The translations under genes and the position numbers were made by a program. The notes beneath the pieces are model-generated. The model was given only the letters and a program-made list of their open reading frames with translations. It was not told the DNA's origin and ran no database searches. This document shows, piece after piece, positions 1 through 64,000 of a DNA stretch of 64,000 nt. How positions within the stretch are numbered: the stretch's first letter is position 1; every line of letters starts with the position of its first letter. The stretch comes from Achromobacter spanius (GTDB lineage: Bacteria; Pseudomonadota; Gammaproteobacteria; Burkholderiales; Burkholderiaceae_B), in contig NZ_CP121261.1 in the NCBI RefSeq assembly GCF_029637605.1, positions 4,216,001 to 4,280,000 on the forward strand, given 5' to 3'.

Positions 1-329
1 TGAACGACGGCCGCATGGCATTCTTGCGCTTGCTGGCCACCAATACGATCTTTGACGCGGTCTTTTGCACGTCTGACCTGCTGGCGGCAGCCGCGGTGTC
101 GGAAGCGCACAATCGTGACCTGCACGTGCCGCAAGATCTGGCAGTCCTGGGTTTTACGGACGACGGGAGCGCCGCGCAATGGGCGCAAGGGCTGACCACG
201 CTTGGGGTAGATGCAGAAGATTTGGGCCGCCGTGCGGCGCAGGTGCTACTGGACCGCTTACAAGGTGAGCTGGCGCCCGGCCAACATCAAACGCTGGACG
301 TAACCTTCGAACCTCGGCTAAGCACGTAG
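1..329 (+). CDS. LacI/GalR-family transcriptional regulator, C-terminal fragment
   Basis: The reading frame is open to the left edge of the window, so the N-terminus, including the DNA-binding helix-turn-helix, lies outside. What remains is about 108 residues of a periplasmic-binding-protein-like effector domain: a segment reading VFCTSDLLAAAAV, a strand-turn of the type LAVLGFTDDG, and a tail with LGRRAAQVLLDRL followed by EPRLST. These are the usual landmarks of the C-terminal end of LacI/GalR regulators, which bind a sugar-like effector. The effector and target operon cannot be read here. The TAG stop sits inside the outer arm of the REP-like repeat that follows. Confidence 0.85.
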   Translation, partial: NDGRMAFLRLLATNTIFDAVFCTSDLLAAAAVSEAHNRDLHVPQDLAVLGFTDDGSAAQWAQGLTTLGVDAEDLGRRAAQVLLDRLQGELAPGQHQTLDVTFEPRLST

Positions 330-390
330 GATGGGTGCAGCGCGAGAGGACGGCTAAAAGAACACCGCCACCGATCGCGCGAAACCCATC
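330..390. repeat. 61-bp REP-like palindromic element, copy 1
   Basis: The element opens with GATGGGTGCAGCGCGA and closes with TCGCGCGAAACCCATC, imperfect reverse complements of each other, so the unit can fold into a hairpin. Its centre holds GGCTAAAAGAACACC. It begins immediately after the regulator's stop codon. The second copy, at 524-584, is the same length and inverted. GATGGGT-ended palindromes of this kind are common intergenic repeats in proteobacteria; whether this exact family is described I cannot tell. Confidence 0.75.
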
Positions 391-523
391 AGACGAACGC
401 GATGCTGTAGCGGGATGAATTTAGAACCGGGGCTGTACTGAATGCCGACACAGTCGAGCGTGCTGGGATTCTGCGTTGCTTGATGGCTTTGTGGCGGAAT
501 CTGCTAGGACGCTGGCGCTGCTT

Positions 524-584
524 GATGGGTTGCGCGCGATCGAGCATGGGGTTCTTTTAGCGGGTTTCTCGCGCTTCACCCATC
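524..584. repeat. 61-bp REP-like palindromic element, copy 2 (inverted)
   Basis: Read as its reverse complement this copy aligns with copy 1 over all 61 positions without a gap, sharing the GATGGGTG start, an AGCGCGAGA block, GCTAAAAGAAC in the middle and a CGATCGCGCG block before the ACCCATC end. The pair encloses about 130 bases (391-523) in which I see no gene. CGTAG precedes copy 1 and CTACG follows copy 2, so the inverted symmetry extends past the units. Confidence 0.75.
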
Positions 585-612
585 CTACGGTCGTACGGTC
601 CTGCTTCGCGCT

Positions 613-1359
613 TTATACCTCGTAGAGTGGGGGGAAGCCGCTGTCTTGCAATAGCGTATTCGCTTCTTTCAAGAATGCCGGGGTGGCGGTTTCTGGGACT
701 TGGACCAGCCATTGCACCGCTTCCTCTTTCTTGCCGCGCAGCAGCAATAGTCGGCCCAGGTGGAACATGCCGCGAAAGTCGCCGCCCTCGGCGCAACGCT
801 GGTAGCAGTCGAATGCGCGGTCCAGGTCTTGCTCGACTACCTCGCCCGCCTCGTAGAAGCGGCCGACCACGCCGATGGATTTCACATGGCCGGTCTGCGC
901 CGCTTGCTGGTAAAGCGCCAGTGCCGCGGCCTTGTTTTGCGTGACACCGCCCCGGCCGGCGCGCAGCATGTGCGCGTAGTTGTACATGCCCCAATCCAGG
1001 CCACGGTCGGCGGCCAGCCTGAACCAGTATGCAGCGACGGTATCGTCAGCCGCCACGCCCCAGCCATTTTCGTAGCAGCGGCCCACCATATTGATGGCCA
1101 TCGGATGATCGGCATTGGCGGCGCGCTTGAACCAGGCCAGCGCGGTTTCGGGCTGGCGCGCCACGCCCACGCCGTCCAGCAGCATCTGGCCGTAGATGGT
1201 CTGCGCTTCGACCAATCCAAGCTCGGCCGCGGCCCCGATCCAGGCGGCGTAGGGTTCCGGCGGGCCCTCGCGCAGCTGGGCCAGTTGCTCCGGCGTGGTC
1301 GCGGCGACATCGGCGGCCGTGTAAGAGGTCTTCACTGCGGTCTCCACTGCGGTCTTCAA
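613..1359 (-). CDS. Sel1-repeat (TPR-like) protein
   Basis: A 248-residue helical-repeat protein. Successive Sel1 repeats are visible (for example [74 protein letters not shown]), each about 36 residues with the small-residue/aromatic pattern of the family. Such proteins act as protein-protein scaffolds; no signal peptide or membrane segment is seen, so this one is probably cytoplasmic. The start is TTG, overlapping the lipB stop as TTGA, and is supported by a GAAGGAG ribosome binding site at good spacing. Translation is therefore probably coupled to lipB. The partner and process are unknown. Confidence 0.85.
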
Positions 1360-2006
1360 AGCGTGCTCCTTCTGCGACGCCAGGCGTCCGCCAGATTGTG
1401 CGCCAGCGCGTCGCCCACGTCGGTGGGCAAGCGGCGCACGCCGCAGGCCGCCATGTCAACGGTGCGCAGCCCTTCGTAGCCGCAGGGGTTGATGCCCAGG
1501 AAAGGGGCCAGGTCCATGTCCACGTTCAGCGACACGCCATGATAGGCGCGCCCGTTGCGGATCTTGATGCCCAGCGCGGCGATCTTGGCCAGTTCGCCAC
1601 CGCCGGGGCCCAGATCGGGATCCGGCACGTACACGCCCGGCGCGCCGGGCTTGCGACAGGCGCCGTCCACGCCATGCTGCGTCAGCGTGTCGATCACGGC
1701 GCCTTCAAGCAGCGTGACGTATTCCTTCACGTACATATCCACACGGCGCAGGTCGAACAGCGCGTACGCCATGACCTGCCCGGGGCCGTGATAAGTCACC
1801 TGGCCGCCACGGTCGCAATGAACGATGGGGATGTTGCCGGGGTTCAGCACATGTTGCGGCAGGCCGGCCTGGCCCAGCGTGTAGACCGGCGCGTGCTCGC
1901 AAAGCCAGATCTCGTCAGGCGTATCGGCGCCGCGCAGCGAGGTATACGCCTGCATGTCCTGCCAGACCGGCAGATAGTCCGCCGGCCGCGCGAGCCACTT
2001 GATCAC
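1356..2006 (-). CDS. lipB: Lipoyl(octanoyl) transferase LipB
   Basis: Transfers octanoate from octanoyl-ACP to the lipoyl domains of E2 subunits and GcvH, the first committed step of protein lipoylation in the cytoplasm. The 216-residue length is normal. Signature segments are present: [12 protein letters not shown], the lysine in [10 protein letters not shown], and the catalytic cysteine in [14 protein letters not shown]. The start is GTG. DUF493 lies 12 bases upstream, the usual neighbour in beta- and gammaproteobacteria. The expected partner lipA is not downstream; its place is taken by the Sel1-repeat gene. Confidence 0.97.
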
Positions 2007-2018
2007 GGCAATTCCGGT

Positions 2019-2291
2019 TTACAGAACGATGGACACCATCGGATGGCCGTGCAGGGCCTTGTACAGGTTGTCCAATTGCTCGCGCGAGGTGGCGCGCACG
2101 ATGAACGTCAGGCCCATGTAGTTGCCGCCTTTGCTGGGCCGCATCTCGACCGTGGCGGCGTCAAAACCGGGGTCGAATTGCAGCACGACGTCAGTCAGCG
2201 TCTGGGCGAATTCGGGATGCTGCTTGCCCATGACCTTGATGGGAAAGTCGCTGGGATATTCAATAAGCGATTCTTCGGGCGGAATATGCAT
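2019..2291 (-). CDS. ybeD: DUF493 family protein (YbeD-like)
   Basis: A 90-residue protein matching the YbeD/DUF493 family: an N-terminal YPSDFPIKVMG strand, a central PSKGGNYMGLTF segment and a C-terminal YKALHGHPMVSIVL end. The fold is an ACT-like alpha/beta sandwich, and the family is genetically tied to lipB, but no enzymatic role has been settled. It is the first gene of an apparent DUF493-lipB-Sel1 operon. An inverted repeat in the leader (2313-2342) may affect its expression. Confidence 0.93.
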   Translation of the reverse strand: MHIPPEESLIEYPSDFPIKVMGKQHPEFAQTLTDVVLQFDPGFDAATVEMRPSKGGNYMGLTFIVRATSREQLDNLYKALHGHPMVSIVL

Positions 2292-2312
2292 GAGTGGACC
2301 CTAGAGAGGTGG

Positions 2313-2342
2313 TTGCCCCTGAATGTTTTTATATGGGGGCAA
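2313..2342. promoter_or_regulatory. Inverted repeat upstream of DUF493-lipB
   Basis: TTGCCCC and GGGGCAA form perfect 7-base arms around a 16-base AT-rich spacer that includes TTTTTATAT. It lies 22-51 bases upstream of the DUF493 start, so it could be an operator at the promoter or a hairpin in the mRNA leader. Only the symmetry is seen; function is inferred. Confidence 0.35.
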
Positions 2343-2372
2343 GCTGCGCACAGGCAAGACCGGCCGGAAGGT

Positions 2373-2395
2373 CGGGCGGCTGTGGCAGCCGCCCG
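2373..2395 (-). terminator. Hairpin after the aminotransferase gene
   Basis: CGGGCGGCTG and CAGCCGCCCG pair perfectly around a 3-base loop, just downstream of the aminotransferase stop codon. No T-tract follows on the minus strand, so it may terminate weakly or only stabilise the mRNA end. Confidence 0.45.
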
Positions 2396-2405
2396 GTACA
2401 GCGGC

Positions 2406-3272
2406 TTACAGCGCGGCGATGCGGGCATCATAACCCGCTCGCAACTGCTCAAAAACAGGGCCGGGCTTGCCCGAACCCACCGGCTTTCCGTCAAGGGTGA
2501 CGATAGCCAGCACTTCCTTGGTGGCCGAAGACAGCATCAACTCGTCGGCGGATTCCACCTCTTGCTGGCTGATGCGGCGCGACTCGAACGGGATGCCCGC
2601 TGCTTCGGCCAATTCGCCCATCAGGCCGTAGCGGATGCCTTCCAGGATCAGGTTGTTCTTGGGCGGCGCCAGCAGCTTGCCGCCTGACACGACCCAGATG
2701 TTGGTGGACGAGCCTTCGGTCAGGTAGCCATCGCGAAACTGCACGACTTCGTCGGCGTTCGCATCCACCGCCTGCTGCTTGGCCAGCACGTTACCCAACA
2801 GCGACACCGACTTGATCTCGCAATGCAGCCAGCGTTCGTCGGGAATGCTGATGGCGGCCAAGCCCTGGGTGCGTTGCGCGGCGGGTGGCGGCGACCACGG
2901 AGAGATCATGCCGAACACGGTGGGCGTGACCGGCGTGGCGGGAAATTGATGGTCGCGCTTGGCAACGCCGCGCGTGACCTGCAAGTACACGATGCAGGTG
3001 TCCAGCGTGGTGCGCGCCAACAACTGTTCAATCAGGCTGACCCAGCCCGCGCGGTCAAACGGCTGCGCAATCCGCAGGGCCGCCAGGCTGCGGTCCAGAC
3101 GATTCAGGTGCTCGGCCATGCGGAACGCCTTGCCCTGATACACGGGGACGACTTCGTAGATGCCGTCGCCAAAAATAAAGCCGCGGTCGAGGACAGAGAT
3201 TTTGGCCTCATCCACGCGCAGGAACTCACCGTTGAGATACACCTGGCTTTCGCCCGGCACGCCCGGAATCAT
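2406..3272 (-). CDS. dat: Class IV aminotransferase, D-amino acid transaminase type
   Basis: A 288-residue fold-type IV PLP enzyme. The start region YLNGEFLRVDEAKISVLDRGFIFGDGIYEVV is typical of D-alanine/branched-chain aminotransferases, the catalytic lysine is in CEIKSVSLLGNV, and the phosphate-binding part is SSTNIW followed by ILEGIRYG. The family transfers amino groups between D-amino acids (or branched-chain L-amino acids) and 2-oxo acids; the position beside DUF493 and dacC favours D-amino acid transaminase and peptidoglycan precursor supply. The ATG at 3272 is chosen because AGGAGA lies six bases upstream; a TTG seven codons earlier has no such site. It could instead be an ilvE-like enzyme or a lyase of the same fold. 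Confidence 0.85.
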   Translation of the reverse strand: MIPGVPGESQVYLNGEFLRVDEAKISVLDRGFIFGDGIYEVVPVYQGKAFRMAEHLNRLDRSLAALRIAQPFDRAGWVSLIEQLLARTTLDTCIVYLQVTRGVAKRDHQFPATPVTPTVFGMISPWSPPPAAQRTQGLAAISIPDERWLHCEIKSVSLLGNVLAKQQAVDANADEVVQFRDGYLTEGSSTNIWVVSGGKLLAPPKNNLILEGIRYGLMGELAEAAGIPFESRRISQQEVESADELMLSSATKEVLAIVTLDGKPVGSGKPGPVFEQLRAGYDARIAAL

Positions 3273-3335
3273 GCGGGTCTCCTGAAGGATCAAACGTAAA
3301 GGACGAACCGGAATGGTTCGCCCCAGAATGGCAAA

Positions 3336-3361
3336 CGGGCGTTTCGCGTACGAAACGCCCG
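3336..3361 (-). terminator. Hairpin downstream of the D-Ala-D-Ala carboxypeptidase gene
   Basis: CGGGCGTTTCG and CGAAACGCCCG form a perfect 11-bp stem with a 4-base loop between the carboxypeptidase stop and the aminotransferase start. On the minus strand the stem is followed by TTTG, so it could be a short-tailed intrinsic terminator. Confidence 0.6.
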
Positions 3362-3408
3362 CTGCTAGCTTACACCCGCGATCGCGCCCATGGCGCGGCG
3401 CGGTGCGC

Positions 3409-4671
3409 TTATTGGAACCAGCGCTTCACGGTGTCGACCATGCGGCCAAAGAAGCCCGCGCGTTCCACGGCATCCTGCACCACCAGCGGTTCGGTGCGCA
3501 GCACCTTGCCATCCAGCGTGAATTGCAGCGTGCCCACCTGTTGGCCCTTGGCCAGCGGGGCGATCAGCGGATCGGTGCGCTGGGCCACCGGCTTCAAATC
3601 ACCGGCCTTGCCGCGCGGCACCGCAATCGACACCGGGTTCGGGGGACCCAGCTTGACGTTGTCAGCCGTGCCTTCCCAGACGCGGGCATCGATACCGGGT
3701 TGGCTCTTGTCGAACAGCTTCACGGTATCGAAGTTCTGGAAGCTCCAGTTCAAGAGCTTCAGGCTTTCTTCGGCGCGCGTGGCTTCGCTGTCGGTACCCA
3801 CCACCACCACCAGGATGCGGCGGTCGCCGCGCACCGCGGTCGACACCAGGCAATAGCCGGCCGATTCGGTATGGCCCGTCTTCATGCCGTCCACCGACGG
3901 GTCGGCCCACAGCAGGCGGTTGCGGTTCGGCTGCGTGATCTTGTTGTACGTGTAGCTCTTCTGCTTGTAGTAGTGGAAGTAGTCGGGATGATCGGTGATC
4001 AGATGCGCCGACAAGGTGGCCAGGTCGCGCGTGGACGTCACGTGCTGCGGATCCGGCAAACCGGTCGAGTTCATGAAGTGAGTGTTCTTCATGCCCAGGC
4101 GCTCGGCTTCCTGGTTCATCAGCGCGGCGAAGGCGGATTCGCTGCCGCCCACGGCTTCGGCCAGCGCCACGGAGGCGTCGTTGCCGGACTGCACGATCAT
4201 GCCTTGATTCAGTTCGTCGACCGTGACGGGTTTGCGCGGTTCGATGAACATGCGCGAACCGCCCGTGCGCCAGGCGTGCTCGGACACCGGCACCGTCTGC
4301 TCCAGCGTCAGGCGTTTTTCTTCCAGTGCGTTGAACACGACATAGGCCGTCATGATCTTGGTCAGCGATGCCGGCTCGACCTTCATGTCGGGGTTGGACG
4401 CGGCCAAGGTCTGGCCGCTGTTCACGTCGATGACGATCCAAGCCTTCGCCGCGATGGTGGGCGCCGGAACCGCTGACACATCACCCACCGGCACCGCGCC
4501 CGAGGCCGTAGGAGCCGGTGCCGTAGCGCCGGCCGCGGCCGGCGTGGCGGCGGGCGCCTGTTGCGACCAGGCGGGCATCGAGGCCGCAAGCATCGCCGAC
4601 AACACAGCGCCTGTAACCAGGCGGCGGGTAAAGACAACGGGAGAGTGAACGGAATAAGGCAATTTCTTCAT
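3409..4671 (-). CDS. dacC: D-alanyl-D-alanine carboxypeptidase (PBP5/6 family)
   Basis: A 420-residue exported serine peptidase that trims the terminal D-alanine from peptidoglycan pentapeptides. The chosen ATG gives MKKLPYS, then a basic/hydrophobic signal peptide ending near PAWSQQ. The three active-site motifs are present: SLTK (in PASLTKIMTAYVV), SGN (in QSGNDASVAL) and KTG (in MKTGHTESAGYC). The C-terminus, GFFGRMVDTVKRWFQ, is the amphipathic helix that holds PBP5-type enzymes on the outer face of the inner membrane. A longer frame upstream lacks a signal peptide and is ignored. Between dacA and dacC the choice of symbol is uncertain. Confidence 0.93.
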   Translation of the reverse strand: MKKLPYSVHSPVVFTRRLVTGAVLSAMLAASMPAWSQQAPAATPAAAGATAPAPTASGAVPVGDVSAVPAPTIAAKAWIVIDVNSGQTLAASNPDMKVEPASLTKIMTAYVVFNALEEKRLTLEQTVPVSEHAWRTGGSRMFIEPRKPVTVDELNQGMIVQSGNDASVALAEAVGGSESAFAALMNQEAERLGMKNTHFMNSTGLPDPQHVTSTRDLATLSAHLITDHPDYFHYYKQKSYTYNKITQPNRNRLLWADPSVDGMKTGHTESAGYCLVSTAVRGDRRILVVVVGTDSEATRAEESLKLLNWSFQNFDTVKLFDKSQPGIDARVWEGTADNVKLGPPNPVSIAVPRGKAGDLKPVAQRTDPLIAPLAKGQQVGTLQFTLDGKVLRTEPLVVQDAVERAGFFGRMVDTVKRWFQ

Positions 4672-4725
4672 CGGCAACGTGGGTCCCAGGAAAGACGCCC
4701 GCTGGCGCGGGGCTGATGGCTGACA

Positions 4726-4752
4726 ATTATAGGCAGGCGATTGGACCGGTCC
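4726..4752 (-). promoter_or_regulatory. Probable promoter of the carboxypeptidase gene with a palindrome at the -35 side
   Basis: On the minus strand a perfect TATAAT hexamer (4731 to 4726) lies about 55 bases upstream of the chosen ATG. Upstream of it is the 10-base palindrome GGACCGGTCC (4743-4752), where the -35 box would sit. No good TTGACA is seen, which would fit an activator-dependent promoter. Confidence 0.45.
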
Positions 4753-4841
4753 GCTTCGCAGGGGGTTCCCGGTGCATTTAAAACATGCAACTTGATGCAA
4801 CCTGACGCCTGGCTGATGCACGCTGACGTCGGCCGACAGCG

Positions 4842-5495
4842 TCAGTCCAGCGCCACTTTCAACCGCGCTTGCACCAGTTGCCGCAGCACCAGCAGCTTGC
4901 CGTGAAAGAAATGAGATGCGCCGGGCACCACCACAACGGGAATCGAACGCGGACGCGCCCAATCCATCGCTTCCGACAGCGGCACCACTTCGTCTTCTTC
5001 GCCGTGGACCATCAGCGTGTCGTCCGGCACCTGCACTTCATGGGACTGAAAGCGGTTGACCGCCGGCCCCATCAGCATCAGCGCGCAAGGCAATACCGCA
5101 TCGCCCGCCTCGGCCAGTGCGGCATAGGTTTGCGCGGCAACGGCGGTGCCGAACGAAAAGCCCGCCAGCACCCAGGGCGCGTCGGCCAGTTCAGGATGCA
5201 GTTCGCGCATTTGCGCCACCACCGCCAGCATGTCCTGCGTTTCGCCCACCGACTTGTCGAACTCGCCTTCCGACTGACCCACGCCACGGAAGTTGGGGCG
5301 CACCGCCACCAGGCCATGCTGCACGCAAGCGCGCGACAGGGTTGTGACGACCTTGTTTTCGCGCGCACCGCCTTGCAAGGGATGTGGGTGCAGGACCAGG
5401 GCCCAGCCTCGCGGCGTGCCTGCAGGCCAATCGACGGCGCAATCGATGCGGCCGGCGGGGCCGGTGAAGGCGTGAGTATCAGAGCGTGCGGACAT
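4842..5495 (-). CDS. Alpha/beta hydrolase of the short COG2945-like type
   Basis: A 217-residue cytoplasmic hydrolase. The order of motifs is LHPHPLQGGARENKVV (oxyanion region), RPNFRGVGQSEG, the nucleophile elbow GFSFGT with serine, an acid in HGEEDEVVPL, and the histidine in GASHFFHGKL, giving a full Ser-Asp/Glu-His triad. Relatives are annotated as dienelactone-hydrolase-like or serine esterases without a firm substrate. It lies about 170 bases upstream of the carboxypeptidase gene on the same strand, with a promoter between, so the two are probably separate units. Confidence 0.85.
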   Translation of the reverse strand: MSARSDTHAFTGPAGRIDCAVDWPAGTPRGWALVLHPHPLQGGARENKVVTTLSRACVQHGLVAVRPNFRGVGQSEGEFDKSVGETQDMLAVVAQMRELHPELADAPWVLAGFSFGTAVAAQTYAALAEAGDAVLPCALMLMGPAVNRFQSHEVQVPDDTLMVHGEEDEVVPLSEAMDWARPRSIPVVVVPGASHFFHGKLLVLRQLVQARLKVALD

Positions 5496-5556
5496 GGATC
5501 AACTCAACGTGCGTAAAGAGAATGGAAAAGCGGGAAACGGAAAACGGAAAACGATG

Positions 5557-6246
5557 TTAACCGCCCGCTTTGGCGGCGGGCGTCATCGTGGCCGGCGTCG
5601 TCGTTGCAGGCTTCATCGTGGCGGGGGCCATGGTGGTGGCCAGCCATTGCGCCAACTGGTCGGCCGCCTGGTCGGTGGCTTGCCGCAACGCGGCCACCCC
5701 GCCCGCGGCGTCCTGCGTGGGCGCGGGCGCCTGCACCAGGATGCGGGTTTGATCGACGACCGAGCGGCCATTGACCAATACCGCCTGCAGCAGGATGCGC
5801 CCCTGGCTGGTCTGGCCGTCTTCCGAGAACACCTGTTCGAACTGCGACAGGGAAACCTGCAATTGCGGCGTCTGAAGATTGACGCGATCAGCCAGAACGG
5901 GACCCTGACGCGACAGGCGGTCGGTAATGCGCTGGCGCACCAGCTCGGACGGCGCCGATGCCCAGCGGTAGGTGGCATAGGCCTTGGGCGCGGCGCTGTC
6001 GCCCACCCGCCAGATCACGCCGGTATCCGACAAGGCGGGCGACGCCTGGAAGCTCATCGCAATGGGTGCGCGTGCCGGCAAGGCGGGGGCTGGCTGGGCG
6101 TCCAGCCCCAGGTCGAAGACTGACGGCGGCGCAGGCACGCGGCCAATACCGCAACCCGCAAGCGCCAGCGTCAACGTCAAGGTCACAGTCAGGGTCAACG
6201 TCCGGGTCACCATCGAAACGGCGCAACGCATCTTCAGCATCTTCAT
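5557..6246 (-). CDS. ABC transport auxiliary lipoprotein (PqiC/ABC_trans_aux family)
   Basis: A 229-residue outer-membrane-type lipoprotein: a signal peptide made largely of Thr-Leu repeats ends in LALAGC, where the cysteine would be lipidated. The body (VFDLGL, then YATYRWASAPSELVRQRI, later LQVSLSQFEQVF) matches the auxiliary component of Mla/Pqi-type lipid transporters. It is the last gene of a four-gene operon and its ATG overlaps the stop of the MCE gene by four bases. The C-terminus is a low-complexity tail with repeated PAT units. Role inferred: outer-membrane partner of the transporter. Confidence 0.87.
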   Translation of the reverse strand: MKMLKMRCAVSMVTRTLTLTVTLTLTLALAGCGIGRVPAPPSVFDLGLDAQPAPALPARAPIAMSFQASPALSDTGVIWRVGDSAAPKAYATYRWASAPSELVRQRITDRLSRQGPVLADRVNLQTPQLQVSLSQFEQVFSEDGQTSQGRILLQAVLVNGRSVVDQTRILVQAPAPTQDAAGGVAALRQATDQAADQLAQWLATTMAPATMKPATTTPATMTPAAKAGG

Positions 6247-7199
6247 TTGGGCTGCCTCCCGAAACCGGCGAACCCGGCTTCGCCAGGCCCAGGCGCAACA
6301 GGCGCCGGGCCGAACAAGAACGATTGCGGCGTGCTGTCGACACGGCGCAGGGTCACGGCCGCTCCGCGCGCAGCCGCGCTGACGTTGCCGGCCATGTTGG
6401 TAACGGCGGGCAAGGTCTCGCCGTCCAGCCGGGCGGCGGCCAGGGCGATGTCGTTCAGGCTGCGCGTGGCCACTGACAAGGGGCCATCGGGCGCGTTCAG
6501 GCGTGCCACCGCCTGGCGAGCCTGCTGCGCCAGATCGGCAATCTCGCGCGCTGCGCGATCCGCCTGGCGTGAGGTGTTGTTCAGCGAATCCAGCAGCGGG
6601 CCCAGCTTGGCCATCGTGGGCGCCAGGTCGCGGCTGGCTTGCCGCAATGACTGCGTGATGTCGGTGGCGTTTTGCAGGCTGGCGGTCAGCGCTTGCACGT
6701 TCTGTTCGCTCAGCACGCGGCGCAGTTGCTCGGTGGCTTCTTCCACGTTTGAAATCAGCTTGCCGCCGCGTTGCTCGATACGGTCAAGAAAGCCCGGGCG
6801 CAGCGGAATGGCGGCGGGATTTTCCGCCGTGGACGTCAGGCGCTTGATCGACGAGCCGTCGTCGCGCAGCTCGACATTGGCCATGCCCGTCACGCCCTGC
6901 ACGCCCAGTTCGGCCCAGGTCGATTCAGTGATCGGCGTGTTCGGCGCCACGCCGATGCGGATGCGCACCTGGCCCGGCTTCTTGGGGTTCAGCGCCAGCG
7001 ACTGCACCTTGCCCACCGGCACGCCCTGATAGCGCACGGCCGATTGCGGGTTCAGGCCGCTGACGGCCGTGGCCGAGATGATTTCGTACGTTTGCAGTTG
7101 GGTCCGGTCCCGGCCAATCCAGACGGCCACCAGCACGGCGGCGGCCAGCAGGACCAGCGTGAAGATGCCGGCCATGAGCGCATGACTACGGTTTTCCAT
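6243..7199 (-). CDS. MCE/MlaD-family substrate-binding protein
   Basis: A 318-residue protein with an N-terminal membrane anchor (LMAGIFTLVLLAAAVLVAVWI) and a single MCE domain (YEIISATAVSGLNPQSAVRYQGVPVGKVQ, then ELGVQGVTGMANVEL). MCE proteins form hexameric rings that pass lipids between the two membranes. The rest (about residues 150-290) is helical with many Gln/Ala, as in longer PqiB/MlaD relatives. The ATG at 7199 is chosen over an upstream one because the MCE family begins just before its transmembrane helix; this gives a 14-base overlap with the ATPase gene. Confidence 0.92.
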   Translation of the reverse strand: MENRSHALMAGIFTLVLLAAAVLVAVWIGRDRTQLQTYEIISATAVSGLNPQSAVRYQGVPVGKVQSLALNPKKPGQVRIRIGVAPNTPITESTWAELGVQGVTGMANVELRDDGSSIKRLTSTAENPAAIPLRPGFLDRIEQRGGKLISNVEEATEQLRRVLSEQNVQALTASLQNATDITQSLRQASRDLAPTMAKLGPLLDSLNNTSRQADRAAREIADLAQQARQAVARLNAPDGPLSVATRSLNDIALAAARLDGETLPAVTNMAGNVSAAARGAAVTLRRVDSTPQSFLFGPAPVAPGPGEAGFAGFGRQPK

Positions 7200-8025
7200 G
7201 ATGCAATCCCTTCGGCGCCAGATCCCCAAGCGCGCGCAAGCCGCGTTCGCCCAGGAAGAACGTGTGAATGAACGGGTGATCGACCTTCAGTACTTCCGGC
7301 ACCGTGTCGCACACGATCACCCGCTTGTCCGCCAGCACGGCAACACGGGTGGCCAACGCCAGCAGCGTGTCCAGATCGTGCGTCACCATGACGACGGTAA
7401 ACCCCAACTGCCGATGCAGGCTGCGCACCAGGTCCACGAATTCGTCCGAGCGCAGCGGGTCCAGGCCGGCCGTGGGCTCGTCCAGGAACAGCAATTCCGG
7501 GTCCAGCGACAAGGCGCGCGCCAGCGCCACGCGCTTGACCATGCCGCCGGACAAATCCGACGGCCGCTTGTCGGCATCATTGGCCGTCAGCCCCACCATG
7601 GCCAGCCGGCACATGACGACGTCGCGCACCAGGTCTTCCGGCACCGTACGCAGTTCGCGCAGCGGCAAGGCCACATTGTCGAACACGGACAAGGCCGAGA
7701 ACAGCGCCCCCGCCTGAAACAGCATGCCCCATCGGTACGACAGGCGCCGGCGCTCGCCGGGCGTCAGGTCAAACAAGGAATGCCCCAGCACTTTCACGCT
7801 GCCGGCGGCGGGCTGGTCCAGGCCGATGATCTGCCGCAGCAACACCGTCTTGCCCGTGCCCGAACCGCCCACCAGCACCAGGATTTCGCCCGGGAAGACG
7901 GTCAGGTCAAGGTTGTCGTGAACCACATGGTCGCCAAAGGCCGTACGCAGTCCGCGCACCGTGATGACGGGTTCAACCGTGATGCTGTCATCGGTGAACA
8001 ATCGATGTTGCAGGGCGCTGTTCAT
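7186..8025 (-). CDS. Mla-type lipid ABC transporter ATPase
   Basis: A 279-residue ATP-binding subunit with Walker A GGSGTGKT, Q-loop MLFQAGALFSALSVFDN, signature LSGGMVKR, Walker B LLFLDEPTAGLD and the switch histidine in VTHDLDT. The ALFSALSV segment is characteristic of MlaF-like ATPases. It energises lipid movement through the MlaE-like permease, whose stop codon overlaps this start by one base (TGATG). Energy coupling at the cytoplasmic face is known for the family; the direction of transport is not shown by the sequence. Confidence 0.94.
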   Translation of the reverse strand: MNSALQHRLFTDDSITVEPVITVRGLRTAFGDHVVHDNLDLTVFPGEILVLVGGSGTGKTVLLRQIIGLDQPAAGSVKVLGHSLFDLTPGERRRLSYRWGMLFQAGALFSALSVFDNVALPLRELRTVPEDLVRDVVMCRLAMVGLTANDADKRPSDLSGGMVKRVALARALSLDPELLFLDEPTAGLDPLRSDEFVDLVRSLHRQLGFTVVMVTHDLDTLLALATRVAVLADKRVIVCDTVPEVLKVDHPFIHTFFLGERGLRALGDLAPKGLHHGKP

Positions 8026-9155
8026 CAGATGCCCACCGAACTGAAGATGATGGCGTACAGCGCATCCAGCAAAATCACACCAGTAATTGATGTAACCACG
8101 GATGTGGTGGTGCCGCGCCCCAGGCTTTCGGTATTGGGCTGGATGCGCAGGCCGAAGTGGCAGGCGATCAGCGCGATCAGGATGCCGAAGGTCACGCCCT
8201 TCAGGATGCCGATCCAGTAATTGGTCAATGAAATGGCGTCAGGCAGCGACGTCAAAAACCACTGCGCCGACACGCCCAACTGCACTTGCGCGGCCAGCAT
8301 GCCGCCCAGGAGCGCCATGGCGCTTGTCCAAAGGGACAGCAGGGGCATGGTTACCGCCAACGCCAGCACGCGCGGCAGAATCAGCCGTTGGCCGTGTGAG
8401 ATGCCCATGACCCGCATGGCGTCCAGTTCCTGAGTGACCCGCATCACGCCAATCTGCGCGGTGATGGCAGAGCCCGACCGGCCCGCCACCAGAATGGCGG
8501 CCAGCACCGGCCCAAGCTCGCGCACGATGGACACGCCCAACAGCCGCACAATGAAGCGGTCGGCACCAATCATTTGAAGCTGCTGCGCCGACAGATACGA
8601 CAGCACCACGCCAATCAGGAACCCCACCAGCGCCGTGATGCCCAGCGCCTGCGCGCCGGTTCGATACACCTGCGCCGAGATCTCGCGCCATGGACCCAGG
8701 CGCGGACGGCGCAGCATGCTGCCCAGATCCAGAATCAGTTGGCCCAGCATGATGAGCAGGGCCCGGCCGTTCTCGGCGGCTTGGAATATGGCCCCGCCCA
8801 GGGCGCGGACCCACGTCCAGGATTCGGGCTTGGACGGCGCCGCCTGGACCTCGCCCTTGTTCATGGCCAGCGCGTTGAATACATCCTGCTGGCCGGCCGA
8901 CCAGCGCACGCGCTCGGGCAGCTTTTCGCCCCAGGCCTGCCAGATGAGCAAGGCGCCGATGGTGTCCAGCCGACTGATGCCATGCAGGTCCCAACGCACG
9001 CCCTCTTCAGCGGCCCGCGCCATTGCGGTGCGCCGGCGTTCGACTTCGCCGGCCTGGGCCAGGGCCAGAACGCTCCAGTCGCCCGCCACATGGCAAACTT
9101 TCCCGTCCTGACGGAAAGGCGCGGCGGCGGACGCGGATGAAGCGGAATGCGGCAT
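8025..9155 (-). CDS. MlaE-family permease with N-terminal STAS-like domain
   Basis: A 376-residue membrane protein and first gene of the lipid-transport operon. Residues 1-105 look like a STAS domain (VRWDLHGISRLDTIGALLIWQAW), equivalent to a fused MlaB. The rest is the MlaE permease: GLSVIRELGPVLAAILVAGRSGSAI-type central segment (here VSIVRELGPVLAAILVAGRSG), ELDAMRVMGIS and a C-terminal hydrophobic run. This order (STAS-permease, ATPase, MCE, lipoprotein) is that of one of the accessory Mla-like systems rather than the canonical mlaFEDCB operon. Confidence 0.92.
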   Translation of the reverse strand: MPHSASSASAAAPFRQDGKVCHVAGDWSVLALAQAGEVERRRTAMARAAEEGVRWDLHGISRLDTIGALLIWQAWGEKLPERVRWSAGQQDVFNALAMNKGEVQAAPSKPESWTWVRALGGAIFQAAENGRALLIMLGQLILDLGSMLRRPRLGPWREISAQVYRTGAQALGITALVGFLIGVVLSYLSAQQLQMIGADRFIVRLLGVSIVRELGPVLAAILVAGRSGSAITAQIGVMRVTQELDAMRVMGISHGQRLILPRVLALAVTMPLLSLWTSAMALLGGMLAAQVQLGVSAQWFLTSLPDAISLTNYWIGILKGVTFGILIALIACHFGLRIQPNTESLGRGTTTSVVTSITGVILLDALYAIIFSSVGI

Positions 9156-9237
9156 GTAGGCGGAGCACCGATGCGAAATGTATCGCCAATGATAAACGCT
9201 AGAGGGCTGAAAGGCCGCGAGGGCGGGCCGCGTGCCC

Positions 9238-9243
9238 TACAAT
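9238..9243 (+). promoter_or_regulatory. Candidate -10 box directly before birA
   Basis: TACAAT lies eight bases upstream of the birA ATG. If it is a -10 hexamer, transcription would start at or within a base or two of the start codon, giving a leaderless mRNA. No Shine-Dalgarno sequence is present between it and the ATG. The -35 region is poor. Confidence 0.35.
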
Positions 9244-9250
9244 CGCCGCC

Positions 9251-10102
9251 ATGCCTGATCACGTTCGCCCTATCGACCTGCCCGCGCCGGAAGCCCTGGC
9301 CCGGGAGCTAGGCTCGCGCCTGCCCGTATTCCAAGACATCGCCTGGACCGGCGACACCGGGTCGACCAATGCCGACCTGCTGGCGCGCGCGCGCTCAGGC
9401 GCCGGGGCCGGTAAACCGTGGCTGCTGGGCAGCCATCTACAAAACGCCGGCCGTGGCCGCGCGGGACGTCCCTGGCAAAACCAGTCTGGCGCCACCTTGA
9501 TGTTTTCCTGCGCTTACGACGTCCATCTGCCTGCCGCGCAATTGCCCGCGCTGTCTCCCTTGGCCGGCGTAGCCGCCTGCGAGGCACTGCGCGCGGTGGC
9601 CGGCCCACGTGCGCGCGGCCTGTGCATGAAGTGGCCGAATGATGTGCAGTGGCACGACGCCAAGCTGGCGGGCGTGCTGGTGGAAACCACCCGCAACCCG
9701 GGCGGCCGCGAAGCCGGCTACACCGTCGTCATCGGCATGGGCGTCAACCTGACCGACGCGGGCGAACTGTCCCGCGCGTTGGGCCGCGAAGTGGCCGACT
9801 GGACCCAGGTGCAAGCCGAATCAGACCGCCAGGCCAGCGCCGCCGACCTGGTCTGCGCCAGCGCCACCGCCTGGCTGGAAGCCGTCCAGACCCTGGAACG
9901 CGAAGGTTTCGCCGCGTTCCGCCAGCGTTTCAATCAGGTCGACGCCTTAGCGGGCAGGCCGGTGAACGTGCTGGAGAAAGGCGATATCCTACTTAGCGGC
10001 ACCGCCTGTGGCGTAGACGAACACGGGCGCCTGCTGGTGCAAACGCCCGAGGGCGCCACACCGATCTCGATCGGTGAAATTTCGATTCGACGCCAAGCAT
10101 GA
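9251..10102 (+). CDS. birA: Biotin-[acetyl-CoA-carboxylase] ligase
   Basis: A 283-residue biotin protein ligase that adenylates biotin and attaches it to the biotin carboxyl carrier protein. Key segments are [11 protein letters not shown], the adenylate-binding loop [22 protein letters not shown] and LAGVLVETT, followed by the small SH3-like C-terminal domain. There is no N-terminal helix-turn-helix, so unlike the E. coli enzyme it should not repress the biotin operon. The stop codon overlaps the coaX start as ATGA, indicating translational coupling. Confidence 0.96.
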
Positions 10103-10905
10103 TTATTCTTATCGACTCCGGCAACAGCCGTCTCAAGGTGGGTTGGCTGGACGCCAGCAACCCCGACATGCCCCGCGAACCGGCGGCTATCGCCTTCGAC
10201 GGCCTGGACCTGGATGCGCTGGACGACTGGCTGGCCGCGCTCCCGCGCCGCCCTCTGCGCGCGCTGGGCGTGAACGTGGCGGGCGAGGCGCGCGGCACGG
10301 CCATCGCCGCCACCCTGCAAAAGCATGGCTGTGCGGTGACCTGGTCGCCGTCGCAGGCGACCACGCTGGGGCTGGTCAACAGTTACCGCGTGCCGACGCA
10401 ACTGGGCGCCGACCGCTGGGCCTCGCTGCTGGGCGTGCTGTCGCGCCTGCCCGGCGCGCATCCTCCCTTCGTGCTGGCCAGCTTCGGCACCGCCACCACC
10501 ATCGACACCGTCGGCCCTGACAACGTCTTCGCGGGCGGCCTGATCCTGCCCGGCCCCGCCATGATGCGCAGCGCGCTGGCCCACGGCACCGCCAACCTGC
10601 CGATTGCCAATGGCCAGGTCGTGGCCTATCCCGTCGACACGCACGAAGCCATCGCCTCGGGCATCGCCGCAGCGCAAGCCGGCGCGGTGGTGCGCCAATG
10701 GCTGGCGGGCCGCCAGCGCTATGGCCAGACCCCGCAGATCTACGCGGCGGGCGGCGGCTGGCCCGAAGTGCATCAAGAGATTGAACGCTTGCTGGCCGAC
10801 GCCGGCGGCGCATTCGGCGCGGCCCCCGTGCCGGTATACCTGGATCACCCCGTCCTGGATGGCCTGGCCGCGGTCGCGCGCGCCACCCTGGACACCCACG
10901 CCTGA
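10099..10905 (+). CDS. coaX: Type III pantothenate kinase CoaX (Bordetella Baf homologue)
   Basis: Phosphorylates pantothenate in the first step of coenzyme A synthesis. The 268-residue protein has the ASKHA-type motifs [12 protein letters not shown] (nucleotide phosphate 1), [12 protein letters not shown] and [10 protein letters not shown], plus [15 protein letters not shown]. It belongs to the potassium-dependent, feedback-insensitive class III. In Bordetella the same gene after birA is known as baf, Bvg accessory factor. The next gene follows after 15 bases. Confidence 0.96.
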
Positions 10906-10920
10906 GCGAGGTCTTCCGCC

Positions 10921-11085
10921 ATGCGAGTGCTATTCATCCTGATCGTGCTGGCGAATTTATGGGTGCTGGCGCTGGGCCAGGGCTGGATCGGCGTGCGCCC
11001 GGAGGATGAGGGGCGGGATACGCGGCGGTTCAGTCAGGAACTGAATGCGGATGCGGTGAAGCTGGTGGGGCGGGCGACGCCTTAG
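10921..11085 (+). CDS. 54-residue membrane-anchored protein resembling the N-terminus of coaX-linked SPOR proteins
   Basis: A short reading frame, MRVLFILIVLANLWVLALGQG then WIGVRPEDEGRDTRRFSQ and a tail to VGRATP, preceded by GAGG. It has one N-terminal transmembrane helix. In other Burkholderiales the gene after birA-coaX encodes a SPOR-domain protein that starts with a similar helix ending in a GQG-type turn, then an Arg-rich stretch and an N-A-D/E-K-like segment. Here the protein ends where the linker to the SPOR domain would begin. It may be a functional short form or a relic. Coding status is supported by context, start site and family resemblance from memory. Confidence 0.6.
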   Translation: MRVLFILIVLANLWVLALGQGWIGVRPEDEGRDTRRFSQELNADAVKLVGRATP

Positions 11086-11213
11086 TTTGGGGCTGCGTGC
11101 GGCGCCTTAACTGTATGGCGTCTTGACCTGGTGCTGTGACGTCTTGCCTGGTGCACCGTCTGGTGCAGAGCTGCTGGGGTGCGGCGCCTGCGGCGTCTTG
11201 CCCTGATATCGCC

Positions 11214-11231
11214 AACGCCTTCTCGGGCGTT
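11214..11231. terminator. Short hairpin between convergent coaX and waaA transcripts
   Basis: AACGCC and GGCGTT flank a 6-base loop in the 172-base gap (11086-11257) between the converging genes. No T-tract follows, so it is a weak candidate. The same gap holds three imperfect copies of GCGTCTTGCCTGGTG near 11114, 11138 and 11189; nothing else is seen there. Confidence 0.3.
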
Positions 11232-11257
11232 ACATCCCATCGCAGTTGATCCGCTGA

Positions 11258-12616
11258 TCAACCTAACCAATGCGCCAGCGCGTCCATCGTCCGGCGGGTC
11301 GCACCGGCATGCAATTCAAACCACGCACGCGCCGCCCGGCTCGCGCGTTCGCGACTGACCTCATCCCGTGACCAGGCCAGCGCAGCATCCACGGCCTGCG
11401 CTGGATCGGGTTCCCGCAACGCTGCGCCCGCCGCAATCGCGTCGTCAGCCGCTTGCAGAAAATTGAACGTGTGCGGCCCCACAATGACGGGCACTCCCGC
11501 CGCACACGCTTCGATCAGATTCTGGCCGCCCAGCGGCGCAAAGCTGCCTGCCACGATGGCCACGTCTGACGCCGCGTAGTAGAAGGCCATCTCCCCCAGC
11601 GTGTCGCCAAGCAGCACCGACGTCTGTGCCTCGGGTTCACTGCCGCTGCTACGCCGGACAAACGGCAATTGCGCGTCGCTCAGCAGTTGAGCCGCCTCGT
11701 CAAAACGTTGCGGGTGACGCGGAATCAGCACGAACAGCGGCGCGCCCGGCTGGCCGCTACGGCGTTTAATGGCCTCGATGAAGAGCGCGTCCTCGCCCTC
11801 GCGCGTGCTGGCAATTGCGATCACCTGGCGGCCCAGACGTGTACGCCATGCCTCACCCGCCTGGACCTGCACCGCTGGCAACACCAAGTCGAATTTCAGG
11901 TTTCCGGTGACGATGGGCTCGGATGCGCCCGCCTGCTTCAGGCGCCCCGCATCTTCGGAGGTCTGCGCCAACACCAGATCCAGCCCTGCCAGCGCTTCGC
12001 GCATCACGCTGCCCATGCGCCCCGCCTGCCGCAATGACGACGCAGAATAGCGGGCGCTGACCAGCGCCATGGGAACTTGTGCGCGGCGGGCGGCGGCCAA
12101 CAGGTTCGGCCAGATCTCGCGTTCGATGAGCAAGCCGCAACGCGGCTGATAGCCCTGCATGAAACGGCGGGTTGAACCGGGAAAGTCATAGGGCAGCCAA
12201 GCCTGACGCAACTGCCCCCGGCCGATGGCGTCGTCGAACAAACGCTGGCCCTCGGCACGGCCCGTGGCGGTCATATGGGTCAAGAACACGGGCAGGCCAC
12301 GGTCAAGCAAGGCTTGCAGCAGCGGCTGTGCGGCACGCGTCTCGCCCAGGCTGACGGCGTGCACCCAGACCGGGGCTGACCAGGGGAAATGGGCGAAAAT
12401 GGGGGCGGAAGCGGATGCGAGATCGACCGAAGTTGAAGCGGAAGCCGACGCCGGAACTGAACCGGAAGCCGAAGGTGGTGATTCAATCGGGAGGCCGAAA
12501 CGTTCACGTGAGAACACACCCCACTCACCACCGGCACGCTTGGCGCGGCGCGCCATCCATAACCAGAGCAGCGGCGCCAACGCCCGAAGAGCCAGCGTAT
12601 AGACGCCGCGGTTCAT
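11258..12616 (-). CDS. waaA: 3-deoxy-D-manno-octulosonic acid (Kdo) transferase WaaA
   Basis: A GT-B glycosyltransferase (452 residues) that adds Kdo from CMP-Kdo to the lipid A precursor on the inner face of the cytoplasmic membrane. An N-terminal hydrophobic helix (ALRALAPLLWLWMARRAKRAGGEWG) anchors it. Family segments include HAVSLGETRAAQPLL with the catalytic glutamate, LLIEREIWPNLLAAARR, VTGNLKFDL and APLGGQNLIEACAAGVPVIVGPHTFNF. The ATG follows the waaC stop by one base (TGATATG). Odd feature: a Ser/Ala/Pro-rich insertion of about 30 residues sits between the anchor region and the HAVSLGE motif. Confidence 0.95.
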   Translation of the reverse strand: MNRGVYTLALRALAPLLWLWMARRAKRAGGEWGVFSRERFGLPIESPPSASGSVPASASASTSVDLASASAPIFAHFPWSAPVWVHAVSLGETRAAQPLLQALLDRGLPVFLTHMTATGRAEGQRLFDDAIGRGQLRQAWLPYDFPGSTRRFMQGYQPRCGLLIEREIWPNLLAAARRAQVPMALVSARYSASSLRQAGRMGSVMREALAGLDLVLAQTSEDAGRLKQAGASEPIVTGNLKFDLVLPAVQVQAGEAWRTRLGRQVIAIASTREGEDALFIEAIKRRSGQPGAPLFVLIPRHPQRFDEAAQLLSDAQLPFVRRSSGSEPEAQTSVLLGDTLGEMAFYYAASDVAIVAGSFAPLGGQNLIEACAAGVPVIVGPHTFNFLQAADDAIAAGAALREPDPAQAVDAALAWSRDEVSRERASRAARAWFELHAGATRRTMDALAHWLG

Positions 12617-12617
12617 A

Positions 12618-13655
12618 TCACTGGGCGGCCAGAGCCTGCTCGACAGCGGCCATGACCGCTTCACGCGATGGCGAAGCGCCTCGGTCGCCCAGGCTGGCGG
12701 TGTAGTTCGAGCCGACAAGCGGCGTGCGGACCGGCGTGGAGGCGCGGTAGATGCCAATGGTCGGGCGGCCCAACGCGGCCGACAAGTGCGTCAGGCCACT
12801 GTCCAGCCCCACCATCAGGCGCGCGCCGGCAAGCAGGCGCGCCACTTCCGTCAAGTCCATGCGAGGCATCACTTCCGTCCCGTCCATTCCGGCCACCAGC
12901 AAGCTGGCGCGTTCGGCTTCGGATTCGTTACCCGCCAGAAGCTTCAGGGTGCATCCGGCCTCGCGCAAACGGCGGAACACCGCGCGCCAATCTTCTTCGG
13001 GCCAGAGTTTGTCGTCACGGCTGGCCGACGGCATGATCACCGCGTAACCGCGGTCGTTTTCCAGATGATGCAGGCGCGGCAGCTCGCCAGCGTTCAAGCC
13101 CGCGCTGCCGACTTCGATGACGGGCTCGGCCGGTTGCGCCGCCTGACGCACGAAGTTCTGCAAACCGAAATCCGGCAAGCCGGCATGCTGATAGCCAAAG
13201 GTCAGCCCCGCCAGCTTGCGCTGACGGATCACGGCGGGCTGCCAGAATTCCACACGATGGCGCACGTTGTAGAACAACGAGGCCAGCGGCTCACGCGCCG
13301 AGCGCCAGTCCAACCCATGGCGCACCCCGCGCGCCTGGCGCACAAGCCACGCGGACTTCAGCAACGCCTGCATGTCCAGGACGATGTCGTATTGCGTGGA
13401 GCGCAAGCGCTCTTTCAACGCCTTGCGTTCGGCGCGCACCTGCGAAGACCACCAGGACTTGCGCCAACGGCGATGCGCGACCTTGATGATTTCATTGACA
13501 GCCGGGTGCCACGAGGGGATCTCGGCAAACGCTTCTTCGACGACCCAGTCGATCTTTGCGTCCTGGATATATCTGGCAATGTCCGAAATCGCGGGAAGCA
13601 TATGCACTAGATCGCCTAATGACGATGTACGGACGATGAGAATACGAGTCGGCAT
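12618..13655 (-). CDS. waaC: ADP-heptose:LPS heptosyltransferase I
   Basis: Adds the first heptose to Kdo in the LPS inner core. The 345-residue GT-B protein starts MPTRILIVRTSSLGDLVHMLPA, the classical WaaC N-terminus with the catalytic acidic position in the following strand (DWVVEEAFAEIP), and has VIMPSASRDDKLWPEEDW and LMVGLDSGLTHLSAALGRPTIGIY in the nucleotide-binding half. The ATG at 13655 is chosen because the family begins there; an upstream extension has no homology features. It forms an operon with waaA and is divergent from the wlb genes. Confidence 0.96.
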   Translation of the reverse strand: MPTRILIVRTSSLGDLVHMLPAISDIARYIQDAKIDWVVEEAFAEIPSWHPAVNEIIKVAHRRWRKSWWSSQVRAERKALKERLRSTQYDIVLDMQALLKSAWLVRQARGVRHGLDWRSAREPLASLFYNVRHRVEFWQPAVIRQRKLAGLTFGYQHAGLPDFGLQNFVRQAAQPAEPVIEVGSAGLNAGELPRLHHLENDRGYAVIMPSASRDDKLWPEEDWRAVFRRLREAGCTLKLLAGNESEAERASLLVAGMDGTEVMPRMDLTEVARLLAGARLMVGLDSGLTHLSAALGRPTIGIYRASTPVRTPLVGSNYTASLGDRGASPSREAVMAAVEQALAAQ

Positions 13656-13777
13656 CAATTGAAATGGAAGATTTGGACTGCTCGTCGCCCCCCCTCTCTT
13701 CAAGTATTATTACGCTCTATTCCGGGTGGGGTAGTCGAGTTATCCCGGCAATTTACAACAAAACAACTTAATCTCCG

Positions 13778-14830
13778 ATGACCGCTAATCCAGTTACCGA
13801 CCGTAAGGTCCGTTTCGCCCTGGTTGGATGTGGGCGCATTTCCAAGAATCACATCGGTGCAATCGCCCAACACAGCGATCGTGCAGAGATCGTGGACGTT
13901 TGTGACACCAATCCCGCTGCGCTCAAGGCAGCAGCCGAAGCAACGGGCGCAACTCCTCACGCGTCGCTGACTGAATTGCTGGCGAATAGCTCGGCAGACG
14001 CGGTCATCCTGGCCACGCCGTCCGGCCTGCACCCTTGGCAAGCGATCGAAATCGCGCAATCTGGCCGCCATGTCGTCAGCGAAAAGCCCATGGCGACGCG
14101 CTGGGAAGACGGCAAGCGCATGGTCAAGGCTTGTGACGAAGCGGGCGTTCGGCTCTTCGTGGTCAAGCAAAACCGCCGCAACGCCACGCTGCAACTGCTC
14201 AAGAAAGCCATCGACCAAGGCCGTTTCGGCCGCATCTATATGGTCACCGTCAACGTCTTCTGGACCCGGCCCCAGGAGTACTACGATGCAGCGCGCTGGC
14301 GCGGCAAGTGGGAATGGGACGGTGGCGCCTTCATGAACCAGGCCAGCCACTATGTAGACTTGCTGGATTGGCTGGTCGGCCCGGTCGAAAGCGTCTACGC
14401 CTACACGGCGACGCTTGCTCGCCGCATTGAAGCGGAAGATACTGGCGTGGCCGCCGTCCGTTGGCGGCATGGCGCAATGGGTTCGATCAACGTCACCATG
14501 TTGACGTATCCGCAGAACTTGGAAGGCTCCATCACAATTCTCGGCGAAAAGGGCACAGTCCGCGTAGGCGGCGTCGCCGTCAATCGCATTGACGAATGGA
14601 AGTTCGCCGACGAAAGCCCCGACGACGACAAGATTCGCGAGGCAAACTACGAAACCACGTCGGTCTATGGCTTCGGTCACCCGCTGTACTACGACAACGT
14701 GATCCGCACATTGCGCGGCGAATGCGAGCCCGAGACGGATGGCCGCGAAGGGCTTCAATCCCTGGCCCTGCTGACCGCGATGTACCGATCGGCGCGCGAC
14801 GGCATCCGTGTTCCATTGCCGCTGGACTGA
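13778..14830 (+). CDS. wlbA: UDP-N-acetyl-2-amino-2-deoxyglucuronate 3-dehydrogenase WlbA
   Basis: Gfo/Idh/MocA oxidoreductase of 350 residues that oxidises C3 of UDP-GlcNAcA using NAD+, the first step specific to 2,3-diacetamido-uronic acids. Rossmann motif [10 protein letters not shown], then [28 protein letters not shown] with the EKP signature, VVKQNRRN and the catalytic-region [15 protein letters not shown]. Length and sequence fit WlbA/WbpB enzymes. It opens the polysaccharide locus, 122 bases from the divergent waaC. The upstream 6-dehydrogenase that makes UDP-GlcNAcA is not in the window. Confidence 0.92.
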
Positions 14831-14834
14831 TCCC

Positions 14835-15404
14835 ATGACTATTCATTCCACTGCAATCATTGACGAAGGCGCCCAGATTGGTACGTCCAGCCGCGTCTGG
14901 CACTGGGTTCATGTCTGCTCCGGGGCGGTGATCGGCGAAGGCTGTTCCCTGGGTCAGAACGTGTTCGTCGGTAACAAGGTAAAAATTGGGGACCGCGTCA
15001 AAATCCAGAACAACGTCTCGGTATATGACAATGTCACGCTCGAGAATGACGTGTTTTGTGGTCCGAGCATGGTCTTCACGAACGTTTACAACCCGCGCGC
15101 CGCAATCGAACGCAAGAACGAATACCGCAATACACTGGTGCGCCAGGGTGCCACGCTGGGCGCCAACTGCACCATTGTGTGCGGCGCCACGATCGGCAGT
15201 TTTGCGTTCGTCGGCGCGGGGGCCGTGGTCAACAAAGACGTACCTGATTTCGCTCTGGTTGTAGGTGTCCCAGCCCGCCAGATCGGCTGGATGAGCCGCC
15301 ACGGCGAACAACTCGACCTACCTCTTACTGGTAACGCGCAGGCGACTTGTCCCGCGACCGGTGATCAATACACGCTCAAGGATGGCGTTTGCCAATTAGT
15401 GTGA
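14835..15404 (+). CDS. wlbB: UDP-2-acetamido-3-amino-uronate N-acetyltransferase WlbB
   Basis: Left-handed beta-helix acetyltransferase of 189 residues (hexapeptide pattern such as [44 protein letters not shown]). It N-acetylates the 3-amino group made by WlbC. The ATG at 14835 lies four bases after wlbA; a longer frame begins inside wlbA and is rejected. Typical of WbpD/WlbB; a close paralogue is encoded at 28605-29141. Confidence 0.92.
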
Positions 15405-15407
15405 ACC

Positions 15408-16508
15408 ATGCAATTCATTGACCTGAAGAAGCAGTATCAACTCCTTCGCGACCCAATCAACACCCGTATCCAGCAGGTGCTGGATCACGGGCAGTACATC
15501 ATGGGCCCGGAAGTCAAAGAGCTGGAAACGGCGCTATGCGCCTACACCGGCGCCAAGCACTGCATCACTGTGGCCTCGGGCACGGAAGCATTGCTGATTT
15601 CGCTGATGGCGCTCGGCGTCACCGCTGGCGACGAGGTCATCACCACATCGTTTACGTTTGTCGCAACCGCCGAAGTTATCGCGTTGCTTGGCGCCGTACC
15701 GGTATTCGTAGATGTCGAAAAAGACACCTGCAACATCCTGGCCTCTGAAATCGAAGCCAAGATCACGCCGCGCACCAAGGCAATCATCCCTGTGTCGCTG
15801 TACGGCCAGTGTGGCGACATGGACGAAGTGAACGCCATTGCGGAAAAGCATGGCATCACCGTGATTGAAGACGCGGCGCAAAGTTTCGGCGCCACATACA
15901 AAGGCAAAAAGAGCTGCAACCTTTCCAAGATCGGCTGCACGAGTTTCTTCCCGAGCAAGCCCCTGGGCTGCTACGGAGACGGCGGCGCCATTTTCACAAG
16001 CGATGACGAACTGGCGCAAGCCATGCGAGAAATCCGCGTTCATGGTCAATCCGGGCGTTATTACCATACCCGTATTGGTGTGGGCGGCCGCATGGACACG
16101 CTGCAATGCGCCGTGGTCCTGGGCAAACTCGAACGCTTTGACGCCGAGGTCGAGCAACGCATCCAGATTGGCGAACGCTATCGCCAACTGCTCGCGGATC
16201 TGCCGAGCGGCTCGGGCACGGTCACCGTACGTCCCGATCGCGACAGCGTGTGGGCGCAATTCACCGTCATGATTCCGAACCGCGAAGCCGTTATTACCTC
16301 GCTCAAGGAAGCCGGCATTCCGACGGCCGTGCATTATCCACGTCCGATCCATATGCAACCGGCATACGCGCATTTTGCCAATGCCTGCGTTACCCCAAAT
16401 TCGGAGTACCTGGCCGAACGTGTCATGAGCTTGCCCATGCATCCTTATATGGATGAGGACGCCATTGCAAACGTTTGCAAAGCACTGATTAGGGCTCTGC
16501 AGCAATGA
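15408..16508 (+). CDS. wlbC: UDP-2-acetamido-3-oxo-uronate 3-aminotransferase WlbC
   Basis: DegT/DnrJ/EryC1/StrS-family PLP enzyme (366 residues) that aminates the 3-keto sugar produced by WlbA, using glutamate. Landmarks: GTEALLISLMALGV cofactor loop, DEVITTSFTFVATAEV, VIEDAAQSFGA, and the Schiff-base lysine in TSFFPSKPLGCYGDGG. Three bases separate it from wlbB; the stop overlaps the wlbD ATG. The same family is represented again at 26485-27609, but that protein is only distantly similar. Confidence 0.93.
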   Translation: MQFIDLKKQYQLLRDPINTRIQQVLDHGQYIMGPEVKELETALCAYTGAKHCITVASGTEALLISLMALGVTAGDEVITTSFTFVATAEVIALLGAVPVFVDVEKDTCNILASEIEAKITPRTKAIIPVSLYGQCGDMDEVNAIAEKHGITVIEDAAQSFGATYKGKKSCNLSKIGCTSFFPSKPLGCYGDGGAIFTSDDELAQAMREIRVHGQSGRYYHTRIGVGGRMDTLQCAVVLGKLERFDAEVEQRIQIGERYRQLLADLPSGSGTVTVRPDRDSVWAQFTVMIPNREAVITSLKEAGIPTAVHYPRPIHMQPAYAHFANACVTPNSEYLAERVMSLPMHPYMDEDAIANVCKALIRALQQ

Positions 16509-17593
16509 GCATCAAGATAATCACGATCGTCGGTGCCCGCCCTCAATTCATCAAGGCCGCTGCGATCTCTCGCCAGATCCGCGACAATCGACAAGGTCGT
16601 ATCGAAGAAGTCCTAGTCCATACGGGCCAGCACTACGACGGCAATATGTCACAAGTGTTCTTCGACGAACTGGGCATTCCCTCGCCAAAGCACAACCTCA
16701 GCATCGCTGGCGGATCGCATGGGGCCATGACGGGCCGCATGCTTGAGGCCATCGAAGATATCCTGCTCCAGGAAAAACCTGATTGGGTTCTTATTTACGG
16801 TGACACCAATTCCACCTTGGCCGGCGCGTTGGCAGCTGCAAAGTTGCATATTCCCGTCGCCCATGTGGAGGCCGGCTTGCGCTCGTTCAACATGCGCATG
16901 CCCGAAGAAGTAAACCGAATACTCTCCGACCGCGTCTCCACTTTGTTACTGTGCCCCACCGATACGGCCGTTCAAAATCTGGCCAACGAGGGTATTACCG
17001 TGGGTGTGAGTAATGTAGGCGATGTGATGTTTGACGTTGCTCTCTATTATGGAGAGAAAGCGCGGCAAACCAGCACGATCATGCAGAAGCTTGGATTGAA
17101 GGAAAAATGCTTCATCTTGGCAACGTGCCATCGTGCCGAAAATACCGACGACTCTACACGGCTGTCCGCCATCCTGTCCGCGCTGGGGGACATTTCCGCT
17201 AGGCAAACCGTCGTGCTGCCGCTACATCCCCGTACGCGCAAACTGGTTGAGGCGAACCTCGAATCGTTGCTCGGCAATGTCCGCATTGTGGAACCCTTGG
17301 CATTCCTGGACATGGTGGCCCTTGAACAGTCGGCCAGCGCCATCCTGACTGACTCTGGCGGCGTGCAGAAGGAGGCATTTTTCTACCAGGTTCCCTGCAT
17401 TACCTTGCGTGACGAAACGGAATGGGTAGAAACCGTGGATTCTGGCTGGAACCAACTGGTGGGCGCCAACCGTGAACGGATTCTGGAAGCCGTCGCGACG
17501 CTCTCACCCCCCTCCTCGACCCCCTGCCTGTTCGGGCGTGGCGATGCGGCAGAGCGTGCACTGGATTGCCTGGAAGCAACAACTAATGTTTGA
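16505..17593 (+). CDS. wlbD: UDP-2,3-diacetamido-2,3-dideoxyglucuronate 2-epimerase WlbD
   Basis: A 362-residue non-hydrolysing UDP-GlcNAc 2-epimerase-family enzyme, converting UDP-GlcNAc3NAcA to the mannuronic form. Characteristic runs: VGARPQFIKAAAISRQI, LVHTGQHYDGNMS, GDTNSTLAGALAA, HVEAGLRSFNMRMPEEVNR, HRAENTD, and LTDSGGVQKEAFFYQVPCITLRDETEWVE. It completes the four-enzyme wlb pathway. It overlaps the next gene (wzm) by eight bases. Confidence 0.93.
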   Translation: MSIKIITIVGARPQFIKAAAISRQIRDNRQGRIEEVLVHTGQHYDGNMSQVFFDELGIPSPKHNLSIAGGSHGAMTGRMLEAIEDILLQEKPDWVLIYGDTNSTLAGALAAAKLHIPVAHVEAGLRSFNMRMPEEVNRILSDRVSTLLLCPTDTAVQNLANEGITVGVSNVGDVMFDVALYYGEKARQTSTIMQKLGLKEKCFILATCHRAENTDDSTRLSAILSALGDISARQTVVLPLHPRTRKLVEANLESLLGNVRIVEPLAFLDMVALEQSASAILTDSGGVQKEAFFYQVPCITLRDETEWVETVDSGWNQLVGANRERILEAVATLSPPSSTPCLFGRGDAAERALDCLEATTNV

Positions 17594-18371
17594 TAGATCG
17601 CAGCTATTGTGGAAGCACCGCAGGCTTCTTTGGGCGACCACGCTGACCGATGTGAAAATGCGTTTTTCCGGGACCATCCTGGGGCGTCTGTGGACGCTGT
17701 TGTACCCGCTGATGTTTCTCGGCTTGTACGCGGTCGTCTATACGATGATCTTCAAGATCAAGCTCGGCAACTATTCCACGTTTGAATATGTGCTGCTTAT
17801 CTTTAGCGGGCTCATTCCATTCCTGGGCTTCTCCGAAGCGCTGGGTGGCGGGGTGGGTTGCGTGCTTGGTAATAAGGGGCTGGTCAAGAACACGCTATTT
17901 CCCATCGAGCTGATTCCCGTCAAGGCCGTGCTCGCCAGTTCGGTCACGATGCTGGTCGGGCTGGCATTGCTGCTGATCTTCCTTTGGGCCAATGGCATCG
18001 TGCATGCGACCCAGTTTATGCTGCCGGTCATCATCGTGCTTCAGCTGATATTCACAATCGGCCTGATCTGGCTGCTTTCGGCCATGAACGTGTTTATTCC
18101 AGACATCGCGCAAACCGTGTCGATCATGACGCTATTTCTGATGCTGGTTTCGCCGATCGCCTATACGCATGAAATGATACCGCCGGCACTGGTGCCCTTC
18201 ATGTATCCCAATCCGCTGTATTACCTCATCATGCTTTACCGCGACGTGGCTTTCATTGGCGTGATTCCCACCTCCATGTTGATCACGTTCACGTGCATCG
18301 CTGGTGGTTTCTTTATGTTGGGCGGTTACGTGTTCTCTCGTCTGAAGCCTTTGTTCGCCGACTATGTCTGA
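17586..18371 (+). CDS. wzm: O-antigen ABC transporter permease
   Basis: A 261-residue ABC-2-type permease with about six transmembrane helices (YPLMFLGLYAVVYTMIF, EYVLLIFSGLIPFLGF, VLASSVTMLVGLALLLIFLW and others). The short cytoplasmic start LWATTLTDVKMRFSGTILGRLWTLLYP is typical of Wzm/TagG-family polysaccharide exporters. It moves undecaprenyl-linked polymer across the inner membrane, paired with the Wzt-like ATPase it overlaps by eight bases. The ATG at 17586 is preferred to the longer frame, whose extension lies inside wlbD and lacks hydrophobic character. Confidence 0.93.
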   Translation: MFDRSQLLWKHRRLLWATTLTDVKMRFSGTILGRLWTLLYPLMFLGLYAVVYTMIFKIKLGNYSTFEYVLLIFSGLIPFLGFSEALGGGVGCVLGNKGLVKNTLFPIELIPVKAVLASSVTMLVGLALLLIFLWANGIVHATQFMLPVIIVLQLIFTIGLIWLLSAMNVFIPDIAQTVSIMTLFLMLVSPIAYTHEMIPPALVPFMYPNPLYYLIMLYRDVAFIGVIPTSMLITFTCIAGGFFMLGGYVFSRLKPLFADYV

Positions 18372-20154
18372 CCCGATTATCGAGATATCAGATCTCTCAA
18401 AGATGTTCCGAATGTTCCGGTCGCCGCGCTTCCGGATGATGGAAACCTTGGGTCTGCCCGTTCCCTCGAACAGCTACGAAGAGTTCTGGGCGCTGCGCGA
18501 CATTTCGTTTTCCATCCAGCCAGGTGAACGGATCGGGTTGATCGGTCGAAACGGCGCCGGCAAAAGTACCCTGCTCAAAATCGTCGCGGGGCTATTGCGC
18601 CCGTCTTCCGGCTACGCGCGGGTGCGAGGCGAAGTCCAGGCGCTGATGGAATTGGGGACTGGCTTTCACCCCGAATTCACAGGCCGCGCCAACGTCATCT
18701 CGTCGTTGGCCTACCAGGGCGTGACCGGCAGGGAAGCCAAGCGCCTGCTGGACAGCGTCATCGACTTTTCGGAACTCGATGAGTTCATGGACAAGCCGGT
18801 CAAGACGTATTCGGCCGGCATGTATTCGCGCCTTGCGTTTGCGGTCGCCACCGCCGTGCGCCCCGAGATTTTGATCATTGACGAAATTCTCGGTGCTGGC
18901 GATGCGTACTTCTCGGCGAAGTCCGCCGCACGGATGCGCGAACTGACTTCACAAGGCACCACTGTTCTCTTCGTTTCGCACGACATGTCCGCGGTGCAAA
19001 TGATCTGCGACCGCTGCATCTGGATCGAGCGCGGCCGCATGATCATGGACAGCGATCCGAACGACGTCAGCAAGCGGTATGCGGCATCAATCCGCAAGCA
19101 GGAAGAGCTGCGGCTGCGCGCGATCAACCTCAAGTTGCAGCGCGGCGACGTCAGCGAGTTGCTCACGGGCACTGACCTGGACAAGACACATATCTTGCGC
19201 TTGGTGACGTCGGCCCAACGCGCGCCGGAAAAGCCTGTGCCCGTGTATCGCGTCGACTTGCTGCATCACAACGAGACGCTGGATTCGGTTATTGTCGGTG
19301 ACGCTCGCGATGACGACCGCACCGAACGCCTGCATCTGCTGACCGCCAAGGGATTCATGGAGTGGGGTCCGCCCTCCAAGGCGTCAGATGGGCAACCCTT
19401 CCGCATGGTCGGCCGCTTCAATGGGTCTTACAATCACGCCCCGATCAGCCTGCGCCTTCCAGTCGGCATGGGCGAGGACGTGAATTTCAGCCTGAAGATT
19501 ACCCACGGCCCGGTCGATCCCGCCGAACCGTTGCTTCTGCAGATGTTTGACGGCGTGGACTACATCACGCTTGGCGCGCTGCAACACAGCGGCGCACGGG
19601 TGCTTGAAACAGTCATTCCAATGGAGGCTGCCGCAACCAGTGAAGCCGAACCGCCCAAGGAGGACGAGCAGCCGGAGCGCGATGACTTCACATATGGCAC
19701 AGGCGACGCCTGGATTGCCGATGTGGACTTCTTGGACGCCAAGGGGGTCTCACACCGACTGTTCCATTTTTCCCAACCTATGTACGTCAAGATCGGCTGG
19801 CGTGCAAAGAAGCCGCTTGATCGCTTGGTGTTCGCCGTGTGCGTTTACGGCTTAGATGGCCGTTGCGTCTCACAGGTGATTTCGCCGTTCGTCTCGACAG
19901 AAGGCAACGGTTCGCAAGGCACTGTCACGGCGGCCTTTGAGCCGTTACGCATCGGCAAGGGTGATTACCTGGTTTCGATCGGGATATTTGACGGCCTCAC
20001 CACGGAAACCAGCGGCGACGCCGTGGCGTTCGACGTCCAAGACCGCAAGTATCGCCTGCGTGTGACGCCCCCCGTCAACGCAGCACTGGAACGAGGCATC
20101 GTGGTGGACGACGCCGTATGGTCGGTCAACACTACCCGCGGGGGTCAAAAATGA
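18364..20154 (+). CDS. wzt: O-antigen ABC transporter ATPase with two C-terminal beta domains
   Basis: At 596 residues this is clearly longer than common Wzt proteins (about 400-430). Residues 1-250 are the ATPase: Walker A GRNGAGKS, signature YSAGM, Walker B ILIIDEILGAGD, switch SHDMSAV. Residues about 440-590 resemble the Wzt C-terminal carbohydrate-binding beta-sandwich (FGT-like GDAWIADVDFLDAKG, then DYLVSIGIFDG). Between them, residues 309-405 form a separate beta-rich module with GSYNHAP at 354-360; the same module occurs in the exported protein at 24098-26398. In characterised systems the C-terminal domain recognises a modified chain end. Overlaps the methyltransferase gene as ATGA. 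Confidence 0.93.
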   Translation: MSDPIIEISDLSKMFRMFRSPRFRMMETLGLPVPSNSYEEFWALRDISFSIQPGERIGLIGRNGAGKSTLLKIVAGLLRPSSGYARVRGEVQALMELGTGFHPEFTGRANVISSLAYQGVTGREAKRLLDSVIDFSELDEFMDKPVKTYSAGMYSRLAFAVATAVRPEILIIDEILGAGDAYFSAKSAARMRELTSQGTTVLFVSHDMSAVQMICDRCIWIERGRMIMDSDPNDVSKRYAASIRKQEELRLRAINLKLQRGDVSELLTGTDLDKTHILRLVTSAQRAPEKPVPVYRVDLLHHNETLDSVIVGDARDDDRTERLHLLTAKGFMEWGPPSKASDGQPFRMVGRFNGSYNHAPISLRLPVGMGEDVNFSLKITHGPVDPAEPLLLQMFDGVDYITLGALQHSGARVLETVIPMEAAATSEAEPPKEDEQPERDDFTYGTGDAWIADVDFLDAKGVSHRLFHFSQPMYVKIGWRAKKPLDRLVFAVCVYGLDGRCVSQVISPFVSTEGNGSQGTVTAAFEPLRIGKGDYLVSIGIFDGLTTETSGDAVAFDVQDRKYRLRVTPPVNAALERGIVVDDAVWSVNTTRGGQK

Positions 20155-21509
20155 GTTCGAACTACTACGACCAGGCCACCCTCTGGAATGCCGCGCCCAG
20201 CGCCGCGCAGGTCGACGTCGCGCAAGCGCTTAAGGCCCGTATCCCAGAGGATGTGCGCACTATCCTGGATGCAGGCTGTGGTAGTGGCATCGTCACCAAC
20301 GCCCTGGTGGATCAATGGGATGTGATGGGATGCGACATCAGCCAGACCGCTTTGGCCCAGGTCAATGCACCGACCGTGCTTGCCGATCTGACTGACCTGC
20401 CCTTTGAAGATCAGAAATTCGACTTAGTCCTGTCCAGCGATGTCATCGAGCATATTCCGGACAGCGTGTATCGCGCGGCAATTAAGGAAATCGCACGGGT
20501 TGCCAGCAAATACATCCTGATCGCAGTGCCGTATCAGGAAATTCTCGAGGCGTCTACAGTACAGTGCCCGAAGTGCCGCTGCCGGTTTCACGCCCATTAT
20601 CATCAGCGATCCTACTCGGCGACGAATTTCGAGGATCTGTTTCCGCCGGAATTCGAGGTGGTGTCGACCAGCCTGGCCGGAGAACGCTGGCCGTTCAGTA
20701 ACGTCACGCTGTCACAAACCGGCCTGGAGCTGGCCGACCTGGACTACGAGTTTCCCTCTGCAATTTGCCCCGATTGCGGCACGCAACGTGAAGCACGCCT
20801 TCCTTCGCAGCAGGCAGCCATTCTGGAAAAACAGTTGCTCGCCCTGCAATACCTGCGTTACGAGCACGGATTGGAAACCGCACCCACGCCATCCGAATTG
20901 CTTGTGCTGCTCAAGCGCAGGGAAACCCCACCCGCGATGCCCCAGCGCATCAATGAGCCTGAGTTTTCGGGAGAATTTGCGGTAACTTCGCCTATTGTTC
21001 TGGATCAGTGCAGCCGTTTGGGACACTTGGTTAACTATCCGAGCCGGCCCTATCTCGTGCCTGATGGAGATGAATTCGAAGTCTTAATGATGCCACGCCT
21101 GCCGTATCAGATCTTTGCAACAGCAACGCAGCAAGACGCGCCGGAACTGGCCGTTTACGACGCGGTGAAGGAGCGATATCAATCTGTCCCCGTCAAGCGC
21201 GAGAAAAACGACGAATGGCGCTTTACTTGCCCGGAGGTCTGCCCTGGCACCGTTGGTTACCGAATCCGAATTCCCAAAGCAGCGGGCTTCGGGACATTGC
21301 GAGTAGTATGGTCAGAAGCCCTGAATTGGGCTCAGTGCTTTAATCGCGCTTTTGAGTTCAGCGCTGCGGTTTCAAATTTGCAGAACCAGCTTGAAGCAGA
21401 GCGCGCGGAACACGCTAAACAGTTGAATGCCATCAATGCACTGGCTAACGATATTGAGGCGCGACGCGCTTCGTTGGAAAGCCAGTTGAATCAGCGATCA
21501 GAATCATAA
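20151..21509 (+). CDS. SAM-dependent methyltransferase with zinc-type Cys pairs and C-terminal coiled coil
   Basis: A 452-residue protein. Residues 35-130 are a class I methyltransferase: LDAGCGSGIVT (motif I), MGCDIS, and LVLSSDVIEHIP. Two Cys pairs (139/142 and 206/209) suggest a zinc-binding insertion. Residues 275-400 are beta-rich with no family I recognise. Residues about 404-448 (from VSNLQNQLEAERAEHAKQ on) form a heptad-like coiled coil. The gene directly follows wzt with an ATGA overlap. In O9a-type systems chain length is set by a terminating methyltransferase with a coiled coil, recognised by Wzt; by analogy this could cap the chain. The methylated position is unknown. Confidence 0.75.
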   Translation: MSSNYYDQATLWNAAPSAAQVDVAQALKARIPEDVRTILDAGCGSGIVTNALVDQWDVMGCDISQTALAQVNAPTVLADLTDLPFEDQKFDLVLSSDVIEHIPDSVYRAAIKEIARVASKYILIAVPYQEILEASTVQCPKCRCRFHAHYHQRSYSATNFEDLFPPEFEVVSTSLAGERWPFSNVTLSQTGLELADLDYEFPSAICPDCGTQREARLPSQQAAILEKQLLALQYLRYEHGLETAPTPSELLVLLKRRETPPAMPQRINEPEFSGEFAVTSPIVLDQCSRLGHLVNYPSRPYLVPDGDEFEVLMMPRLPYQIFATATQQDAPELAVYDAVKERYQSVPVKREKNDEWRFTCPEVCPGTVGYRIRIPKAAGFGTLRVVWSEALNWAQCFNRAFEFSAAVSNLQNQLEAERAEHAKQLNAINALANDIEARRASLESQLNQRSES

Positions 21510-21540
21510 AAGAATCTTTCTGATCCGTATCATTGAATGA

Positions 21541-21568
21541 GTAGGGCCTTGTCAAGACAAGGCCCTAC
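21541..21568. terminator. Perfect 28-base palindrome, possible terminator or attenuator
   Basis: GTAGGGCCTTGTC and GACAAGGCCCTAC pair perfectly over 13 bases around a 2-base loop (4 once the closing pair opens). It lies in the 100-base gap between the methyltransferase and the next glycosyltransferase. There is no T-tract on either side, so termination would be factor-dependent or partial; it may instead protect the upstream mRNA. Confidence 0.5.
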
Positions 21569-21610
21569 GCGCGCACCTTACACGCATAGTTATATCGGGT
21601 GTCATCGAGC

Positions 21611-22630
21611 ATGAAGATTTTCCACGGGCCAAACAATATTGCTGGCGCTGCCGGGGTGCTTGCCAAGGCCCAGCGCACACTCGGCTACGATGCTGAAGCA
21701 GTTTGCTACAGCACCGGCACCTATGGATATCCGGCCGACAGATACTTGAAGCGGACGATGGCTGACCGCGTGTCTTCGACGATTAAGGAGAGCCTAACAC
21801 ACGACGTGTTTCATTTCTATTTCGGCCAGTCGTTAACGGGTGGAAGTCTATATGACGTGCCTTGGCTGAAGCGCATGGGAAAAAGAGTCTTCTTCTATTT
21901 TTGCGGATGTGACCTGCGCGACGCCAAGGCGGTTATCGCCCGGCATGAATACAGCGCTTGTAAAACGTGTTGGCCCGCTGCTTGCAGCGCCAATCGCTTG
22001 AAGGCGGTCGAGACCGCGAGCAACTGTGATGGCATTTTTGTTAGCACACCGGACTTGCTGGAATTCGTAGAGGACGCCATTTGGTTGCCGCAACCGCTGA
22101 ACTTCGAACAGTTCGACGCCCTACGCCAGTCGTTGCAAGCTAGCGCAGCCTGGAGCCAACGCGCCAAGAAGACGGTGCGCATTGCTCACGGCCCGTCGAG
22201 CCGGCTGCTCAAGGGCACGATCCATCTCGAGGAAGCCATCGCAAGTCTGCAGGCGCGTCACCTCGACGTCGAATTGGTGCTGGTCGAAAAGATGAGCCAT
22301 GTTGACGCCATGCAGGCCTGCCTGGACGCAGACATTATTGTTGATCAATTATTGATCGGCGCCTATGGACAGTTTTCCGTTGAGATGATGGCGTTGGGTA
22401 AACCGGTGGTTTGCTACATCCGCGATGATCTCCGGCCCCTGTATCCTGCAGATCTTCCCATCTTATCCGCCAATCCACGCACCATCGAGCAAGTATTGGA
22501 AAGCTTGGTGAATCAACCGGAGACCTGGGCGGGAATGGGTGAAGCGGGTTTGACCTATGCCAGGAAATATCACGATTCCTTCGCTGTGGCAAAAATTGCG
22601 ATAGACGCGTACAACATTAAAAATACATAA
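21611..22630 (+). CDS. GT-B glycosyltransferase
   Basis: A 339-residue cytoplasmic glycosyltransferase. The N-terminal half begins MKIFHGPNNIAGAAGVLAKAQ, the pattern of an acceptor-binding Rossmann domain; the C-terminal half has VRIAHGPSSRLLKG, VELVLVEKMSHVDAMQACLDADIIVDQLLIGAYGQFSVEMMALGKPVVCY, which matches the donor-binding part of GT4-like enzymes (E after GQFSV). A Cys-rich stretch in the middle, CGCDLRD then CKTCWPAAC, is unusual and could bind a metal. Start: ATG at 21611; an in-frame GTG four codons earlier is possible. Sugar specificity unknown. Confidence 0.8.
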   Translation: MKIFHGPNNIAGAAGVLAKAQRTLGYDAEAVCYSTGTYGYPADRYLKRTMADRVSSTIKESLTHDVFHFYFGQSLTGGSLYDVPWLKRMGKRVFFYFCGCDLRDAKAVIARHEYSACKTCWPAACSANRLKAVETASNCDGIFVSTPDLLEFVEDAIWLPQPLNFEQFDALRQSLQASAAWSQRAKKTVRIAHGPSSRLLKGTIHLEEAIASLQARHLDVELVLVEKMSHVDAMQACLDADIIVDQLLIGAYGQFSVEMMALGKPVVCYIRDDLRPLYPADLPILSANPRTIEQVLESLVNQPETWAGMGEAGLTYARKYHDSFAVAKIAIDAYNIKNT

Positions 22631-22655
22631 TTAAATAGATCGGCAGATTATTTCC

Positions 22656-24101
22656 ATGCGAATACTAATGATGACCGATGATGTGCAAATTGACCGCCGC
22701 ATCATCCAGGAAGCAAAGTCACTGATCGCTCGTAACAATGAGGTAATCCTGTTGTCAGCTCCTGGTGAAAACCTGGCGCCGCACGAGGTTATCGAGGGAG
22801 TAAAAGTTGAACGCGTCACTTTTTCGACCAGCCGTCAGCGTTTGATCGAAGTCATCATCGTCCGCATTCACGGCCGCTTTATCGAACTCGTCAACGCGGG
22901 GTCGACCGTTGGCCAACGCTTGAGCTCCAAAGTGGCCTCACTGCCGTTCAAGGCGTTGTCGTTTCTGCGCCGCATGACGTGGCGTGCTATTCACCCCCGC
23001 CGGCCCACACCGAATTCGCCAGGCCTGACTCGCATCACCGGCCGCGCGCAGTCCATCGCCATGCACGTCACCTGGCGTTGTTTCTGGCTTGCCGCCGTGA
23101 TTTCCAATCGCTTGCTGGCGTTCACGCTTCGCGTCATCCGTCGCATTGCACGCGTGACCAGCCGAGACGCCACGCTGGTCGAGCGGGCCAAATTCTTCAA
23201 TGCAGATGTCGTCCACGCGCACGACCTACCGCAGCTGCAAGCGGGTGTAAACGCGGCGCGCGAGTTGAATGTCCCCTTGATTTATGACGCCCACGAGCTG
23301 TATCCCGAAATCTGCACACTCACGCCAGAGCAACAAAAGCGCCTGGGGCGCGTGGAAAAGAAACTGATCAAGCATTGCGACGCAGTGATCACGGTCAATC
23401 CTCATCTAGCGCAAGAATTCGCGCGGCGCTATGACATCACGGCCCCGGACGTCATTCTCAATGCCATCGATCCTTTCGATGACCTTCATGATCGGCCGCG
23501 CAACTTGTTCAGAGAAGAATTGAACATTCCCTCGGACAAGCAAATTCTGCTATTTCAGGGCTGGATGTCGCCCGACCGTGGCTTGCAAGATCTGGTGCGC
23601 GCCCTAGTCAATGTCCAGCCCGACGTGCATCTGGTCTTCATGGGTTACGGTGATCTCGTCAAAGACCTGACCAAAATCGCCGAAGAGGTCAACGTGCTGG
23701 ACCGGGTGCATTTTAAAAATGCCGTTCCCCAAGTCGAACTGTTGTATTGGACCGCGTCGGCCGACGCCGGCATCATTCCCTATCAACCGGTAGATTTGAA
23801 CCATTGGTTCTGCTCGCCGAATAAGCTGTTTGAATTCGTTCAGTCGCGCTTGCCCATCATCGCCAACGACCTCCCTTATTTGCGGGATGTCATCACCACG
23901 GATGGAGTCGGCCTGGTTGCAGACATGAAGTCGCTGGACGCCCTGTCGGCGGCGATCAATGCCATGTTCGACCCGGAGGTAGGCGGCGCTGCGCGCTTCA
24001 AGCCGGCCCTTGAGGCAGCACAGTACAAATATTCATGGCAGGCCCAGGAAGCCCAGCTCTTTGGCATTTACGAACGCGTACTCGGCCAAGGAAAAGCATG
24101 A
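22656..24101 (+). CDS. GT4-family glycosyltransferase with an Arg-rich membrane-associating insertion
   Basis: A 481-residue GT-B glycosyltransferase. N-terminus: MRILMMTDDVQIDRRIIQEAKSL; catalytic core: VVHAHDLPQL, IYDAHELYPE, CDAVITVNPHLAQEF, LLFQGWMSPDRGLQDL, and the donor-site run CSPNKLFEFVQSRLPIIANDLP. It is a paralogue of the protein at 31157-32392, sharing QIDRRI.QEA.SL, DAVITVNP and NKLFE. Compared with it, residues about 68-180 are an additional stretch rich in Arg and hydrophobic residues that probably lies along the membrane. Its stop overlaps the start of the exported fusion protein. Which linkage it makes cannot be read. Confidence 0.87.
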   Translation: MRILMMTDDVQIDRRIIQEAKSLIARNNEVILLSAPGENLAPHEVIEGVKVERVTFSTSRQRLIEVIIVRIHGRFIELVNAGSTVGQRLSSKVASLPFKALSFLRRMTWRAIHPRRPTPNSPGLTRITGRAQSIAMHVTWRCFWLAAVISNRLLAFTLRVIRRIARVTSRDATLVERAKFFNADVVHAHDLPQLQAGVNAARELNVPLIYDAHELYPEICTLTPEQQKRLGRVEKKLIKHCDAVITVNPHLAQEFARRYDITAPDVILNAIDPFDDLHDRPRNLFREELNIPSDKQILLFQGWMSPDRGLQDLVRALVNVQPDVHLVFMGYGDLVKDLTKIAEEVNVLDRVHFKNAVPQVELLYWTASADAGIIPYQPVDLNHWFCSPNKLFEFVQSRLPIIANDLPYLRDVITTDGVGLVADMKSLDALSAAINAMFDPEVGGAARFKPALEAAQYKYSWQAQEAQLFGIYERVLGQGKA

Positions 24102-26398
24102 TGACAACGAACGCCCACGTGCCCGGACGCCTGTTGCGAGCCGGCCGGGAAGTCCGTTGGACCAGTCTGTTGATGATCGCCGCTATCTTTTTGCTGTTTG
24201 CGTCAACCGCCCACGCTCAGCGCGCCGGTCTGTGGATGCAGCAGTTCATGGAGATGTCGCCAAACCAATGGTCGGTGTACCAACGCAAGGTCGAAATGGT
24301 GACCAAGGAAACTGGCGATGCCAGGATTCTTGATGAGTCGCCCACCCTGATCGCCATGAAGGGGCTGGACGCGCTGTTGCGCAAAGATGTCGTGCTGGCG
24401 AAAACACAAGCTGCCCTGTTGGACCAATACGCGGTCACGCGGCAGAATGCGACGTGGTTTGAATTCCGCTGGGACTATTCCACGTCCTGGCCGTACAAGC
24501 TGAAAGCCCCTTGGATATCAGGCCTGGCGCAAGGGCTGGGTTTGTCGCTCAACACCTGGCTATATCAGGCCACCAAGGAACCGCGTTATCTGAAGGCTGC
24601 CCGGAATATCGCGAAGAGCTATCTGGTTCCCATCGAGAACGGTGGATTCTTGCGCAAGGAGGCTGACGGATCGATAAATTTCGAAGAGTATCCGGTCGCC
24701 ACGCCCACGCATGTCTTGAACGGTGCCGCGCTAGCCACGCTGGCATTACAGGATTACGCGAAAGTCAGCGGCGACAACGCTTATGCCAGCACGATTAAAT
24801 CCGCCTATGCTTGGTGGAATAGCAATATTGCACGCTATCAAGTCGTGGATGCGTCCTATCCGGAAGTCGTGTCCGCCTATTCCCTGGCGCCACACCGAAA
24901 TGAATTGCTGTTTCGTCTCTTGTCGGACACGCCTTTCAATGTCCGTAAAATTTCATTCAAACCGGAAAAGGGTGATCCACTGACGCTGCAAGTGGGCCAA
25001 TCAGAAGATGCCGACCGTTCCACGGACGCCTTCCTTTGGTTTAATCCAAAATTCCAAAACTGGAGCGAACCCAAGGAAAGCTCTTTGGGAAAATACAGAA
25101 GCTTTGTTCCTAAACAAGGCGAATATAACCACGCGCCTTTTACGTTTTCAGTGACACCAGAGGCCCTGAAACAATCCGCCACCCTGGAGTTGCAAGTTGA
25201 CGACTTGCAGTCGGGCGAAGTGCTCGTTCAGTTGTATACAGGCAAGGAATATCTCCCGGTGGGAAAAATTGCGATGCAAGGCACGCAACAGACCCTCAGT
25301 TTTCCGATATCCGCGGAAGTTCTCGGCGCTTTCCAGGATGCGCAATCCGTCCCGCCGCCGGTCGAGCCTGCTTATTTCACCGACAACTACCTGTTGGTGA
25401 GCTTGCTTGGCCAGGCAGGCCATTCGCCTGTTCTGCAACGCGCGGCCCGCCGGTTCGAGAATTCGACATCGTTGACACCTGGTGTCTACGACGCAAGTCC
25501 GCGCACGCGTTGGCTGCTTGGGGAACCCATGCAATTCAAAGCACCGACCGAGCATGGCCCCGAAGCCTGGCACACGGAATACCCGAGCGTCTTGGTGGCG
25601 GATGGCCTTTGGCAGCTCTACTATTCCGCCATTGGGGAAGACAGCCGCTGGCGGATCATGCATGCAACATCCAACGACCAAGGCAAGACCTGGGGGCCGT
25701 CCGAGCAGGTTCTTGACGAGGCCCACTTGGAATTCCACGGAAGTTACGCGTTTCCATCTGTCCAATACGACAAGATGCACGAGCTATACGTCATGGTGTT
25801 CTCCGCGGACTATGACCGCGATGGCCACTACGACGCGGTCATGCTCGCCGAATCCGCCGACCTCAAGACCTGGACGCCGCCGCGACGCGTCGCCAGCGAA
25901 GGCGGTCTGGCTCCCATCCTTTGGCATGACGGCGAGTACTACCATATCGCCTATACGATCAAGGATGGGGAGTCCTTCCACGTGATGGAAATGCAGTCCC
26001 TGGATCGTCTATCATGGACCCTTCCTAAGTCCATTGCCAGTGCACGCGCCCGATTGCATTCGGGTTTCTATACCCTCGCGCGCCTGCCCAGCCGAAAGGA
26101 CTTCTTCATGATGGAACGCTTCCTAGCGCCTGGTCGGATTGAATGGAGAGTCATGTGTCGAGCAGCTGACTCGACGTTGATCGACGTTTCAAAATCGCCC
26201 TTCTACGTCTTGGGTGCAAACCCGGGAAGGTGGGACGACTATCGATATGGCATGAGCTTTTTCCGCGCTCCCGATGGCCGACTGCTGATGTTTCTGAACG
26301 GCATACCATTTGGCGCCGAACATGGCGGCAGCATGGCGATGGTCGGTGTAGACGAGAAGGCGCTTTGGAAGAACATCGACACGTCGAGCTGTCATTGA
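24098..26398 (+). CDS. Exported fusion: D-glucuronyl C5-epimerase-like domain, beta-sandwich module, beta-propeller
   Basis: A 766-residue protein with a signal peptide (LLMIAAIFLLFASTAHAQ). Residues about 60-290 resemble the C-terminal catalytic domain of D-glucuronyl C5-epimerases: FEEYPVATPTHVLNG at 195-209 followed by a helical barrel. Residues 297-390 are the same beta-sandwich module as in Wzt, with YNHAP at 343-347. Residues about 490-750 look like a five-bladed propeller of the GH43/GH32/sialidase type, with an Asp-box SNDQGKTW at 525-532 and FHGSYAFPSVQY. Polymer-level C5 epimerisation of an exported polyuronate, as AlgG does for alginate, is the natural hypothesis; substrate and activity are unproven. 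ATGA overlap with the preceding gene. Confidence 0.75.
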   Translation: MMTTNAHVPGRLLRAGREVRWTSLLMIAAIFLLFASTAHAQRAGLWMQQFMEMSPNQWSVYQRKVEMVTKETGDARILDESPTLIAMKGLDALLRKDVVLAKTQAALLDQYAVTRQNATWFEFRWDYSTSWPYKLKAPWISGLAQGLGLSLNTWLYQATKEPRYLKAARNIAKSYLVPIENGGFLRKEADGSINFEEYPVATPTHVLNGAALATLALQDYAKVSGDNAYASTIKSAYAWWNSNIARYQVVDASYPEVVSAYSLAPHRNELLFRLLSDTPFNVRKISFKPEKGDPLTLQVGQSEDADRSTDAFLWFNPKFQNWSEPKESSLGKYRSFVPKQGEYNHAPFTFSVTPEALKQSATLELQVDDLQSGEVLVQLYTGKEYLPVGKIAMQGTQQTLSFPISAEVLGAFQDAQSVPPPVEPAYFTDNYLLVSLLGQAGHSPVLQRAARRFENSTSLTPGVYDASPRTRWLLGEPMQFKAPTEHGPEAWHTEYPSVLVADGLWQLYYSAIGEDSRWRIMHATSNDQGKTWGPSEQVLDEAHLEFHGSYAFPSVQYDKMHELYVMVFSADYDRDGHYDAVMLAESADLKTWTPPRRVASEGGLAPILWHDGEYYHIAYTIKDGESFHVMEMQSLDRLSWTLPKSIASARARLHSGFYTLARLPSRKDFFMMERFLAPGRIEWRVMCRAADSTLIDVSKSPFYVLGANPGRWDDYRYGMSFFRAPDGRLLMFLNGIPFGAEHGGSMAMVGVDEKALWKNIDTSSCH

Positions 26399-26484
26399 CC
26401 CGTACCTTCTTTGACACATCGACACTGTGCCAATCCCAGTTTAATCAGCAACATATCCACAAATTTTTGTTTGGAGTTACCTAA

Positions 26485-27609
26485 ATGGCAGTCAGCTTTA
26501 TAGACTTGCGCCGCTTCGAGTCGGGTTTTCAGGAAGCATGGCAACGCCAGGTCGCGGAGATGTCGGCACGAGCCGAGTTTATTGGCGGACAGAGCGTTTC
26601 TCGACTGGAAGAGCGACTCCGTGAAGCCACGGGCGCCCGCGAAGTGGTGAGTTGCGCGAACGGCACCGACGCCCTCCAACTGGCATTGCGCGCCGTTGGT
26701 GTGGGCCGTGACGATATCGTGCTGGTGCCGGACCTCACTTTCTGGGCGACTTACGAAGCCGTTGTGAACGTCAACGCCACGCCGTACACGGTTGACTGCA
26801 ACAAGGCAGACCAAAGCCTGGACGTGGACCTGGTTGCCGAATTGCTCGGCACGGTCAAGCCCAAGGCCGTCATCGTGGTGCACCTGTACGGCTGGGGCAC
26901 GGCTCGTCTGGCTGAACTGCGCAAGCTGTGCCGCGATGCGGGTGTTGCACTGATCGAAGACTCCGCTCAGGCATATGGCGTGAAGGTCGACGGCGATTCC
27001 ATTTTCAAGGGCGCCCACATCGCGACCACCTCGTTCTACCCGGCAAAAGTGCTGGGCGCGGCTGGAGACGGCGGCGCCGTGTTCTGCGAAGATAAGACGT
27101 TGGCCGACACGGTGCGCCGACTGTCCAACCATGGTCGCACCGCCCATTACGGCCACGGCGACGTGGGTTGGAACTCCCGCCTGGATTCGCTGCAGGCCGC
27201 CTTCCTGAACCTGAGCTTGGATCACATTGACGCGCGCCTTGAATCGCGCCGCGCCTCCGCGAACCTCTATCGCGAAAAACTTGGGAATCGTTTCCCGAGC
27301 TTTACCGTTGCAGATGCACCGGCCGGTTACGAAGAAAATGGTTACTGCAACGTGAGCTTCGTGGACGACTTGGCCGTCAAGGCGCGCCTGGAAGCCGCGC
27401 TGAAGGAAAAGCAAATCGGCTTTGGCAATATCTACCCCTCGCCCTTGTCCAAGCAACCCGGCGCGGCAGCCTACCTTAAGGGTCAAGCCGGCGGCGAGAC
27501 GGCGGCGTGGCTGTGCAGCCATGTGATCAACCTGCCGTTGTTCCCCTATATGACTGACAGCGAAATCGCCGAAGTTGTGGACACGGTCAGCGCCGTTCTG
27601 AGCGCCTGA
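26485..27609 (+). CDS. DegT/DnrJ-family sugar aminotransferase (second set)
   Basis: A 374-residue PLP-dependent nucleotide-sugar aminotransferase. Motifs: CANGTDALQLALRAVGV, DIVLVPDLTFWATYEAV, LIEDSAQAYG, and the Schiff-base lysine in TTSFYPAKVLGAAGDGG; HYGHGDVGWNSRLDSLQAAFL is the usual substrate-loop region. It has its own TTGGAG ribosome site after an 86-base gap in which TTGACA occurs at 26411 without a well-spaced -10. It begins a three-gene cassette with the next two genes, so it probably aminates the keto sugar they handle, perhaps at C3. Confidence 0.9.
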   Translation: MAVSFIDLRRFESGFQEAWQRQVAEMSARAEFIGGQSVSRLEERLREATGAREVVSCANGTDALQLALRAVGVGRDDIVLVPDLTFWATYEAVVNVNATPYTVDCNKADQSLDVDLVAELLGTVKPKAVIVVHLYGWGTARLAELRKLCRDAGVALIEDSAQAYGVKVDGDSIFKGAHIATTSFYPAKVLGAAGDGGAVFCEDKTLADTVRRLSNHGRTAHYGHGDVGWNSRLDSLQAAFLNLSLDHIDARLESRRASANLYREKLGNRFPSFTVADAPAGYEENGYCNVSFVDDLAVKARLEAALKEKQIGFGNIYPSPLSKQPGAAAYLKGQAGGETAAWLCSHVINLPLFPYMTDSEIAEVVDTVSAVLSA

Positions 27610-27632
27610 CGTCCGCACCACTGGAGCATGAC

Positions 27633-28595
27633 ATGAAATACGCAATCATCGGCGTCGGCAACATGGGTAAGAACCACGCCCGAGCCGTGCACGAGCTTGG
27701 CTTGACGGAATTGGTGGCCGTCGCCGACTCTTCGACGCAAACCGTCAATTCGATCGCCAAGCTGTACAACTGCCAGGCATTCGACGACTACATCAAGATG
27801 CTGGACGAGTGCGAAATCGATGCAGTGTCGATCTGCGTTCCGACCACGCTGCACGCCAGCGTTGCAACGGAATGCCTGCGCCGCGGCAAGCACGTTCTGC
27901 TCGAAAAGCCCATCGCTCCCACCGTCGAGGAAGGCCTGCAATTGCAGTCTTTCGCAAAGGAACAAGGGGTGCAGTTGATGATCGGTCACATCGAGCGCTT
28001 CAACCCCGCCGTCGTGAAGGTCAAGGAACTGCTGCGCAACAATGAGATCGGCCGCGTCGTTTCCATCATGGCGCGCCGCGTCGGCATTTTCCCGCCGCAA
28101 ATCCGCGACGCGAATATCGCCGTGGATCTGGCGATCCACGATCTGGATATCGTCAGCTATCTGCTGGACGAATTCCCGACCGATGTGACCTCGGACAAGC
28201 GCCGCAACCACATCGAATTGCGTGAAGACTCCGTAGAGTTCTTCCTCCGTTATCCTTCGGCTGCCGCTTACGTGCAAGCCAACTGGATCACGCCGGTGAA
28301 GATTCGCAAATTGAACATCACTGGCACCGATGGCTATCTGGAGATGGATTACATCAACCAGAAGATTCAGTTCTATAAGAGCAACTACGAAAAATACCGC
28401 GATGAACCCGGCCACATTACGGGGTACTCGGACTACGTACTGAAATACATGGAGCCGGACCTCGTCGAGATTCAGGTCGCCAAACGCGAGCCATTGAAGG
28501 AACAGATTTCCTACTTCGTTCGCGCCATTAACAACGGCGAACAGATCGACAACTCGTTTGCCATTCAAGCGCTTCGAATCGCCCTCCAAGCCTAG
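27633..28595 (+). CDS. Gfo/Idh/MocA nucleotide-sugar dehydrogenase (second set)
   Basis: A 320-residue NAD(P)-dependent oxidoreductase: Rossmann motif IIGVGNMGKNHARAV, then PTTLHASVATECLRRGKHVLLEKPIAPT with EKP, MIGHIERFNPAV, and VDLAIHDLDIVSYLL in the catalytic region. It is shorter than WlbA and differs in its C-terminal half. Family members paired with a DegT aminotransferase include GnnA-type UDP-GlcNAc 3-dehydrogenases. With the neighbours on each side it would give a 3-amino sugar that is then acetylated. Well-placed GGAG upstream. Confidence 0.88.
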   Translation: MKYAIIGVGNMGKNHARAVHELGLTELVAVADSSTQTVNSIAKLYNCQAFDDYIKMLDECEIDAVSICVPTTLHASVATECLRRGKHVLLEKPIAPTVEEGLQLQSFAKEQGVQLMIGHIERFNPAVVKVKELLRNNEIGRVVSIMARRVGIFPPQIRDANIAVDLAIHDLDIVSYLLDEFPTDVTSDKRRNHIELREDSVEFFLRYPSAAAYVQANWITPVKIRKLNITGTDGYLEMDYINQKIQFYKSNYEKYRDEPGHITGYSDYVLKYMEPDLVEIQVAKREPLKEQISYFVRAINNGEQIDNSFAIQALRIALQA

Positions 28596-28604
28596 GAAAG
28601 CATT

Positions 28605-29141
28605 GTGACCAGCGAAAAGAAATTCTTCATTCATGCCACCGCGGAAGTCTCGGCCAAGGCCGATATCGGTGACGGCACCAAAATCTGGAATTACGCACAG
28701 GTGCGTGAGGGCGTAACGCTCGGCAGCGAGTGCATCGTCGGGAAGAACGTTTACATCGATTTCGATGTGCGCATCGGTTCGCGCTGCAAGATCCAGAATA
28801 ATTGTTCGATTTATCACGGCGCCGAGCTGGAAGACGGCGTGTTCGTCGGCCCGCACGTTATTCTGACCAATGACAAGAAACCGCGCGCCATTGCGCCCGA
28901 CGGCTCTCTCAAAGGGAATGCGGATTGGGTCGTCGGCCCGATCCGTATTTGCTACGGCGCCGCGCTGGGTGCGGGCTCCATCATCCTGCCCAACGTGACC
29001 GTCGGACGTTTCGCTCTCGTTGGTGCGGGCGCGGTCGTCACTCGTGACGTGCCCGATTACGCGTTGGTCGCCGGCAACCCTGCCCAAGTGATTGGATGGG
29101 TGGATGCCGATGGCAATCGCGTGGAACAGCCGCCTGCCTGA
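28605..29141 (+). CDS. Hexapeptide-repeat sugar N-acetyltransferase (second set)
   Basis: A 178-residue left-handed beta-helix acyltransferase (IGDGTKIWNYAQVREGVTLG, VGKNVYIDFDVRIG, CKIQNNCSIYHG, LGAGSIILPNVTVGRFALVGAGAVVTRDVPDYALVAGNPA). It closely resembles WlbB in layout but is shorter at the C-terminus. Start GTG, preceded by AGGAAAG. It ends the second amino-sugar cassette; a strong intrinsic terminator follows within 50 bases. Acetylation of a 3-amino (or 4-amino) nucleotide sugar is the likely role. Confidence 0.9.
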   Translation: MTSEKKFFIHATAEVSAKADIGDGTKIWNYAQVREGVTLGSECIVGKNVYIDFDVRIGSRCKIQNNCSIYHGAELEDGVFVGPHVILTNDKKPRAIAPDGSLKGNADWVVGPIRICYGAALGAGSIILPNVTVGRFALVGAGAVVTRDVPDYALVAGNPAQVIGWVDADGNRVEQPPA

Positions 29142-29186
29142 TAAACCGGGGCGCCGCGAACGCGATGTCCTGACAATCAATTTTGC

Positions 29187-29214
29187 GGCCGATCCTGATG
29201 GAGCGGCCCTTTTT
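29187..29214 (+). terminator. Intrinsic terminator inside the polysaccharide locus
   Basis: GGCCGATCC and GGAGCGGCC pair with a single mismatch around the loop TGAT and are followed by CTTTTT. It separates the second amino-sugar cassette from the amidotransferase gene, whose ATG is only 18 bases further on and has no obvious Shine-Dalgarno sequence. Confidence 0.7.
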
Positions 29215-29231
29215 GCTTAAGCCATATAGCC

Positions 29232-31154
29232 ATGTGCGGAATTATTGGAATTCTCTCGACAAGTAAAGGGCGCGCCGAATGGCCGCCCATGGAACAACTG
29301 CTTGACACCATCCGCCACCGCGGTCCAGACGGAAACGGTGTCGAGATGGAAGAGCGCGCCGATAGCTTCCTGAGTTTTGGCCACGCAAGGCTGGCAATTA
29401 TTGATCCGGAACATGGCCGCCAACCGATGACGACGACCGATGGCGCCCTTACCATCATTTTCAACGGCGAGATTTACAACTACCTGGAACTGCGCCGCGA
29501 ACTCATCGCGAAAGGGCATCCGATCCGTTCGTACTCCGACACGGAAGTGCTGCTGTACGCCTACCGGGAATGGGGCGAAAGCTGTCTGGATCGTTTGTTG
29601 GGCATGTTCGCGTTTGCCATCTGGGACCGCAAGAATCGCCGCGTGTTCTGCGCACGCGACCGCGTCGGCATCAAGCCCTTTTACTACTATTACGATGGTT
29701 CGAACTTTGTCTTCGCGTCGGAGATCAAGGCCATCCTGGCTACCGGCGCGGTGCAAGCGAAATCCGATGCGGCAGGCCTGAAGGACTACCTTACCTTTCA
29801 GTTCTGTCTGGGTGAAAAGACGCTGTTCGATCAGGTCCAGAAGCTCAAGCCGGGCTGGAAGCTGACCATTACCTTCGATGGTGACAAGCTTAAGCTCAAC
29901 CAAAGCGAGTACTGGGACGTCAACTACGACATCGACCACTCGCACGACGAACGCTGGTTCGTGGATCATCTGGCTGGCCTGATCGAGGATGCCACGCGCA
30001 TGCACCTGCGCTCGGACGTACCGCTGGGCGCGCATCTGTCCGGAGGACTGGATTCCAGCACGGTCGTGAGCCTGTCTTCAAGCCTGCTTAGCGGAGAACG
30101 ACTCAAGACGTTTACAGGTGCCTTTCCCGAAGGACCGCAATACGACGAGACGGGCTACGCCAAACTGGTCGCGCAAGCGTCAAACGCTGATTATCACGAG
30201 ATCTTCATCCAGGGCAAGGAACTGCCGGACATATTGCCCAAACTGATGTACTACATGGACGAGCCGCTAGCCGGCCCGGGCGTGATTCCTCAATACTATG
30301 TGTCGCACCTGGCCGCGCAACACGTCAAGGTCGTCTTGGGCGGCCAAGGCGGCGACGAGCTCTTCATCGGCTATGCGCGCTATCTGGTCGCTTATCTTGA
30401 GCAGTGCCTGTCGGGCGCCATCTACGAGACCGCGCACAACCAGCAGTACGCCGTGTCGCTGGAATCCATCGTCCCCAACCTGCCGTTGCTGCAGACCTAC
30501 CGGCCGATGCTGCAAGGGCTTTGGAGCGACGGCCTGTTCGAGTCGCCAGACAAGCGCTACTTCAAGCTGCTGGACCGCAGCGAGGGCATGACGCAGCTGT
30601 TTACATCTGACGTCACCGGCGGCAGCTATTCGCCCTTTGAGTCGATGCAAGAGATCTTCAATCGCAAGGGCCTGCATTCGCTCATCAACCAGATGACGTA
30701 TTTCGACCTGAAGGGTTCGCTGCCGGCGCTACTACACGTTGAAGACCGCACCAGCATGTCTGCCTCGCTGGAGTCGCGCGTGCCGCTGCTGGATCACCGA
30801 ATCGTCGAATTCATGGCCCGCATTCCGCCCAACATCAAATTCGCGGGCGGCCGGATGAAGCATTTATTCAAGGAAGCCGTGCGCAATACCGTCCCGCAGC
30901 CGATTTTTGATCGCAAGGACAAGATGGGCTTCCCCACACCGCTCGCACAATGGACCAAGGGCGTGGCGCGAGACTTCGTGCGTAGCATCCTGTTGTCGCC
31001 CAATGCGCGCCAACGCGGCTTGTACGACGTCGCTCAAATTGAACGCGTCTTGGAAAACGAACGCGAGTTCGGCCGTGTGGTGTGGGGCCTGCTGTGCTTG
31101 GAATTGTGGCACCGCATCTTCATCGATGGTGACATGAAACCGGCCGGAGTGTGA
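29232..31154 (+). CDS. Asparagine-synthase-like glutamine amidotransferase
   Basis: A 640-residue AsnB-family protein. The N-terminal glutaminase has the nucleophile Cys2 (MCGIIGILS) and RHRGPDGNG, IIFNGEIYNYLELR; the synthetase half has the PP-loop LSGGLDSSTV near residue 270 and GGQGGDELFIGYARY. Family members in O-antigen loci, such as WbmE in Bordetella and WbpS in Pseudomonas, amidate uronic acids to uronamides using glutamine and ATP. Given the wlb pathway here that is the likelier role than free asparagine synthesis. No clear ribosome binding site; an intrinsic terminator lies directly upstream. Confidence 0.9.
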   Translation: MCGIIGILSTSKGRAEWPPMEQLLDTIRHRGPDGNGVEMEERADSFLSFGHARLAIIDPEHGRQPMTTTDGALTIIFNGEIYNYLELRRELIAKGHPIRSYSDTEVLLYAYREWGESCLDRLLGMFAFAIWDRKNRRVFCARDRVGIKPFYYYYDGSNFVFASEIKAILATGAVQAKSDAAGLKDYLTFQFCLGEKTLFDQVQKLKPGWKLTITFDGDKLKLNQSEYWDVNYDIDHSHDERWFVDHLAGLIEDATRMHLRSDVPLGAHLSGGLDSSTVVSLSSSLLSGERLKTFTGAFPEGPQYDETGYAKLVAQASNADYHEIFIQGKELPDILPKLMYYMDEPLAGPGVIPQYYVSHLAAQHVKVVLGGQGGDELFIGYARYLVAYLEQCLSGAIYETAHNQQYAVSLESIVPNLPLLQTYRPMLQGLWSDGLFESPDKRYFKLLDRSEGMTQLFTSDVTGGSYSPFESMQEIFNRKGLHSLINQMTYFDLKGSLPALLHVEDRTSMSASLESRVPLLDHRIVEFMARIPPNIKFAGGRMKHLFKEAVRNTVPQPIFDRKDKMGFPTPLAQWTKGVARDFVRSILLSPNARQRGLYDVAQIERVLENEREFGRVVWGLLCLELWHRIFIDGDMKPAGV

Positions 31155-31156
31155 CG

Positions 31157-32392
31157 ATGACGGTTTCGTCTCCGTCAGTGGTAATGCTCACGGCGGACCG
31201 ACAAATTGACCGGCGGATTCTCCAGGAAGCCCAGAGCCTGCGCGCACGCGGTTGGCAAGTGACGCTTATCGCGATGCCCGAAGATGCACCGGCCCCGCTA
31301 CCCGCAGGGCTGGATGTCATTCGGGTGGGAGCGGGCAACACCGGCACGCCCTCGCGTGAGAGCTTCATCCTGGACGCCTACCGCGTCATCCGCTCCCTGC
31401 TGCCGATGAACGGGCGGTTGATGCGGTTCGCCAAGCAGGTCGCGTGGAGCTACGTTGTCGACCAGGAACAGTTCTACCAACGCTTGTATGGCGCATCGGC
31501 ACTTCAGTTCCGGCCCACGGTATTCGTGGCGCATGACTTGCCGATGCTGGCCGTGGCCCATCGCGCTGCCCACGCCTGTGGCGCGCGGCTCGTGTATGAC
31601 AGCCACGAGCTCTTTGCCGAACAGGAATTCTCGAATTCCGAACGAAAACGGTGGCGCCATATCGAAGGCCAACACATCGGCGCCTGTGACGCGGTCATCA
31701 CCGTGAACCCATCCATCGCGCGCGAACTCGAAACGCGCTACGAATTGGAAAATCCGGTCAACGTCATCTATAACGCGGCGTATCTCGAATCCCCATCGCC
31801 CGCCAAAGGCAAGCTTCGAAGGCAGCTTGGATTGCCCGATGACGCACGTATCCTATTAATGCAAGGCGGCCTGTCGGCCGGGCGCAATATTGACACCCTG
31901 GTACGGGCAATGGCCAAGGTCAAGACACAAGACGTACACTTGGTCCTGCTGGGGGATGGGCAAATCACGCGCTACCTCAAACGCATGGTGCGTTCGCTGC
32001 ATCTAGAGAATCGGGTTTATTTTCACCCGGCCGTGCCGCAACATGCACTACCTGAGTACACCATTGATGCGGACTTGGGGGTGATCCCCTACCTGGCCTC
32101 CTGTTTAAACAACCGCTATTGCACGCCGAACAAGCTGTTTGAATATGTGGCTGCTGAACTTCCCATGTTAGCCAGCGATCTTCCCGAAATCAGTCGTATC
32201 GTGAATGAATTCAATTTGGGCCTGACCACAGATTTCGGCTCCGAGGCATCGATCGCGCAGGGGATCGATAATTGCTTTGCCAAGTCAGATCGTCTAGTCC
32301 AATGGCGTCAAAATGCCGCGCGTGCCCGTAATCAGCTCTGTTGGGAACAAGAAGAAAGAAAGCTGATCTCGATTTTCGAGGCATTTCGGTGA
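31157..32392 (+). CDS. GT4-family glycosyltransferase
   Basis: A 411-residue GT-B enzyme, paralogous to that at 22656-24101: QIDRRILQEAQSL, FVAHDLPMLAVAHRA, YDSHELFAE, CDAVITVNPSIARELETRY, LLMQGGLSAGRNIDTLV, and YCTPNKLFEYVAAELPMLASDLPE. It lacks that protein's long Arg-rich insertion. GGAG lies seven bases before the ATG at 31157, which is why this start is preferred to the GTG at 31151 that overlaps the previous stop. Acts in the cytoplasm on the lipid-linked chain; donor unknown. Confidence 0.88.
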   Translation: MTVSSPSVVMLTADRQIDRRILQEAQSLRARGWQVTLIAMPEDAPAPLPAGLDVIRVGAGNTGTPSRESFILDAYRVIRSLLPMNGRLMRFAKQVAWSYVVDQEQFYQRLYGASALQFRPTVFVAHDLPMLAVAHRAAHACGARLVYDSHELFAEQEFSNSERKRWRHIEGQHIGACDAVITVNPSIARELETRYELENPVNVIYNAAYLESPSPAKGKLRRQLGLPDDARILLMQGGLSAGRNIDTLVRAMAKVKTQDVHLVLLGDGQITRYLKRMVRSLHLENRVYFHPAVPQHALPEYTIDADLGVIPYLASCLNNRYCTPNKLFEYVAAELPMLASDLPEISRIVNEFNLGLTTDFGSEASIAQGIDNCFAKSDRLVQWRQNAARARNQLCWEQEERKLISIFEAFR

Positions 32393-33639
32393 AGATAACT
32401 GTCGTCTATCAGTACTATCAAGGGCATAACGCGCCAGGTCACTCGCTTGTGTATGAGCTGACTCAGCATATGGCTGTCGATCACGACGTTTCCGTAGTAT
32501 CCGGTGAGGCCGGCTACATGGATCGCACCTTGAATCCAGTGCCTTGGTACCGCCGCCTGTTCCGCATGGAACAAGACGGTGGCGTCCAGGTATTGCGCAC
32601 GTATACATACGTGGAAAAAAAACGCAATGTGTTCGGCCGCATCCTCAACTTCATCTCGTTTTCGATTTCCTGCCCGCTAGGGTTGCTGTCCATCCGCAAG
32701 CCGGATATTGTGCTGGCGTCTTCTCCTCCCCTCATGCCGATGTTCACGGTAGCGCTGGTGTGCAAACTACGGCGCATTCCTTTCGTGATTGAGGTGCGCG
32801 ACCTGTGGCCCTCTTCCGCTGTGGAAATGGGCGTGCTGCGAAACAGGAAGATGATTTCGCTCATGGCCTGGATGGAACGGTTTCTATACAATCATTCAAA
32901 CGTGATCGTTGCGCTCACCGAAGGGATCCGCAAGGATATTGTCGATCGAGGCTGGCCGTCGGAGAAAGTCGAGGTCGTGACCTGCGGGGTGGACTTTGAT
33001 CGCCTGCACCCCGACGCGCACGGCCGGGAGCAGGTCCGAGCTCGCCACGGATGGAATAACAAGACAATCATTATGTATTTCGGCGCCCTAGGGGTTGCCA
33101 ACAATATGGCCGTCATCCTCGACGCAGCCAAGCTCCTGGAGAACCGGAAGGATCTATTATTCGTGCTGGTGGGTGATGGCGCCAAAAAAAACGAAACGTT
33201 GTCCCGCATTACCGCCGAACGCCTTGGCAATGTCCAGCTGCTTGATCCCGTTCCCAAGGACCAGGCTCGGCATTACCTTAGCGCGGCGGATATCGGCCTG
33301 ACGACGCTGCTGGACATTCCGCTGTTCCATGGCGCCATCCCCACCAAACTGCTGGACTATATGGCTTGCTGTCTGCCTGTCTTGTGCGGGATCAGGGGTG
33401 AGGCCGAACAGATCATGGCGAAGGGGCGTGCGGGTTACTGCTTTGAGCCGAATAATTCGGCAGCCCTGGCGGCGTGGGTTGAGCATCTGGCGCAATCGCC
33501 TGAGAAGCGTGCCGAGATGGGTGAGGCGGGTTTGGCCTATGTGCGGCAGCATTTTTCCGCCGCCGCCTCGCGTGAAAAGATGGTTCGCATCCTGTTGGGC
33601 GCGCCAGAGCGTCGCCCTGCCAAACGGACGAAGACATGA
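32389..33639 (+). CDS. WbuB-like GT4 glycosyltransferase
   Basis: A 416-residue GT-B glycosyltransferase beginning, from a GTG start in a GTGA overlap with GAGG upstream, with MKITVVYQYYQGHNAPGHSLVYEL, which is the hallmark N-terminus of WbuB-type enzymes (N-acetyl-L-fucosamine transferase and relatives). Further motifs: IEVRDLWPSSAVEMG, VTCGVDFDRLHP, MYFGALGVANNMAVILDAAKLL, and GAIPTKLLDYMACCLPVLCGIRGEAEQ with the donor-binding Glu. Being next to the initiating WbpL-like gene it probably adds the second sugar of the repeat or adaptor. Confidence 0.88.
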   Translation: MKITVVYQYYQGHNAPGHSLVYELTQHMAVDHDVSVVSGEAGYMDRTLNPVPWYRRLFRMEQDGGVQVLRTYTYVEKKRNVFGRILNFISFSISCPLGLLSIRKPDIVLASSPPLMPMFTVALVCKLRRIPFVIEVRDLWPSSAVEMGVLRNRKMISLMAWMERFLYNHSNVIVALTEGIRKDIVDRGWPSEKVEVVTCGVDFDRLHPDAHGREQVRARHGWNNKTIIMYFGALGVANNMAVILDAAKLLENRKDLLFVLVGDGAKKNETLSRITAERLGNVQLLDPVPKDQARHYLSAADIGLTTLLDIPLFHGAIPTKLLDYMACCLPVLCGIRGEAEQIMAKGRAGYCFEPNNSAALAAWVEHLAQSPEKRAEMGEAGLAYVRQHFSAAASREKMVRILLGAPERRPAKRTKT

Positions 33640-34640
33640 CGATTGCCGTTGCCCTGTTGGCCGGCGTCATCGCCTACCTGATCGCGTACGCGCTGATCCG
33701 GCACGCAGACCGCCTGCGTTTGATCGATGAGCCCAACGTCCGATCTTCGCATCAAAAGCGCACTCCTCGGGGTGGCGGTGCCGGCATCTTTGCGGCGGGG
33801 TTGCTCGTAGGCACCTGGCTGGCATGGCGATACGCATGGCCGACGGGCGCATATGTACTGGCGCTGTCATCCGTCATTGCTGTAATCGGTTTCCTGGACG
33901 ACCTGTATTCTCTGACCGCGCGTTCACGCTTGGCGGTGCAATTCGCGTGCTGCGGACTGTTGATCCTGGCCATGATGCCTGCGCAGATATGGCCATCAGC
34001 CGTCGGCTGGCTCGGTCTTGCCCTGCTGCTCGCGCTTGGCGTATGGTGGATCAACCTGTTCAATTTCATGGACGGCATTGACGCAATCGCCGCAACACAG
34101 GGGATATTCATGCTGGGCGCGGCCACCATGCTGTCCTTCCTGAACGCGCCTGAGGCAGCATCGAATCCAGCATGGATATGGATGGTCTCGCTCGTGGCCG
34201 CCATCGTCGGTTTTCTCTTGCTGAATTGGCCACCCGCGAAAATTTTCATGGGCGACGTGGGGAGCACCTACCTGGCGTTCATGATTCTTGCATTCGCCGT
34301 ATTTTCGGTCAGACAGGGCTGGCTATATCCGTCCACTTGGGCAATACTTGGCGCGATTTTTTTCACGGATGCCACCATCACACTCTTAACGCGCATTGCT
34401 CGCGGAGAACGGTGGCATGAGGCTCACCGCAGCCATGCGTATCAACGGCTTTCGCGCCGCTGGCAGGGTCATCGCCCCGTCGTCGCGTTCGCCGTCGCAT
34501 TCAACGTCTTGTGGATCCTTCCTTTGGCGCTTCTCAGTATTTATTGGGACAAGTTCGAATCCCTCTTCATTCTGTTCGCCTATGTCCCCCTGGTGGTGGG
34601 CGTAGTCCGTGTGGGTGGAGGGCGACCCGATGCTGCCTGA
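33636..34640 (+). CDS. WbpL/WecA-type undecaprenyl-phosphate sugar-1-phosphate transferase
   Basis: A 334-residue polytopic membrane enzyme (about ten helices) that starts chain synthesis by transferring an N-acetyl-amino-sugar phosphate to undecaprenyl phosphate. Family motifs are complete: FLDDLYSL (metal-binding DD), WINLFNFMDGIDAIAA, KIFMGDVGSTYLAF, and the HRSHAYQRLSRRW loop. Among Pseudomonas and Bordetella homologues this is WbpL/WlbG-like, using UDP-4-keto- or N-acetyl-fucosamine-type sugars made through the WbpM-like dehydratase next door. Overlaps both neighbours. Confidence 0.93.
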   Translation: MTIAVALLAGVIAYLIAYALIRHADRLRLIDEPNVRSSHQKRTPRGGGAGIFAAGLLVGTWLAWRYAWPTGAYVLALSSVIAVIGFLDDLYSLTARSRLAVQFACCGLLILAMMPAQIWPSAVGWLGLALLLALGVWWINLFNFMDGIDAIAATQGIFMLGAATMLSFLNAPEAASNPAWIWMVSLVAAIVGFLLLNWPPAKIFMGDVGSTYLAFMILAFAVFSVRQGWLYPSTWAILGAIFFTDATITLLTRIARGERWHEAHRSHAYQRLSRRWQGHRPVVAFAVAFNVLWILPLALLSIYWDKFESLFILFAYVPLVVGVVRVGGGRPDAA

Positions 34641-36519
34641 ATATATCGGCCGACATATCGTCCATCTGAGCAGGCCGCTCAAGCAAGCGCTCATGCTTGC
34701 AGGCGACATCTGCCTGCTGACGTTTGCGGTCTGGGCTGCCTATGCCCTGCGCTTTGGGGAGTGGTTTCTGCCCAATCGCGAACAGGCGTTCCTGATGTTG
34801 GTCGCACCGCTGATCGCGCTACCGATATTTTTGAAGGCTGGGCTGTATCGCTCAGTGATCCGATACATGGGCGAACACGCCCTGTGGTCGATTATGAAGG
34901 GCATGACCCTCGCTGCGTTGATCTGGGCGGTTCTCGCCTTCATGACACAAATGACGGGCGCGGGAGGCGTGCCTCGAGCAGTGCCCGTGCTGTATTGGCT
35001 ACTAGGCGTGGTTTTCATCGGCGGCGCCCGATTCACTGCCAGATGGATGCTGTGGTTGCCCGTGCGCGAACGCTTCGCCGGCAGACAAGTGCTGATTTAT
35101 GGTGCGGGCGATGCTGGTCGACAGCTTGCCGCCACGCTGCGACAGGGGCGCGAGTTCTTTCCAGCGGGTTTTCTTGATGACAACGGTGCGCTGCAAGGCA
35201 AGGACGTTGGCGGCTTGCGCGTCTATGCGCCGACCCAGTTGTCTTACCTGACCGAGCAATTCGACATCCACGACGTCATCGTTACCGTGCCGAGGGTGTC
35301 ACATGTGCGCCGCAAGGAGATCCTGGCCTTTCTCGAACAATACCCTGTACGCGTGCGAGTATTGCCGGCGCTATCGGATATCGCTAGCGGCCGGCACCTT
35401 GTGAATATGCTGCGGGAAGTGGATATCGGTGACTTGCTGGGGCGCGACGCCGTGGTGGCCGACCCCGCGCTCCTGAGCAAGTGCATTCGTGACAAGGTCG
35501 TGCTCGTGACGGGCGCTGGGGGCTCCATTGGATCAGAATTATGCCGCCAGATCGCCGCCCGGCGGCCGCGGCAATTATTGATGCTGGAGGCCAACGAATA
35601 TGCGCTCTATCAGATAGACCGAGTCATACGCTCGATAGCGGATTTCGATGTGCGCGCCTACCTTGGGTCTGCCGAAGACTATCCGACTATCACCCACCTG
35701 CTGAAGCATCACGGCGTGCACACGATTTACCATGCCGCGGCGCACAAACACGTGCCATTGGTCGAAGCCAATGTGATCGAAGGCGCCCGCAACAACGTGA
35801 TAGGAACACACAGCCTCGCGCAGGCCGCCTTTTTGAATAGCGTCGAAACGTTCCTGCTTATCTCCACTGACAAGGCCGTCAGGCCGACGAACGTCATGGG
35901 CGCCACCAAGCGCTGGGCAGAGCTGATCGTGCAGGACTTCGCGAACCGCGCCAACGCTGCGGGTACCGGCCAACATTTCTCCGCCGTCAGGTTCGGCAAC
36001 GTGCTGGGATCGAGCGGTTCCGTCATTCCCCTGTTCAAAGAACAGATTGCGCAAGGCGGACCCGTCACCGTCACGCATACGGAGGTGACTCGATACTTCA
36101 TGTCCATCCATGAGGCGGTTGAACTTGTTATTCAAGCAAGCAGCATGGCGCACGGCAGCGAAGTATTTCTGCTCGATATGGGAGAGCCCGTAAAGATCCT
36201 GGATCTGGCGCGTAAGATGATCCGACTGGCCGGCCAGACCGAACGCACAAATGCGAATCTGGAAGGCGATATCGAGATTGCGGTGACCGGACTTCGTCCT
36301 GGCGAGAAACTGTATGAAGAGTTACTAATTTCAGACGAAAATGCCCAACCTACGCCGCATCCCAAGATTAAGAAGGCGATTGAACTGAATCTCGACTCAG
36401 GCATACTTGAGGCCCATTTGAAGGAATTGCGGAAGCATATCGCCGCTCAGGATTCAAACAAGGCCCGCGAACTCTTGATGACCGTAGCACTACGGGGATC
36501 CATCGCAACTCAACAGTAG
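34630..36519 (+). CDS. WbpM/WlbL-type membrane UDP-GlcNAc 4,6-dehydratase
   Basis: A 629-residue protein. Residues 1-125 contain four transmembrane helices. A first Rossmann-like region follows (IYGAGDAGRQLAATL, near 155), then the SDR dehydratase domain: VTGAGGSIGSELCRQ near 293, FLLISTDKAVRPTNVMGATKRWAEL near 410 with the S-M-K arrangement (Met replacing the usual Tyr) known for large WbpM enzymes, and GEPVKILDLARKMI. It converts UDP-GlcNAc to the UDP-4-keto-6-deoxy sugar leading to FucNAc/QuiNAc. It overlaps the WbpL-like gene by 11 bases. Confidence 0.93.
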   Translation: MLPEYIGRHIVHLSRPLKQALMLAGDICLLTFAVWAAYALRFGEWFLPNREQAFLMLVAPLIALPIFLKAGLYRSVIRYMGEHALWSIMKGMTLAALIWAVLAFMTQMTGAGGVPRAVPVLYWLLGVVFIGGARFTARWMLWLPVRERFAGRQVLIYGAGDAGRQLAATLRQGREFFPAGFLDDNGALQGKDVGGLRVYAPTQLSYLTEQFDIHDVIVTVPRVSHVRRKEILAFLEQYPVRVRVLPALSDIASGRHLVNMLREVDIGDLLGRDAVVADPALLSKCIRDKVVLVTGAGGSIGSELCRQIAARRPRQLLMLEANEYALYQIDRVIRSIADFDVRAYLGSAEDYPTITHLLKHHGVHTIYHAAAHKHVPLVEANVIEGARNNVIGTHSLAQAAFLNSVETFLLISTDKAVRPTNVMGATKRWAELIVQDFANRANAAGTGQHFSAVRFGNVLGSSGSVIPLFKEQIAQGGPVTVTHTEVTRYFMSIHEAVELVIQASSMAHGSEVFLLDMGEPVKILDLARKMIRLAGQTERTNANLEGDIEIAVTGLRPGEKLYEELLISDENAQPTPHPKIKKAIELNLDSGILEAHLKELRKHIAAQDSNKARELLMTVALRGSIATQQ

Positions 36520-36577
36520 GGCCACTGCAGAGCCTGGCTTCCTAAACCCTGCAATCCGCCAATTCGCGAGCACGACC

Positions 36578-37606
36578 TTGACTACTTCCCACACCGACAA
36601 GCCGGTCCAAGCAAAGGACACGCGCCTCGATTTGATCCGCGTCATAGCCTGTGCAGCCGTGGTGCTGCTCCACGTCTCGGCCCGCCCTTTTTATATGGGC
36701 GACCAGATCAGCGAAAAATGGTGGTTCCTGGGTAATGTCATCAGCTCGCTAACACACTGGTGTGTGCCGGTGTTCGTCATGCTCAGTGGGGCACTGTTGC
36801 TGGGTTCGCCCAAGACACAGTATCCAGACATATTGCGCCGGCGTGTGCCCCGACTACTCGCCGTGTTAATCGCCGCGACCATTCTCTATGGCATCTGGAC
36901 GAAAGTGGCTCTGGGCAGTTTTACGTGGCCCGCTTTCTGGACATCGATTCTGGATGGTCAGCCCTATTACCACTTGTATTTCTTCTACCTGATCATTGGC
37001 CTGTATTTGATTGCGCCGCTGTTGTCGCGTGCCGTTGAAATATTGCCGGAAGCCACCATTAAGATGGCCGTCATCGTGACAACATTGGTCACATTGGTGA
37101 GTTTCTGCTGGAGCGTGTTTTCGGGGCGCTACACGCCCAACGGTTCGACCTTTTCCTGGCCCTATATCAGCTATTTTCTGATGGGTTTTTATTTGTATCG
37201 GTACCGTCCGAACCTGCCTTACGGCGCCATCACGGTAGTCGCCTATCTGGCCACGGTCATCGGCACGCAAATCATGCATTATGTGCCCGGTCCCTGGGGG
37301 CTGTTCTTCTTTCTATATTTCAGCCCGACAGTGTATGCGTTCTCGCTAGGCATCTTTGGCTGGCTACTTCTTCGGTCAAAATCCGAACCGCGCCGCTTTG
37401 TCAGTTTCCTGGCACCTATGACGCTGCTAGTCTATGTGATTCATCCGATCTTCATGGAAACGCTCCGCCGACTTTACCCGATCTACACGCCCGGACTAAT
37501 GCGACTCAAATATGATCTGCCACTGACCTTCGTAGCAACGCTGATCCTGTCCTTTGCGGTGGCCTATCTACTGCGCCTGATCCCGGTGGTCCGGAAATTC
37601 TGCTGA
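36578..37606 (+). CDS. Acyltransferase 3 family membrane protein
   Basis: A 342-residue integral membrane acyltransferase with about ten helices. The family opening TRLDLIRVIACAAVVLLHVSARPF (the catalytic-site His within LLHVS) is present, as is HWCVPVFVMLSGALLL. Such enzymes O-acetylate exported glycans using an acyl donor from the cytoplasm. It is the last gene on this strand of the polysaccharide locus, 58 bases after the WbpM-like gene, so O-acetylation of the polymer is likely. The start is TTG at 36578, the only initiation codon before the conserved block; no strong ribosome site is seen. Confidence 0.85.
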   Translation: MTTSHTDKPVQAKDTRLDLIRVIACAAVVLLHVSARPFYMGDQISEKWWFLGNVISSLTHWCVPVFVMLSGALLLGSPKTQYPDILRRRVPRLLAVLIAATILYGIWTKVALGSFTWPAFWTSILDGQPYYHLYFFYLIIGLYLIAPLLSRAVEILPEATIKMAVIVTTLVTLVSFCWSVFSGRYTPNGSTFSWPYISYFLMGFYLYRYRPNLPYGAITVVAYLATVIGTQIMHYVPGPWGLFFFLYFSPTVYAFSLGIFGWLLLRSKSEPRRFVSFLAPMTLLVYVIHPIFMETLRRLYPIYTPGLMRLKYDLPLTFVATLILSFAVAYLLRLIPVVRKFC

Positions 37607-37716
37607 TCCTGGCCACCCGGTGAAATGCGTCATCAGACCGAATTAAACGACGTCGGAGTAGCCAAAATCTCTCTTTAGAGCAAGAATGACCACATAACTC
37701 TTCCAAGGAGACAGCC

Positions 37717-38286
37717 ATGCGCATTGCCGATGCCCAATGGATTCCTTCAACGCAACACCAGACATGGGATGCGTTGACTGACCCGAGAGTCTTGCAGAAG
37801 TGCATACCGGGCTGCGTGGAAGTTGCGATGCGCAGCCCTACCGAATACGCCGTCACCTTGCGGGCCAACATCGCGGGGATCGACACCGACTACGAGGGCG
37901 AGATCCTGCTCTCGGACGTCAACGCCCCTGACAGTTGCACGCTGGTCTTCGAAGGCAAGGGCCGCGCGGCCTGCCTGGCCATCGGTACGGCGCAGGTCAA
38001 CCTCAGCACCAAGGACCAGGGCACCCGCGTCGCCTACACGGTGGCTGGCATGGCCGGGGGCAAGCTGGCTGAATGCGGGGAAGGCCTGCTGCTGAAAGCT
38101 GGCGACAAGATCATCCAGAAGTTCTTTGCCGCCTTCATCGACCACATGGCGGCCCAGCCGCGCGTCGCGCCGCCGCCCCCTCCTCCCGAACCCGAACCCC
38201 GCGGCTTGTCCAATTCCCGGTGGTCATGGGCGCTGGTAGTTCTGGTCATCGCGGTTTTCTGGGGTTATCACTCGTTTTACAAGTGA
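37717..38286 (+). CDS. CoxG/SRPBCC-family protein with C-terminal membrane anchor
   Basis: A 189-residue protein. Residues 1-145 are an SRPBCC fold of the CoxG (carbon monoxide dehydrogenase subunit G) type: WDALTDPRVLQKCIPGC and a terminal helix KAGDKIIQKFFAAFIDHM. A Pro/Glu linker (PPPPPPEPEP) leads to one transmembrane helix (WALVVLVIAVFWGYHSF). CoxG recruits Cox proteins to the membrane in CO oxidisers, but no CO dehydrogenase genes are nearby, so the role here is open. Strong AAGGAG site. Confidence 0.85.
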   Translation: MRIADAQWIPSTQHQTWDALTDPRVLQKCIPGCVEVAMRSPTEYAVTLRANIAGIDTDYEGEILLSDVNAPDSCTLVFEGKGRAACLAIGTAQVNLSTKDQGTRVAYTVAGMAGGKLAECGEGLLLKAGDKIIQKFFAAFIDHMAAQPRVAPPPPPPEPEPRGLSNSRWSWALVVLVIAVFWGYHSFYK

Positions 38287-38319
38287 AAACCCTAGTGCGC
38301 CGGTGATATCCTAGGCGGC

Positions 38320-39738
38320 ATGACTCCGCCGCCGCCACCGACACAGCCAGCCGCCGAATCCCCTCGCTCTCGACGAGACTTGCTGATGGCCATGGCGGGC
38401 GTGTCGGCGACGGTGGTGCTGGCCGCGCTGGATTCCACCATCATCAGCACCACCCTGCCTCGCGTGGCCGAGGCCCTGAACGGCATGGCGCTCTACGCCT
38501 GGGTCGGCACCGGCTATCTGCTGGCCACCGCGGCGTCCATCCTGATCTTTGGCCGGCTGGGCGACATGTTCGGCCGCAAGCCCTTGATGCTGGTGTCCGT
38601 GCTGATCATCGCGCTGGGCTCCATTGCCTGTGGACTGGCGCAGTCCATGACCCAGTTGATCGTGTTCCGCACCTTGCAAGGGGTAGGCGGCGGCATGATG
38701 ATCGCCACCGCTTTCGCGGCGCCGGCCGACCTGTTTCCCGATGCCAAGCAGCGGGTGCGCTGGATGGCACTGGTGTCCGCGGCGTTTGCCATGGCCAGCG
38801 GGATCGGGCCGGTGTTGGGCGGCGCGGCGACGCAAGCGCTGGGATGGCGCGCGGCATTCTTCATTTCTCCGATTGCAGCGGCGGGCGCATTCTTTCTGCT
38901 GGCCCGGTACTTTCCCCGCATCCGCCCCATTCATGACGGCAGCCGCAAGATCGACTGGGTGGGCGCCATCCTCCTGGTCCTGGCCGTGGGCGCCCCGCTG
39001 GCGGCGCTGGAACTGGCGTTTGCCCAGGGCGAACATGCTCATCCCCTGCTGGGTGCCATGTTGGCGGTGGTTGGCGTGGCCGCCATCGCCATCCTGATTC
39101 CCACTGAACGCCGCGTAAAGTCCCCCATTTTTCCGCTACGCGTGCTGGCCGGGCAGGAATCCCGCCTGCTGAACCTGGCCGCCATGATGGTGGGCGCGGT
39201 CATGTTTGTGCTGATCTTCTATAGCCCGCTGTTGTTGCAGCAGGTGCTGGGCTACTCGCCCAGCGAAGCGGGGTTGCTGCTGACCCCGCTGGTCGCCGCG
39301 ATTTCGGTGGGCAGCATCATCAATGGCCGGATGTTTCCCAAGCAGACCGAACCGCAACGCCTGATGGTGTTCGGCGGCCTGCTGCTGGCGGCCGGTACGC
39401 TGATGGTGCTGTTGATTTCGCCCGGGACCTCGGCCTGGTGGATTCTTGCCGCCTTCTTCGTCAACGGGTGCGCGCTTGGCTTCCTGCTTCCGAACCTGAC
39501 GCTCTTCATGCAGATGCTGAGCGAACGCCGCGACGTGGGCGTGGCGTCGGCGCTGGTCCAGACCACGCGCGCAATCGGCAGTGCGTTGGGGACCGCGCTG
39601 GTGGGCATCATGATTTCACACGGCACGGTACTAAACGGAGTGCGGGCCGGCCTGGTCTTGTGTATTGTCCTGTCCCTGGCCTGCGCGCTGCTTGCGTATC
39701 GGGTCAAGATGAAGAATCTGGTCACTGGCCGGAAATAA
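38320..39738 (+). CDS. MFS drug exporter, EmrB/QacA (DHA2) type
   Basis: A 472-residue inner-membrane transporter. The first helix region ATVVLAALDSTIISTTLPRVAEALNG is the DHA2-family motif, motif A is GRLGDMFGRKPLM, and the GxGxGP-like motif appears as ASGIGPVLGGAATQALGWRAAFFI. It carries 12-14 helices and probably exports lipophilic compounds using the proton gradient. A proline-rich N-terminus precedes the first helix. Followed after 18 bases by another exporter gene. Substrate not predictable. Confidence 0.9.
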   Translation: MTPPPPPTQPAAESPRSRRDLLMAMAGVSATVVLAALDSTIISTTLPRVAEALNGMALYAWVGTGYLLATAASILIFGRLGDMFGRKPLMLVSVLIIALGSIACGLAQSMTQLIVFRTLQGVGGGMMIATAFAAPADLFPDAKQRVRWMALVSAAFAMASGIGPVLGGAATQALGWRAAFFISPIAAAGAFFLLARYFPRIRPIHDGSRKIDWVGAILLVLAVGAPLAALELAFAQGEHAHPLLGAMLAVVGVAAIAILIPTERRVKSPIFPLRVLAGQESRLLNLAAMMVGAVMFVLIFYSPLLLQQVLGYSPSEAGLLLTPLVAAISVGSIINGRMFPKQTEPQRLMVFGGLLLAAGTLMVLLISPGTSAWWILAAFFVNGCALGFLLPNLTLFMQMLSERRDVGVASALVQTTRAIGSALGTALVGIMISHGTVLNGVRAGLVLCIVLSLACALLAYRVKMKNLVTGRK

Positions 39739-39756
39739 GGCAAACCGAGACACATC

Positions 39757-40626
39757 ATGCGTCAACGCAATCTGTTGGACCTGCTGCTGCTGGCGGCGGT
39801 CTGGGGCGGCTCTTTTCTGTTCATGCGCCTTGCCGTGCAGGACTTCGGGCCCATCGCCCTGATTGAGCTGCGTGTTGGCCTGGCGGCGTTGTTCCTGCTG
39901 CCAGCGGCCATCTGGCGCGGCAAGCTGCCCTTGATTGCGCGGCACTGGAAGGCGCTGCTGGTGGTGGGCACCTTGAACGCCGCCGTGCCCTTCCTGCTGT
40001 ATGCCTATGCGGCGCAATCGCTGGGCGCGGGCTTCCTGTCGGTGGCCAACGCCGTGACGCCGGTATGGGGCGCGGTCGTCGGGTGGCTGTGGCTGAAAGA
40101 CAGGTTGCCGTGGATGCGGTCGCTGGGCCTGTTGATCGGGTTCGTGGGCATCATCGTGCTGGTGTGGGACAAGCTGAACTTCCAGACCGGGGGCACCGGA
40201 CCCGCCGTGCTTGCCGCCGTATCGGCACCCGTGTTCTATGGCATCGCCGCCAACTGGACCAAGCGATTCCTGACCGGCGTAGACGCCTTGGCCAGCGCCA
40301 CGGGCAGCATGATCGCCGCGTCGCTCGTGCTGCTGCCGCTGGCGATATCCGCCTGGCCGGAGACGCCCGCGTCGATGACCGCCTGGATCTCCACGATCTT
40401 GCTGGCTGTCGTCTGCACGGGCGCGGCCTACATCATCTTCTTCCGGCTGATCGCCAACGTAGGGCCGACCGGCGCCGTCAGCGTCACCTTCCTGGTGCCG
40501 ATCTTCGGCGTAGTGTGGGGCGCGTGGTTGTTGGACGAGAGCATTACCCCGTCCATCGCGCTGGGGGCCGCCATCATTTTGATCGGGACCGCGTTGGCGT
40601 TGGGGCTGATCAAGCGCCGCGCGTGA
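39757..40626 (+). CDS. EamA-family (DMT) transporter
   Basis: A 289-residue membrane protein with ten helices in two EamA repeats: the first starts LLLLAAVWGGSFLFMRLA and the second VLAAVSAPVFYGIAANWTKRFL. Conserved end-of-repeat PVWGAVVGWLWLKDRL and PIFGVVWGAWLLDESI. Members export amino acids and other metabolites; substrate unknown here. Probably co-transcribed with the MFS gene. It ends 9 bases before the convergent phospholipase D-family gene, with no hairpin between. Confidence 0.9.
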   Translation: MRQRNLLDLLLLAAVWGGSFLFMRLAVQDFGPIALIELRVGLAALFLLPAAIWRGKLPLIARHWKALLVVGTLNAAVPFLLYAYAAQSLGAGFLSVANAVTPVWGAVVGWLWLKDRLPWMRSLGLLIGFVGIIVLVWDKLNFQTGGTGPAVLAAVSAPVFYGIAANWTKRFLTGVDALASATGSMIAASLVLLPLAISAWPETPASMTAWISTILLAVVCTGAAYIIFFRLIANVGPTGAVSVTFLVPIFGVVWGAWLLDESITPSIALGAAIILIGTALALGLIKRRA

Positions 40627-40635
40627 GCAGACGCT

Positions 40636-41847
40636 TCAGTATTTGTCGGACGAGCCCGTCAACGCGACACCTATACGCAGCAGCGTGTAAGACACCGCGT
40701 CCACCCAGCGCCGCAACCATCCCCGGCGCTGGTAATCCAAGGGCCTGATGAAGCGGCCGCCTTCGCGGATGGCCGTTTCCAGGCGTTCTTGCAGGTCCCA
40801 CGCAAAGGGCTGGCTGTCGACGACCACGTTGGCCTCGCGCGCCAGCAGCAGACTGAAGGGATCCAGGTTGGACGAGCCCACCGTGGCCACGTTATCAATG
40901 ACGGCAACTTTGGCGTGCAGGTATCCCGGCATGTACTCGAAGATTTCGATGCCGTCGCGCAGCAGTTGGTCGTACAGGGAACGGGTGGCGTGGTACTGCA
41001 TGCGGTATTCGACCTTACCCTGCAGCAGCAGCCGCACCCGCACGCCGCGCGCCGCCGCTTTGGCCAGGGCGCGGCGGAATTGGCGTCCCGGAAAGAAATA
41101 GGCGTTGGCGATCAAGATATCGCGACGCGCCTGCGTGATGCCATACAGATACGCGCGTTCGAACGTCTGGCGATACCGCAGGTTGTCACGCAGCACCAGC
41201 GCCGCGCGCAAGGTGCCGCAAGGTTCAACCGGCGCATGGTGCGGCTTGGTGAGCCGCATGCGGCTCCAGTCGCGCGGATGGCGCCGCAACCGCGCCCAGT
41301 TCAAGCGCACCCACAGCAAGTCCTGCGCATAGGCCGCTTCGGTGACGAGCGGTCCTTCCACTTGCACCGCGAAATCAAAGCGCGGCGCGGAGATGCCGTC
41401 CGTGGGATCCAAATCATCGTAATCGTCGATGACGTTGATGCCGCCGATGAACGCTATGCGTCCATCCACAATGGTGACCTTGCGATGCAGCCGTCGCAGC
41501 CGGCTGCGCGACGGAATAAAGCGAGCGAACCAGCGCGGTTCAGGCCGGAAGATGCGGCATTGGGCGCCTGCGTCCAGCAGCATCGCGCGCACGTGTTCGA
41601 CGTTCATCGCGCTGCCGAAGCCATCCAGCACCACCCGCACTTTCACGCCGCGCCGCGCCGCCGCCGTCAGGCACTCCAGCACCTGCGAGCCGGTGCGATC
41701 CACCATGAAAATATAGGTTTCCAGATGCACGCTGACCTGCGCGGCGTCGATGGCCGAACACAGCGCGGGGAAGAAGTCGGCGCCGTTCTGCAACAAGCGG
41801 ATGTTGTTGCCGTCCGTCCATTCCAGCTTGACCTGCTCGGTCTTCAC
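40636..41847 (-). CDS. clsB: Cardiolipin synthase-like phospholipase D protein (ClsB type)
   Basis: A 403-residue protein with two HKD motifs: HRKVTIVDG...GG and HAKVAVIDN...GSSNLD, each with the His-x-Lys-x4-Asp pattern. This is the arrangement of ClsB-type enzymes, which make cardiolipin from phosphatidyl donors at the inner membrane. The GTG at 41847 overlaps the stop of the upstream EEP-phosphatase gene (GTGA), as in other bacteria where clsB follows an endonuclease/exonuclease/phosphatase gene (ybhP-ybhO). The longer frame upstream is not supported. Confidence 0.92.
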   Translation of the reverse strand: MKTEQVKLEWTDGNNIRLLQNGADFFPALCSAIDAAQVSVHLETYIFMVDRTGSQVLECLTAAARRGVKVRVVLDGFGSAMNVEHVRAMLLDAGAQCRIFRPEPRWFARFIPSRSRLRRLHRKVTIVDGRIAFIGGINVIDDYDDLDPTDGISAPRFDFAVQVEGPLVTEAAYAQDLLWVRLNWARLRRHPRDWSRMRLTKPHHAPVEPCGTLRAALVLRDNLRYRQTFERAYLYGITQARRDILIANAYFFPGRQFRRALAKAAARGVRVRLLLQGKVEYRMQYHATRSLYDQLLRDGIEIFEYMPGYLHAKVAVIDNVATVGSSNLDPFSLLLAREANVVVDSQPFAWDLQERLETAIREGGRFIRPLDYQRRGWLRRWVDAVSYTLLRIGVALTGSSDKY

Positions 41848-42710
41848 GGAAGTTCCAGCTCCGCCAGCAAGGGAGAATGATCCGACAGCCGCGCCCACTC
41901 CCGGCCCCGCAGCACACGCGCGCTGCGCACGGCAAACCCGCGCTGGTAGATGCGGTCCAGGCGAAACCACGGAAACACGGCGGGAAAGGTGCGGGGCGGC
42001 GGCTGCAGCATGCGCGCGCTGCCACCCATGCCCAGCTGGTTGGTGCGTTCCATCACGGACAGGCCACCGTTGGGCAAGCCGCGCAGCGCGTTGCTCAGCC
42101 GTTTGACCGAATCGCGCAAGCGCGGCAATTCACCGCCATGGCTGCGCGGCGCATGGGAAAACACTTCATACAGCCCCAACTGCTGGACGAACAGCGGCGC
42201 CAGGCGATCATTCCAATCGTTGAAATCTCCCGCGATCAGAATGGGCTCGCCGTCAGGCACCATGCGCCGGATACGCTCGGTCAACGCCAGCACCTGGCGC
42301 GTGCGGCTGCCCGCAAACAGGCCCAGATGCACCACAAAGCAATGCACCGGGCGGTCGCCCACGTCGATGCGCGCATGCAGCAGGCCGCGTTGCTCCAGGC
42401 GGTGGTCGGAGATGTCGAGGTTTTCGTGATCAAGAATGGGAAAGCGCGACAGCAGCGCGTTGCCATGGTCCGTGGCGTGGCGAATGGCATTGCGGCCGTA
42501 AGCCACGTCCAGCCGCAAGGCGGCGGCAAGCGATTCGTGTTGCGCGTGGAGCAGAGATCGTTGCTCGTTGCGACCCTGGACTTCCTGCAGGAAGACAAGA
42601 TCCGGGCGCAGGCCATAAAGGCCCAAGCGAAGCTCATTCAGGGAGTCGAGCCGACCCGATGCCGAACGGCCCTTGTGAATGTTGTAGCTGACGACACGGA
42701 TGAGCGACAT
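41844..42710 (-). CDS. Endonuclease/exonuclease/phosphatase family protein (YbhP-like)
   Basis: A 288-residue metal-dependent phosphodiesterase/phosphatase fold: VVSYNIHKGRS at the start, LVFLQEVQGRNE (catalytic Glu), GNALLSRFPI, VHCFVVHLGLFAGSR, AGDFNDWND and LSDHSPLLAEL (catalytic Asp-His). The ATG at 42710 begins just before the first strand; an upstream frame extension is hydrophobic but has no ribosome site. Its partnership with ClsB suggests it acts on phospholipid head groups or a phosphorylated precursor; this is inference. Confidence 0.9.
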   Translation of the reverse strand: MSLIRVVSYNIHKGRSASGRLDSLNELRLGLYGLRPDLVFLQEVQGRNEQRSLLHAQHESLAAALRLDVAYGRNAIRHATDHGNALLSRFPILDHENLDISDHRLEQRGLLHARIDVGDRPVHCFVVHLGLFAGSRTRQVLALTERIRRMVPDGEPILIAGDFNDWNDRLAPLFVQQLGLYEVFSHAPRSHGGELPRLRDSVKRLSNALRGLPNGGLSVMERTNQLGMGGSARMLQPPPRTFPAVFPWFRLDRIYQRGFAVRSARVLRGREWARLSDHSPLLAELELP

Positions 42711-42980
42711 AAAAGCGATGGCGCCTTTGAAAGCAGAGGAACCACAAGCCAGGCCCAAAAGCAGCCCCAGCAAGCACCGCCAACAAAGCGGCGTCTGCCA
42801 GATTACTCCAATTCAGCCACGCCCTGCCGCGACAAAACACTCACAAGTAGCCACGCAGCCAAGAACACAACCCGCCGCAAGCCCATGCCGCCCCACAAGC
42901 CGGGCCGCCGAGGATCCGGCTCCGCCGGTCCCGCGAGGCGCCCCCCTGGGGGGAGGCGCCCCCGGCGCCTCGGGGGGGGC
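42711..42980. other. Intergenic region before the EEP-phosphatase gene
   Basis: About 270 bases between the aspS stop and the phosphatase start, both on the minus strand. The right 60 bases are occupied by GC-rich hairpins (below). In the rest I see only short frames, the longest plausible one on the minus strand being a 22-residue hydrophobic peptide starting MGLRRVVFLAAW; without a ribosome site it is not called as a gene. Confidence 0.5.
42953..42971 (-). terminator. GC-rich hairpin downstream of aspS
   Basis: GAGGCGCC and GGCGCCTC pair perfectly around CCC, ten bases past the aspS stop. Its left arm can alternatively pair with the GGCGCCCCCC run at 42937-42947, giving two mutually exclusive structures. 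No T-tract; likely an end structure for the aspS transcript. Confidence 0.5.
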
Positions 42981-44768
42981 TTACTTAGCCTCTACGTTAC
43001 GCAAGCGGATGTGCAACTCGCGCAACTGCTTTTCGTCGACTTCGGAAGGCGCTTGCGTCAGCAGATCCTGAGCGCGTTGCGTCTTCGGGAAGGCGATCAC
43101 GTCGCGGATCGATTCGGCGCCGGTCATCATCGTGACGATGCGGTCCAGGCCGAACGCGATACCACCGTGCGGAGGCGCGCCATACTGCAGCGCGTCCAGC
43201 AGGTAGCCGAACTTTTCCTGGGCTTCCTCGGCGCCGATCTTCAGCGCGCGGAACACCTTGCTTTGCACTTCTTCGCGGTGGATACGGACCGAGCCGCCGC
43301 CGATTTCCCAACCGTTCAGCACCATGTCGTAAGCCTTGGCGAAGGCCTTGCTGGGATCGGTTTCCAGGAAGTCTTCGTGGCCGTCCTTGGGGCTGGTGAA
43401 CGGGTGGTGGGCGGCGGTGTAGCGGCCGTCTTCCTCGTCGTATTCGAACATCGGGAAGTCAACCACCCACAGCGGCTGCCAACCGGCTTCGAACAGGCCC
43501 GTCTTCTTGCCGAATTCGCTGTGGCCGATCTTCACGCGCAGCGCGCCGATGGCGTCGTTGACGACCTTCTCGCGATCCGCGCCGAAGAAAATGATGTCGC
43601 CATCTTGCGCGCCGGTGCGCTTGACCAGTTCGGCCAGCGCGGCGTCGTGCAGGTTCTTGACGATGGGCGATTGCAGGCCGTCGCGGCCCTTGGCCACTTC
43701 GTTGACCTTGATGTAGGCAAGGCCCTTGGCGCCATAGATGCCGACGAACTGCGTGTAGGCATCGATTTCGCTGCGGGACATTTCGGCGCCGCCGGGCACG
43801 CGCAGTGCGACCACACGGCTGCCGGGCGCCGTGGCGGCGGCGGCAAACACCTTGAAGTCCACGTCGCGCATGACGTCGGTCATGTCGGTGAATTCAAGCT
43901 TCACGCGCAGGTCCGGCTTGTCCGAACCGTAGCGGCGCATCGCTTCCGTCCACGGCATGATGGGGAACGGCGAAGCCAGGTCCACACCCTGCACGACCTT
44001 GAAGACGTGACGGATCAGGTTTTCAAAGATTTCACGGATCTCGAACTCGTTCAGGAACGAGGTTTCGCAGTCGATCTGGGTGAACTCGGGCTGGCGGTCA
44101 GCGCGCAGGTCTTCGTCGCGGAAGCACTTGGTGATCTGATAGTAGCGGTCAAAGCCCGACACCATCAGCATCTGCTTGAACAACTGCGGCGACTGCGGCA
44201 GCGCGAAGAAGTGGCCGGCGTTCACGCGCGAGGGCACGAGATAGTCGCGCGCGCCTTCGGGCGTGCTCTTGGCCAGCATCGGGGTTTCGATGTCGATGAA
44301 GCCCAACTGGTCCAGGAACTTGCGCGTTTCGATCGACACGCGGTAACGCAGCATCAGGTTGCGCTGCATTTGCGGGCGGCGCAGGTCCAGCACGCGGTGC
44401 GTCAGGCGGGTGGTTTCCGACAGGTTGTCGTCGTCAAGCTGGAACGGCGGCGTGACCGACGCGTTCAGGATTTCGACTTCCTTGCACAGCACTTCGATTT
44501 CGCCCGAAGCCAGTTCGCTGTTGGCAGTGCCAGCCGGACGCTCGCGCACCAGGCCGGTGACGCGGACGCAGAATTCATTGCGCAGGCGCTCGGCGGTGGC
44601 GAAGGCGGCGTTGTCCGGATCGAACACGATCTGGGCCAGGCCCGCGCGGTCGCGCAAGTCGATGAAGATGACCCCGCCGTGGTCGCGGCGGCGGTTCACC
44701 CAGCCGTACAGGGTGACGGTCTGGCCGAGATGGTCACGGCAAACCTGGCCGGTGTAGCAGGTACGCAT
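42981..44768 (-). CDS. aspS: Aspartyl-tRNA synthetase
   Basis: A 595-residue class II synthetase. N-terminal OB-fold anticodon-binding domain ([32 protein letters not shown]), class II motif 2 region [18 protein letters not shown], the bacterial GAD insertion (about residues 290-420) and motif 3 [27 protein letters not shown]. Charges tRNA-Asp; many betaproteobacterial enzymes also charge tRNA-Asn for later amidation, which the sequence alone does not decide. First of a minus-strand group with DUF502 40 bases upstream. Confidence 0.98.
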
Positions 44769-44808
44769 GCGGGATGACTCCGTTGTGTGCTTAGTTTGAG
44801 CGTAAGGG

Positions 44809-45480
44809 TTACGAATCGCCGCGAGGCGCGTCTTGCACGCCAGGCGCCGGAGAGAGCGGGGCCGGCCGGTCCCCGGGCGTGAACGCCTGGGCCGGGGCGA
44901 CCACGCCCATGGAAACGATGTACTTCAAAGCCGCGTCCACGCTCATCTGAAGATCGATCGCGTCGGCGCGAGGCATCATCAGGAAAAAGCCGGACGTGGG
45001 GTTCGGCGTCGTCGGCACATACACGCTGATGTGGTCGCCTGGCATCAGGCTGGCCACTTCACCGCTGGGGGTGCCGGTAACGAAAGCGATGGTCCAGGAA
45101 CCCGCCCGCGGATACTGCACCAGCACCGCGCGGCGAAACGCCTGTCCGTTCGGGGCAAGCACGGTATCGCTGACCTGCTTGACCGAGTTGTAGATGGAAC
45201 GCACCAGCGGAATACGGCCCAGCAGGTTTTCCCACTGGTCCACCATGGTACGGCCGATCAGGTTGGCCGCAAACACGCCCGTCAACAGCACCACCACGAT
45301 GACCAGCACGAAGCGGAAGCCGGGGATGTCGATGCCGAACAGCGATTCGGACGACAGAAAGCCAGGCACGAACCCTTCCAGGGTGGCGACCAGCAAACCC
45401 AGCACCCACACCGTGATGACCAGGGGAACCCAGATCAGCAGGCCGGTGATGAAGTACTTTTTGATAAGGCGCATCCGCAT
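44809..45480 (-). CDS. DUF502 family membrane protein
   Basis: A 223-residue protein with two N-terminal transmembrane helices ([25 protein letters not shown] and [20 protein letters not shown]) followed by the DUF502 signature: [21 protein letters not shown] and [28 protein letters not shown]. Function unknown; the family sits near aspS in many betaproteobacteria. The start MRMRLIKK was chosen at 45480; a longer frame runs back through the FmdB repeats and is rejected. A short Pro-rich tail follows the domain. Confidence 0.92.
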
Positions 45481-45490
45481 CGCAAGGGCT

Positions 45491-45844
45491 CTAGGTGGCG
45501 GACGACCCTGCGGCAGGCGATCCTGCGGCAGGCGACCCTGCGGCAGGCGCCCCTGCGGCAGGAGCGCTTGTGGCAGGAGCCGCCGCCGGCGTGGCTGCCG
45601 GTGCCGCCGCGGGCGCCCCACCTTCCGCTGCCGCCCCGGTGGACGCAGCGCCCCCGGAACCATTGCCACGAAAATCGGTGACGTACCAGCCGGAACCCTT
45701 GAGCTGGAATCCAGCCGCGGTCACCTGCTTGGAAAACGTGCTTTGGCCGCATTCGGGGCAAACCGAAAGGGGCGCATCGGAAATCTTCTGCAAGACGTCT
45801 TTGGCATGGCCGCAGGCGCTGCACTTATAGGCGTAGATGGGCAT
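45491..45844 (-). CDS. FmdB-family zinc ribbon protein with repeat tail
   Basis: A 117-residue protein: residues 1-45 are the FmdB zinc ribbon (MPIYAYKCSACGHAKDVLQ, then VCPECGQSTFSKQVTAAGF), with two CxxC pairs, followed by GSGWYVTDFRG. The C-terminal half is low-complexity Ala/Pro/Gly, ending in tandem APAAGSPAAG units encoded by 15-bp repeats. FmdB proteins are thought to be small regulators; the tail length likely varies among strains. It lies 10 bases upstream of DUF502, which lies upstream of aspS, a conserved arrangement. Confidence 0.9.
   Translation of the reverse strand: MPIYAYKCSACGHAKDVLQKISDAPLSVCPECGQSTFSKQVTAAGFQLKGSGWYVTDFRGNGSGGAASTGAAAEGGAPAAAPAATPAAAPATSAPAAGAPAAGSPAAGSPAAGSSAT
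45504..45578. repeat. Five tandem copies of a 15-bp unit in the FmdB-family gene
   Basis: Units of the form GACCCTGCGGCAGGC repeat five times with a few changes, the first three nearly identical. On the minus strand each codes for five residues of the Ala/Pro/Gly tail. In-frame unit length means gain or loss of copies leaves the frame intact. Confidence 0.85.
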
Positions 45845-46054
45845 CAAGGGCTCCCAGGCGCGCGCCCGGAAAATAAAAAGCCGTCGGTCGGCAGACAAAT
45901 GCTGTCTGGGGCGACGGGAGGGCAAGGCCGGAAAAAAATTCGGGAAAGTCTTGAATTTTAGCGGTTTTTCATGAACCGTCGGTGTCCGGTCCTGCCCTGG
46001 GGCGCCAAGCGGCATCGCAGGGGCTTGCCCCCCGGCGCCGCCAGCCGCCTTTCC

Positions 46055-47338
46055 CTATACCGGAAGCAGGAACATGATGGCCGCTACCAGGGTGGGCGCA
46101 AGGGCCGACAGGAACAGGCGGCCCGACGAAATACTGCCGTCCGGGAAGTGGTTCTTCAGGATGGCAAAACCCGCCGGATTGGGCGCGTTGGCAATCACGG
46201 TCAAGCCGCCGCCCGTCACCGCGCCGGCCACCAGCATGTAGCGCCACGTCTCGTTGGTGCCTTCAACCAGCGAGCCCAGGTACGTCAGCGCGGCATTGTC
46301 GGTAATGGCCGTCAGCGCCGTGGCGCCCCAGAACAGCACGAACGGTTCCAACCCGCCCAGCAAGTCCTGCAACCACCATTTCTGCAAGCCGCCCAGCACC
46401 ACCAACCCGGCCAGGAAGAAGCCCACCATCAGGCCTTCCTTGATCAGCAGACGGTTCTGATGGCGCTTATAGGCTTCCGAAAAGCCGATGAACATCATCA
46501 GCAGGCCCATGAAGATGGCCGGGTGATGCGCGGTTAGCACCACGGCCACCAGGAACGCCAGATGCACCAGGATGACGAGCACCGGCACCGGCGGACGCGA
46601 ATCGGACCCTTCCGGCGCGTCCACCCCGCCGCCCGTGCCCACAGAGCGTTCCATCAGCGCCTTGCGGCAGACGAAGGTCAGGATGCCTGCGTTCAGGAAG
46701 ACCGCCACCGCGGCGCGCCAGCCGAAATGCTGCACCATGTGCGCGGCATCCCATCCGAAGGTGGAGGCCACCATCAGGACCGGCGGCGCGGCGTACGACG
46801 TCAGCACACCGCCGATGGACACGTTCACGAACAGCACGCCCAGCGTCAGGTATTTAAAGCCGGCTCGGCCGCTCGTGCGGAAATAGGCGTCGCGCAGCAA
46901 GATGGCGGCCAGCGTCATCGCGGCGGGCTCGGTAATGAAGGAGCCGCCCAGCGGCACCAGCGACATCACCACGAAGAACGTCGCCAGCTCGCGCGGCAGC
47001 GGCAGCACGCGCGCCACGATGCGCACCATCAGCCCCACCATTTCCAGGATCGGCCGGCTGGCCGCCACCACCATGATCACGAAGACAAACAGCGGCTCGG
47101 TGAAGTTGCGCGTGTCCATGTAGTCGATCGCGGTAACGGGACCAGACAGCGCCGCCATCGTCACGATCAGTGCGAACGCCCAGACGCCGAACACGGCCTC
47201 CACCTCGGACAACAGGTGCCAAATGCCCGCGTGCGGGCCGCCGCGGTGGGCAAGCCGCGCAAAGACAGGGACGGAAAAGGTATGAAGAACCGCCACGGCA
47301 AACAGAATGGTGGCGACGACTTCAATGGGTTGAGGCAT
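46055..47338 (-). CDS. Putative Na+/H+ antiporter (Na_H_antiport_2 family)
   Basis: A 427-residue membrane protein with about eleven helices. Segments such as HRGGPHAGIWHLLSEVEAVFGVWA, EPLFVFVIMVVAASRPIL, LGGSFITEPAAMTLAAILL, and ALTAITDNAALTYLGSLVEGTNE, then ANAPNPAGFAIL are characteristic of this conserved family of predicted sodium/proton antiporters, related to the ArsB/NhaD ion transporters. Transcribed alone on the minus strand. A perfect inverted repeat lies about 85 bases upstream of the start. The downstream gap (45845-46054) has a GGGGC/GCCCC hairpin at 46020-46031 and nothing else clear. Confidence 0.85.
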   Translation of the reverse strand: MPQPIEVVATILFAVAVLHTFSVPVFARLAHRGGPHAGIWHLLSEVEAVFGVWAFALIVTMAALSGPVTAIDYMDTRNFTEPLFVFVIMVVAASRPILEMVGLMVRIVARVLPLPRELATFFVVMSLVPLGGSFITEPAAMTLAAILLRDAYFRTSGRAGFKYLTLGVLFVNVSIGGVLTSYAAPPVLMVASTFGWDAAHMVQHFGWRAAVAVFLNAGILTFVCRKALMERSVGTGGGVDAPEGSDSRPPVPVLVILVHLAFLVAVVLTAHHPAIFMGLLMMFIGFSEAYKRHQNRLLIKEGLMVGFFLAGLVVLGGLQKWWLQDLLGGLEPFVLFWGATALTAITDNAALTYLGSLVEGTNETWRYMLVAGAVTGGGLTVIANAPNPAGFAILKNHFPDGSISSGRLFLSALAPTLVAAIMFLLPV

Positions 47339-47422
47339 AGGAGGGACTTCCGAAATAAAGAATCACGCAACGGAAAATCACGCGATGCGAACGCGATCCG
47401 GCGCTGCTCACCGAACAAGGCA

Positions 47423-47447
47423 GGCAATATAACGCAGGCATATTGCC
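47423..47447. promoter_or_regulatory. Perfect inverted repeat upstream of the antiporter gene
   Basis: GGCAATAT and ATATTGCC are exact reverse complements separated by nine bases. The site is 85-109 bases upstream of the antiporter ATG. Its size and spacing fit a dimeric repressor or activator site; a TATATT hexamer on the minus strand overlaps it and could be a -10 box. Confidence 0.5.
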
Positions 47448-47516
47448 GTGTAACGCAGGGTCTACACCAAGCCCCCCGCGCTACGTCCGATGCGAAGACC
47501 CGCTTCCCGGCCTTGC

Positions 47517-48413
47517 CTAGCTGATCGGCGCGGGCGGTTCCGCACCCTGCTGCGCCGCCTTCATCTCCATCAACAGGCTGTGCAGCATCTCGGTGGACAA
47601 GCCATGCAGCACCAGCCGGTAACCCGCGCGCAAGGTCGACAGCGGCACCAGCGGATGGCTGTTGTTGACCAGGATCAGGTGCTGCGGCGCGCCCAGCAAC
47701 TTGGCCGTGTAGATGCCGATGGTTTCGTCCAGCTGCAACGAATTGGCGGCACGCCAGAAGTCGTTGTCAGTCAGCATCAGTTGGTACAGCGGCGTGAACA
47801 GTTCGATGGCGCTTTGCAGGTCCAGGAAGTTCAACTTGCCTTGCGGCATGTCTTCCAACTTCAGCGGCGGGTCCTGGATCATCGAGAAGTCGACTGTCTC
47901 GGGCGCATGCATTTCCACGCCGGCTTCGCGCAGTGCCTGATTCAAGCGGATGACGAAGTTGAACAGGTTCAGGTCGTGCTTGACGAAGAGTTCGTCCTTC
48001 AGATCATCAATCTCCATCGGCTGAAGCGGCGTGGTCGTGATCGGCACCGGCGAATTCGCGGCAATGAACGCCAGCGCCTGCGCCCCCAGATGGAAGTGGC
48101 GCAGGATCAGCCAGTTGGCCTCGGGCGAGACGAAGCGATTGAGTCCCCAGGCCAGAATGCGATGCAGCAGCTTCGAATGCGACCAGCGACGCGGCAGGAA
48201 GGTCTTCACCACCTGAATCAGGATGATGAAGGCACGCGCCAGCGGTCGCAGGAACGGCAGCAGATACTGGCGCGAGGCGCAACTGGAATCCGTCAGCCAG
48301 GCCTTCTTCACCTTGTCCGGCAAGGGCGTGCTGCGGTCCAGGTACAGGGCAAGCCAGGGGTTGGGGTCGGCCGGATCATGCGGCTTGGCCAGAAAATCGG
48401 GTTCCTTGCTCAT
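47517..48413 (-). CDS. Protein of unknown function, last gene of the lipid operon
   Basis: A 298-residue soluble-looking protein without signal peptide. Starts MSKEPDFLAKPHDPADPNPWLALYLDRS; other conserved-looking runs are FVSPEANWLILRHFHLGAQALAFIAAN and FNFVIRLNQALREAGVEM, QLDETIGIYTAKLLGAPQHLILVNNSHPLVPL. I do not recognise its family. The ATG overlaps the stop of the KASIII-oxidase fusion as ATGA, so it is translated with it and probably belongs to the same pathway. The aromatic/His-rich middle could be a ligand or metal site. It might be an accessory or acyl-carrier-interacting protein; that is a guess. Confidence 0.8.
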   Translation of the reverse strand: MSKEPDFLAKPHDPADPNPWLALYLDRSTPLPDKVKKAWLTDSSCASRQYLLPFLRPLARAFIILIQVVKTFLPRRWSHSKLLHRILAWGLNRFVSPEANWLILRHFHLGAQALAFIAANSPVPITTTPLQPMEIDDLKDELFVKHDLNLFNFVIRLNQALREAGVEMHAPETVDFSMIQDPPLKLEDMPQGKLNFLDLQSAIELFTPLYQLMLTDNDFWRAANSLQLDETIGIYTAKLLGAPQHLILVNNSHPLVPLSTLRAGYRLVLHGLSTEMLHSLLMEMKAAQQGAEPPAPIS

Positions 48414-50341
48414 GCCGCATCGCCCTCCATGACGTGGTGGAACTGCATCAGATACAGCGCGGCAGTGCGGCGCGCGGTGTCCACGATGCGCTGTTCGGCG
48501 CGGCCGTCCTCGTCGCAATCCAGCGCCAATTCCACCGCCGACAACCAACGCGCCAGGTGATGCTCATCGTTGTGGCCGTGGTACTCCAGAAAGCGGAATG
48601 CATCGGGCGGTAGCTTCAGGCTGGCTTTCAACAAGGGCAGCAGCGCCGGCACGATGCGCTGGCCCGTACCCTCGATGATGTAGATGGCGCCCAGCAGGCC
48701 GATCGGGTCGCGCGTGGCGGCCAGTCCGTGCAGATAGGCGTTCAACGCCTCGCCACCCGGGTTGCGGCGCAGCGCGTCGATGTTGTCGACCACGCCGCCC
48801 GCCGTGCGGTAGTCCTGGAACAGAATCTGAAAGTCGTTCTGTTCTTCGCCGGCATGCATGTCGATCAGCGCGGCCAGCGGCGCGTATTGCTCCGTCAGCG
48901 ATGCCGCGCCCTCGCGCATCCACTTGCTGCCTTCGCGCACCTGCGGAATCCAGTTCTCCATCCAGTTCAGGTAGTCGGCCGTCTGGAATTGGCGGTTGCG
49001 CAGCCGGCGCACCACCGGCGTGCGCCATACTCGCGAACGGTAGTCGTGCCAGATGGCAGCCAGCTCGGTCAGCAATTGGCCCAGGCCTTGCGGCGCCATG
49101 TCGGGGTCGTGCGGTGGCGCGATGGCGTCGGCGTCATCGCTTTGCGTGTCGTCGCGGGTTGCGGGCCTGACGGCGGACGCCGGGGTTCCGGCCACGGCTG
49201 GCGCATGCACCGCCTCAGCCTCCAGCAGCATATAGGCCGCCATGAAGCGCCCCGACTCGGGGATGTAGCAGAAGATCTGTTCGCCCGGCTTGATCTCGCG
49301 CGTTTCCAAAAATTCGGCCAGCATGATCAGGATCGACGCCGCGCCCGTGTTGCCACGCCAGGCCAGGTTGCTGAACCAGCGTTCGCGCGGGATCACCAAT
49401 CCCGCCTTTTCCATCAGGTCTTCGACTACGGGAATGAATTTTTCTGACGAGTAATGGCACAGGAAATGGTCGACCTGATCAGGATCCAGCCAGCCGTCTC
49501 GCACCAGCTTGGCGTACTCGTGGATGCCGATGTCGAACAGATGCGGCAACAGGCGGATGTCCTGGCGCAGTGACAGCGCGCCGTCGGCCTCGGCCTCATT
49601 CCAGGACGGATAATCCAGATGGCCCTTTTGGCGGTCAGCAGACAGGCCCAGTTGCATGCACACGGGGTAGTCGCCCGAGAACGAGCGCTGATGCACCCAT
49701 TTCAGTTTCAACCTGACGCCCTGCGACGCGCCCGCCAGCGCGCGGCCCGAGTTGCCCAGCAGCAAGGCGCCCGCGCCATCCGACAGCATCCAGCGCAGGA
49801 AGTGCGCGTCAAAGTCCGCGTCATAGCCACGCGCCGCAAAGCGCGATCGCTTGAACAGGCGCGACGGCAATTCGCTGGCCACGGCCAGAGCGCTGGCGTG
49901 TCCGCCCATCTCCACACCCTGCGCGGCCACCTGGATCGCCGACACACCCGCCGCGCAAATGCCATGCACCGACAGCGTTTCCATCGGCTGCGCGGCAAGC
50001 TCGCCCTGGATCATGTTGGCAAAGCCCGGCATCAGCGCATCGCCACCCGACGATCCGCTGGTCAGCAAGGACACGGCGGCAAGGTCGCTGTCATTGCGCC
50101 GCAGGCAGTCGCGGATGGCGTTGGCCGCCAGTTGCGCGTTGGTGTAGACGGTCTGCCCTTCCGGGTCGATGGCGTAGTAGCGCTGCTTGATGCCGTTCTC
50201 GGCAAGGATGCGGCTTTTGATGCGGCTGGACATCCGGTTCAGCGGCGCGATGTAGCTGTCCATGGCGTCGTTGGACACGGCTTCGCCCGGCATGAAATAG
50301 CCGGCGCTTTCCAGGTAGACACGATTAAACGCAATGGGCAT
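48410..50341 (-). CDS. Fusion of ketoacyl synthase III with a haem-oxygenase-like di-iron oxidase domain
   Basis: A 643-residue protein. Residues 1-380 are a thiolase-fold KAS III: LLTSGSSGGDALMPG, catalytic Cys129 in HGICAAGVSAIQ, His296 in FLCHYSSEKF and Asn331 in WRGNTGAASI. After a Pro/Asp-rich linker (about 381-420), residues 425-640 are a helical domain like the haem-oxygenase-like di-iron oxidases: YLNWMENWIPQVREGSKWM, MHAGEEQNDFQ with Glu499/500, YIIEGTG with Glu557, and EYHGHNDEHH with His588-x3-Asp592-x2-His595, matching that superfamily's third-helix ligand pattern. Likely condenses an acyl substrate and then oxidises or cleaves it. Product unknown. Core gene of a four-gene operon. 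Confidence 0.85.
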   Translation of the reverse strand: MPIAFNRVYLESAGYFMPGEAVSNDAMDSYIAPLNRMSSRIKSRILAENGIKQRYYAIDPEGQTVYTNAQLAANAIRDCLRRNDSDLAAVSLLTSGSSGGDALMPGFANMIQGELAAQPMETLSVHGICAAGVSAIQVAAQGVEMGGHASALAVASELPSRLFKRSRFAARGYDADFDAHFLRWMLSDGAGALLLGNSGRALAGASQGVRLKLKWVHQRSFSGDYPVCMQLGLSADRQKGHLDYPSWNEAEADGALSLRQDIRLLPHLFDIGIHEYAKLVRDGWLDPDQVDHFLCHYSSEKFIPVVEDLMEKAGLVIPRERWFSNLAWRGNTGAASILIMLAEFLETREIKPGEQIFCYIPESGRFMAAYMLLEAEAVHAPAVAGTPASAVRPATRDDTQSDDADAIAPPHDPDMAPQGLGQLLTELAAIWHDYRSRVWRTPVVRRLRNRQFQTADYLNWMENWIPQVREGSKWMREGAASLTEQYAPLAALIDMHAGEEQNDFQILFQDYRTAGGVVDNIDALRRNPGGEALNAYLHGLAATRDPIGLLGAIYIIEGTGQRIVPALLPLLKASLKLPPDAFRFLEYHGHNDEHHLARWLSAVELALDCDEDGRAEQRIVDTARRTAALYLMQFHHVMEGDAA

Positions 50342-50373
50342 GTGACAGGCCTCGATGGGGAATGGATGGGACG

Positions 50374-51306
50374 CTAGCGGACATGCTCGGGCGCCATGCG
50401 GGAACGACTGCGCAAACGCGGCATGAACGCCGCCAGCACGAAGACACGGCACATATAGGGCAGCAGCCCACGTTCGTTAAGTGCCGGGTCGACGCTCGCG
50501 CGATAGTGCTCGCGATGCAGCCGGGTCAGTTCGGACCAATGCGCGCGCGGATGCTCGTGATGCGCGGTGTGCAGGCCGATATTGAACAGCAACGGGTTGA
50601 CCAACCCTTCGAAATTGCGCGCGTAGTTCAGGCCGGCCGCGTGGCGCGGCCCGCCATCAGCATGCGCATGCTGCAAGTAATTCGTGGCCAGCAGCCAGTG
50701 CAATCCGTGCAACTGCGGCACGATCACCAGCACCAGCGCCTTGATGGGGTTCACCGCCAGCAGCCCGCCCCACAAGCCCAGCCACGCGCCGTACTGCGCC
50801 AGGCAATAACGCCAGGCGCCAGGCCAGTGGCGGCGCAGTCGGCCCAGCCACGCGAAGAACAGCGGGTACAGCACCCAGCCCGCCTGTAGCGGGTGAAGCA
50901 GATAGCCCCAAAGGTGATTCGTGTCGCCACCAAAGCGATACGTGCGCGCGACGTCGCGCGCGCCATGCTTGTACCGGTGGTGGTTGGCCACATGCGCCGG
51001 ATAGAACACAAACGTGGGGTGCCCTTGCAGCAGCGTGATCCAGAAATCGGTGGCGCGATTGGTCCAGCGACCGCGCCACATGCGGATATGCGTGTGGTTG
51101 TGATGAATGACGCCGATACCCAGCGTCAAAAAAAGCATCAGCGCGTAAAGCGGCCACCAGAATCCGTACACCCATTGCCACACCGCCAGCGCGGGCAGCG
51201 CGGCCAGATAAGCCAGGCTTTGCCAGTCGCGCCGGTTACGCAGCGACGGCAGGCGGCGCCGAACGCTAAGCTTTGCCGCCAACAGATTCTCTGCGCTGGA
51301 AGGCAT
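50374..51306 (-). CDS. Membrane fatty acid desaturase-like enzyme
   Basis: A 310-residue integral membrane di-iron enzyme with the three histidine boxes of the desaturase/hydroxylase superfamily: HHNHTHIRMW, HVANHHRYKHG and HTAHHEHPRAHW, between hydrophobic stretches. Introduces a double bond or hydroxyl into an acyl chain or related lipid. The ATG at 51306 overlaps the preceding gene by 41 bases and has no good ribosome site; a TTG at 51282 with AGAGA upstream is an alternative start. Separated by 32 bases from the KASIII fusion gene; same operon. Confidence 0.88.
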   Translation of the reverse strand: MPSSAENLLAAKLSVRRRLPSLRNRRDWQSLAYLAALPALAVWQWVYGFWWPLYALMLFLTLGIGVIHHNHTHIRMWRGRWTNRATDFWITLLQGHPTFVFYPAHVANHHRYKHGARDVARTYRFGGDTNHLWGYLLHPLQAGWVLYPLFFAWLGRLRRHWPGAWRYCLAQYGAWLGLWGGLLAVNPIKALVLVIVPQLHGLHWLLATNYLQHAHADGGPRHAAGLNYARNFEGLVNPLLFNIGLHTAHHEHPRAHWSELTRLHREHYRASVDPALNERGLLPYMCRVFVLAAFMPRLRSRSRMAPEHVR

Positions 51307-52042
51307 CCAGCTGGGGAGCCGCGGCCTCGGCTTGCAGGCGGGTGCGGAACAAGCGGTCCATGAAGGTGAACTGGAAGCCGTAATTGCCGTTGTAGCAAGC
51401 GTGGTGCAGATGGTGGCGCCGGCTGGCGGCGAACCAATGCGCGTAGGACACCTTGGGGAAAAAATCGTAATTGGCGTGCCCAATGCAATTGAAGAACAGG
51501 CTGAACAGCGGCACCGACGCCAGCGCCCAGAAACTGAAATCGTGCAGCACCATGGGCAGCAAGATCACGTTGCCCAGCATCAGCGCTTCGACCGGGTGGA
51601 AGCTGTAGGTCGAGAATGGCGTGGTCACTACCGACCGGTGATGCGGCAAGTGAAAGCGGCGCAGCGGCTTGGTGTGCAACAGCCGGTGGTTCACCCAGAA
51701 ATGGACATCGTTCCAGGCGACCAGCACCAGGATTTCCACCACCACTTTCTGCCAGCTTGGGTTCGGGTCCAGATGCGCCCAACCCAGTTGCAGCAAGCCC
51801 CAGGGAAAGATCATGCCCGTGCCGAACAGCAGGATGGACAAGCCGGATTGCGCAAGCTCGCGCCGCATCTGCCCGGGCCCCAGCGGGCGCGGGTCCAGCG
51901 GTCGCCCCATGCCCAGCGCCGGCAACACGTGCTGGGTCAGCAGCCAGGTGGCCGCGCCAAAGGCAAGATAGATGCCGCCGAAGAACAGCAGCCCCGCCAG
52001 CATCACCTGCCACGCGGACAAGGCTTCAAATGCTTGAGCCAT
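51266..52042 (-). CDS. Sterol desaturase/fatty acid hydroxylase-family protein
   Basis: A 258-residue membrane enzyme of the ERG3/fatty acid hydroxylase superfamily: four hydrophobic helices and the histidine clusters WNDVHFWVNHRLLHTKPLRRFHLPHH and RRHHLHHACYNGNYGFQFTFMDRLFRTR, which bind a di-iron centre. First gene of the operon sterol desaturase-desaturase-KASIII/oxidase-unknown. Together they point to a modified lipid or hydrocarbon. The upstream 133-base gap holds the operon promoter presumably; I see no clear boxes. Confidence 0.9.
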   Translation of the reverse strand: MAQAFEALSAWQVMLAGLLFFGGIYLAFGAATWLLTQHVLPALGMGRPLDPRPLGPGQMRRELAQSGLSILLFGTGMIFPWGLLQLGWAHLDPNPSWQKVVVEILVLVAWNDVHFWVNHRLLHTKPLRRFHLPHHRSVVTTPFSTYSFHPVEALMLGNVILLPMVLHDFSFWALASVPLFSLFFNCIGHANYDFFPKVSYAHWFAASRRHHLHHACYNGNYGFQFTFMDRLFRTRLQAEAAAPQLDAFQRRESVGGKA

Positions 52043-52175
52043 GAACGTTTTGTTTCACCCGAAGAATGGCCGCATGATAAGCAATCCGTCAGCTTCCCGG
52101 TAAGGCATTTATTACAAAATGAATCCGGGCACCACAAAGCTGAAGGACGCAGCGCCATTGCGGCCTAACTTCCGT

Positions 52176-53069
52176 CTACTGGCAAGGAAACTGGCGGTTC
52201 AGGCCTGCAACGGCTGCGTCCAGGCGCGCCGCCAAGGCCGCGCTGGCGGCCGGCATCGGCTGCCGCAGTTCTTCGGTCAAGAGACCCAGGCGCCCAAGCT
52301 GCGCCTTCAGCGGGCCGGGGTTGGGTTCTTCGAAAGCCAGCCGGATCACCGGCGCCAAGGCATGGAACAGCCGGCGCGCCAAGTCCAACTGCTGCGCGCG
52401 CACCGCCTGGTACATGGCCACGAACAGATCAGGCCGTACATGCGCGGCGGCGGCGATCATGCCGGCGCCGCCCAGGCACAGCACGGACAAGGTTTGCAGG
52501 TCTTCGCCCGCCAGCACGCTCATCTGACCATCAGCGATCAGGGCGAGCGTCTTGTCCAGGGATCCGCCGCAATCCTTGATCGCGGCAATGTTCGGATGCG
52601 CGGCCAGCGACAACAAGGTCGATGTGTCCAGCGTGGTGCCCGTGCGGTACGGAATGTCGTAGAGCACCAGGGGAAAGCGCGAAGCATCGGCCAGGCAGCG
52701 GAAATAGGCGGCGGCCCCTTCTTGCCCGGCCCGCACGTAGTACGGCGCGGGCGCCAGAATGCCCGCCAGCGGCCGGGTGCCAAAGGCCGACAGGCGTTGC
52801 AGCACATGCCCCTGGTGGTTGCCGGCCAGGCCCATGATGACGGGCAGCCGGCCGGCTTCAATCAACACGGCGTCCAGCACCGCCAATTGCTCGGCGTCGT
52901 CCAGTGACGCGGCCTCGCCCGTGCTGCCACACACGACCAGCCCGTCCACACCCGCGGCGGCATAGTGGCGCACCAGGCGGCGCAAGGCGCCGCCGTCGAC
53001 GGCCCCGCCGGAAAACGGCGTCACCAGCGGCACCCAGACGCCTTGGAACACAGATTGTTGAATAGACAT
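52176..53069 (-). CDS. DapA/N-acetylneuraminate lyase family aldolase (4-hydroxy-tetrahydrodipicolinate synthase-like)
   Basis: A 297-residue TIM-barrel class I aldolase. GVWVPLVTPFSGG start, VCGSTGEAASL (pyruvate carboxylate binding), APYYVRAGQEG, the catalytic Tyr in YDIPYRTG and Schiff-base Lys in AAIKDCGG, and the EEPNPGPLKAQL end typical of true DapA enzymes. Condenses pyruvate with an aldehyde, aspartate semialdehyde if DapA. It may be a second DapA or a catabolic paralogue, as it stands alone and has a palindromic operator-like site about 100 bases upstream. Confidence 0.87.
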   Translation of the reverse strand: MSIQQSVFQGVWVPLVTPFSGGAVDGGALRRLVRHYAAAGVDGLVVCGSTGEAASLDDAEQLAVLDAVLIEAGRLPVIMGLAGNHQGHVLQRLSAFGTRPLAGILAPAPYYVRAGQEGAAAYFRCLADASRFPLVLYDIPYRTGTTLDTSTLLSLAAHPNIAAIKDCGGSLDKTLALIADGQMSVLAGEDLQTLSVLCLGGAGMIAAAAHVRPDLFVAMYQAVRAQQLDLARRLFHALAPVIRLAFEEPNPGPLKAQLGRLGLLTEELRQPMPAASAALAARLDAAVAGLNRQFPCQ

Positions 53070-53171
53070 AAGAACACTCCTTCGATGTAAGCGGACCGCG
53101 GTTGGACCGTACAGAAGTGCTCGGGATACTAGAGGTGCGCGCGGAGGCGCTGCTGCGCCGCCAGAAGGCCA

Positions 53172-53199
53172 CTGTTCCGTCGCCCATCTGACGGAACAG
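53172..53199. promoter_or_regulatory. Perfect 28-base inverted repeat, candidate operator
   Basis: CTGTTCCGTC and GACGGAACAG are exact reverse complements with eight bases between. It sits about 103-130 bases upstream of the DapA-family start. A related motif, CCGGTCAGATGAGCG, lies 5 bases to its right and resembles, in inverted orientation, the CCGTCAGATGGGCG inside the palindrome, suggesting an auxiliary half-site. Confidence 0.55.
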
Positions 53200-53209
53200 C
53201 ATGCTCCGG

Positions 53210-53308
53210 TCAGATGAGCGGCTGTTTTTTGGATTTCAGGCCGACGGCAGCCAGCACCACGCCCAGGGCGCGGATGCAGGAAGCGAATTGGATGGCCTGA
53301 AGAATCAT
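53210..53308 (-). CDS. Possible 32-residue hydrophobic peptide
   Basis: A frame reading MILQAIQFASCIRALGVVLA then AVGLKSKKQPLI with a hydrophobic segment and basic C-terminus. No Shine-Dalgarno sequence precedes it and nothing else supports expression, so it may be chance. It lies between the operator-like palindrome and the tandem repeat. Confidence 0.15.
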   Translation of the reverse strand: MILQAIQFASCIRALGVVLAAVGLKSKKQPLI

Positions 53309-53446
53309 GAATGAATAAAACACTAAGACGCGCCGATAAGACACACGTGGCGGCTGATGCGGAAATCTACCGGGCGGCCGTCACCGTGTCAACGGCGCGC
53401 GGTGGCCGGCGGCGCTTTGCGCATCAGACGGTTTGATGGCGCTTGG

Positions 53447-53499
53447 CCCGCACTTATTAGCCCGCGCTTATTAGCCCGCACTTATCAGCCCGCGCCTGG
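53447..53499. repeat. 14-bp tandem repeat, about 3.8 copies
   Basis: Units CCCGCACTTATTAG, CCCGCGCTTATTAG, CCCGCACTTATCAG and a partial CCCGCGCCTGG follow each other without gaps, just downstream of the methionine sulfoxide reductase gene. The CTTATTAG part may reflect slippage. Confidence 0.8.
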
Positions 53500-53516
53500 C
53501 CCGCGCATAACCACGC

Positions 53517-54002
53517 TTAACCCAGGCTGGCCAGGAACACGGCGCACAGCGCCTGCATGCCTTGGCGGTCGTCTTCGTCAAAACGATCCGGCACCGGGCT
53601 GTCCACATCCCACACGCCGATCAATTCGCCCTGATGCACCAGCGGCACCACGATTTCCGAACGCGACGCGGCGTCGCAAGCGATGTGGCCGGGGAAGGCA
53701 TGCACGTCGGGCACCAACTGCGTCTGCCGTTGGCTCGCGGCCGCGCCGCACACGCCGCGATCCAAGGGAATCCGCACGCAGGCCGGCTTGCCCTGGAAGG
53801 GTCCAAGAACCAGCTCGGTGCCATCAAAGAAATAAAAGCCCGCCCAGTTCAGATCGGGCAAGGCTTGATAGGCCAGCGCGCTCAGGTTGGCGGCATTGGC
53901 GATGCGGTCGGGCTCGCCTTCCAGCAGCGCGCGGGCCTGCGCCACCAATTCGGCATACAGGGCGGACTTGGATTCGGCAACGATAGGGGCGGCTTCGAAC
54001 AT
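53517..54002 (-). CDS. msrC: Free methionine-(R)-sulfoxide reductase, GAF-domain type
   Basis: A 161-residue single GAF domain: LNWAGFYFFDGTELVLGPFQGKPACVRIPLDRGVCGAAA, then HIACDAASRSEIVVPL and GVWDVDSPVPDRFDEDDR. These match fRMsr enzymes, whose redox cysteines correspond to those in ACVRI, GVCG and HIACD. Reduces free methionine R-sulfoxide in the cytoplasm, coupled to thioredoxin. Monocistronic, divergent from the aminotransferase that follows. Confidence 0.93.
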   Translation of the reverse strand: MFEAAPIVAESKSALYAELVAQARALLEGEPDRIANAANLSALAYQALPDLNWAGFYFFDGTELVLGPFQGKPACVRIPLDRGVCGAAASQRQTQLVPDVHAFPGHIACDAASRSEIVVPLVHQGELIGVWDVDSPVPDRFDEDDRQGMQALCAVFLASLG

Positions 54003-54160
54003 GGCGATAAATGTAACTGTACAGGCGGTTTTCGATGCAGGTGATTTTAGGGGTTCCGCGCGTTAAAGGGGCCGGGCTGCTAGCGTGTGGGACAATACTT
54101 TTTTGTCGCAGTCCCCGTTACAAGCCTCTCCCTTTACCCTTCTTCTTCAAGAAGCAATCC

Positions 54161-55363
54161 ATGGACAAGCCTCTCGAACCTGCGTTTTCCTTTTCGGAAC
54201 GCGCCCAGCAACTTACCAGCTCCGCCATCCGCGAGATCCTCAAGGTCACCGAGCGCCCCGAAGTCATTTCGTTCGCTGGCGGCCTGCCCGCGCCCGGCGG
54301 CTTCCCGGTAGAAGTGGTACGTGCTGCGTTCGACAAGGTATTGGCCACCAACGGCCGCGCGGCTTTGCAATACGGCCCCACCGAAGGTTTTGCACCGCTG
54401 CGTCAATGGGTTGCCGACGACCTGAACCGCGCGGGCGCCAACGTCGCCGCCGACCAGATCCTGATCGTTTCGGGTTCGCAGCAGGCGCTGGACCTGCTGG
54501 GCAAAGTGCTAATCGACAAGGACAGCAAGGTGCTGGTCGAAGACCCCAGCTACCTGGGCGCCCTGCAATCGTTCAGCCTGTACCAGCCGAAGTTCGTACC
54601 GGTGCCCACCGATGAAGGCGGCCTCATCCCCGAAGCCATCACGCCTGAACTGGCTGACGGCGCACGCTTCCTGTACGCGCTGCCCAACTTCCAGAACCCC
54701 ACGGGCCGCACGCTGAACCTGGAGCGCCGCATCGCGCTGGTCAAGCGCGCCGCCGAACTGAACCTGACCATCGTTGAAGACGACCCCTACGGCGAACTGC
54801 GCTATGCAGGCGAGCCGCAGCCGGGCCTGATCGCGCTGGCCGCCGAATACGGCGCCAACGTCGTTCGCCTGGGCACGTTCTCGAAGGTGCTGGCCCCCGG
54901 CCTGCGCCTGGGCTACATCGCCGGCGCGCGCTCGCTGATCAACAAGCTGGTGCAGGCCAAGCAAGCCACCGACCTGCACACGCCCACGCTGACGCAGATG
55001 GCCGTGTACGAAATCGTCAAGGACGGCTTCCTGGAAGAGCATCTGCCCAACGTGCGCGAAATCTACCGCGCCCAAGGCAGCTGCATGCTGGACGCGATCA
55101 AACAGGAATTCCCGTCCACCGTCACCTGGACCAAGCCGGAAGGCGGCATGTTCATCTGGCTGACGCTGCCCGAACACATGGACAGCACCAAGCTGCTGGA
55201 AAAGGCCATCGCGCAAAACGTGGCCTTCGTGCCCGGCGCGCCGTTCTACAGCGGCGCGGGCAAACCGAACACGCTGCGCCTGAGCTTCGCCACCGTGCCG
55301 GAAGACAAGATCCGCACGGGCATCGCCATCCTGGGCAAGCTGCTCAAGGAATACACGGCATAA
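54161..55363 (+). CDS. Class I PLP-dependent aminotransferase (LysN/2-aminoadipate type)
   Basis: A 400-residue fold-type I aminotransferase. Starts MDKPLEPAFSFSERAQQLTSSAIREILK; further marks are SFAGGLPAPGGFP, YGPTEGFAPLRQWV, YALPNFQNPTGRTL, EDDPYGELRY and the Schiff-base lysine in GTFSKVLAPGLRLGY. This sub-family includes 2-aminoadipate and broad-specificity aromatic/branched-chain transaminases. No DNA-binding domain, so it is not a MocR regulator. A clear intrinsic terminator follows. Its precise amino donor cannot be read. Confidence 0.9.
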   Translation: MDKPLEPAFSFSERAQQLTSSAIREILKVTERPEVISFAGGLPAPGGFPVEVVRAAFDKVLATNGRAALQYGPTEGFAPLRQWVADDLNRAGANVAADQILIVSGSQQALDLLGKVLIDKDSKVLVEDPSYLGALQSFSLYQPKFVPVPTDEGGLIPEAITPELADGARFLYALPNFQNPTGRTLNLERRIALVKRAAELNLTIVEDDPYGELRYAGEPQPGLIALAAEYGANVVRLGTFSKVLAPGLRLGYIAGARSLINKLVQAKQATDLHTPTLTQMAVYEIVKDGFLEEHLPNVREIYRAQGSCMLDAIKQEFPSTVTWTKPEGGMFIWLTLPEHMDSTKLLEKAIAQNVAFVPGAPFYSGAGKPNTLRLSFATVPEDKIRTGIAILGKLLKEYTA

Positions 55364-55424
55364 GCAAACCGTAGCCAGGGCAATGCGGCCTGAAAACCGC
55401 ATCCTGAACGGCGATTGACCTTCC

Positions 55425-55456
55425 ACGGCCGGGCGCAATGCCCGGCCGTTGTTTTA
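55425..55456 (+). terminator. Intrinsic terminator after the aminotransferase gene
   Basis: ACGGCCGGGC and GCCCGGCCGT form a perfect 10-bp stem with a 5-base loop, followed by TGTTTTA. A TTG-started extension of the ubiA frame would begin inside this hairpin, which argues against it. Confidence 0.8.
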
Positions 55457-55487
55457 TGCTGTCGGCTTTGCCGACCATTTTCTGACC

Positions 55488-56420
55488 GTGACAGTGAGCG
55501 CCTCGCAACAACCTCCCGTCGATCTCAGCGACATCGTTTTCACCGACTGGGTCGAACGCTGGCTCCCGAAGTCGTGGCGGCCCTACGCCCGCCTGTGCCG
55601 CCTGGATCGGCCCATCGGCACGTGGCTGACGCTGCTGCCAGCCATCGCCGCGCTGGTTCAGTCCGCGGGCGGGCTGCCCGACCTGCAACGACTGGTCGTC
55701 TTTTCGCTGGGCGCGCTGCTGATGCGCGGCATCGGCTGCACCGTCAACGACATGTGCGACCGCAACTTCGACAAGCACGTCGAACGCACGCGCTTCCGTC
55801 CACTGACCAGCGGGCAGTTGTCGATGAAGAACGCCGTGTGGTTCCTGGTGGGCCAGTTGCTGGTCTGCGGGTCACTGCTGTTTTTCCTGAACGAGATGAG
55901 CCGCTGGCTGGCCTTGGCCGTGCTGCCTTTCGTCTTCATCTACCCACTGTGCAAGCGCGTCACATACTGGCCGCAAGTGGTGCTGGGCATCTGCTTTAAC
56001 TGGGGCATGCTGATGGCCTGGTCCGACACGCAGAACGTGGTGCCGCTGGCCGCCATCGCGATGTGGCTGGGCGCGGTGCTTTGGCAGGTGGGCTACGACA
56101 GCATCTACGCCTATGTTGACGTGCGCGATGACCGCAGCCTGGGCCTGCACTCCACCGCCATGCGCTTTGGCGACCAGGGCAAGCTGTGGATCGGCGGCTT
56201 CTACGCCGCCACCGTCGTGCTGTGGGCCTGGGGTGGCCACGCCATGGGGCTGTCGTGGGCGTATCAGGTGGGGATGGCCGCCGTGGCGGTGCATCTGGCG
56301 TGGCAGTTGAAGGTGTTCGACATCCAGCGGCCCGACCGCAATTTCATGCTGTTTCGCGCCAACCTGTGGCTGGGCGCGCTGCTGGTTGCGGCGGCGTTGG
56401 CGGGCACGCTGATCCGCTAG
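55488..56420 (+). CDS. ubiA: 4-hydroxybenzoate polyprenyltransferase
   Basis: A 310-residue inner-membrane prenyltransferase that attaches the polyprenyl tail to 4-hydroxybenzoate in ubiquinone synthesis. Both Asp-rich sites are present: NDMCDRNFDKHVERTRFRPLTSG, and DSIYAYVDVRDDRSLGLHSTAMRFG. About eight helices. Starts at GTG 55488 or 55494 are both feasible; neither has a strong ribosome site. Not linked to ubiC here. Confidence 0.94.
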   Translation: MTVSASQQPPVDLSDIVFTDWVERWLPKSWRPYARLCRLDRPIGTWLTLLPAIAALVQSAGGLPDLQRLVVFSLGALLMRGIGCTVNDMCDRNFDKHVERTRFRPLTSGQLSMKNAVWFLVGQLLVCGSLLFFLNEMSRWLALAVLPFVFIYPLCKRVTYWPQVVLGICFNWGMLMAWSDTQNVVPLAAIAMWLGAVLWQVGYDSIYAYVDVRDDRSLGLHSTAMRFGDQGKLWIGGFYAATVVLWAWGGHAMGLSWAYQVGMAAVAVHLAWQLKVFDIQRPDRNFMLFRANLWLGALLVAAALAGTLIR

Positions 56421-56482
56421 GGAAGACGGGGCATATACGCAGACCCGACGTAGACCCGGCCCGGATCCGACCCAGACCCTGG

Positions 56483-56544
56483 GCATGAGCCGGGCACATG
56501 AGCCGGCCATATGAGCCGCCATATGAGCCGCCACATGAGCCGGC
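56483..56544. repeat. 12-13-bp tandem repeat, five copies
   Basis: Units of the form CATATGAGCCGC or CACATGAGCCGGC follow one another five times in the gap between ubiA and the DUF1090 gene. Each unit contains ATGAGCC. No gene is seen in the gap; the repeat is probably a slippage product. Confidence 0.8.
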
Positions 56545-56626
56545 CACGATTAGCCGCGCGCGCATTGCCGCCTGGGCCGGATCGCGCCATCATGGCGCTT
56601 GTCGAAACGACTTACGGAGACACCGC

Positions 56627-57031
56627 ATGCCCTCTTTCGTGAAATCCCTGGCGACTGTCGCCGCCGCCTCTGCCATGTTGGGCGCACTGCCCGCGCAGGC
56701 CGCCACCGACTGCTCGGCGCAGCGCGGTTGCGCCGCCAAGTTCTGCGAAATCGAAAACGACATCGCCGCCGCCCAGGCACAGAACAACACGCGCCGCGAA
56801 GCTGGCTTGAAGAAGGCGCTGGCCGAAGCCCGTGCCAATTGCACCGACAGCCGCCTGCAATCGCAGCGCGAAGCCGACGTGCGTGAGAAGCAAACCAAGG
56901 TGTCCGAACGCGAAGAAGAGTTGAAGGAAGCGCGCGCCAAGGGCAAGCAAGACAAAATCGACAAGGCCCAGCGCAAGCTGCAAGAAGCCCAGTCTGAATA
57001 CAACGCCGCGCTGGTTGAGTTGAACCGATAG
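56627..57031 (+). CDS. DUF1090 family periplasmic protein (YqjC-like)
   Basis: A 134-residue exported protein: signal peptide MPSFVKSLATVAAASAMLGA ending at LPAQA-AT, then DCSAQRGCAAKFCEIENDI with conserved cysteines, followed by a long charged helix (KQTKVSEREEELKEARAKGKQ) of coiled-coil type. Matches DUF1090, whose E. coli member is YqjC; function unknown, periplasmic stress proposed for some. GGAGA ribosome site seven bases before ATG. A strong terminator follows. Confidence 0.9.
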   Translation: MPSFVKSLATVAAASAMLGALPAQAATDCSAQRGCAAKFCEIENDIAAAQAQNNTRREAGLKKALAEARANCTDSRLQSQREADVREKQTKVSEREEELKEARAKGKQDKIDKAQRKLQEAQSEYNAALVELNR

Positions 57032-57091
57032 CGCGTTTGCGCCCAGGTTGCGCCCTGTTTTCGCCCTGTTTTCGCGGTTTGCTTTCCCTTA

Positions 57092-57123
57092 GCCCCGGGC
57101 ATGCCCCGGGGCATTGCTTTTTT
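57092..57123 (+). terminator. Intrinsic terminator after the DUF1090 gene
   Basis: GCCCCGGGCA and TGCCCCGGGGC form a stem with one bulged base, followed by CATTGCTTTTTT. Confidence 0.8.
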
Positions 57124-57392
57124 CGTCCTGGACGCGACGTTCGAGCAGCCTTTCGAACTCCCTCGCAACCACTATCTATCGTGTCACCAGACGGAAATAT
57201 CACCATCCATGGTGTCAACTGGTGGAATCCAAATCGATTAGTACAGAATTTGGAAAGATGTTTTCAGGTAATAAGGGTTTATCCCAGGGTTCTTTGAGCA
57301 CAGAATGCATCTCATCGGGACACAGCAAGCGAACCCCCGGCAATGACGCCAGCGGTTCGAATCCCAAGCTCACAAGACACCGGAGGTCTGCT
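57124..57392. other. AT-richer promoter region of the DUF4148 gene
   Basis: About 270 bases, noticeably richer in A/T than the surroundings between 57170 and 57290. Contains the palindrome CACCATCCATGGTG at 57201-57214 and a strong CGGAGG ribosome site just before the next start. No other gene is seen. A promoter is likely but I cannot place its boxes with confidence. Confidence 0.4.
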
Positions 57393-57785
57393 ATGAAAAC
57401 CCTTGCTACCGCATTGATGCTGTCCATGTCCGTTCTGGCTGCTGGCGCGCAAGCCGCCGAAGCCGACCAAGGCCCGACCCGCGCACAGGTTCAGGCCGAA
57501 CTGCAACAAGCCAAGGTTTCGGGCCAATACACGTTCGGCGAAGAAGGCTACCCCGCCCCCATCGCCCAGAAGTCCAGCCTGACCTCGCAACAAGTCCAAG
57601 CTGAACTCGCCCAAGCCAAGAACGCTGGTGAAGTCACCTTCGGCAACCTGGACTACCCGCCCGTCGCCGCCGCTGAACACGCCACGTCGCTGAGCCGTTC
57701 GCAGGTTCAGTCGCAACTGGCCCAAGCCAAGGCGGAAGGTCTGGTCACCTTCGGCAACCTGGACTACCCCCCCATGGGCAGCTGA
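57393..57785 (+). CDS. DUF4148 repeat protein, exported
   Basis: A 130-residue protein with signal peptide MKTLATALMLSMSVLAAGAQ-AAEA. The mature part consists of three repeats of about 38-40 residues with the core QVQAELxQAKxxGxxTFGxxxYPP (starting near residues 31, 71 and 108), the DUF4148 unit common and abundant in Burkholderiales. Function unknown; likely periplasmic. The ribosome binding site is strong and a near-ideal terminator follows, as for a highly expressed single gene. Confidence 0.92.
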   Translation: MKTLATALMLSMSVLAAGAQAAEADQGPTRAQVQAELQQAKVSGQYTFGEEGYPAPIAQKSSLTSQQVQAELAQAKNAGEVTFGNLDYPPVAAAEHATSLSRSQVQSQLAQAKAEGLVTFGNLDYPPMGS

Positions 57786-57820
57786 TCCACGGGCCTGAAA
57801 AGGCCGTGACAGCCCCATCG

Positions 57821-57857
57821 AAAGCCCCTCGGCAAATTACCGAGGGGCTTTGTTTTT
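57821..57857 (+). terminator. Intrinsic terminator after the DUF4148 gene
   Basis: AAAGCCCCTCGG and CCGAGGGGCTTT are perfect 12-base arms around a 7-base loop, followed by GTTTTTG. Confidence 0.9.
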
Positions 57858-57988
57858 GACGATTCGACTGCTAATTAAGTCATATCGGCGTTAACTTAAG
57901 CCGTTACGACAGATTTGATTCTACAAATCGACAGCGCTCACGCATAGGATGAGGCCACCCCCGTCCCTTTCATTGCAGGAGCCGCACC

Positions 57989-59110
57989 ATGTCCACTTCA
58001 GCCACCCGCCCCATCGTTTTGCTGGGCGCCGGAAAAATCGGTTTCGCCATTGCCCTGATGCTGGAACGCAGCGGCGACTACACCGTTCTGGTTGCCGATC
58101 AGGACCCCGCCCGGCTGGCGGTTCTGGCCGAACTGGGCTGCGAAACCCGCCAGATCAGTGACGACGCCTCGGTGGCGCGCTGCATCGAAGGCGCCTATGC
58201 CGTGGTCAACGCCCTGCCCTTTCATCGCGCCACCGCGGTCGCCAGCCTTTGCGCACGCGCCGGCGTGCACTACTTTGACCTGACCGAAGACGTCGCCAGC
58301 ACCCACGCCATCCAGGCGCTGGCGGGCGATGTGCATAGCGTGTTGATGCCGCAGTGCGGTCTGGCCCCCGGCTTCATCGGCATCGTCGGCAACGCGCTGG
58401 CGCGTCGCTTCGACACCTTGCTGGACCTGCGCATGCGCGTCGGCGCGCTACCGCGTTACCCCTCCAACAGCTTGCGCTACAACCTGACCTGGAGCACCGA
58501 GGGGCTGATCAACGAATACTGCAACCCTTGCGAAGCCATCGTCGACGGGCAACTGACCAGCGTGCCGGCGCTAGAGGGCTACGAAACGTTCGCGCTGGAT
58601 GGCGTGGAATACGAAGCCTTCAACACCTCGGGCGGACTAGGCACACTGCCCGCGACACTGCTGGGCCGCGCCCGCAACGTCGACTACAAGTCGGTTCGCT
58701 ATCCGGGCCACTGCAACATCATGAAGTTGCTGCTCAACGACCTGCGCCTGCGCGATCGTCGCGACCTGCTCAAGGATATTTTCGAGTCCGCCATCCCCAC
58801 CACCGAGCAGGACGTCATCGTCATCCAGGCCTCGGCGTCCGGCCATCGCCACGGCCGCTTGGAGGAAGAGTCCTACCCGATCCGCGTGTTCGGCGCGGAC
58901 GTGGACGGCCACCGCCTAAGCGCCATCCAGTTGTCCACGGCGGCGGGCATCTGCGCGGCACTGGATCTGGTGGCGCAAGGCACCTTGCCGCAAAAGGGCT
59001 TCGTGGGCCAGGAAGCGATTGATCTGGATGCCTTGCTGAACAACCGTTTCGGCCGTGTGTATGCCGGCAAGCCACTGGCGCTGGCGGGCTGCGCGACGGC
59101 CGACCGCTAA
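57989..59110 (+). CDS. Saccharopine dehydrogenase-family NAD(P)-dependent enzyme
   Basis: A 373-residue oxidoreductase with the N-terminal Rossmann motif LLGAGKIGFAIALMLERSG, then AYAVVNALPFHRATAVASLCARAGVHYFDLTED and MPQCGLAPGFIGIVGNALARRF, typical of saccharopine/lysine 6-dehydrogenase-like proteins. Known relatives oxidise lysine or saccharopine or act in polyamine metabolism; the substrate here is unknown. CAGGAG upstream of the ATG. Ends 46 bases before a converging regulator gene. Confidence 0.88.
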   Translation: MSTSATRPIVLLGAGKIGFAIALMLERSGDYTVLVADQDPARLAVLAELGCETRQISDDASVARCIEGAYAVVNALPFHRATAVASLCARAGVHYFDLTEDVASTHAIQALAGDVHSVLMPQCGLAPGFIGIVGNALARRFDTLLDLRMRVGALPRYPSNSLRYNLTWSTEGLINEYCNPCEAIVDGQLTSVPALEGYETFALDGVEYEAFNTSGGLGTLPATLLGRARNVDYKSVRYPGHCNIMKLLLNDLRLRDRRDLLKDIFESAIPTTEQDVIVIQASASGHRHGRLEEESYPIRVFGADVDGHRLSAIQLSTAAGICAALDLVAQGTLPQKGFVGQEAIDLDALLNNRFGRVYAGKPLALAGCATADR

Positions 59111-59156
59111 ACGCCGCTCCCACCCGCGCAAGCGCGCGCGCACTGCCCGCGCGGCG

Positions 59157-59921
59157 TTACGTCCAGCCTTCCAGGCGTAGCGTCGCGCGCACCAGCCGCT
59201 GTTCTTCCTGTTCGATATCCGACAAGCTTTGACGCACGCTGTCTACATGGTCGGCGGCGGCTTTGCGCGCCTGCTCGGGTTGCCGACTCGTCACCGCGTT
59301 GAACAGGCGCGTATGCTGCCGGTCGATCTGCCGCTTTTCCGGCTCGCGGTGGTACAGGTTGTTCACGCATGCAAACACCGACCCCAGCAGCAGATCCGTC
59401 AGCGATTGCAGCGTGTGCACCAGCACCGGGTTATGCGAGGCCTCGCAGATCGCCAGATGGAAGGCGTGGTCCAGATGGGCGTGGGTGGCCGTATCGGTAG
59501 CCGCGCCTTGCGCCGCCACCATCTCGTCATAACGGCGGCGGATCATGATGAAATCCGCCTCGGTGCCGCGTATGGCGGCAAGCCGCGCGGACTCGGCTTC
59601 CAGCAGCGAACGCACTTCCAGCAAGTCGTATAGCGTGCGGGGCTGCGAATTGAACAGATGCATCAAAGGCCCGGCATCCACCTTTGAAATGTGCGCCACG
59701 AACGAGCCCTTGCCTTGCGCGGTGTGGATGATCTCGCGCGCGCGCAACAGCTTCAGCCCTTCGCGCAGCGCCGTGCGCGACACGCCCAGCTTTTCAGTCA
59801 AGCGCCGCTCAGACGGCAACGCCTGCCCCGCCTTGAGCACGCCATCCAGGATCAGGCGTTCGATTCGCTCGGCAACCTCGTCCGCCACCTGGCGGGGCTT
59901 TTCTTCTGTTTCCGCGTACAT
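59157..59921 (-). CDS. FadR-family (GntR) transcriptional regulator, probable glcB regulator
   Basis: A 254-residue regulator. Residues 10-75 are the GntR winged helix (VADEVAERIERLILDGVLKAGQALPSERRLTEKLGVSRTALREGLKLL) and the remainder the FadR/FCD all-helical effector domain with metal-binding His/Asp positions (RSLLEAESARLAAIRG; HLDHAFHLAICEASHNPVLVHTLQ). Divergent from glcB, it resembles GlcC/LldR-type sensors of glycolate, lactate or related acids. Two TGGTATGACCA sites in the shared promoter region fit its operator class. Ligand inferred only. Confidence 0.92.
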   Translation of the reverse strand: MYAETEEKPRQVADEVAERIERLILDGVLKAGQALPSERRLTEKLGVSRTALREGLKLLRAREIIHTAQGKGSFVAHISKVDAGPLMHLFNSQPRTLYDLLEVRSLLEAESARLAAIRGTEADFIMIRRRYDEMVAAQGAATDTATHAHLDHAFHLAICEASHNPVLVHTLQSLTDLLLGSVFACVNNLYHREPEKRQIDRQHTRLFNAVTSRQPEQARKAAADHVDSVRQSLSDIEQEEQRLVRATLRLEGWT

Positions 59922-59937
59922 GCAATCTCCGCACCAG

Positions 59938-59948
59938 TGGTATGACCA
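59938..59948. promoter_or_regulatory. FadR-type operator next to the regulator gene
   Basis: TGGTATGACCA, the TGGT-N3-ACCA palindrome of FadR-family regulators, 17 bases upstream of the regulator's start codon; probable autoregulation. Confidence 0.75.
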
Positions 59949-60044
59949 AGCCGAATCATTGTTCCCGGCGAATTCCCATACCCTCGTAAGTGGCTGATAT
60001 AGAACCATAAAAATTAGGTATCTGTCTTCACCGCCGCAAACAAA

Positions 60045-60057
60045 CTGGTATGACCAG
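60045..60057. promoter_or_regulatory. FadR-type operator in the glcB promoter region
   Basis: CTGGTATGACCAG contains the same 11-base core as the site at 59938 with one extra paired base on each side. About 104 bases upstream of the glcB ATG. Confidence 0.75.
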
Positions 60058-60160
60058 CTGGTTTTGATATGGACATTGCAGCGGGTGCGAACGATGATGT
60101 CAAAACAGATTCGCCCGGCGCCAGCGCGCCGGCCAGCCCTACTTACCGCTAGAGACCCGC

Positions 60161-62332
60161 ATGACTCAACGCATCCAGCACCACGGCCTGCAAGTGGCGG
60201 CCAATCTCAACCAATTCATCGAACAAGAAGCCTTGCCCGGCACCGGCCTGGATACCGACGGCTTCTGGCAGGGTTTCGCGGCGCTGGTACACGACCTGGC
60301 GCCCAAGAACCGCGCACTGCTGGCCGAACGCGACCGCCTGCAGGCCGAACTCGACACCTGGCACCGCGCCAACCCCGGCCCCATTGCTGACCCGGCCGCC
60401 TACCGCAAGTTTCTGGAAGGCATCGGCTACCTGCTGCCCCAGCCCGCCAGCGTGCAGGCCACCACCGATAACGTCGATACCGAAATCTCGCAGCAGGCCG
60501 GCCCGCAGTTGGTCGTGCCGATGTCGAACCCCCGCTATGCCTTGAACGCCGCGAATGCGCGCTGGGGCAGCCTGTACGACGCCCTCTACGGCACCGACGC
60601 CATTCCCGCCACGCCGGGCGATACCGGCAAAGGCTACAACCCCGAGCGCGGCGCCGCCGTCATTGCGCGCGCGCGCAGCTTCCTTGATACCGCCGCCCCG
60701 CTGGCCAACGGTTCGCACGCCGACGCGCAAAGCTACACCGTTGAAGGCGACCAACTGCGCGTGGCCTTGGCCAAGGGCGTGGTCACCGGCCTGAAGTTCG
60801 GCTCGCAATTCGCCGGCTACCAAGGCGAGGCGTCCGCCCCCACGGCCATCCTGTTGAAGAACAACGGCCTGCACTTCGAAATCCAGATCGACCGCGCCAA
60901 CCCCATCGGCAGCACCGACGCCGCCGGCGTGAAAGACGTGCTGGTCGAAGCCGCGCTGACCACCATCATGGACTGCGAAGACTCGGTCGCCGCCGTCGAT
61001 GCCGACGACAAGGTCCATATCTACCGCAATTGGCTCGGCCTGATGAAGGGCGACCTGACCGAAGATGTCACCAAGGGCGGCAAGACCTTCACCCGCAAGC
61101 TGAACGCCGACCGCCAGTACACGCGCCCGGACGGCGGCGCACTGACCCTGCATGGCCGTTCGCTGATGTTCGTGCGCAACGTGGGCCACTTGATGACCAA
61201 CCCCGCCATCCTCGACCGCGACGGGCAGGAAATCCCGGAAGGCATTCTGGACGCCGTCGTCACCAGCCTGGCCGCGCTGCACGACCGCACCGCCAAGCTG
61301 AATTCGCGTACCGGCTCGGTCTACATCGTGAAGCCCAAGATGCATGGCCCCGACGAAGCCGCCTTCGCCAGCGAACTCTTCGACCGCGTGGAAGACCTGA
61401 TCAACGTGCCACGCAACACGCTGAAGATGGGCATCATGGACGAAGAGCGCCGCACCAGCATCAACCTCAAGGCCTGCATTGGCGCGGCTGCCTCGCGCGT
61501 TGCCTTCATCAACACGGGCTTTCTGGACCGCACCGGCGACGAAATGCACTCCAGCATGGAAGCCGGCCCGATGCTGCGCAAGGGCGACATGAAATCCACC
61601 GCCTGGATCACGGCCTACGAGCGCAACAACGTGCTGGTTGGGCTGGACGCCGGCCTGCGCGGCCGCGCCCAGATCGGCAAGGGCATGTGGGCCATGCCCG
61701 ACCTGATGGCCGCCATGCTGGAACAGAAAATCGCGCATCCGAAGGCCGGCGCCAATACCGCCTGGGTGCCTTCGCCCACGGCCGCCACGCTGCACGCGCT
61801 GCACTATCACCAGATCGACGTGCAATCCGTGCAAAAGGAACTGGAACGCACCAAGCTGGACAGCGTGCGCGACGACTTGCTGGGCGGGCTGTTGACCGTG
61901 CCGGTGGGCGACCCGTCCAAGTGGTCCGCCACCGACATCCAGCAAGAGCTGGACAACAACGTGCAGGGCATCCTGGGTTACGTGGTGCGCTGGATCGACC
62001 AGGGCGTGGGTTGCTCGAAGGTGCCCGACATCCACAACGTGGGCCTGATGGAAGACCGCGCTACCCTGCGCATCTCCAGCCAGCACATCGCCAACTGGCT
62101 GCGCCATGGCGTGACCAACAAGGACCAGGTCATGGAGACCTTCAAGCGCATGGCCAAGGTGGTGGATGGCCAGAACGCCGGCGACGCGCTCTACCAGCCG
62201 ATGGCCGGCAACTTCGACACCTCGCTGGCCTTCAAGGCGGCATGCGCCCTGGTGTTTGAAGGCCTGACGCAACCGAACGGCTACACCGAACCCTTGCTGC
62301 ACAAGTATCGTCTGCAATTCAAGGCGGCCTGA
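60161..62332 (+). CDS. glcB: Malate synthase G
   Basis: A 723-residue enzyme condensing glyoxylate with acetyl-CoA to malate; monomeric G-type, used for growth on glycolate and C2 compounds. Distinctive runs include [67 protein letters not shown], and the catalytic-end [14 protein letters not shown]. Length is normal for GlcB. Divergent from the FadR-type regulator with two operators between; followed by a strong terminator. No isocitrate lyase or glycolate oxidase genes are in the window. Confidence 0.98.
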
Positions 62333-62354
62333 TCGCCGTTCGCGCGACACGCCG

Positions 62355-62387
62355 AAACGGGCAGCCTTGGCTGCCCGTTTTCTTTTC
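62355..62387 (+). terminator. Intrinsic terminator after glcB
   Basis: AAACGGGCAGCC and GGCTGCCCGTTT are perfect 12-base arms with a 2-base loop, followed by TCTTTT. Confidence 0.9.
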
Positions 62388-62424
62388 CATCCCAATAAAC
62401 CCCATGCCTTTAAATGCATATATT

Positions 62425-62444
62425 TTTCGCACAGTCGTGCTAAA
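62425..62444. promoter_or_regulatory. TetR operator, copy 1 (upstream of the regulator)
   Basis: TTTCGCACAGTCGTGCTAAA, a near-palindrome ten bases upstream of the TetR start; same pattern as the perfect palindrome at 63112-63131. Suggests autoregulation. Confidence 0.75.
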
Positions 62445-62453
62445 TTCTGGCGC

Positions 62454-63071
62454 ATGACTGCCAAAACAGAAAAAAGCGAGCTGACCTTCGCTGCCATCGT
62501 GGACGCGTCCCTGGACATGGCCGCGACCCAAGGCATGGAAAGCCTGTCACTGGGCCAGGTAGCCAAGCGGCTCGGTATCAGCAAAAGCGGCGTGTTTTCG
62601 CGAGTAGGTTCGCTGGAAGCCTTGCAGCAGGCCGTGCTGGACGAATACGACCGGCGCTTCGTGGCTGCCGTCTTCACCCCCGCCATGGCCCATCCGCGTG
62701 GCTTGCCGCGCTTGAACGCCCTGGTGTCACTGTGGGTTGAACGTGCCAGCAACGTCGAGTTGTCGACGGGCTGCGTCTATGTTGCGGGCGCCTTTGAATA
62801 CGACGACGTGGAATCGCCGCTGCGAGCCGTGCTGGAAGGTAACTTGCGACGCTGGCGCGCGGCCATGGTGCGCACGGTGCGCCAAGCGCTGGAAGCCGGC
62901 CATCTGCGGCCCGACACCGATCCGGAACAACTTGTGTTTGAGGTGTACAGCCTGATGATCGGCCTGATGCATGACGCCCGCTTCCTGCGGGACCCGAAAG
63001 CCCCCGCGCGCGTACGCGCCGCCTATGACAGGCTTATCTCGACGTACCGCAGCTTCACCTACCTGGAATAA
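62454..63071 (+). CDS. TetR-family transcriptional regulator
   Basis: A 205-residue regulator. N-terminal helix-turn-helix: FAAIVDASLDMAATQGMESLSLGQVAKRLGISKSGVFSRVGSLEALQQAVLDEYDRRF. The C-terminal ligand-binding half contains LSTGCVYVAGAFEYDD and LVFEVYSLMIGLMHDARFL. Start MTAKTEK at 62454 lies downstream of the operator-like palindrome; a longer frame begins before the terminator and is rejected. Probably represses itself and the genes to the right, whose promoter region carries a perfect copy of the operator. Ligand unknown. Confidence 0.93.
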   Translation: MTAKTEKSELTFAAIVDASLDMAATQGMESLSLGQVAKRLGISKSGVFSRVGSLEALQQAVLDEYDRRFVAAVFTPAMAHPRGLPRLNALVSLWVERASNVELSTGCVYVAGAFEYDDVESPLRAVLEGNLRRWRAAMVRTVRQALEAGHLRPDTDPEQLVFEVYSLMIGLMHDARFLRDPKAPARVRAAYDRLISTYRSFTYLE

Positions 63072-63111
63072 ATCTATCCCGCCGGCCGACGCCGGTGATT
63101 TTTTCGTCAAC

Positions 63112-63131
63112 TTTCGCACGATCGTGCGAAA
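63112..63131. promoter_or_regulatory. TetR operator, copy 2 (perfect palindrome)
   Basis: TTTCGCACGATCGTGCGAAA is a perfect 20-base palindrome, 18 bases upstream of the small membrane protein gene. It matches copy 1 at 17 of 20 positions. Confidence 0.8.
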
Positions 63132-63149
63132 CATTCATCGGATACTGCC

Positions 63150-63263
63150 ATGTGGATTATGATCGCCGCCCTTGCCCTCGCCGTCCTGGCTCACCTTTGG
63201 CGGCAATGGCGCGCCCTGCTACGTCAATTGCCCGACTGCGCGGAACATCTGGTGCTGTTCTAG
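63150..63263 (+). CDS. 37-residue membrane protein under TetR operator control
   Basis: A short frame, MWIMIAALALAVLAHLWRQW then RALLRQLPDCAEHLVLF, with one hydrophobic N-terminal helix and an Arg/Gln-rich amphipathic stretch. It begins 18 bases after the perfect operator palindrome and ends 52 bases before the cysteine hydrolase, so it would be the first gene of the regulated unit. No strong ribosome site (CGGA only). Coding status rests on position and on its membrane-protein composition. Confidence 0.45.
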   Translation: MWIMIAALALAVLAHLWRQWRALLRQLPDCAEHLVLF

Positions 63264-63315
63264 TGAACAAACGGCATCCCGGTCTATATTCCGGAAAAGG
63301 CCATCGAAATTCCCC

Positions 63316-64000
63316 ATGCCGCGTTCCGTCCATTTATTGATCGTCGACCCGCAGAACGATTTCTGCGATCTGCCCGAGCCCTACCTGCCCAGGGACCCCG
63401 TGACCGGACAGGCCAGGCAACCTGCCCTGCCCGTGCCGGGCGCCCACGCCGACATGCAACGGCTGGCGCATTTCATCGACGCCACCGCGCCCGCATTGAG
63501 CTCGATCACCGTCACGCTGGATTCACACCATCGCGTAGACATCGCGCACCCAACGTTCTGGCACGCCGGTGAAGGTCAGGCCGTCGAGCCGTTCACGCCA
63601 ATATCCGCTGCGCAGCTGCGCGCCGGCCATTTTGTACCCCGCCACGTCGACGACCTGCCACGCACCCTGACCTATCTGGACGAACTTGAAGCGCGGGGCC
63701 GTTACACGCTGATGGTGTGGCCAGTGCATTGCGAAATTGGCACGTGGGGCCATAACGTGCACCCCGACGTGCGGGCGGCGTACAACCGCTGGGAAGACGC
63801 CGGGCAGTTCATCGTGCGCAAAGTGCCCAAAGGGACGAATCCGTGGACGGAACACTACAGCGCGCTGATGGCCGAAGTGCCAGACGCCGACGACCCGCGC
63901 AGCCAGCTCAACCGTAGCTTGCTGGATTCGCTGGACCGTTCGGACCTCATCCTGGTGGCGGGCGAAGCGGGCAGCCACTGCGTTCGGGCCACGGTGGAGC
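63316..64000 (+). CDS. Isochorismatase-family cysteine hydrolase (nicotinamidase-related), cut by the window end
   Basis: The first 228 residues of a cysteine hydrolase: LIVDPQNDFCD with the catalytic Asp, TVTLDSHHRVDIAHPTFW with metal-binding D/H residues, FIVRKVPKGTNPWTEHYSA with the catalytic Lys, and GEAGSHCVRATVE with the nucleophile Cys almost at the window edge. The metal-ligand set fits nicotinamidase-like amidases (nicotinamide to nicotinate), but a run of family members hydrolyse other amides. Probably controlled by the TetR regulator. The stop codon lies outside the window. Confidence 0.9.
   Translation, partial: MPRSVHLLIVDPQNDFCDLPEPYLPRDPVTGQARQPALPVPGAHADMQRLAHFIDATAPALSSITVTLDSHHRVDIAHPTFWHAGEGQAVEPFTPISAAQLRAGHFVPRHVDDLPRTLTYLDELEARGRYTLMVWPVHCEIGTWGHNVHPDVRAAYNRWEDAGQFIVRKVPKGTNPWTEHYSALMAEVPDADDPRSQLNRSLLDSLDRSDLILVAGEAGSHCVRATVE

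Follow-up and report, generated by a model that had tools for sequence, protein, structure and literature searches.

The gene cluster of a predicted O-polysaccharide ABC exporter in the analysed window (64,000 nucleotides of Achromobacter spanius, contig NZ_CP121261.1) raises the question why the ATP-binding subunit Wzt and an exported-looking modifying enzyme resemble each other over one segment, and whether both thereby recognise the same polymer. The assignment of Wzt relies on Pfam, which finds an ABC ATPase followed by Wzt_C and a Wzm-type membrane subunit encoded next to it (Table 1). The true start of wzm is likely downstream of 17472. The methyltransferase adjoining wzt is likely the chain terminator, making the cap that is read by Wzt_C.

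Table 1. Features of the exporter and exported-enzyme genes, in window coordinates
Feature	Position	Strand	Evidence and remarks
wzm, exporter membrane subunit	17472..18371	+	Pfam ABC2_membrane 6.5e-8
wzt	18364..20154	+	Pfam ABC_tran 4.8e-22, Wzt_C 4.3e-14; ATP-binding subunit, predicted O-polysaccharide ABC exporter
Wzt layout			ATPase 1-~245, linker, extra module, Wzt_C 443-568
Wzt module copy, residues ~286-432	19219..19659	+	Core G312, W334, R347, G354, H358-A359-P360, Q393, G397, Y400
Acidic turn in Wzt module copy			D316-D317-D318-R319
Methyltransferase adjoining wzt	20118..21509	+	Pfam Methyltransf_11 4.1e-17; C-terminal coiled-coil-like stretch (by eye)
Exported-looking protein	24098..26398	+	Signal-peptide-like N terminus (by eye), C5-epimerase-like alpha/alpha domain with inserted module, BNR-like (propeller) C-terminal half
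Enzyme module copy, residues ~272-420	24911..25357	+	Core G300, W322, R334, G341, H345-A346-P347, Q378, G382, Y385
E196-E197-Y198	24683..24691	+	Aligned with EEYP motif of animal C5-epimerases (sequence alignment to 4pw2, 6hzz)
Y426, directly after module	25373..25375	+	Predicted counterpart of human catalytic base Tyr578; model-to-6hzz alignment

The original prediction placed the resemblance at 19288-19578 (Wzt residues 309-405) and 24986-25267 (exported protein, residues 297-390 when numbered from the ATG at 24098). Translation reproduced these positions exactly, and BLASTP, hhalign and shuffled sequences revealed a similarity that is real and extends further than claimed. Comparison of the two full proteins by BLASTP gave 43.5 bits (E=2e-8, 25% identity over 106 columns with 5 gaps), and the Smith-Waterman score of 100 compared with a maximum of 61 among 2000 shuffles (z=16). 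The profile of each segment was compared with the other, as had been proposed: hhalign of five Wzt modules (A3) against six enzyme modules (A4) returned a probability of 97.8 (E=7e-13) over 130 columns, Wzt ~289-422 against enzyme ~277-406, whereas controls with either profile reversed returned 0.3 and 0.6. When the 159 window ORFs no shorter than 120 aa were compared with one another by BLASTP, 11 pairs reached E<=1e-3, this one (E=1.4e-6) among them; of the other ten, eight join proteins of similar kind (ABC ATPases, oxidoreductases, acetyltransferases, aminotransferases, glycosyltransferases) and two join reading frames antisense to such pairs. The Wzt-module profile ranked the exported protein as top non-self match among these ORFs, with a score of 53.0 vs 20.4 for the next.

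Throughout the 6.47-Mb genome, the enzyme-module profile matched only its own gene (3.9e-91) and wzt (2.8e-9) at E<=0.01. The Wzt-module profile reported wzt only at this threshold, without the enzyme gene, which it found in a small set with filters off (E=1.8e-7). A combined profile run on 19 first-pass candidates revealed no further genomic copies at E<=10, leaving wzt and the enzyme as the only two. The enzyme-module profile, built without any Wzt, also matched the Paracidovorax Wzt pair (1.2e-14 and 1.7e-14), the Bordetella Wzt (2.7e-12) and the window Wzt (4.1e-10), these E-values referring to the window and six loci only. A chance likeness of two beta-rich segments, to which the short motifs, the 25% identity and the failure of either protein-database search to reach the other family might point, is thus refuted at the sequence level by the hhalign result with its reversed controls, the two-gene outcome of the genome search and the Paracidovorax Wzt matches outside the build set, and retains a negligible probability. 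As judged from their sequences, the two modules are homologous.

The ten core columns listed in Wzt numbering in Table 1 are invariant across 17 aligned rows from both families, one protein being present twice. The D-x-D-R turn, originally described for both copies, is shared by the aligned Wzt rows and enzymes of the window type but is not retained in enzymes of the P. oryzae type; of the YNHAP motif, HAP is invariant, whereas relatives carry YLHAP or FDHAP. Since Trp, Arg, His, Gln and Tyr are kept at an overall identity of ~25%, these residues suggest a putative ligand site. The model of the Wzt module is beta-rich (mean pLDDT 71.7) and strands are present in the module region of the enzyme model; a beta-sandwich is predicted at low confidence.

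That no such module had been described in Wzt apparently holds: no Pfam family or PDB sequence covers it, and it is absent from the titles and abstract openings of the papers listed on Wzt with C5-epimerases and on the organisation of Wzt carbohydrate-binding modules (CBMs). A Pfam scan of eight module members, in a library that does not hold every CBM family, returned only LonC_helical (best E=0.14, two members), and no glycan-binding fold was recognised. Inside the module, the matches to V-type ATPase subunit B at P0002 364-435 (PDB, E=0.042) and to its NCBIfam counterpart at 360-430 (E=0.13) are weak and were set aside as chance; the best 25 of 188 NCBIfam families matching Wzt all fell on the ATPase part. 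The domain is rare and apparently new to description.

An origin within the locus was also considered. Pfam places one Wzt_C in Wzt, at 443-568, and none over the module, and hhalign of both module profiles against a three-row Wzt_C alignment gave probabilities of 0.4 and 0.1, which rejects a Wzt_C duplicate. The C-terminal domain of the methyltransferase likewise lacked module similarity in hhalign (probability <=0.4 with both profiles), and duplication of that domain was rejected. Recent copying between the two genes was rejected because the modules of Wzt and those of the enzymes fall on opposite sides of the tree (support 99/98; recovered in 98% of 200 bootstrap trees), a split that carries a long-branch warning.

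In known systems, carbohydrate-binding domains of Wzt are described as ATPase-fused, dimeric jelly rolls that recognise the chain cap (PMC9445017), and exporters without a CBM exist (PMC11231755); in the available portions of these two sources, Wzt proteins have either no glycan-binding domain or one reading the cap. Like Wzt_C (PF14524), the module follows the ATPase part of Wzt and belongs to an exporter meeting lipid-linked glycan, but it lacks profile similarity to Wzt_C, occurs upstream of the protein's own Wzt_C and is also found in an exported-looking enzyme. With the CBMs of carbohydrate-active enzymes it shares the character of a small beta-rich accessory domain on a glycan-active enzyme; in contrast to them, it sits inside the catalytic domain, is found in an exporter ATPase too and has no credible Pfam match; it is a putative glycan binder. 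For Klebsiella O7, an Ig-like domain has been predicted in the terminator ORF6 (PMC11231755); it is likewise a putative CBM carried by an enzyme from a locus for ABC-exported O-polysaccharide, but belongs to a chain terminator and, in the portion of that source consulted, is not placed in Wzt; this comparison is by description only.

The exported protein matched Pfam C5-epim_C at 2.9e-22 (PF06662, 79.5 bits vs a cut-off of 23.3) and PDB 4pw2 and 6hzz by sequence, while BNR_2 (3.1e-5, 23.9 bits) was below its cut-off of 31.4. Compared with D-glucuronyl C5-epimerase (GLCE; PF06662; 4pw2, 6hzz), the window enzyme has ~150 residues inserted in the alpha/alpha domain, its model lacks the N-terminal beta-domains, and it carries a BNR-like C-terminal half. 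With respect to the human catalytic residues Glu499 and Tyr578, the latter described as the catalytic base (PMC12834895), EEYP was aligned by sequence, and the match of Y426 depends on the end of the structural alignment, assumed gap-free: model residues 3-420 align with 6hzz 169-611 by their end residues, and model Y387 falls at 578 only if that end has no gap. The module interrupts the C5-epimerase domain, lying between Tyr261 and Tyr426, a position that is new.

Relatives are few. Searches of a set of 5.8 billion proteins yielded five Wzt-type and seven enzyme-type proteins, and two near-copies with the P. oryzae enzyme as query. A pattern-based scan of genome contigs gave three loci, all Wzt, in Bordetella genomosp. 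12, Paracidovorax oryzae and P. citrulli. In P. oryzae, a 430-residue exported-looking epimerase (PF06662, 74.4 bits) carries the module at 235-389, and the propeller half is matched by a distinct protein of 327 residues encoded elsewhere; the window protein therefore corresponds to two genes there. P. citrulli has only the propeller of the exported enzyme.

The genome samples, which overlap, agree in showing few carriers. Among 399 genomes of the order, the Wzt-module profile matched four (three being partial chance matches) and the enzyme-module profile one; the combined profile matched 1 of 43 in the genus and 2 of 299 in a phylum sample, one of the latter a partial chance match. An updated profile (A9) matched 2 of 17 Paracidovorax genomes, the same two among 299 of its family, and a single genome among 15 from the genus to which Bordetella genomosp. 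12 belongs. PF06662 occurred in 4 of the 399 genomes; two of these (L030, L031) are without the module, and a third (L033) is divergent, with no module motif by eye. Four partial matches of ~39 to 47 model positions were dropped before counting: L010 and L011 are antisense to evident ammonium-transporter-like and TypA-like proteins, L012 falls in an arginine-rich frame and L034 in a long protein that looks unrelated (all by eye).

The locus of Bordetella genomosp. 12 (L017) matches the window in gene order, with identities of 65-92%: wzm, wzt, methyltransferase, two glycosyltransferases, aminotransferase, oxidoreductase, acetyltransferase and asparagine-synthase-like gene. The interval expected to hold the epimerase gene measures 343 bases there (14972 to 15316) vs ~2.4 kb in the window, and in that genome the epimerase profile found the Wzt module only. 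The Wzt module can thus persist where the epimerase gene is missing, as this relative shows. A ligand common to both copies would therefore have to be the not-yet-epimerised chain, which fits with export preceding epimerisation, since Wzt would meet the chain before the periplasmic epimerase does. In Paracidovorax, on the other hand, the Wzt module occurs in exactly those genomes that also have a homologue of some part of the exported enzyme (2/2 vs 0/15; 1 in 136 by exact count, kinship ignored). The suggestion that exporter and epimerase recognise a shared polymer feature thus gains from the Paracidovorax co-occurrence, but the Bordetella locus narrows it to the un-epimerised chain.

As to the ligand, the window locus encodes a Gfo/Idh oxidoreductase, a hexapeptide transferase, a DegT aminotransferase and a UDP-GlcNAc 2-epimerase, a set which we take to make 2,3-diacetamido-2,3-dideoxy-uronic acid. 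A second aminotransferase/oxidoreductase/hexapeptide set with an asparagine-synthase-like protein would yield a uronamide. All four loci compared (window, L017, L018, L019) contain homologues of wzm, wzt, methyltransferase, second glycosyltransferase and asparagine-synthase-like gene. On the basis of these genes, we propose as the candidate ligand a chain-body unit that is either a diacylamino-uronic acid or a uronamide.

At a rough probability of 0.55, we read Wzt and the predicted exported C5-epimerase as carrying homologous copies of one apparently undescribed domain, a predicted beta-sandwich, that putatively binds the polysaccharide of the locus in its un-epimerised form. The module could instead be structural or serve protein contact, by dimerisation or docking to a common partner, and bind no glycan. 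Wzt carbohydrate-binding domains (PMC9445017) and human GLCE (PMC12350261) are both described as dimers, and the missing glycan-binding fold would suit such a role; however, the copies are predicted in different compartments, which makes one shared protein partner unlikely, Wzt retains Wzt_C, the part described as a dimerising domain, the enzyme module adjoins the putative active site, and the invariant set includes W, R, H, Q and Y. We regard a purely protein-contact role as unlikely. Somewhat doubtful, too, is that both copies bind glycan but read different features, such as the cap in Wzt and the backbone in the enzyme, reflecting a common toolkit of related loci rather than one shared epitope. 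The tree split with its long-branch warning, the low identity and the persistence of the Wzt module in Bordetella without the enzyme are all compatible with separate features, whereas the W/R/HAP/Q/Y core kept in both copies and the co-occurrence within Paracidovorax argue for a common one.

If both copies bind the un-epimerised polysaccharide, the Wzt copy, between ATPase and Wzt_C, would bind the chain body in the cytoplasm, possibly through diacylamino-uronic acid or uronamide units as the neighbouring genes suggest, and would help finished chains to enter the exporter. The enzyme copy, at the active-site mouth, would hold the same chain in the periplasm during C5 epimerisation of a uronic acid. 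We put forward tentatively the possibility that one un-epimerised epitope is read twice: in the cytoplasm by the exporter, which would have a second checkpoint in addition to the cap reader, and in the periplasm by the epimerase.

A ten-residue signature, G-W-R-G-HAP-Q-G-Y, is now available for this apparently new domain family. A second domain of Wzt, unrelated to the cap reader and common to a tailoring enzyme, offers a handle on possible chain-body recognition by the exporter, as well as on how a periplasmic polymer-level epimerase finds its substrate. If the same epitope is indeed read twice, export licensing and post-export remodelling of the O-polysaccharide would use a common recognition code.

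The window methyltransferase adjoining wzt is reminiscent of chain-terminating methyltransferases, and its homologue was found after wzt in all four module-bearing wzt loci compared. The neighboring glycosyltransferase-like protein showed similarity to a further glycosyltransferase of the window (E=1.7e-4).

The epimerase gene was missing from the Bordetella genomosp. 12 locus (L017), which is otherwise collinear with the window. The epimerase-plus-module and the propeller are encoded by two genes on different contigs in P. oryzae; of these two, the propeller alone was found in the one P. citrulli genome examined. Weak matches to V-type ATPase subunit B in the latter half of the module copy carried by the enzyme (P0002, the predicted exported C5-epimerase, residues 360-435; PDB, E=0.042; NCBIfam, E=0.13) were put down to chance.

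Positions of the features discussed (window coordinates unless a locus is named)
Feature	Position (strand)	Remarks
Methyltransferase adjoining wzt	20118-21509	Middle domain of unknown family; C-terminal coiled-coil-like stretch
Glycosyltransferase-like protein	21599-22630	Pfam matches all sub-threshold; best Glyco_trans_1_2, E=0.041
Further glycosyltransferase	32341-33639	
Segment with weak V-type ATPase subunit B matches, put down to chance	25175-25390	
Interval lacking the epimerase gene (Bordetella genomosp. 12)	L017:14972-15316	
P. oryzae/P. citrulli epimerase-plus-module and propeller genes	L026:10261-11550 (-), L027:9620-10600 (-), L028:8845-10050 (+)	
First aminotransferase/oxidoreductase/hexapeptide-transferase set	13778-17593	
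Second aminotransferase/oxidoreductase/hexapeptide-transferase set	26485-29141	

The window locus also carries two separate aminotransferase/oxidoreductase/hexapeptide-transferase sets, the counterparts of which share 31%, 26% and 42% identity within the window. Among the stretches compared, the second set was present in the Bordetella locus, and the Paracidovorax loci showed likeness to the first.
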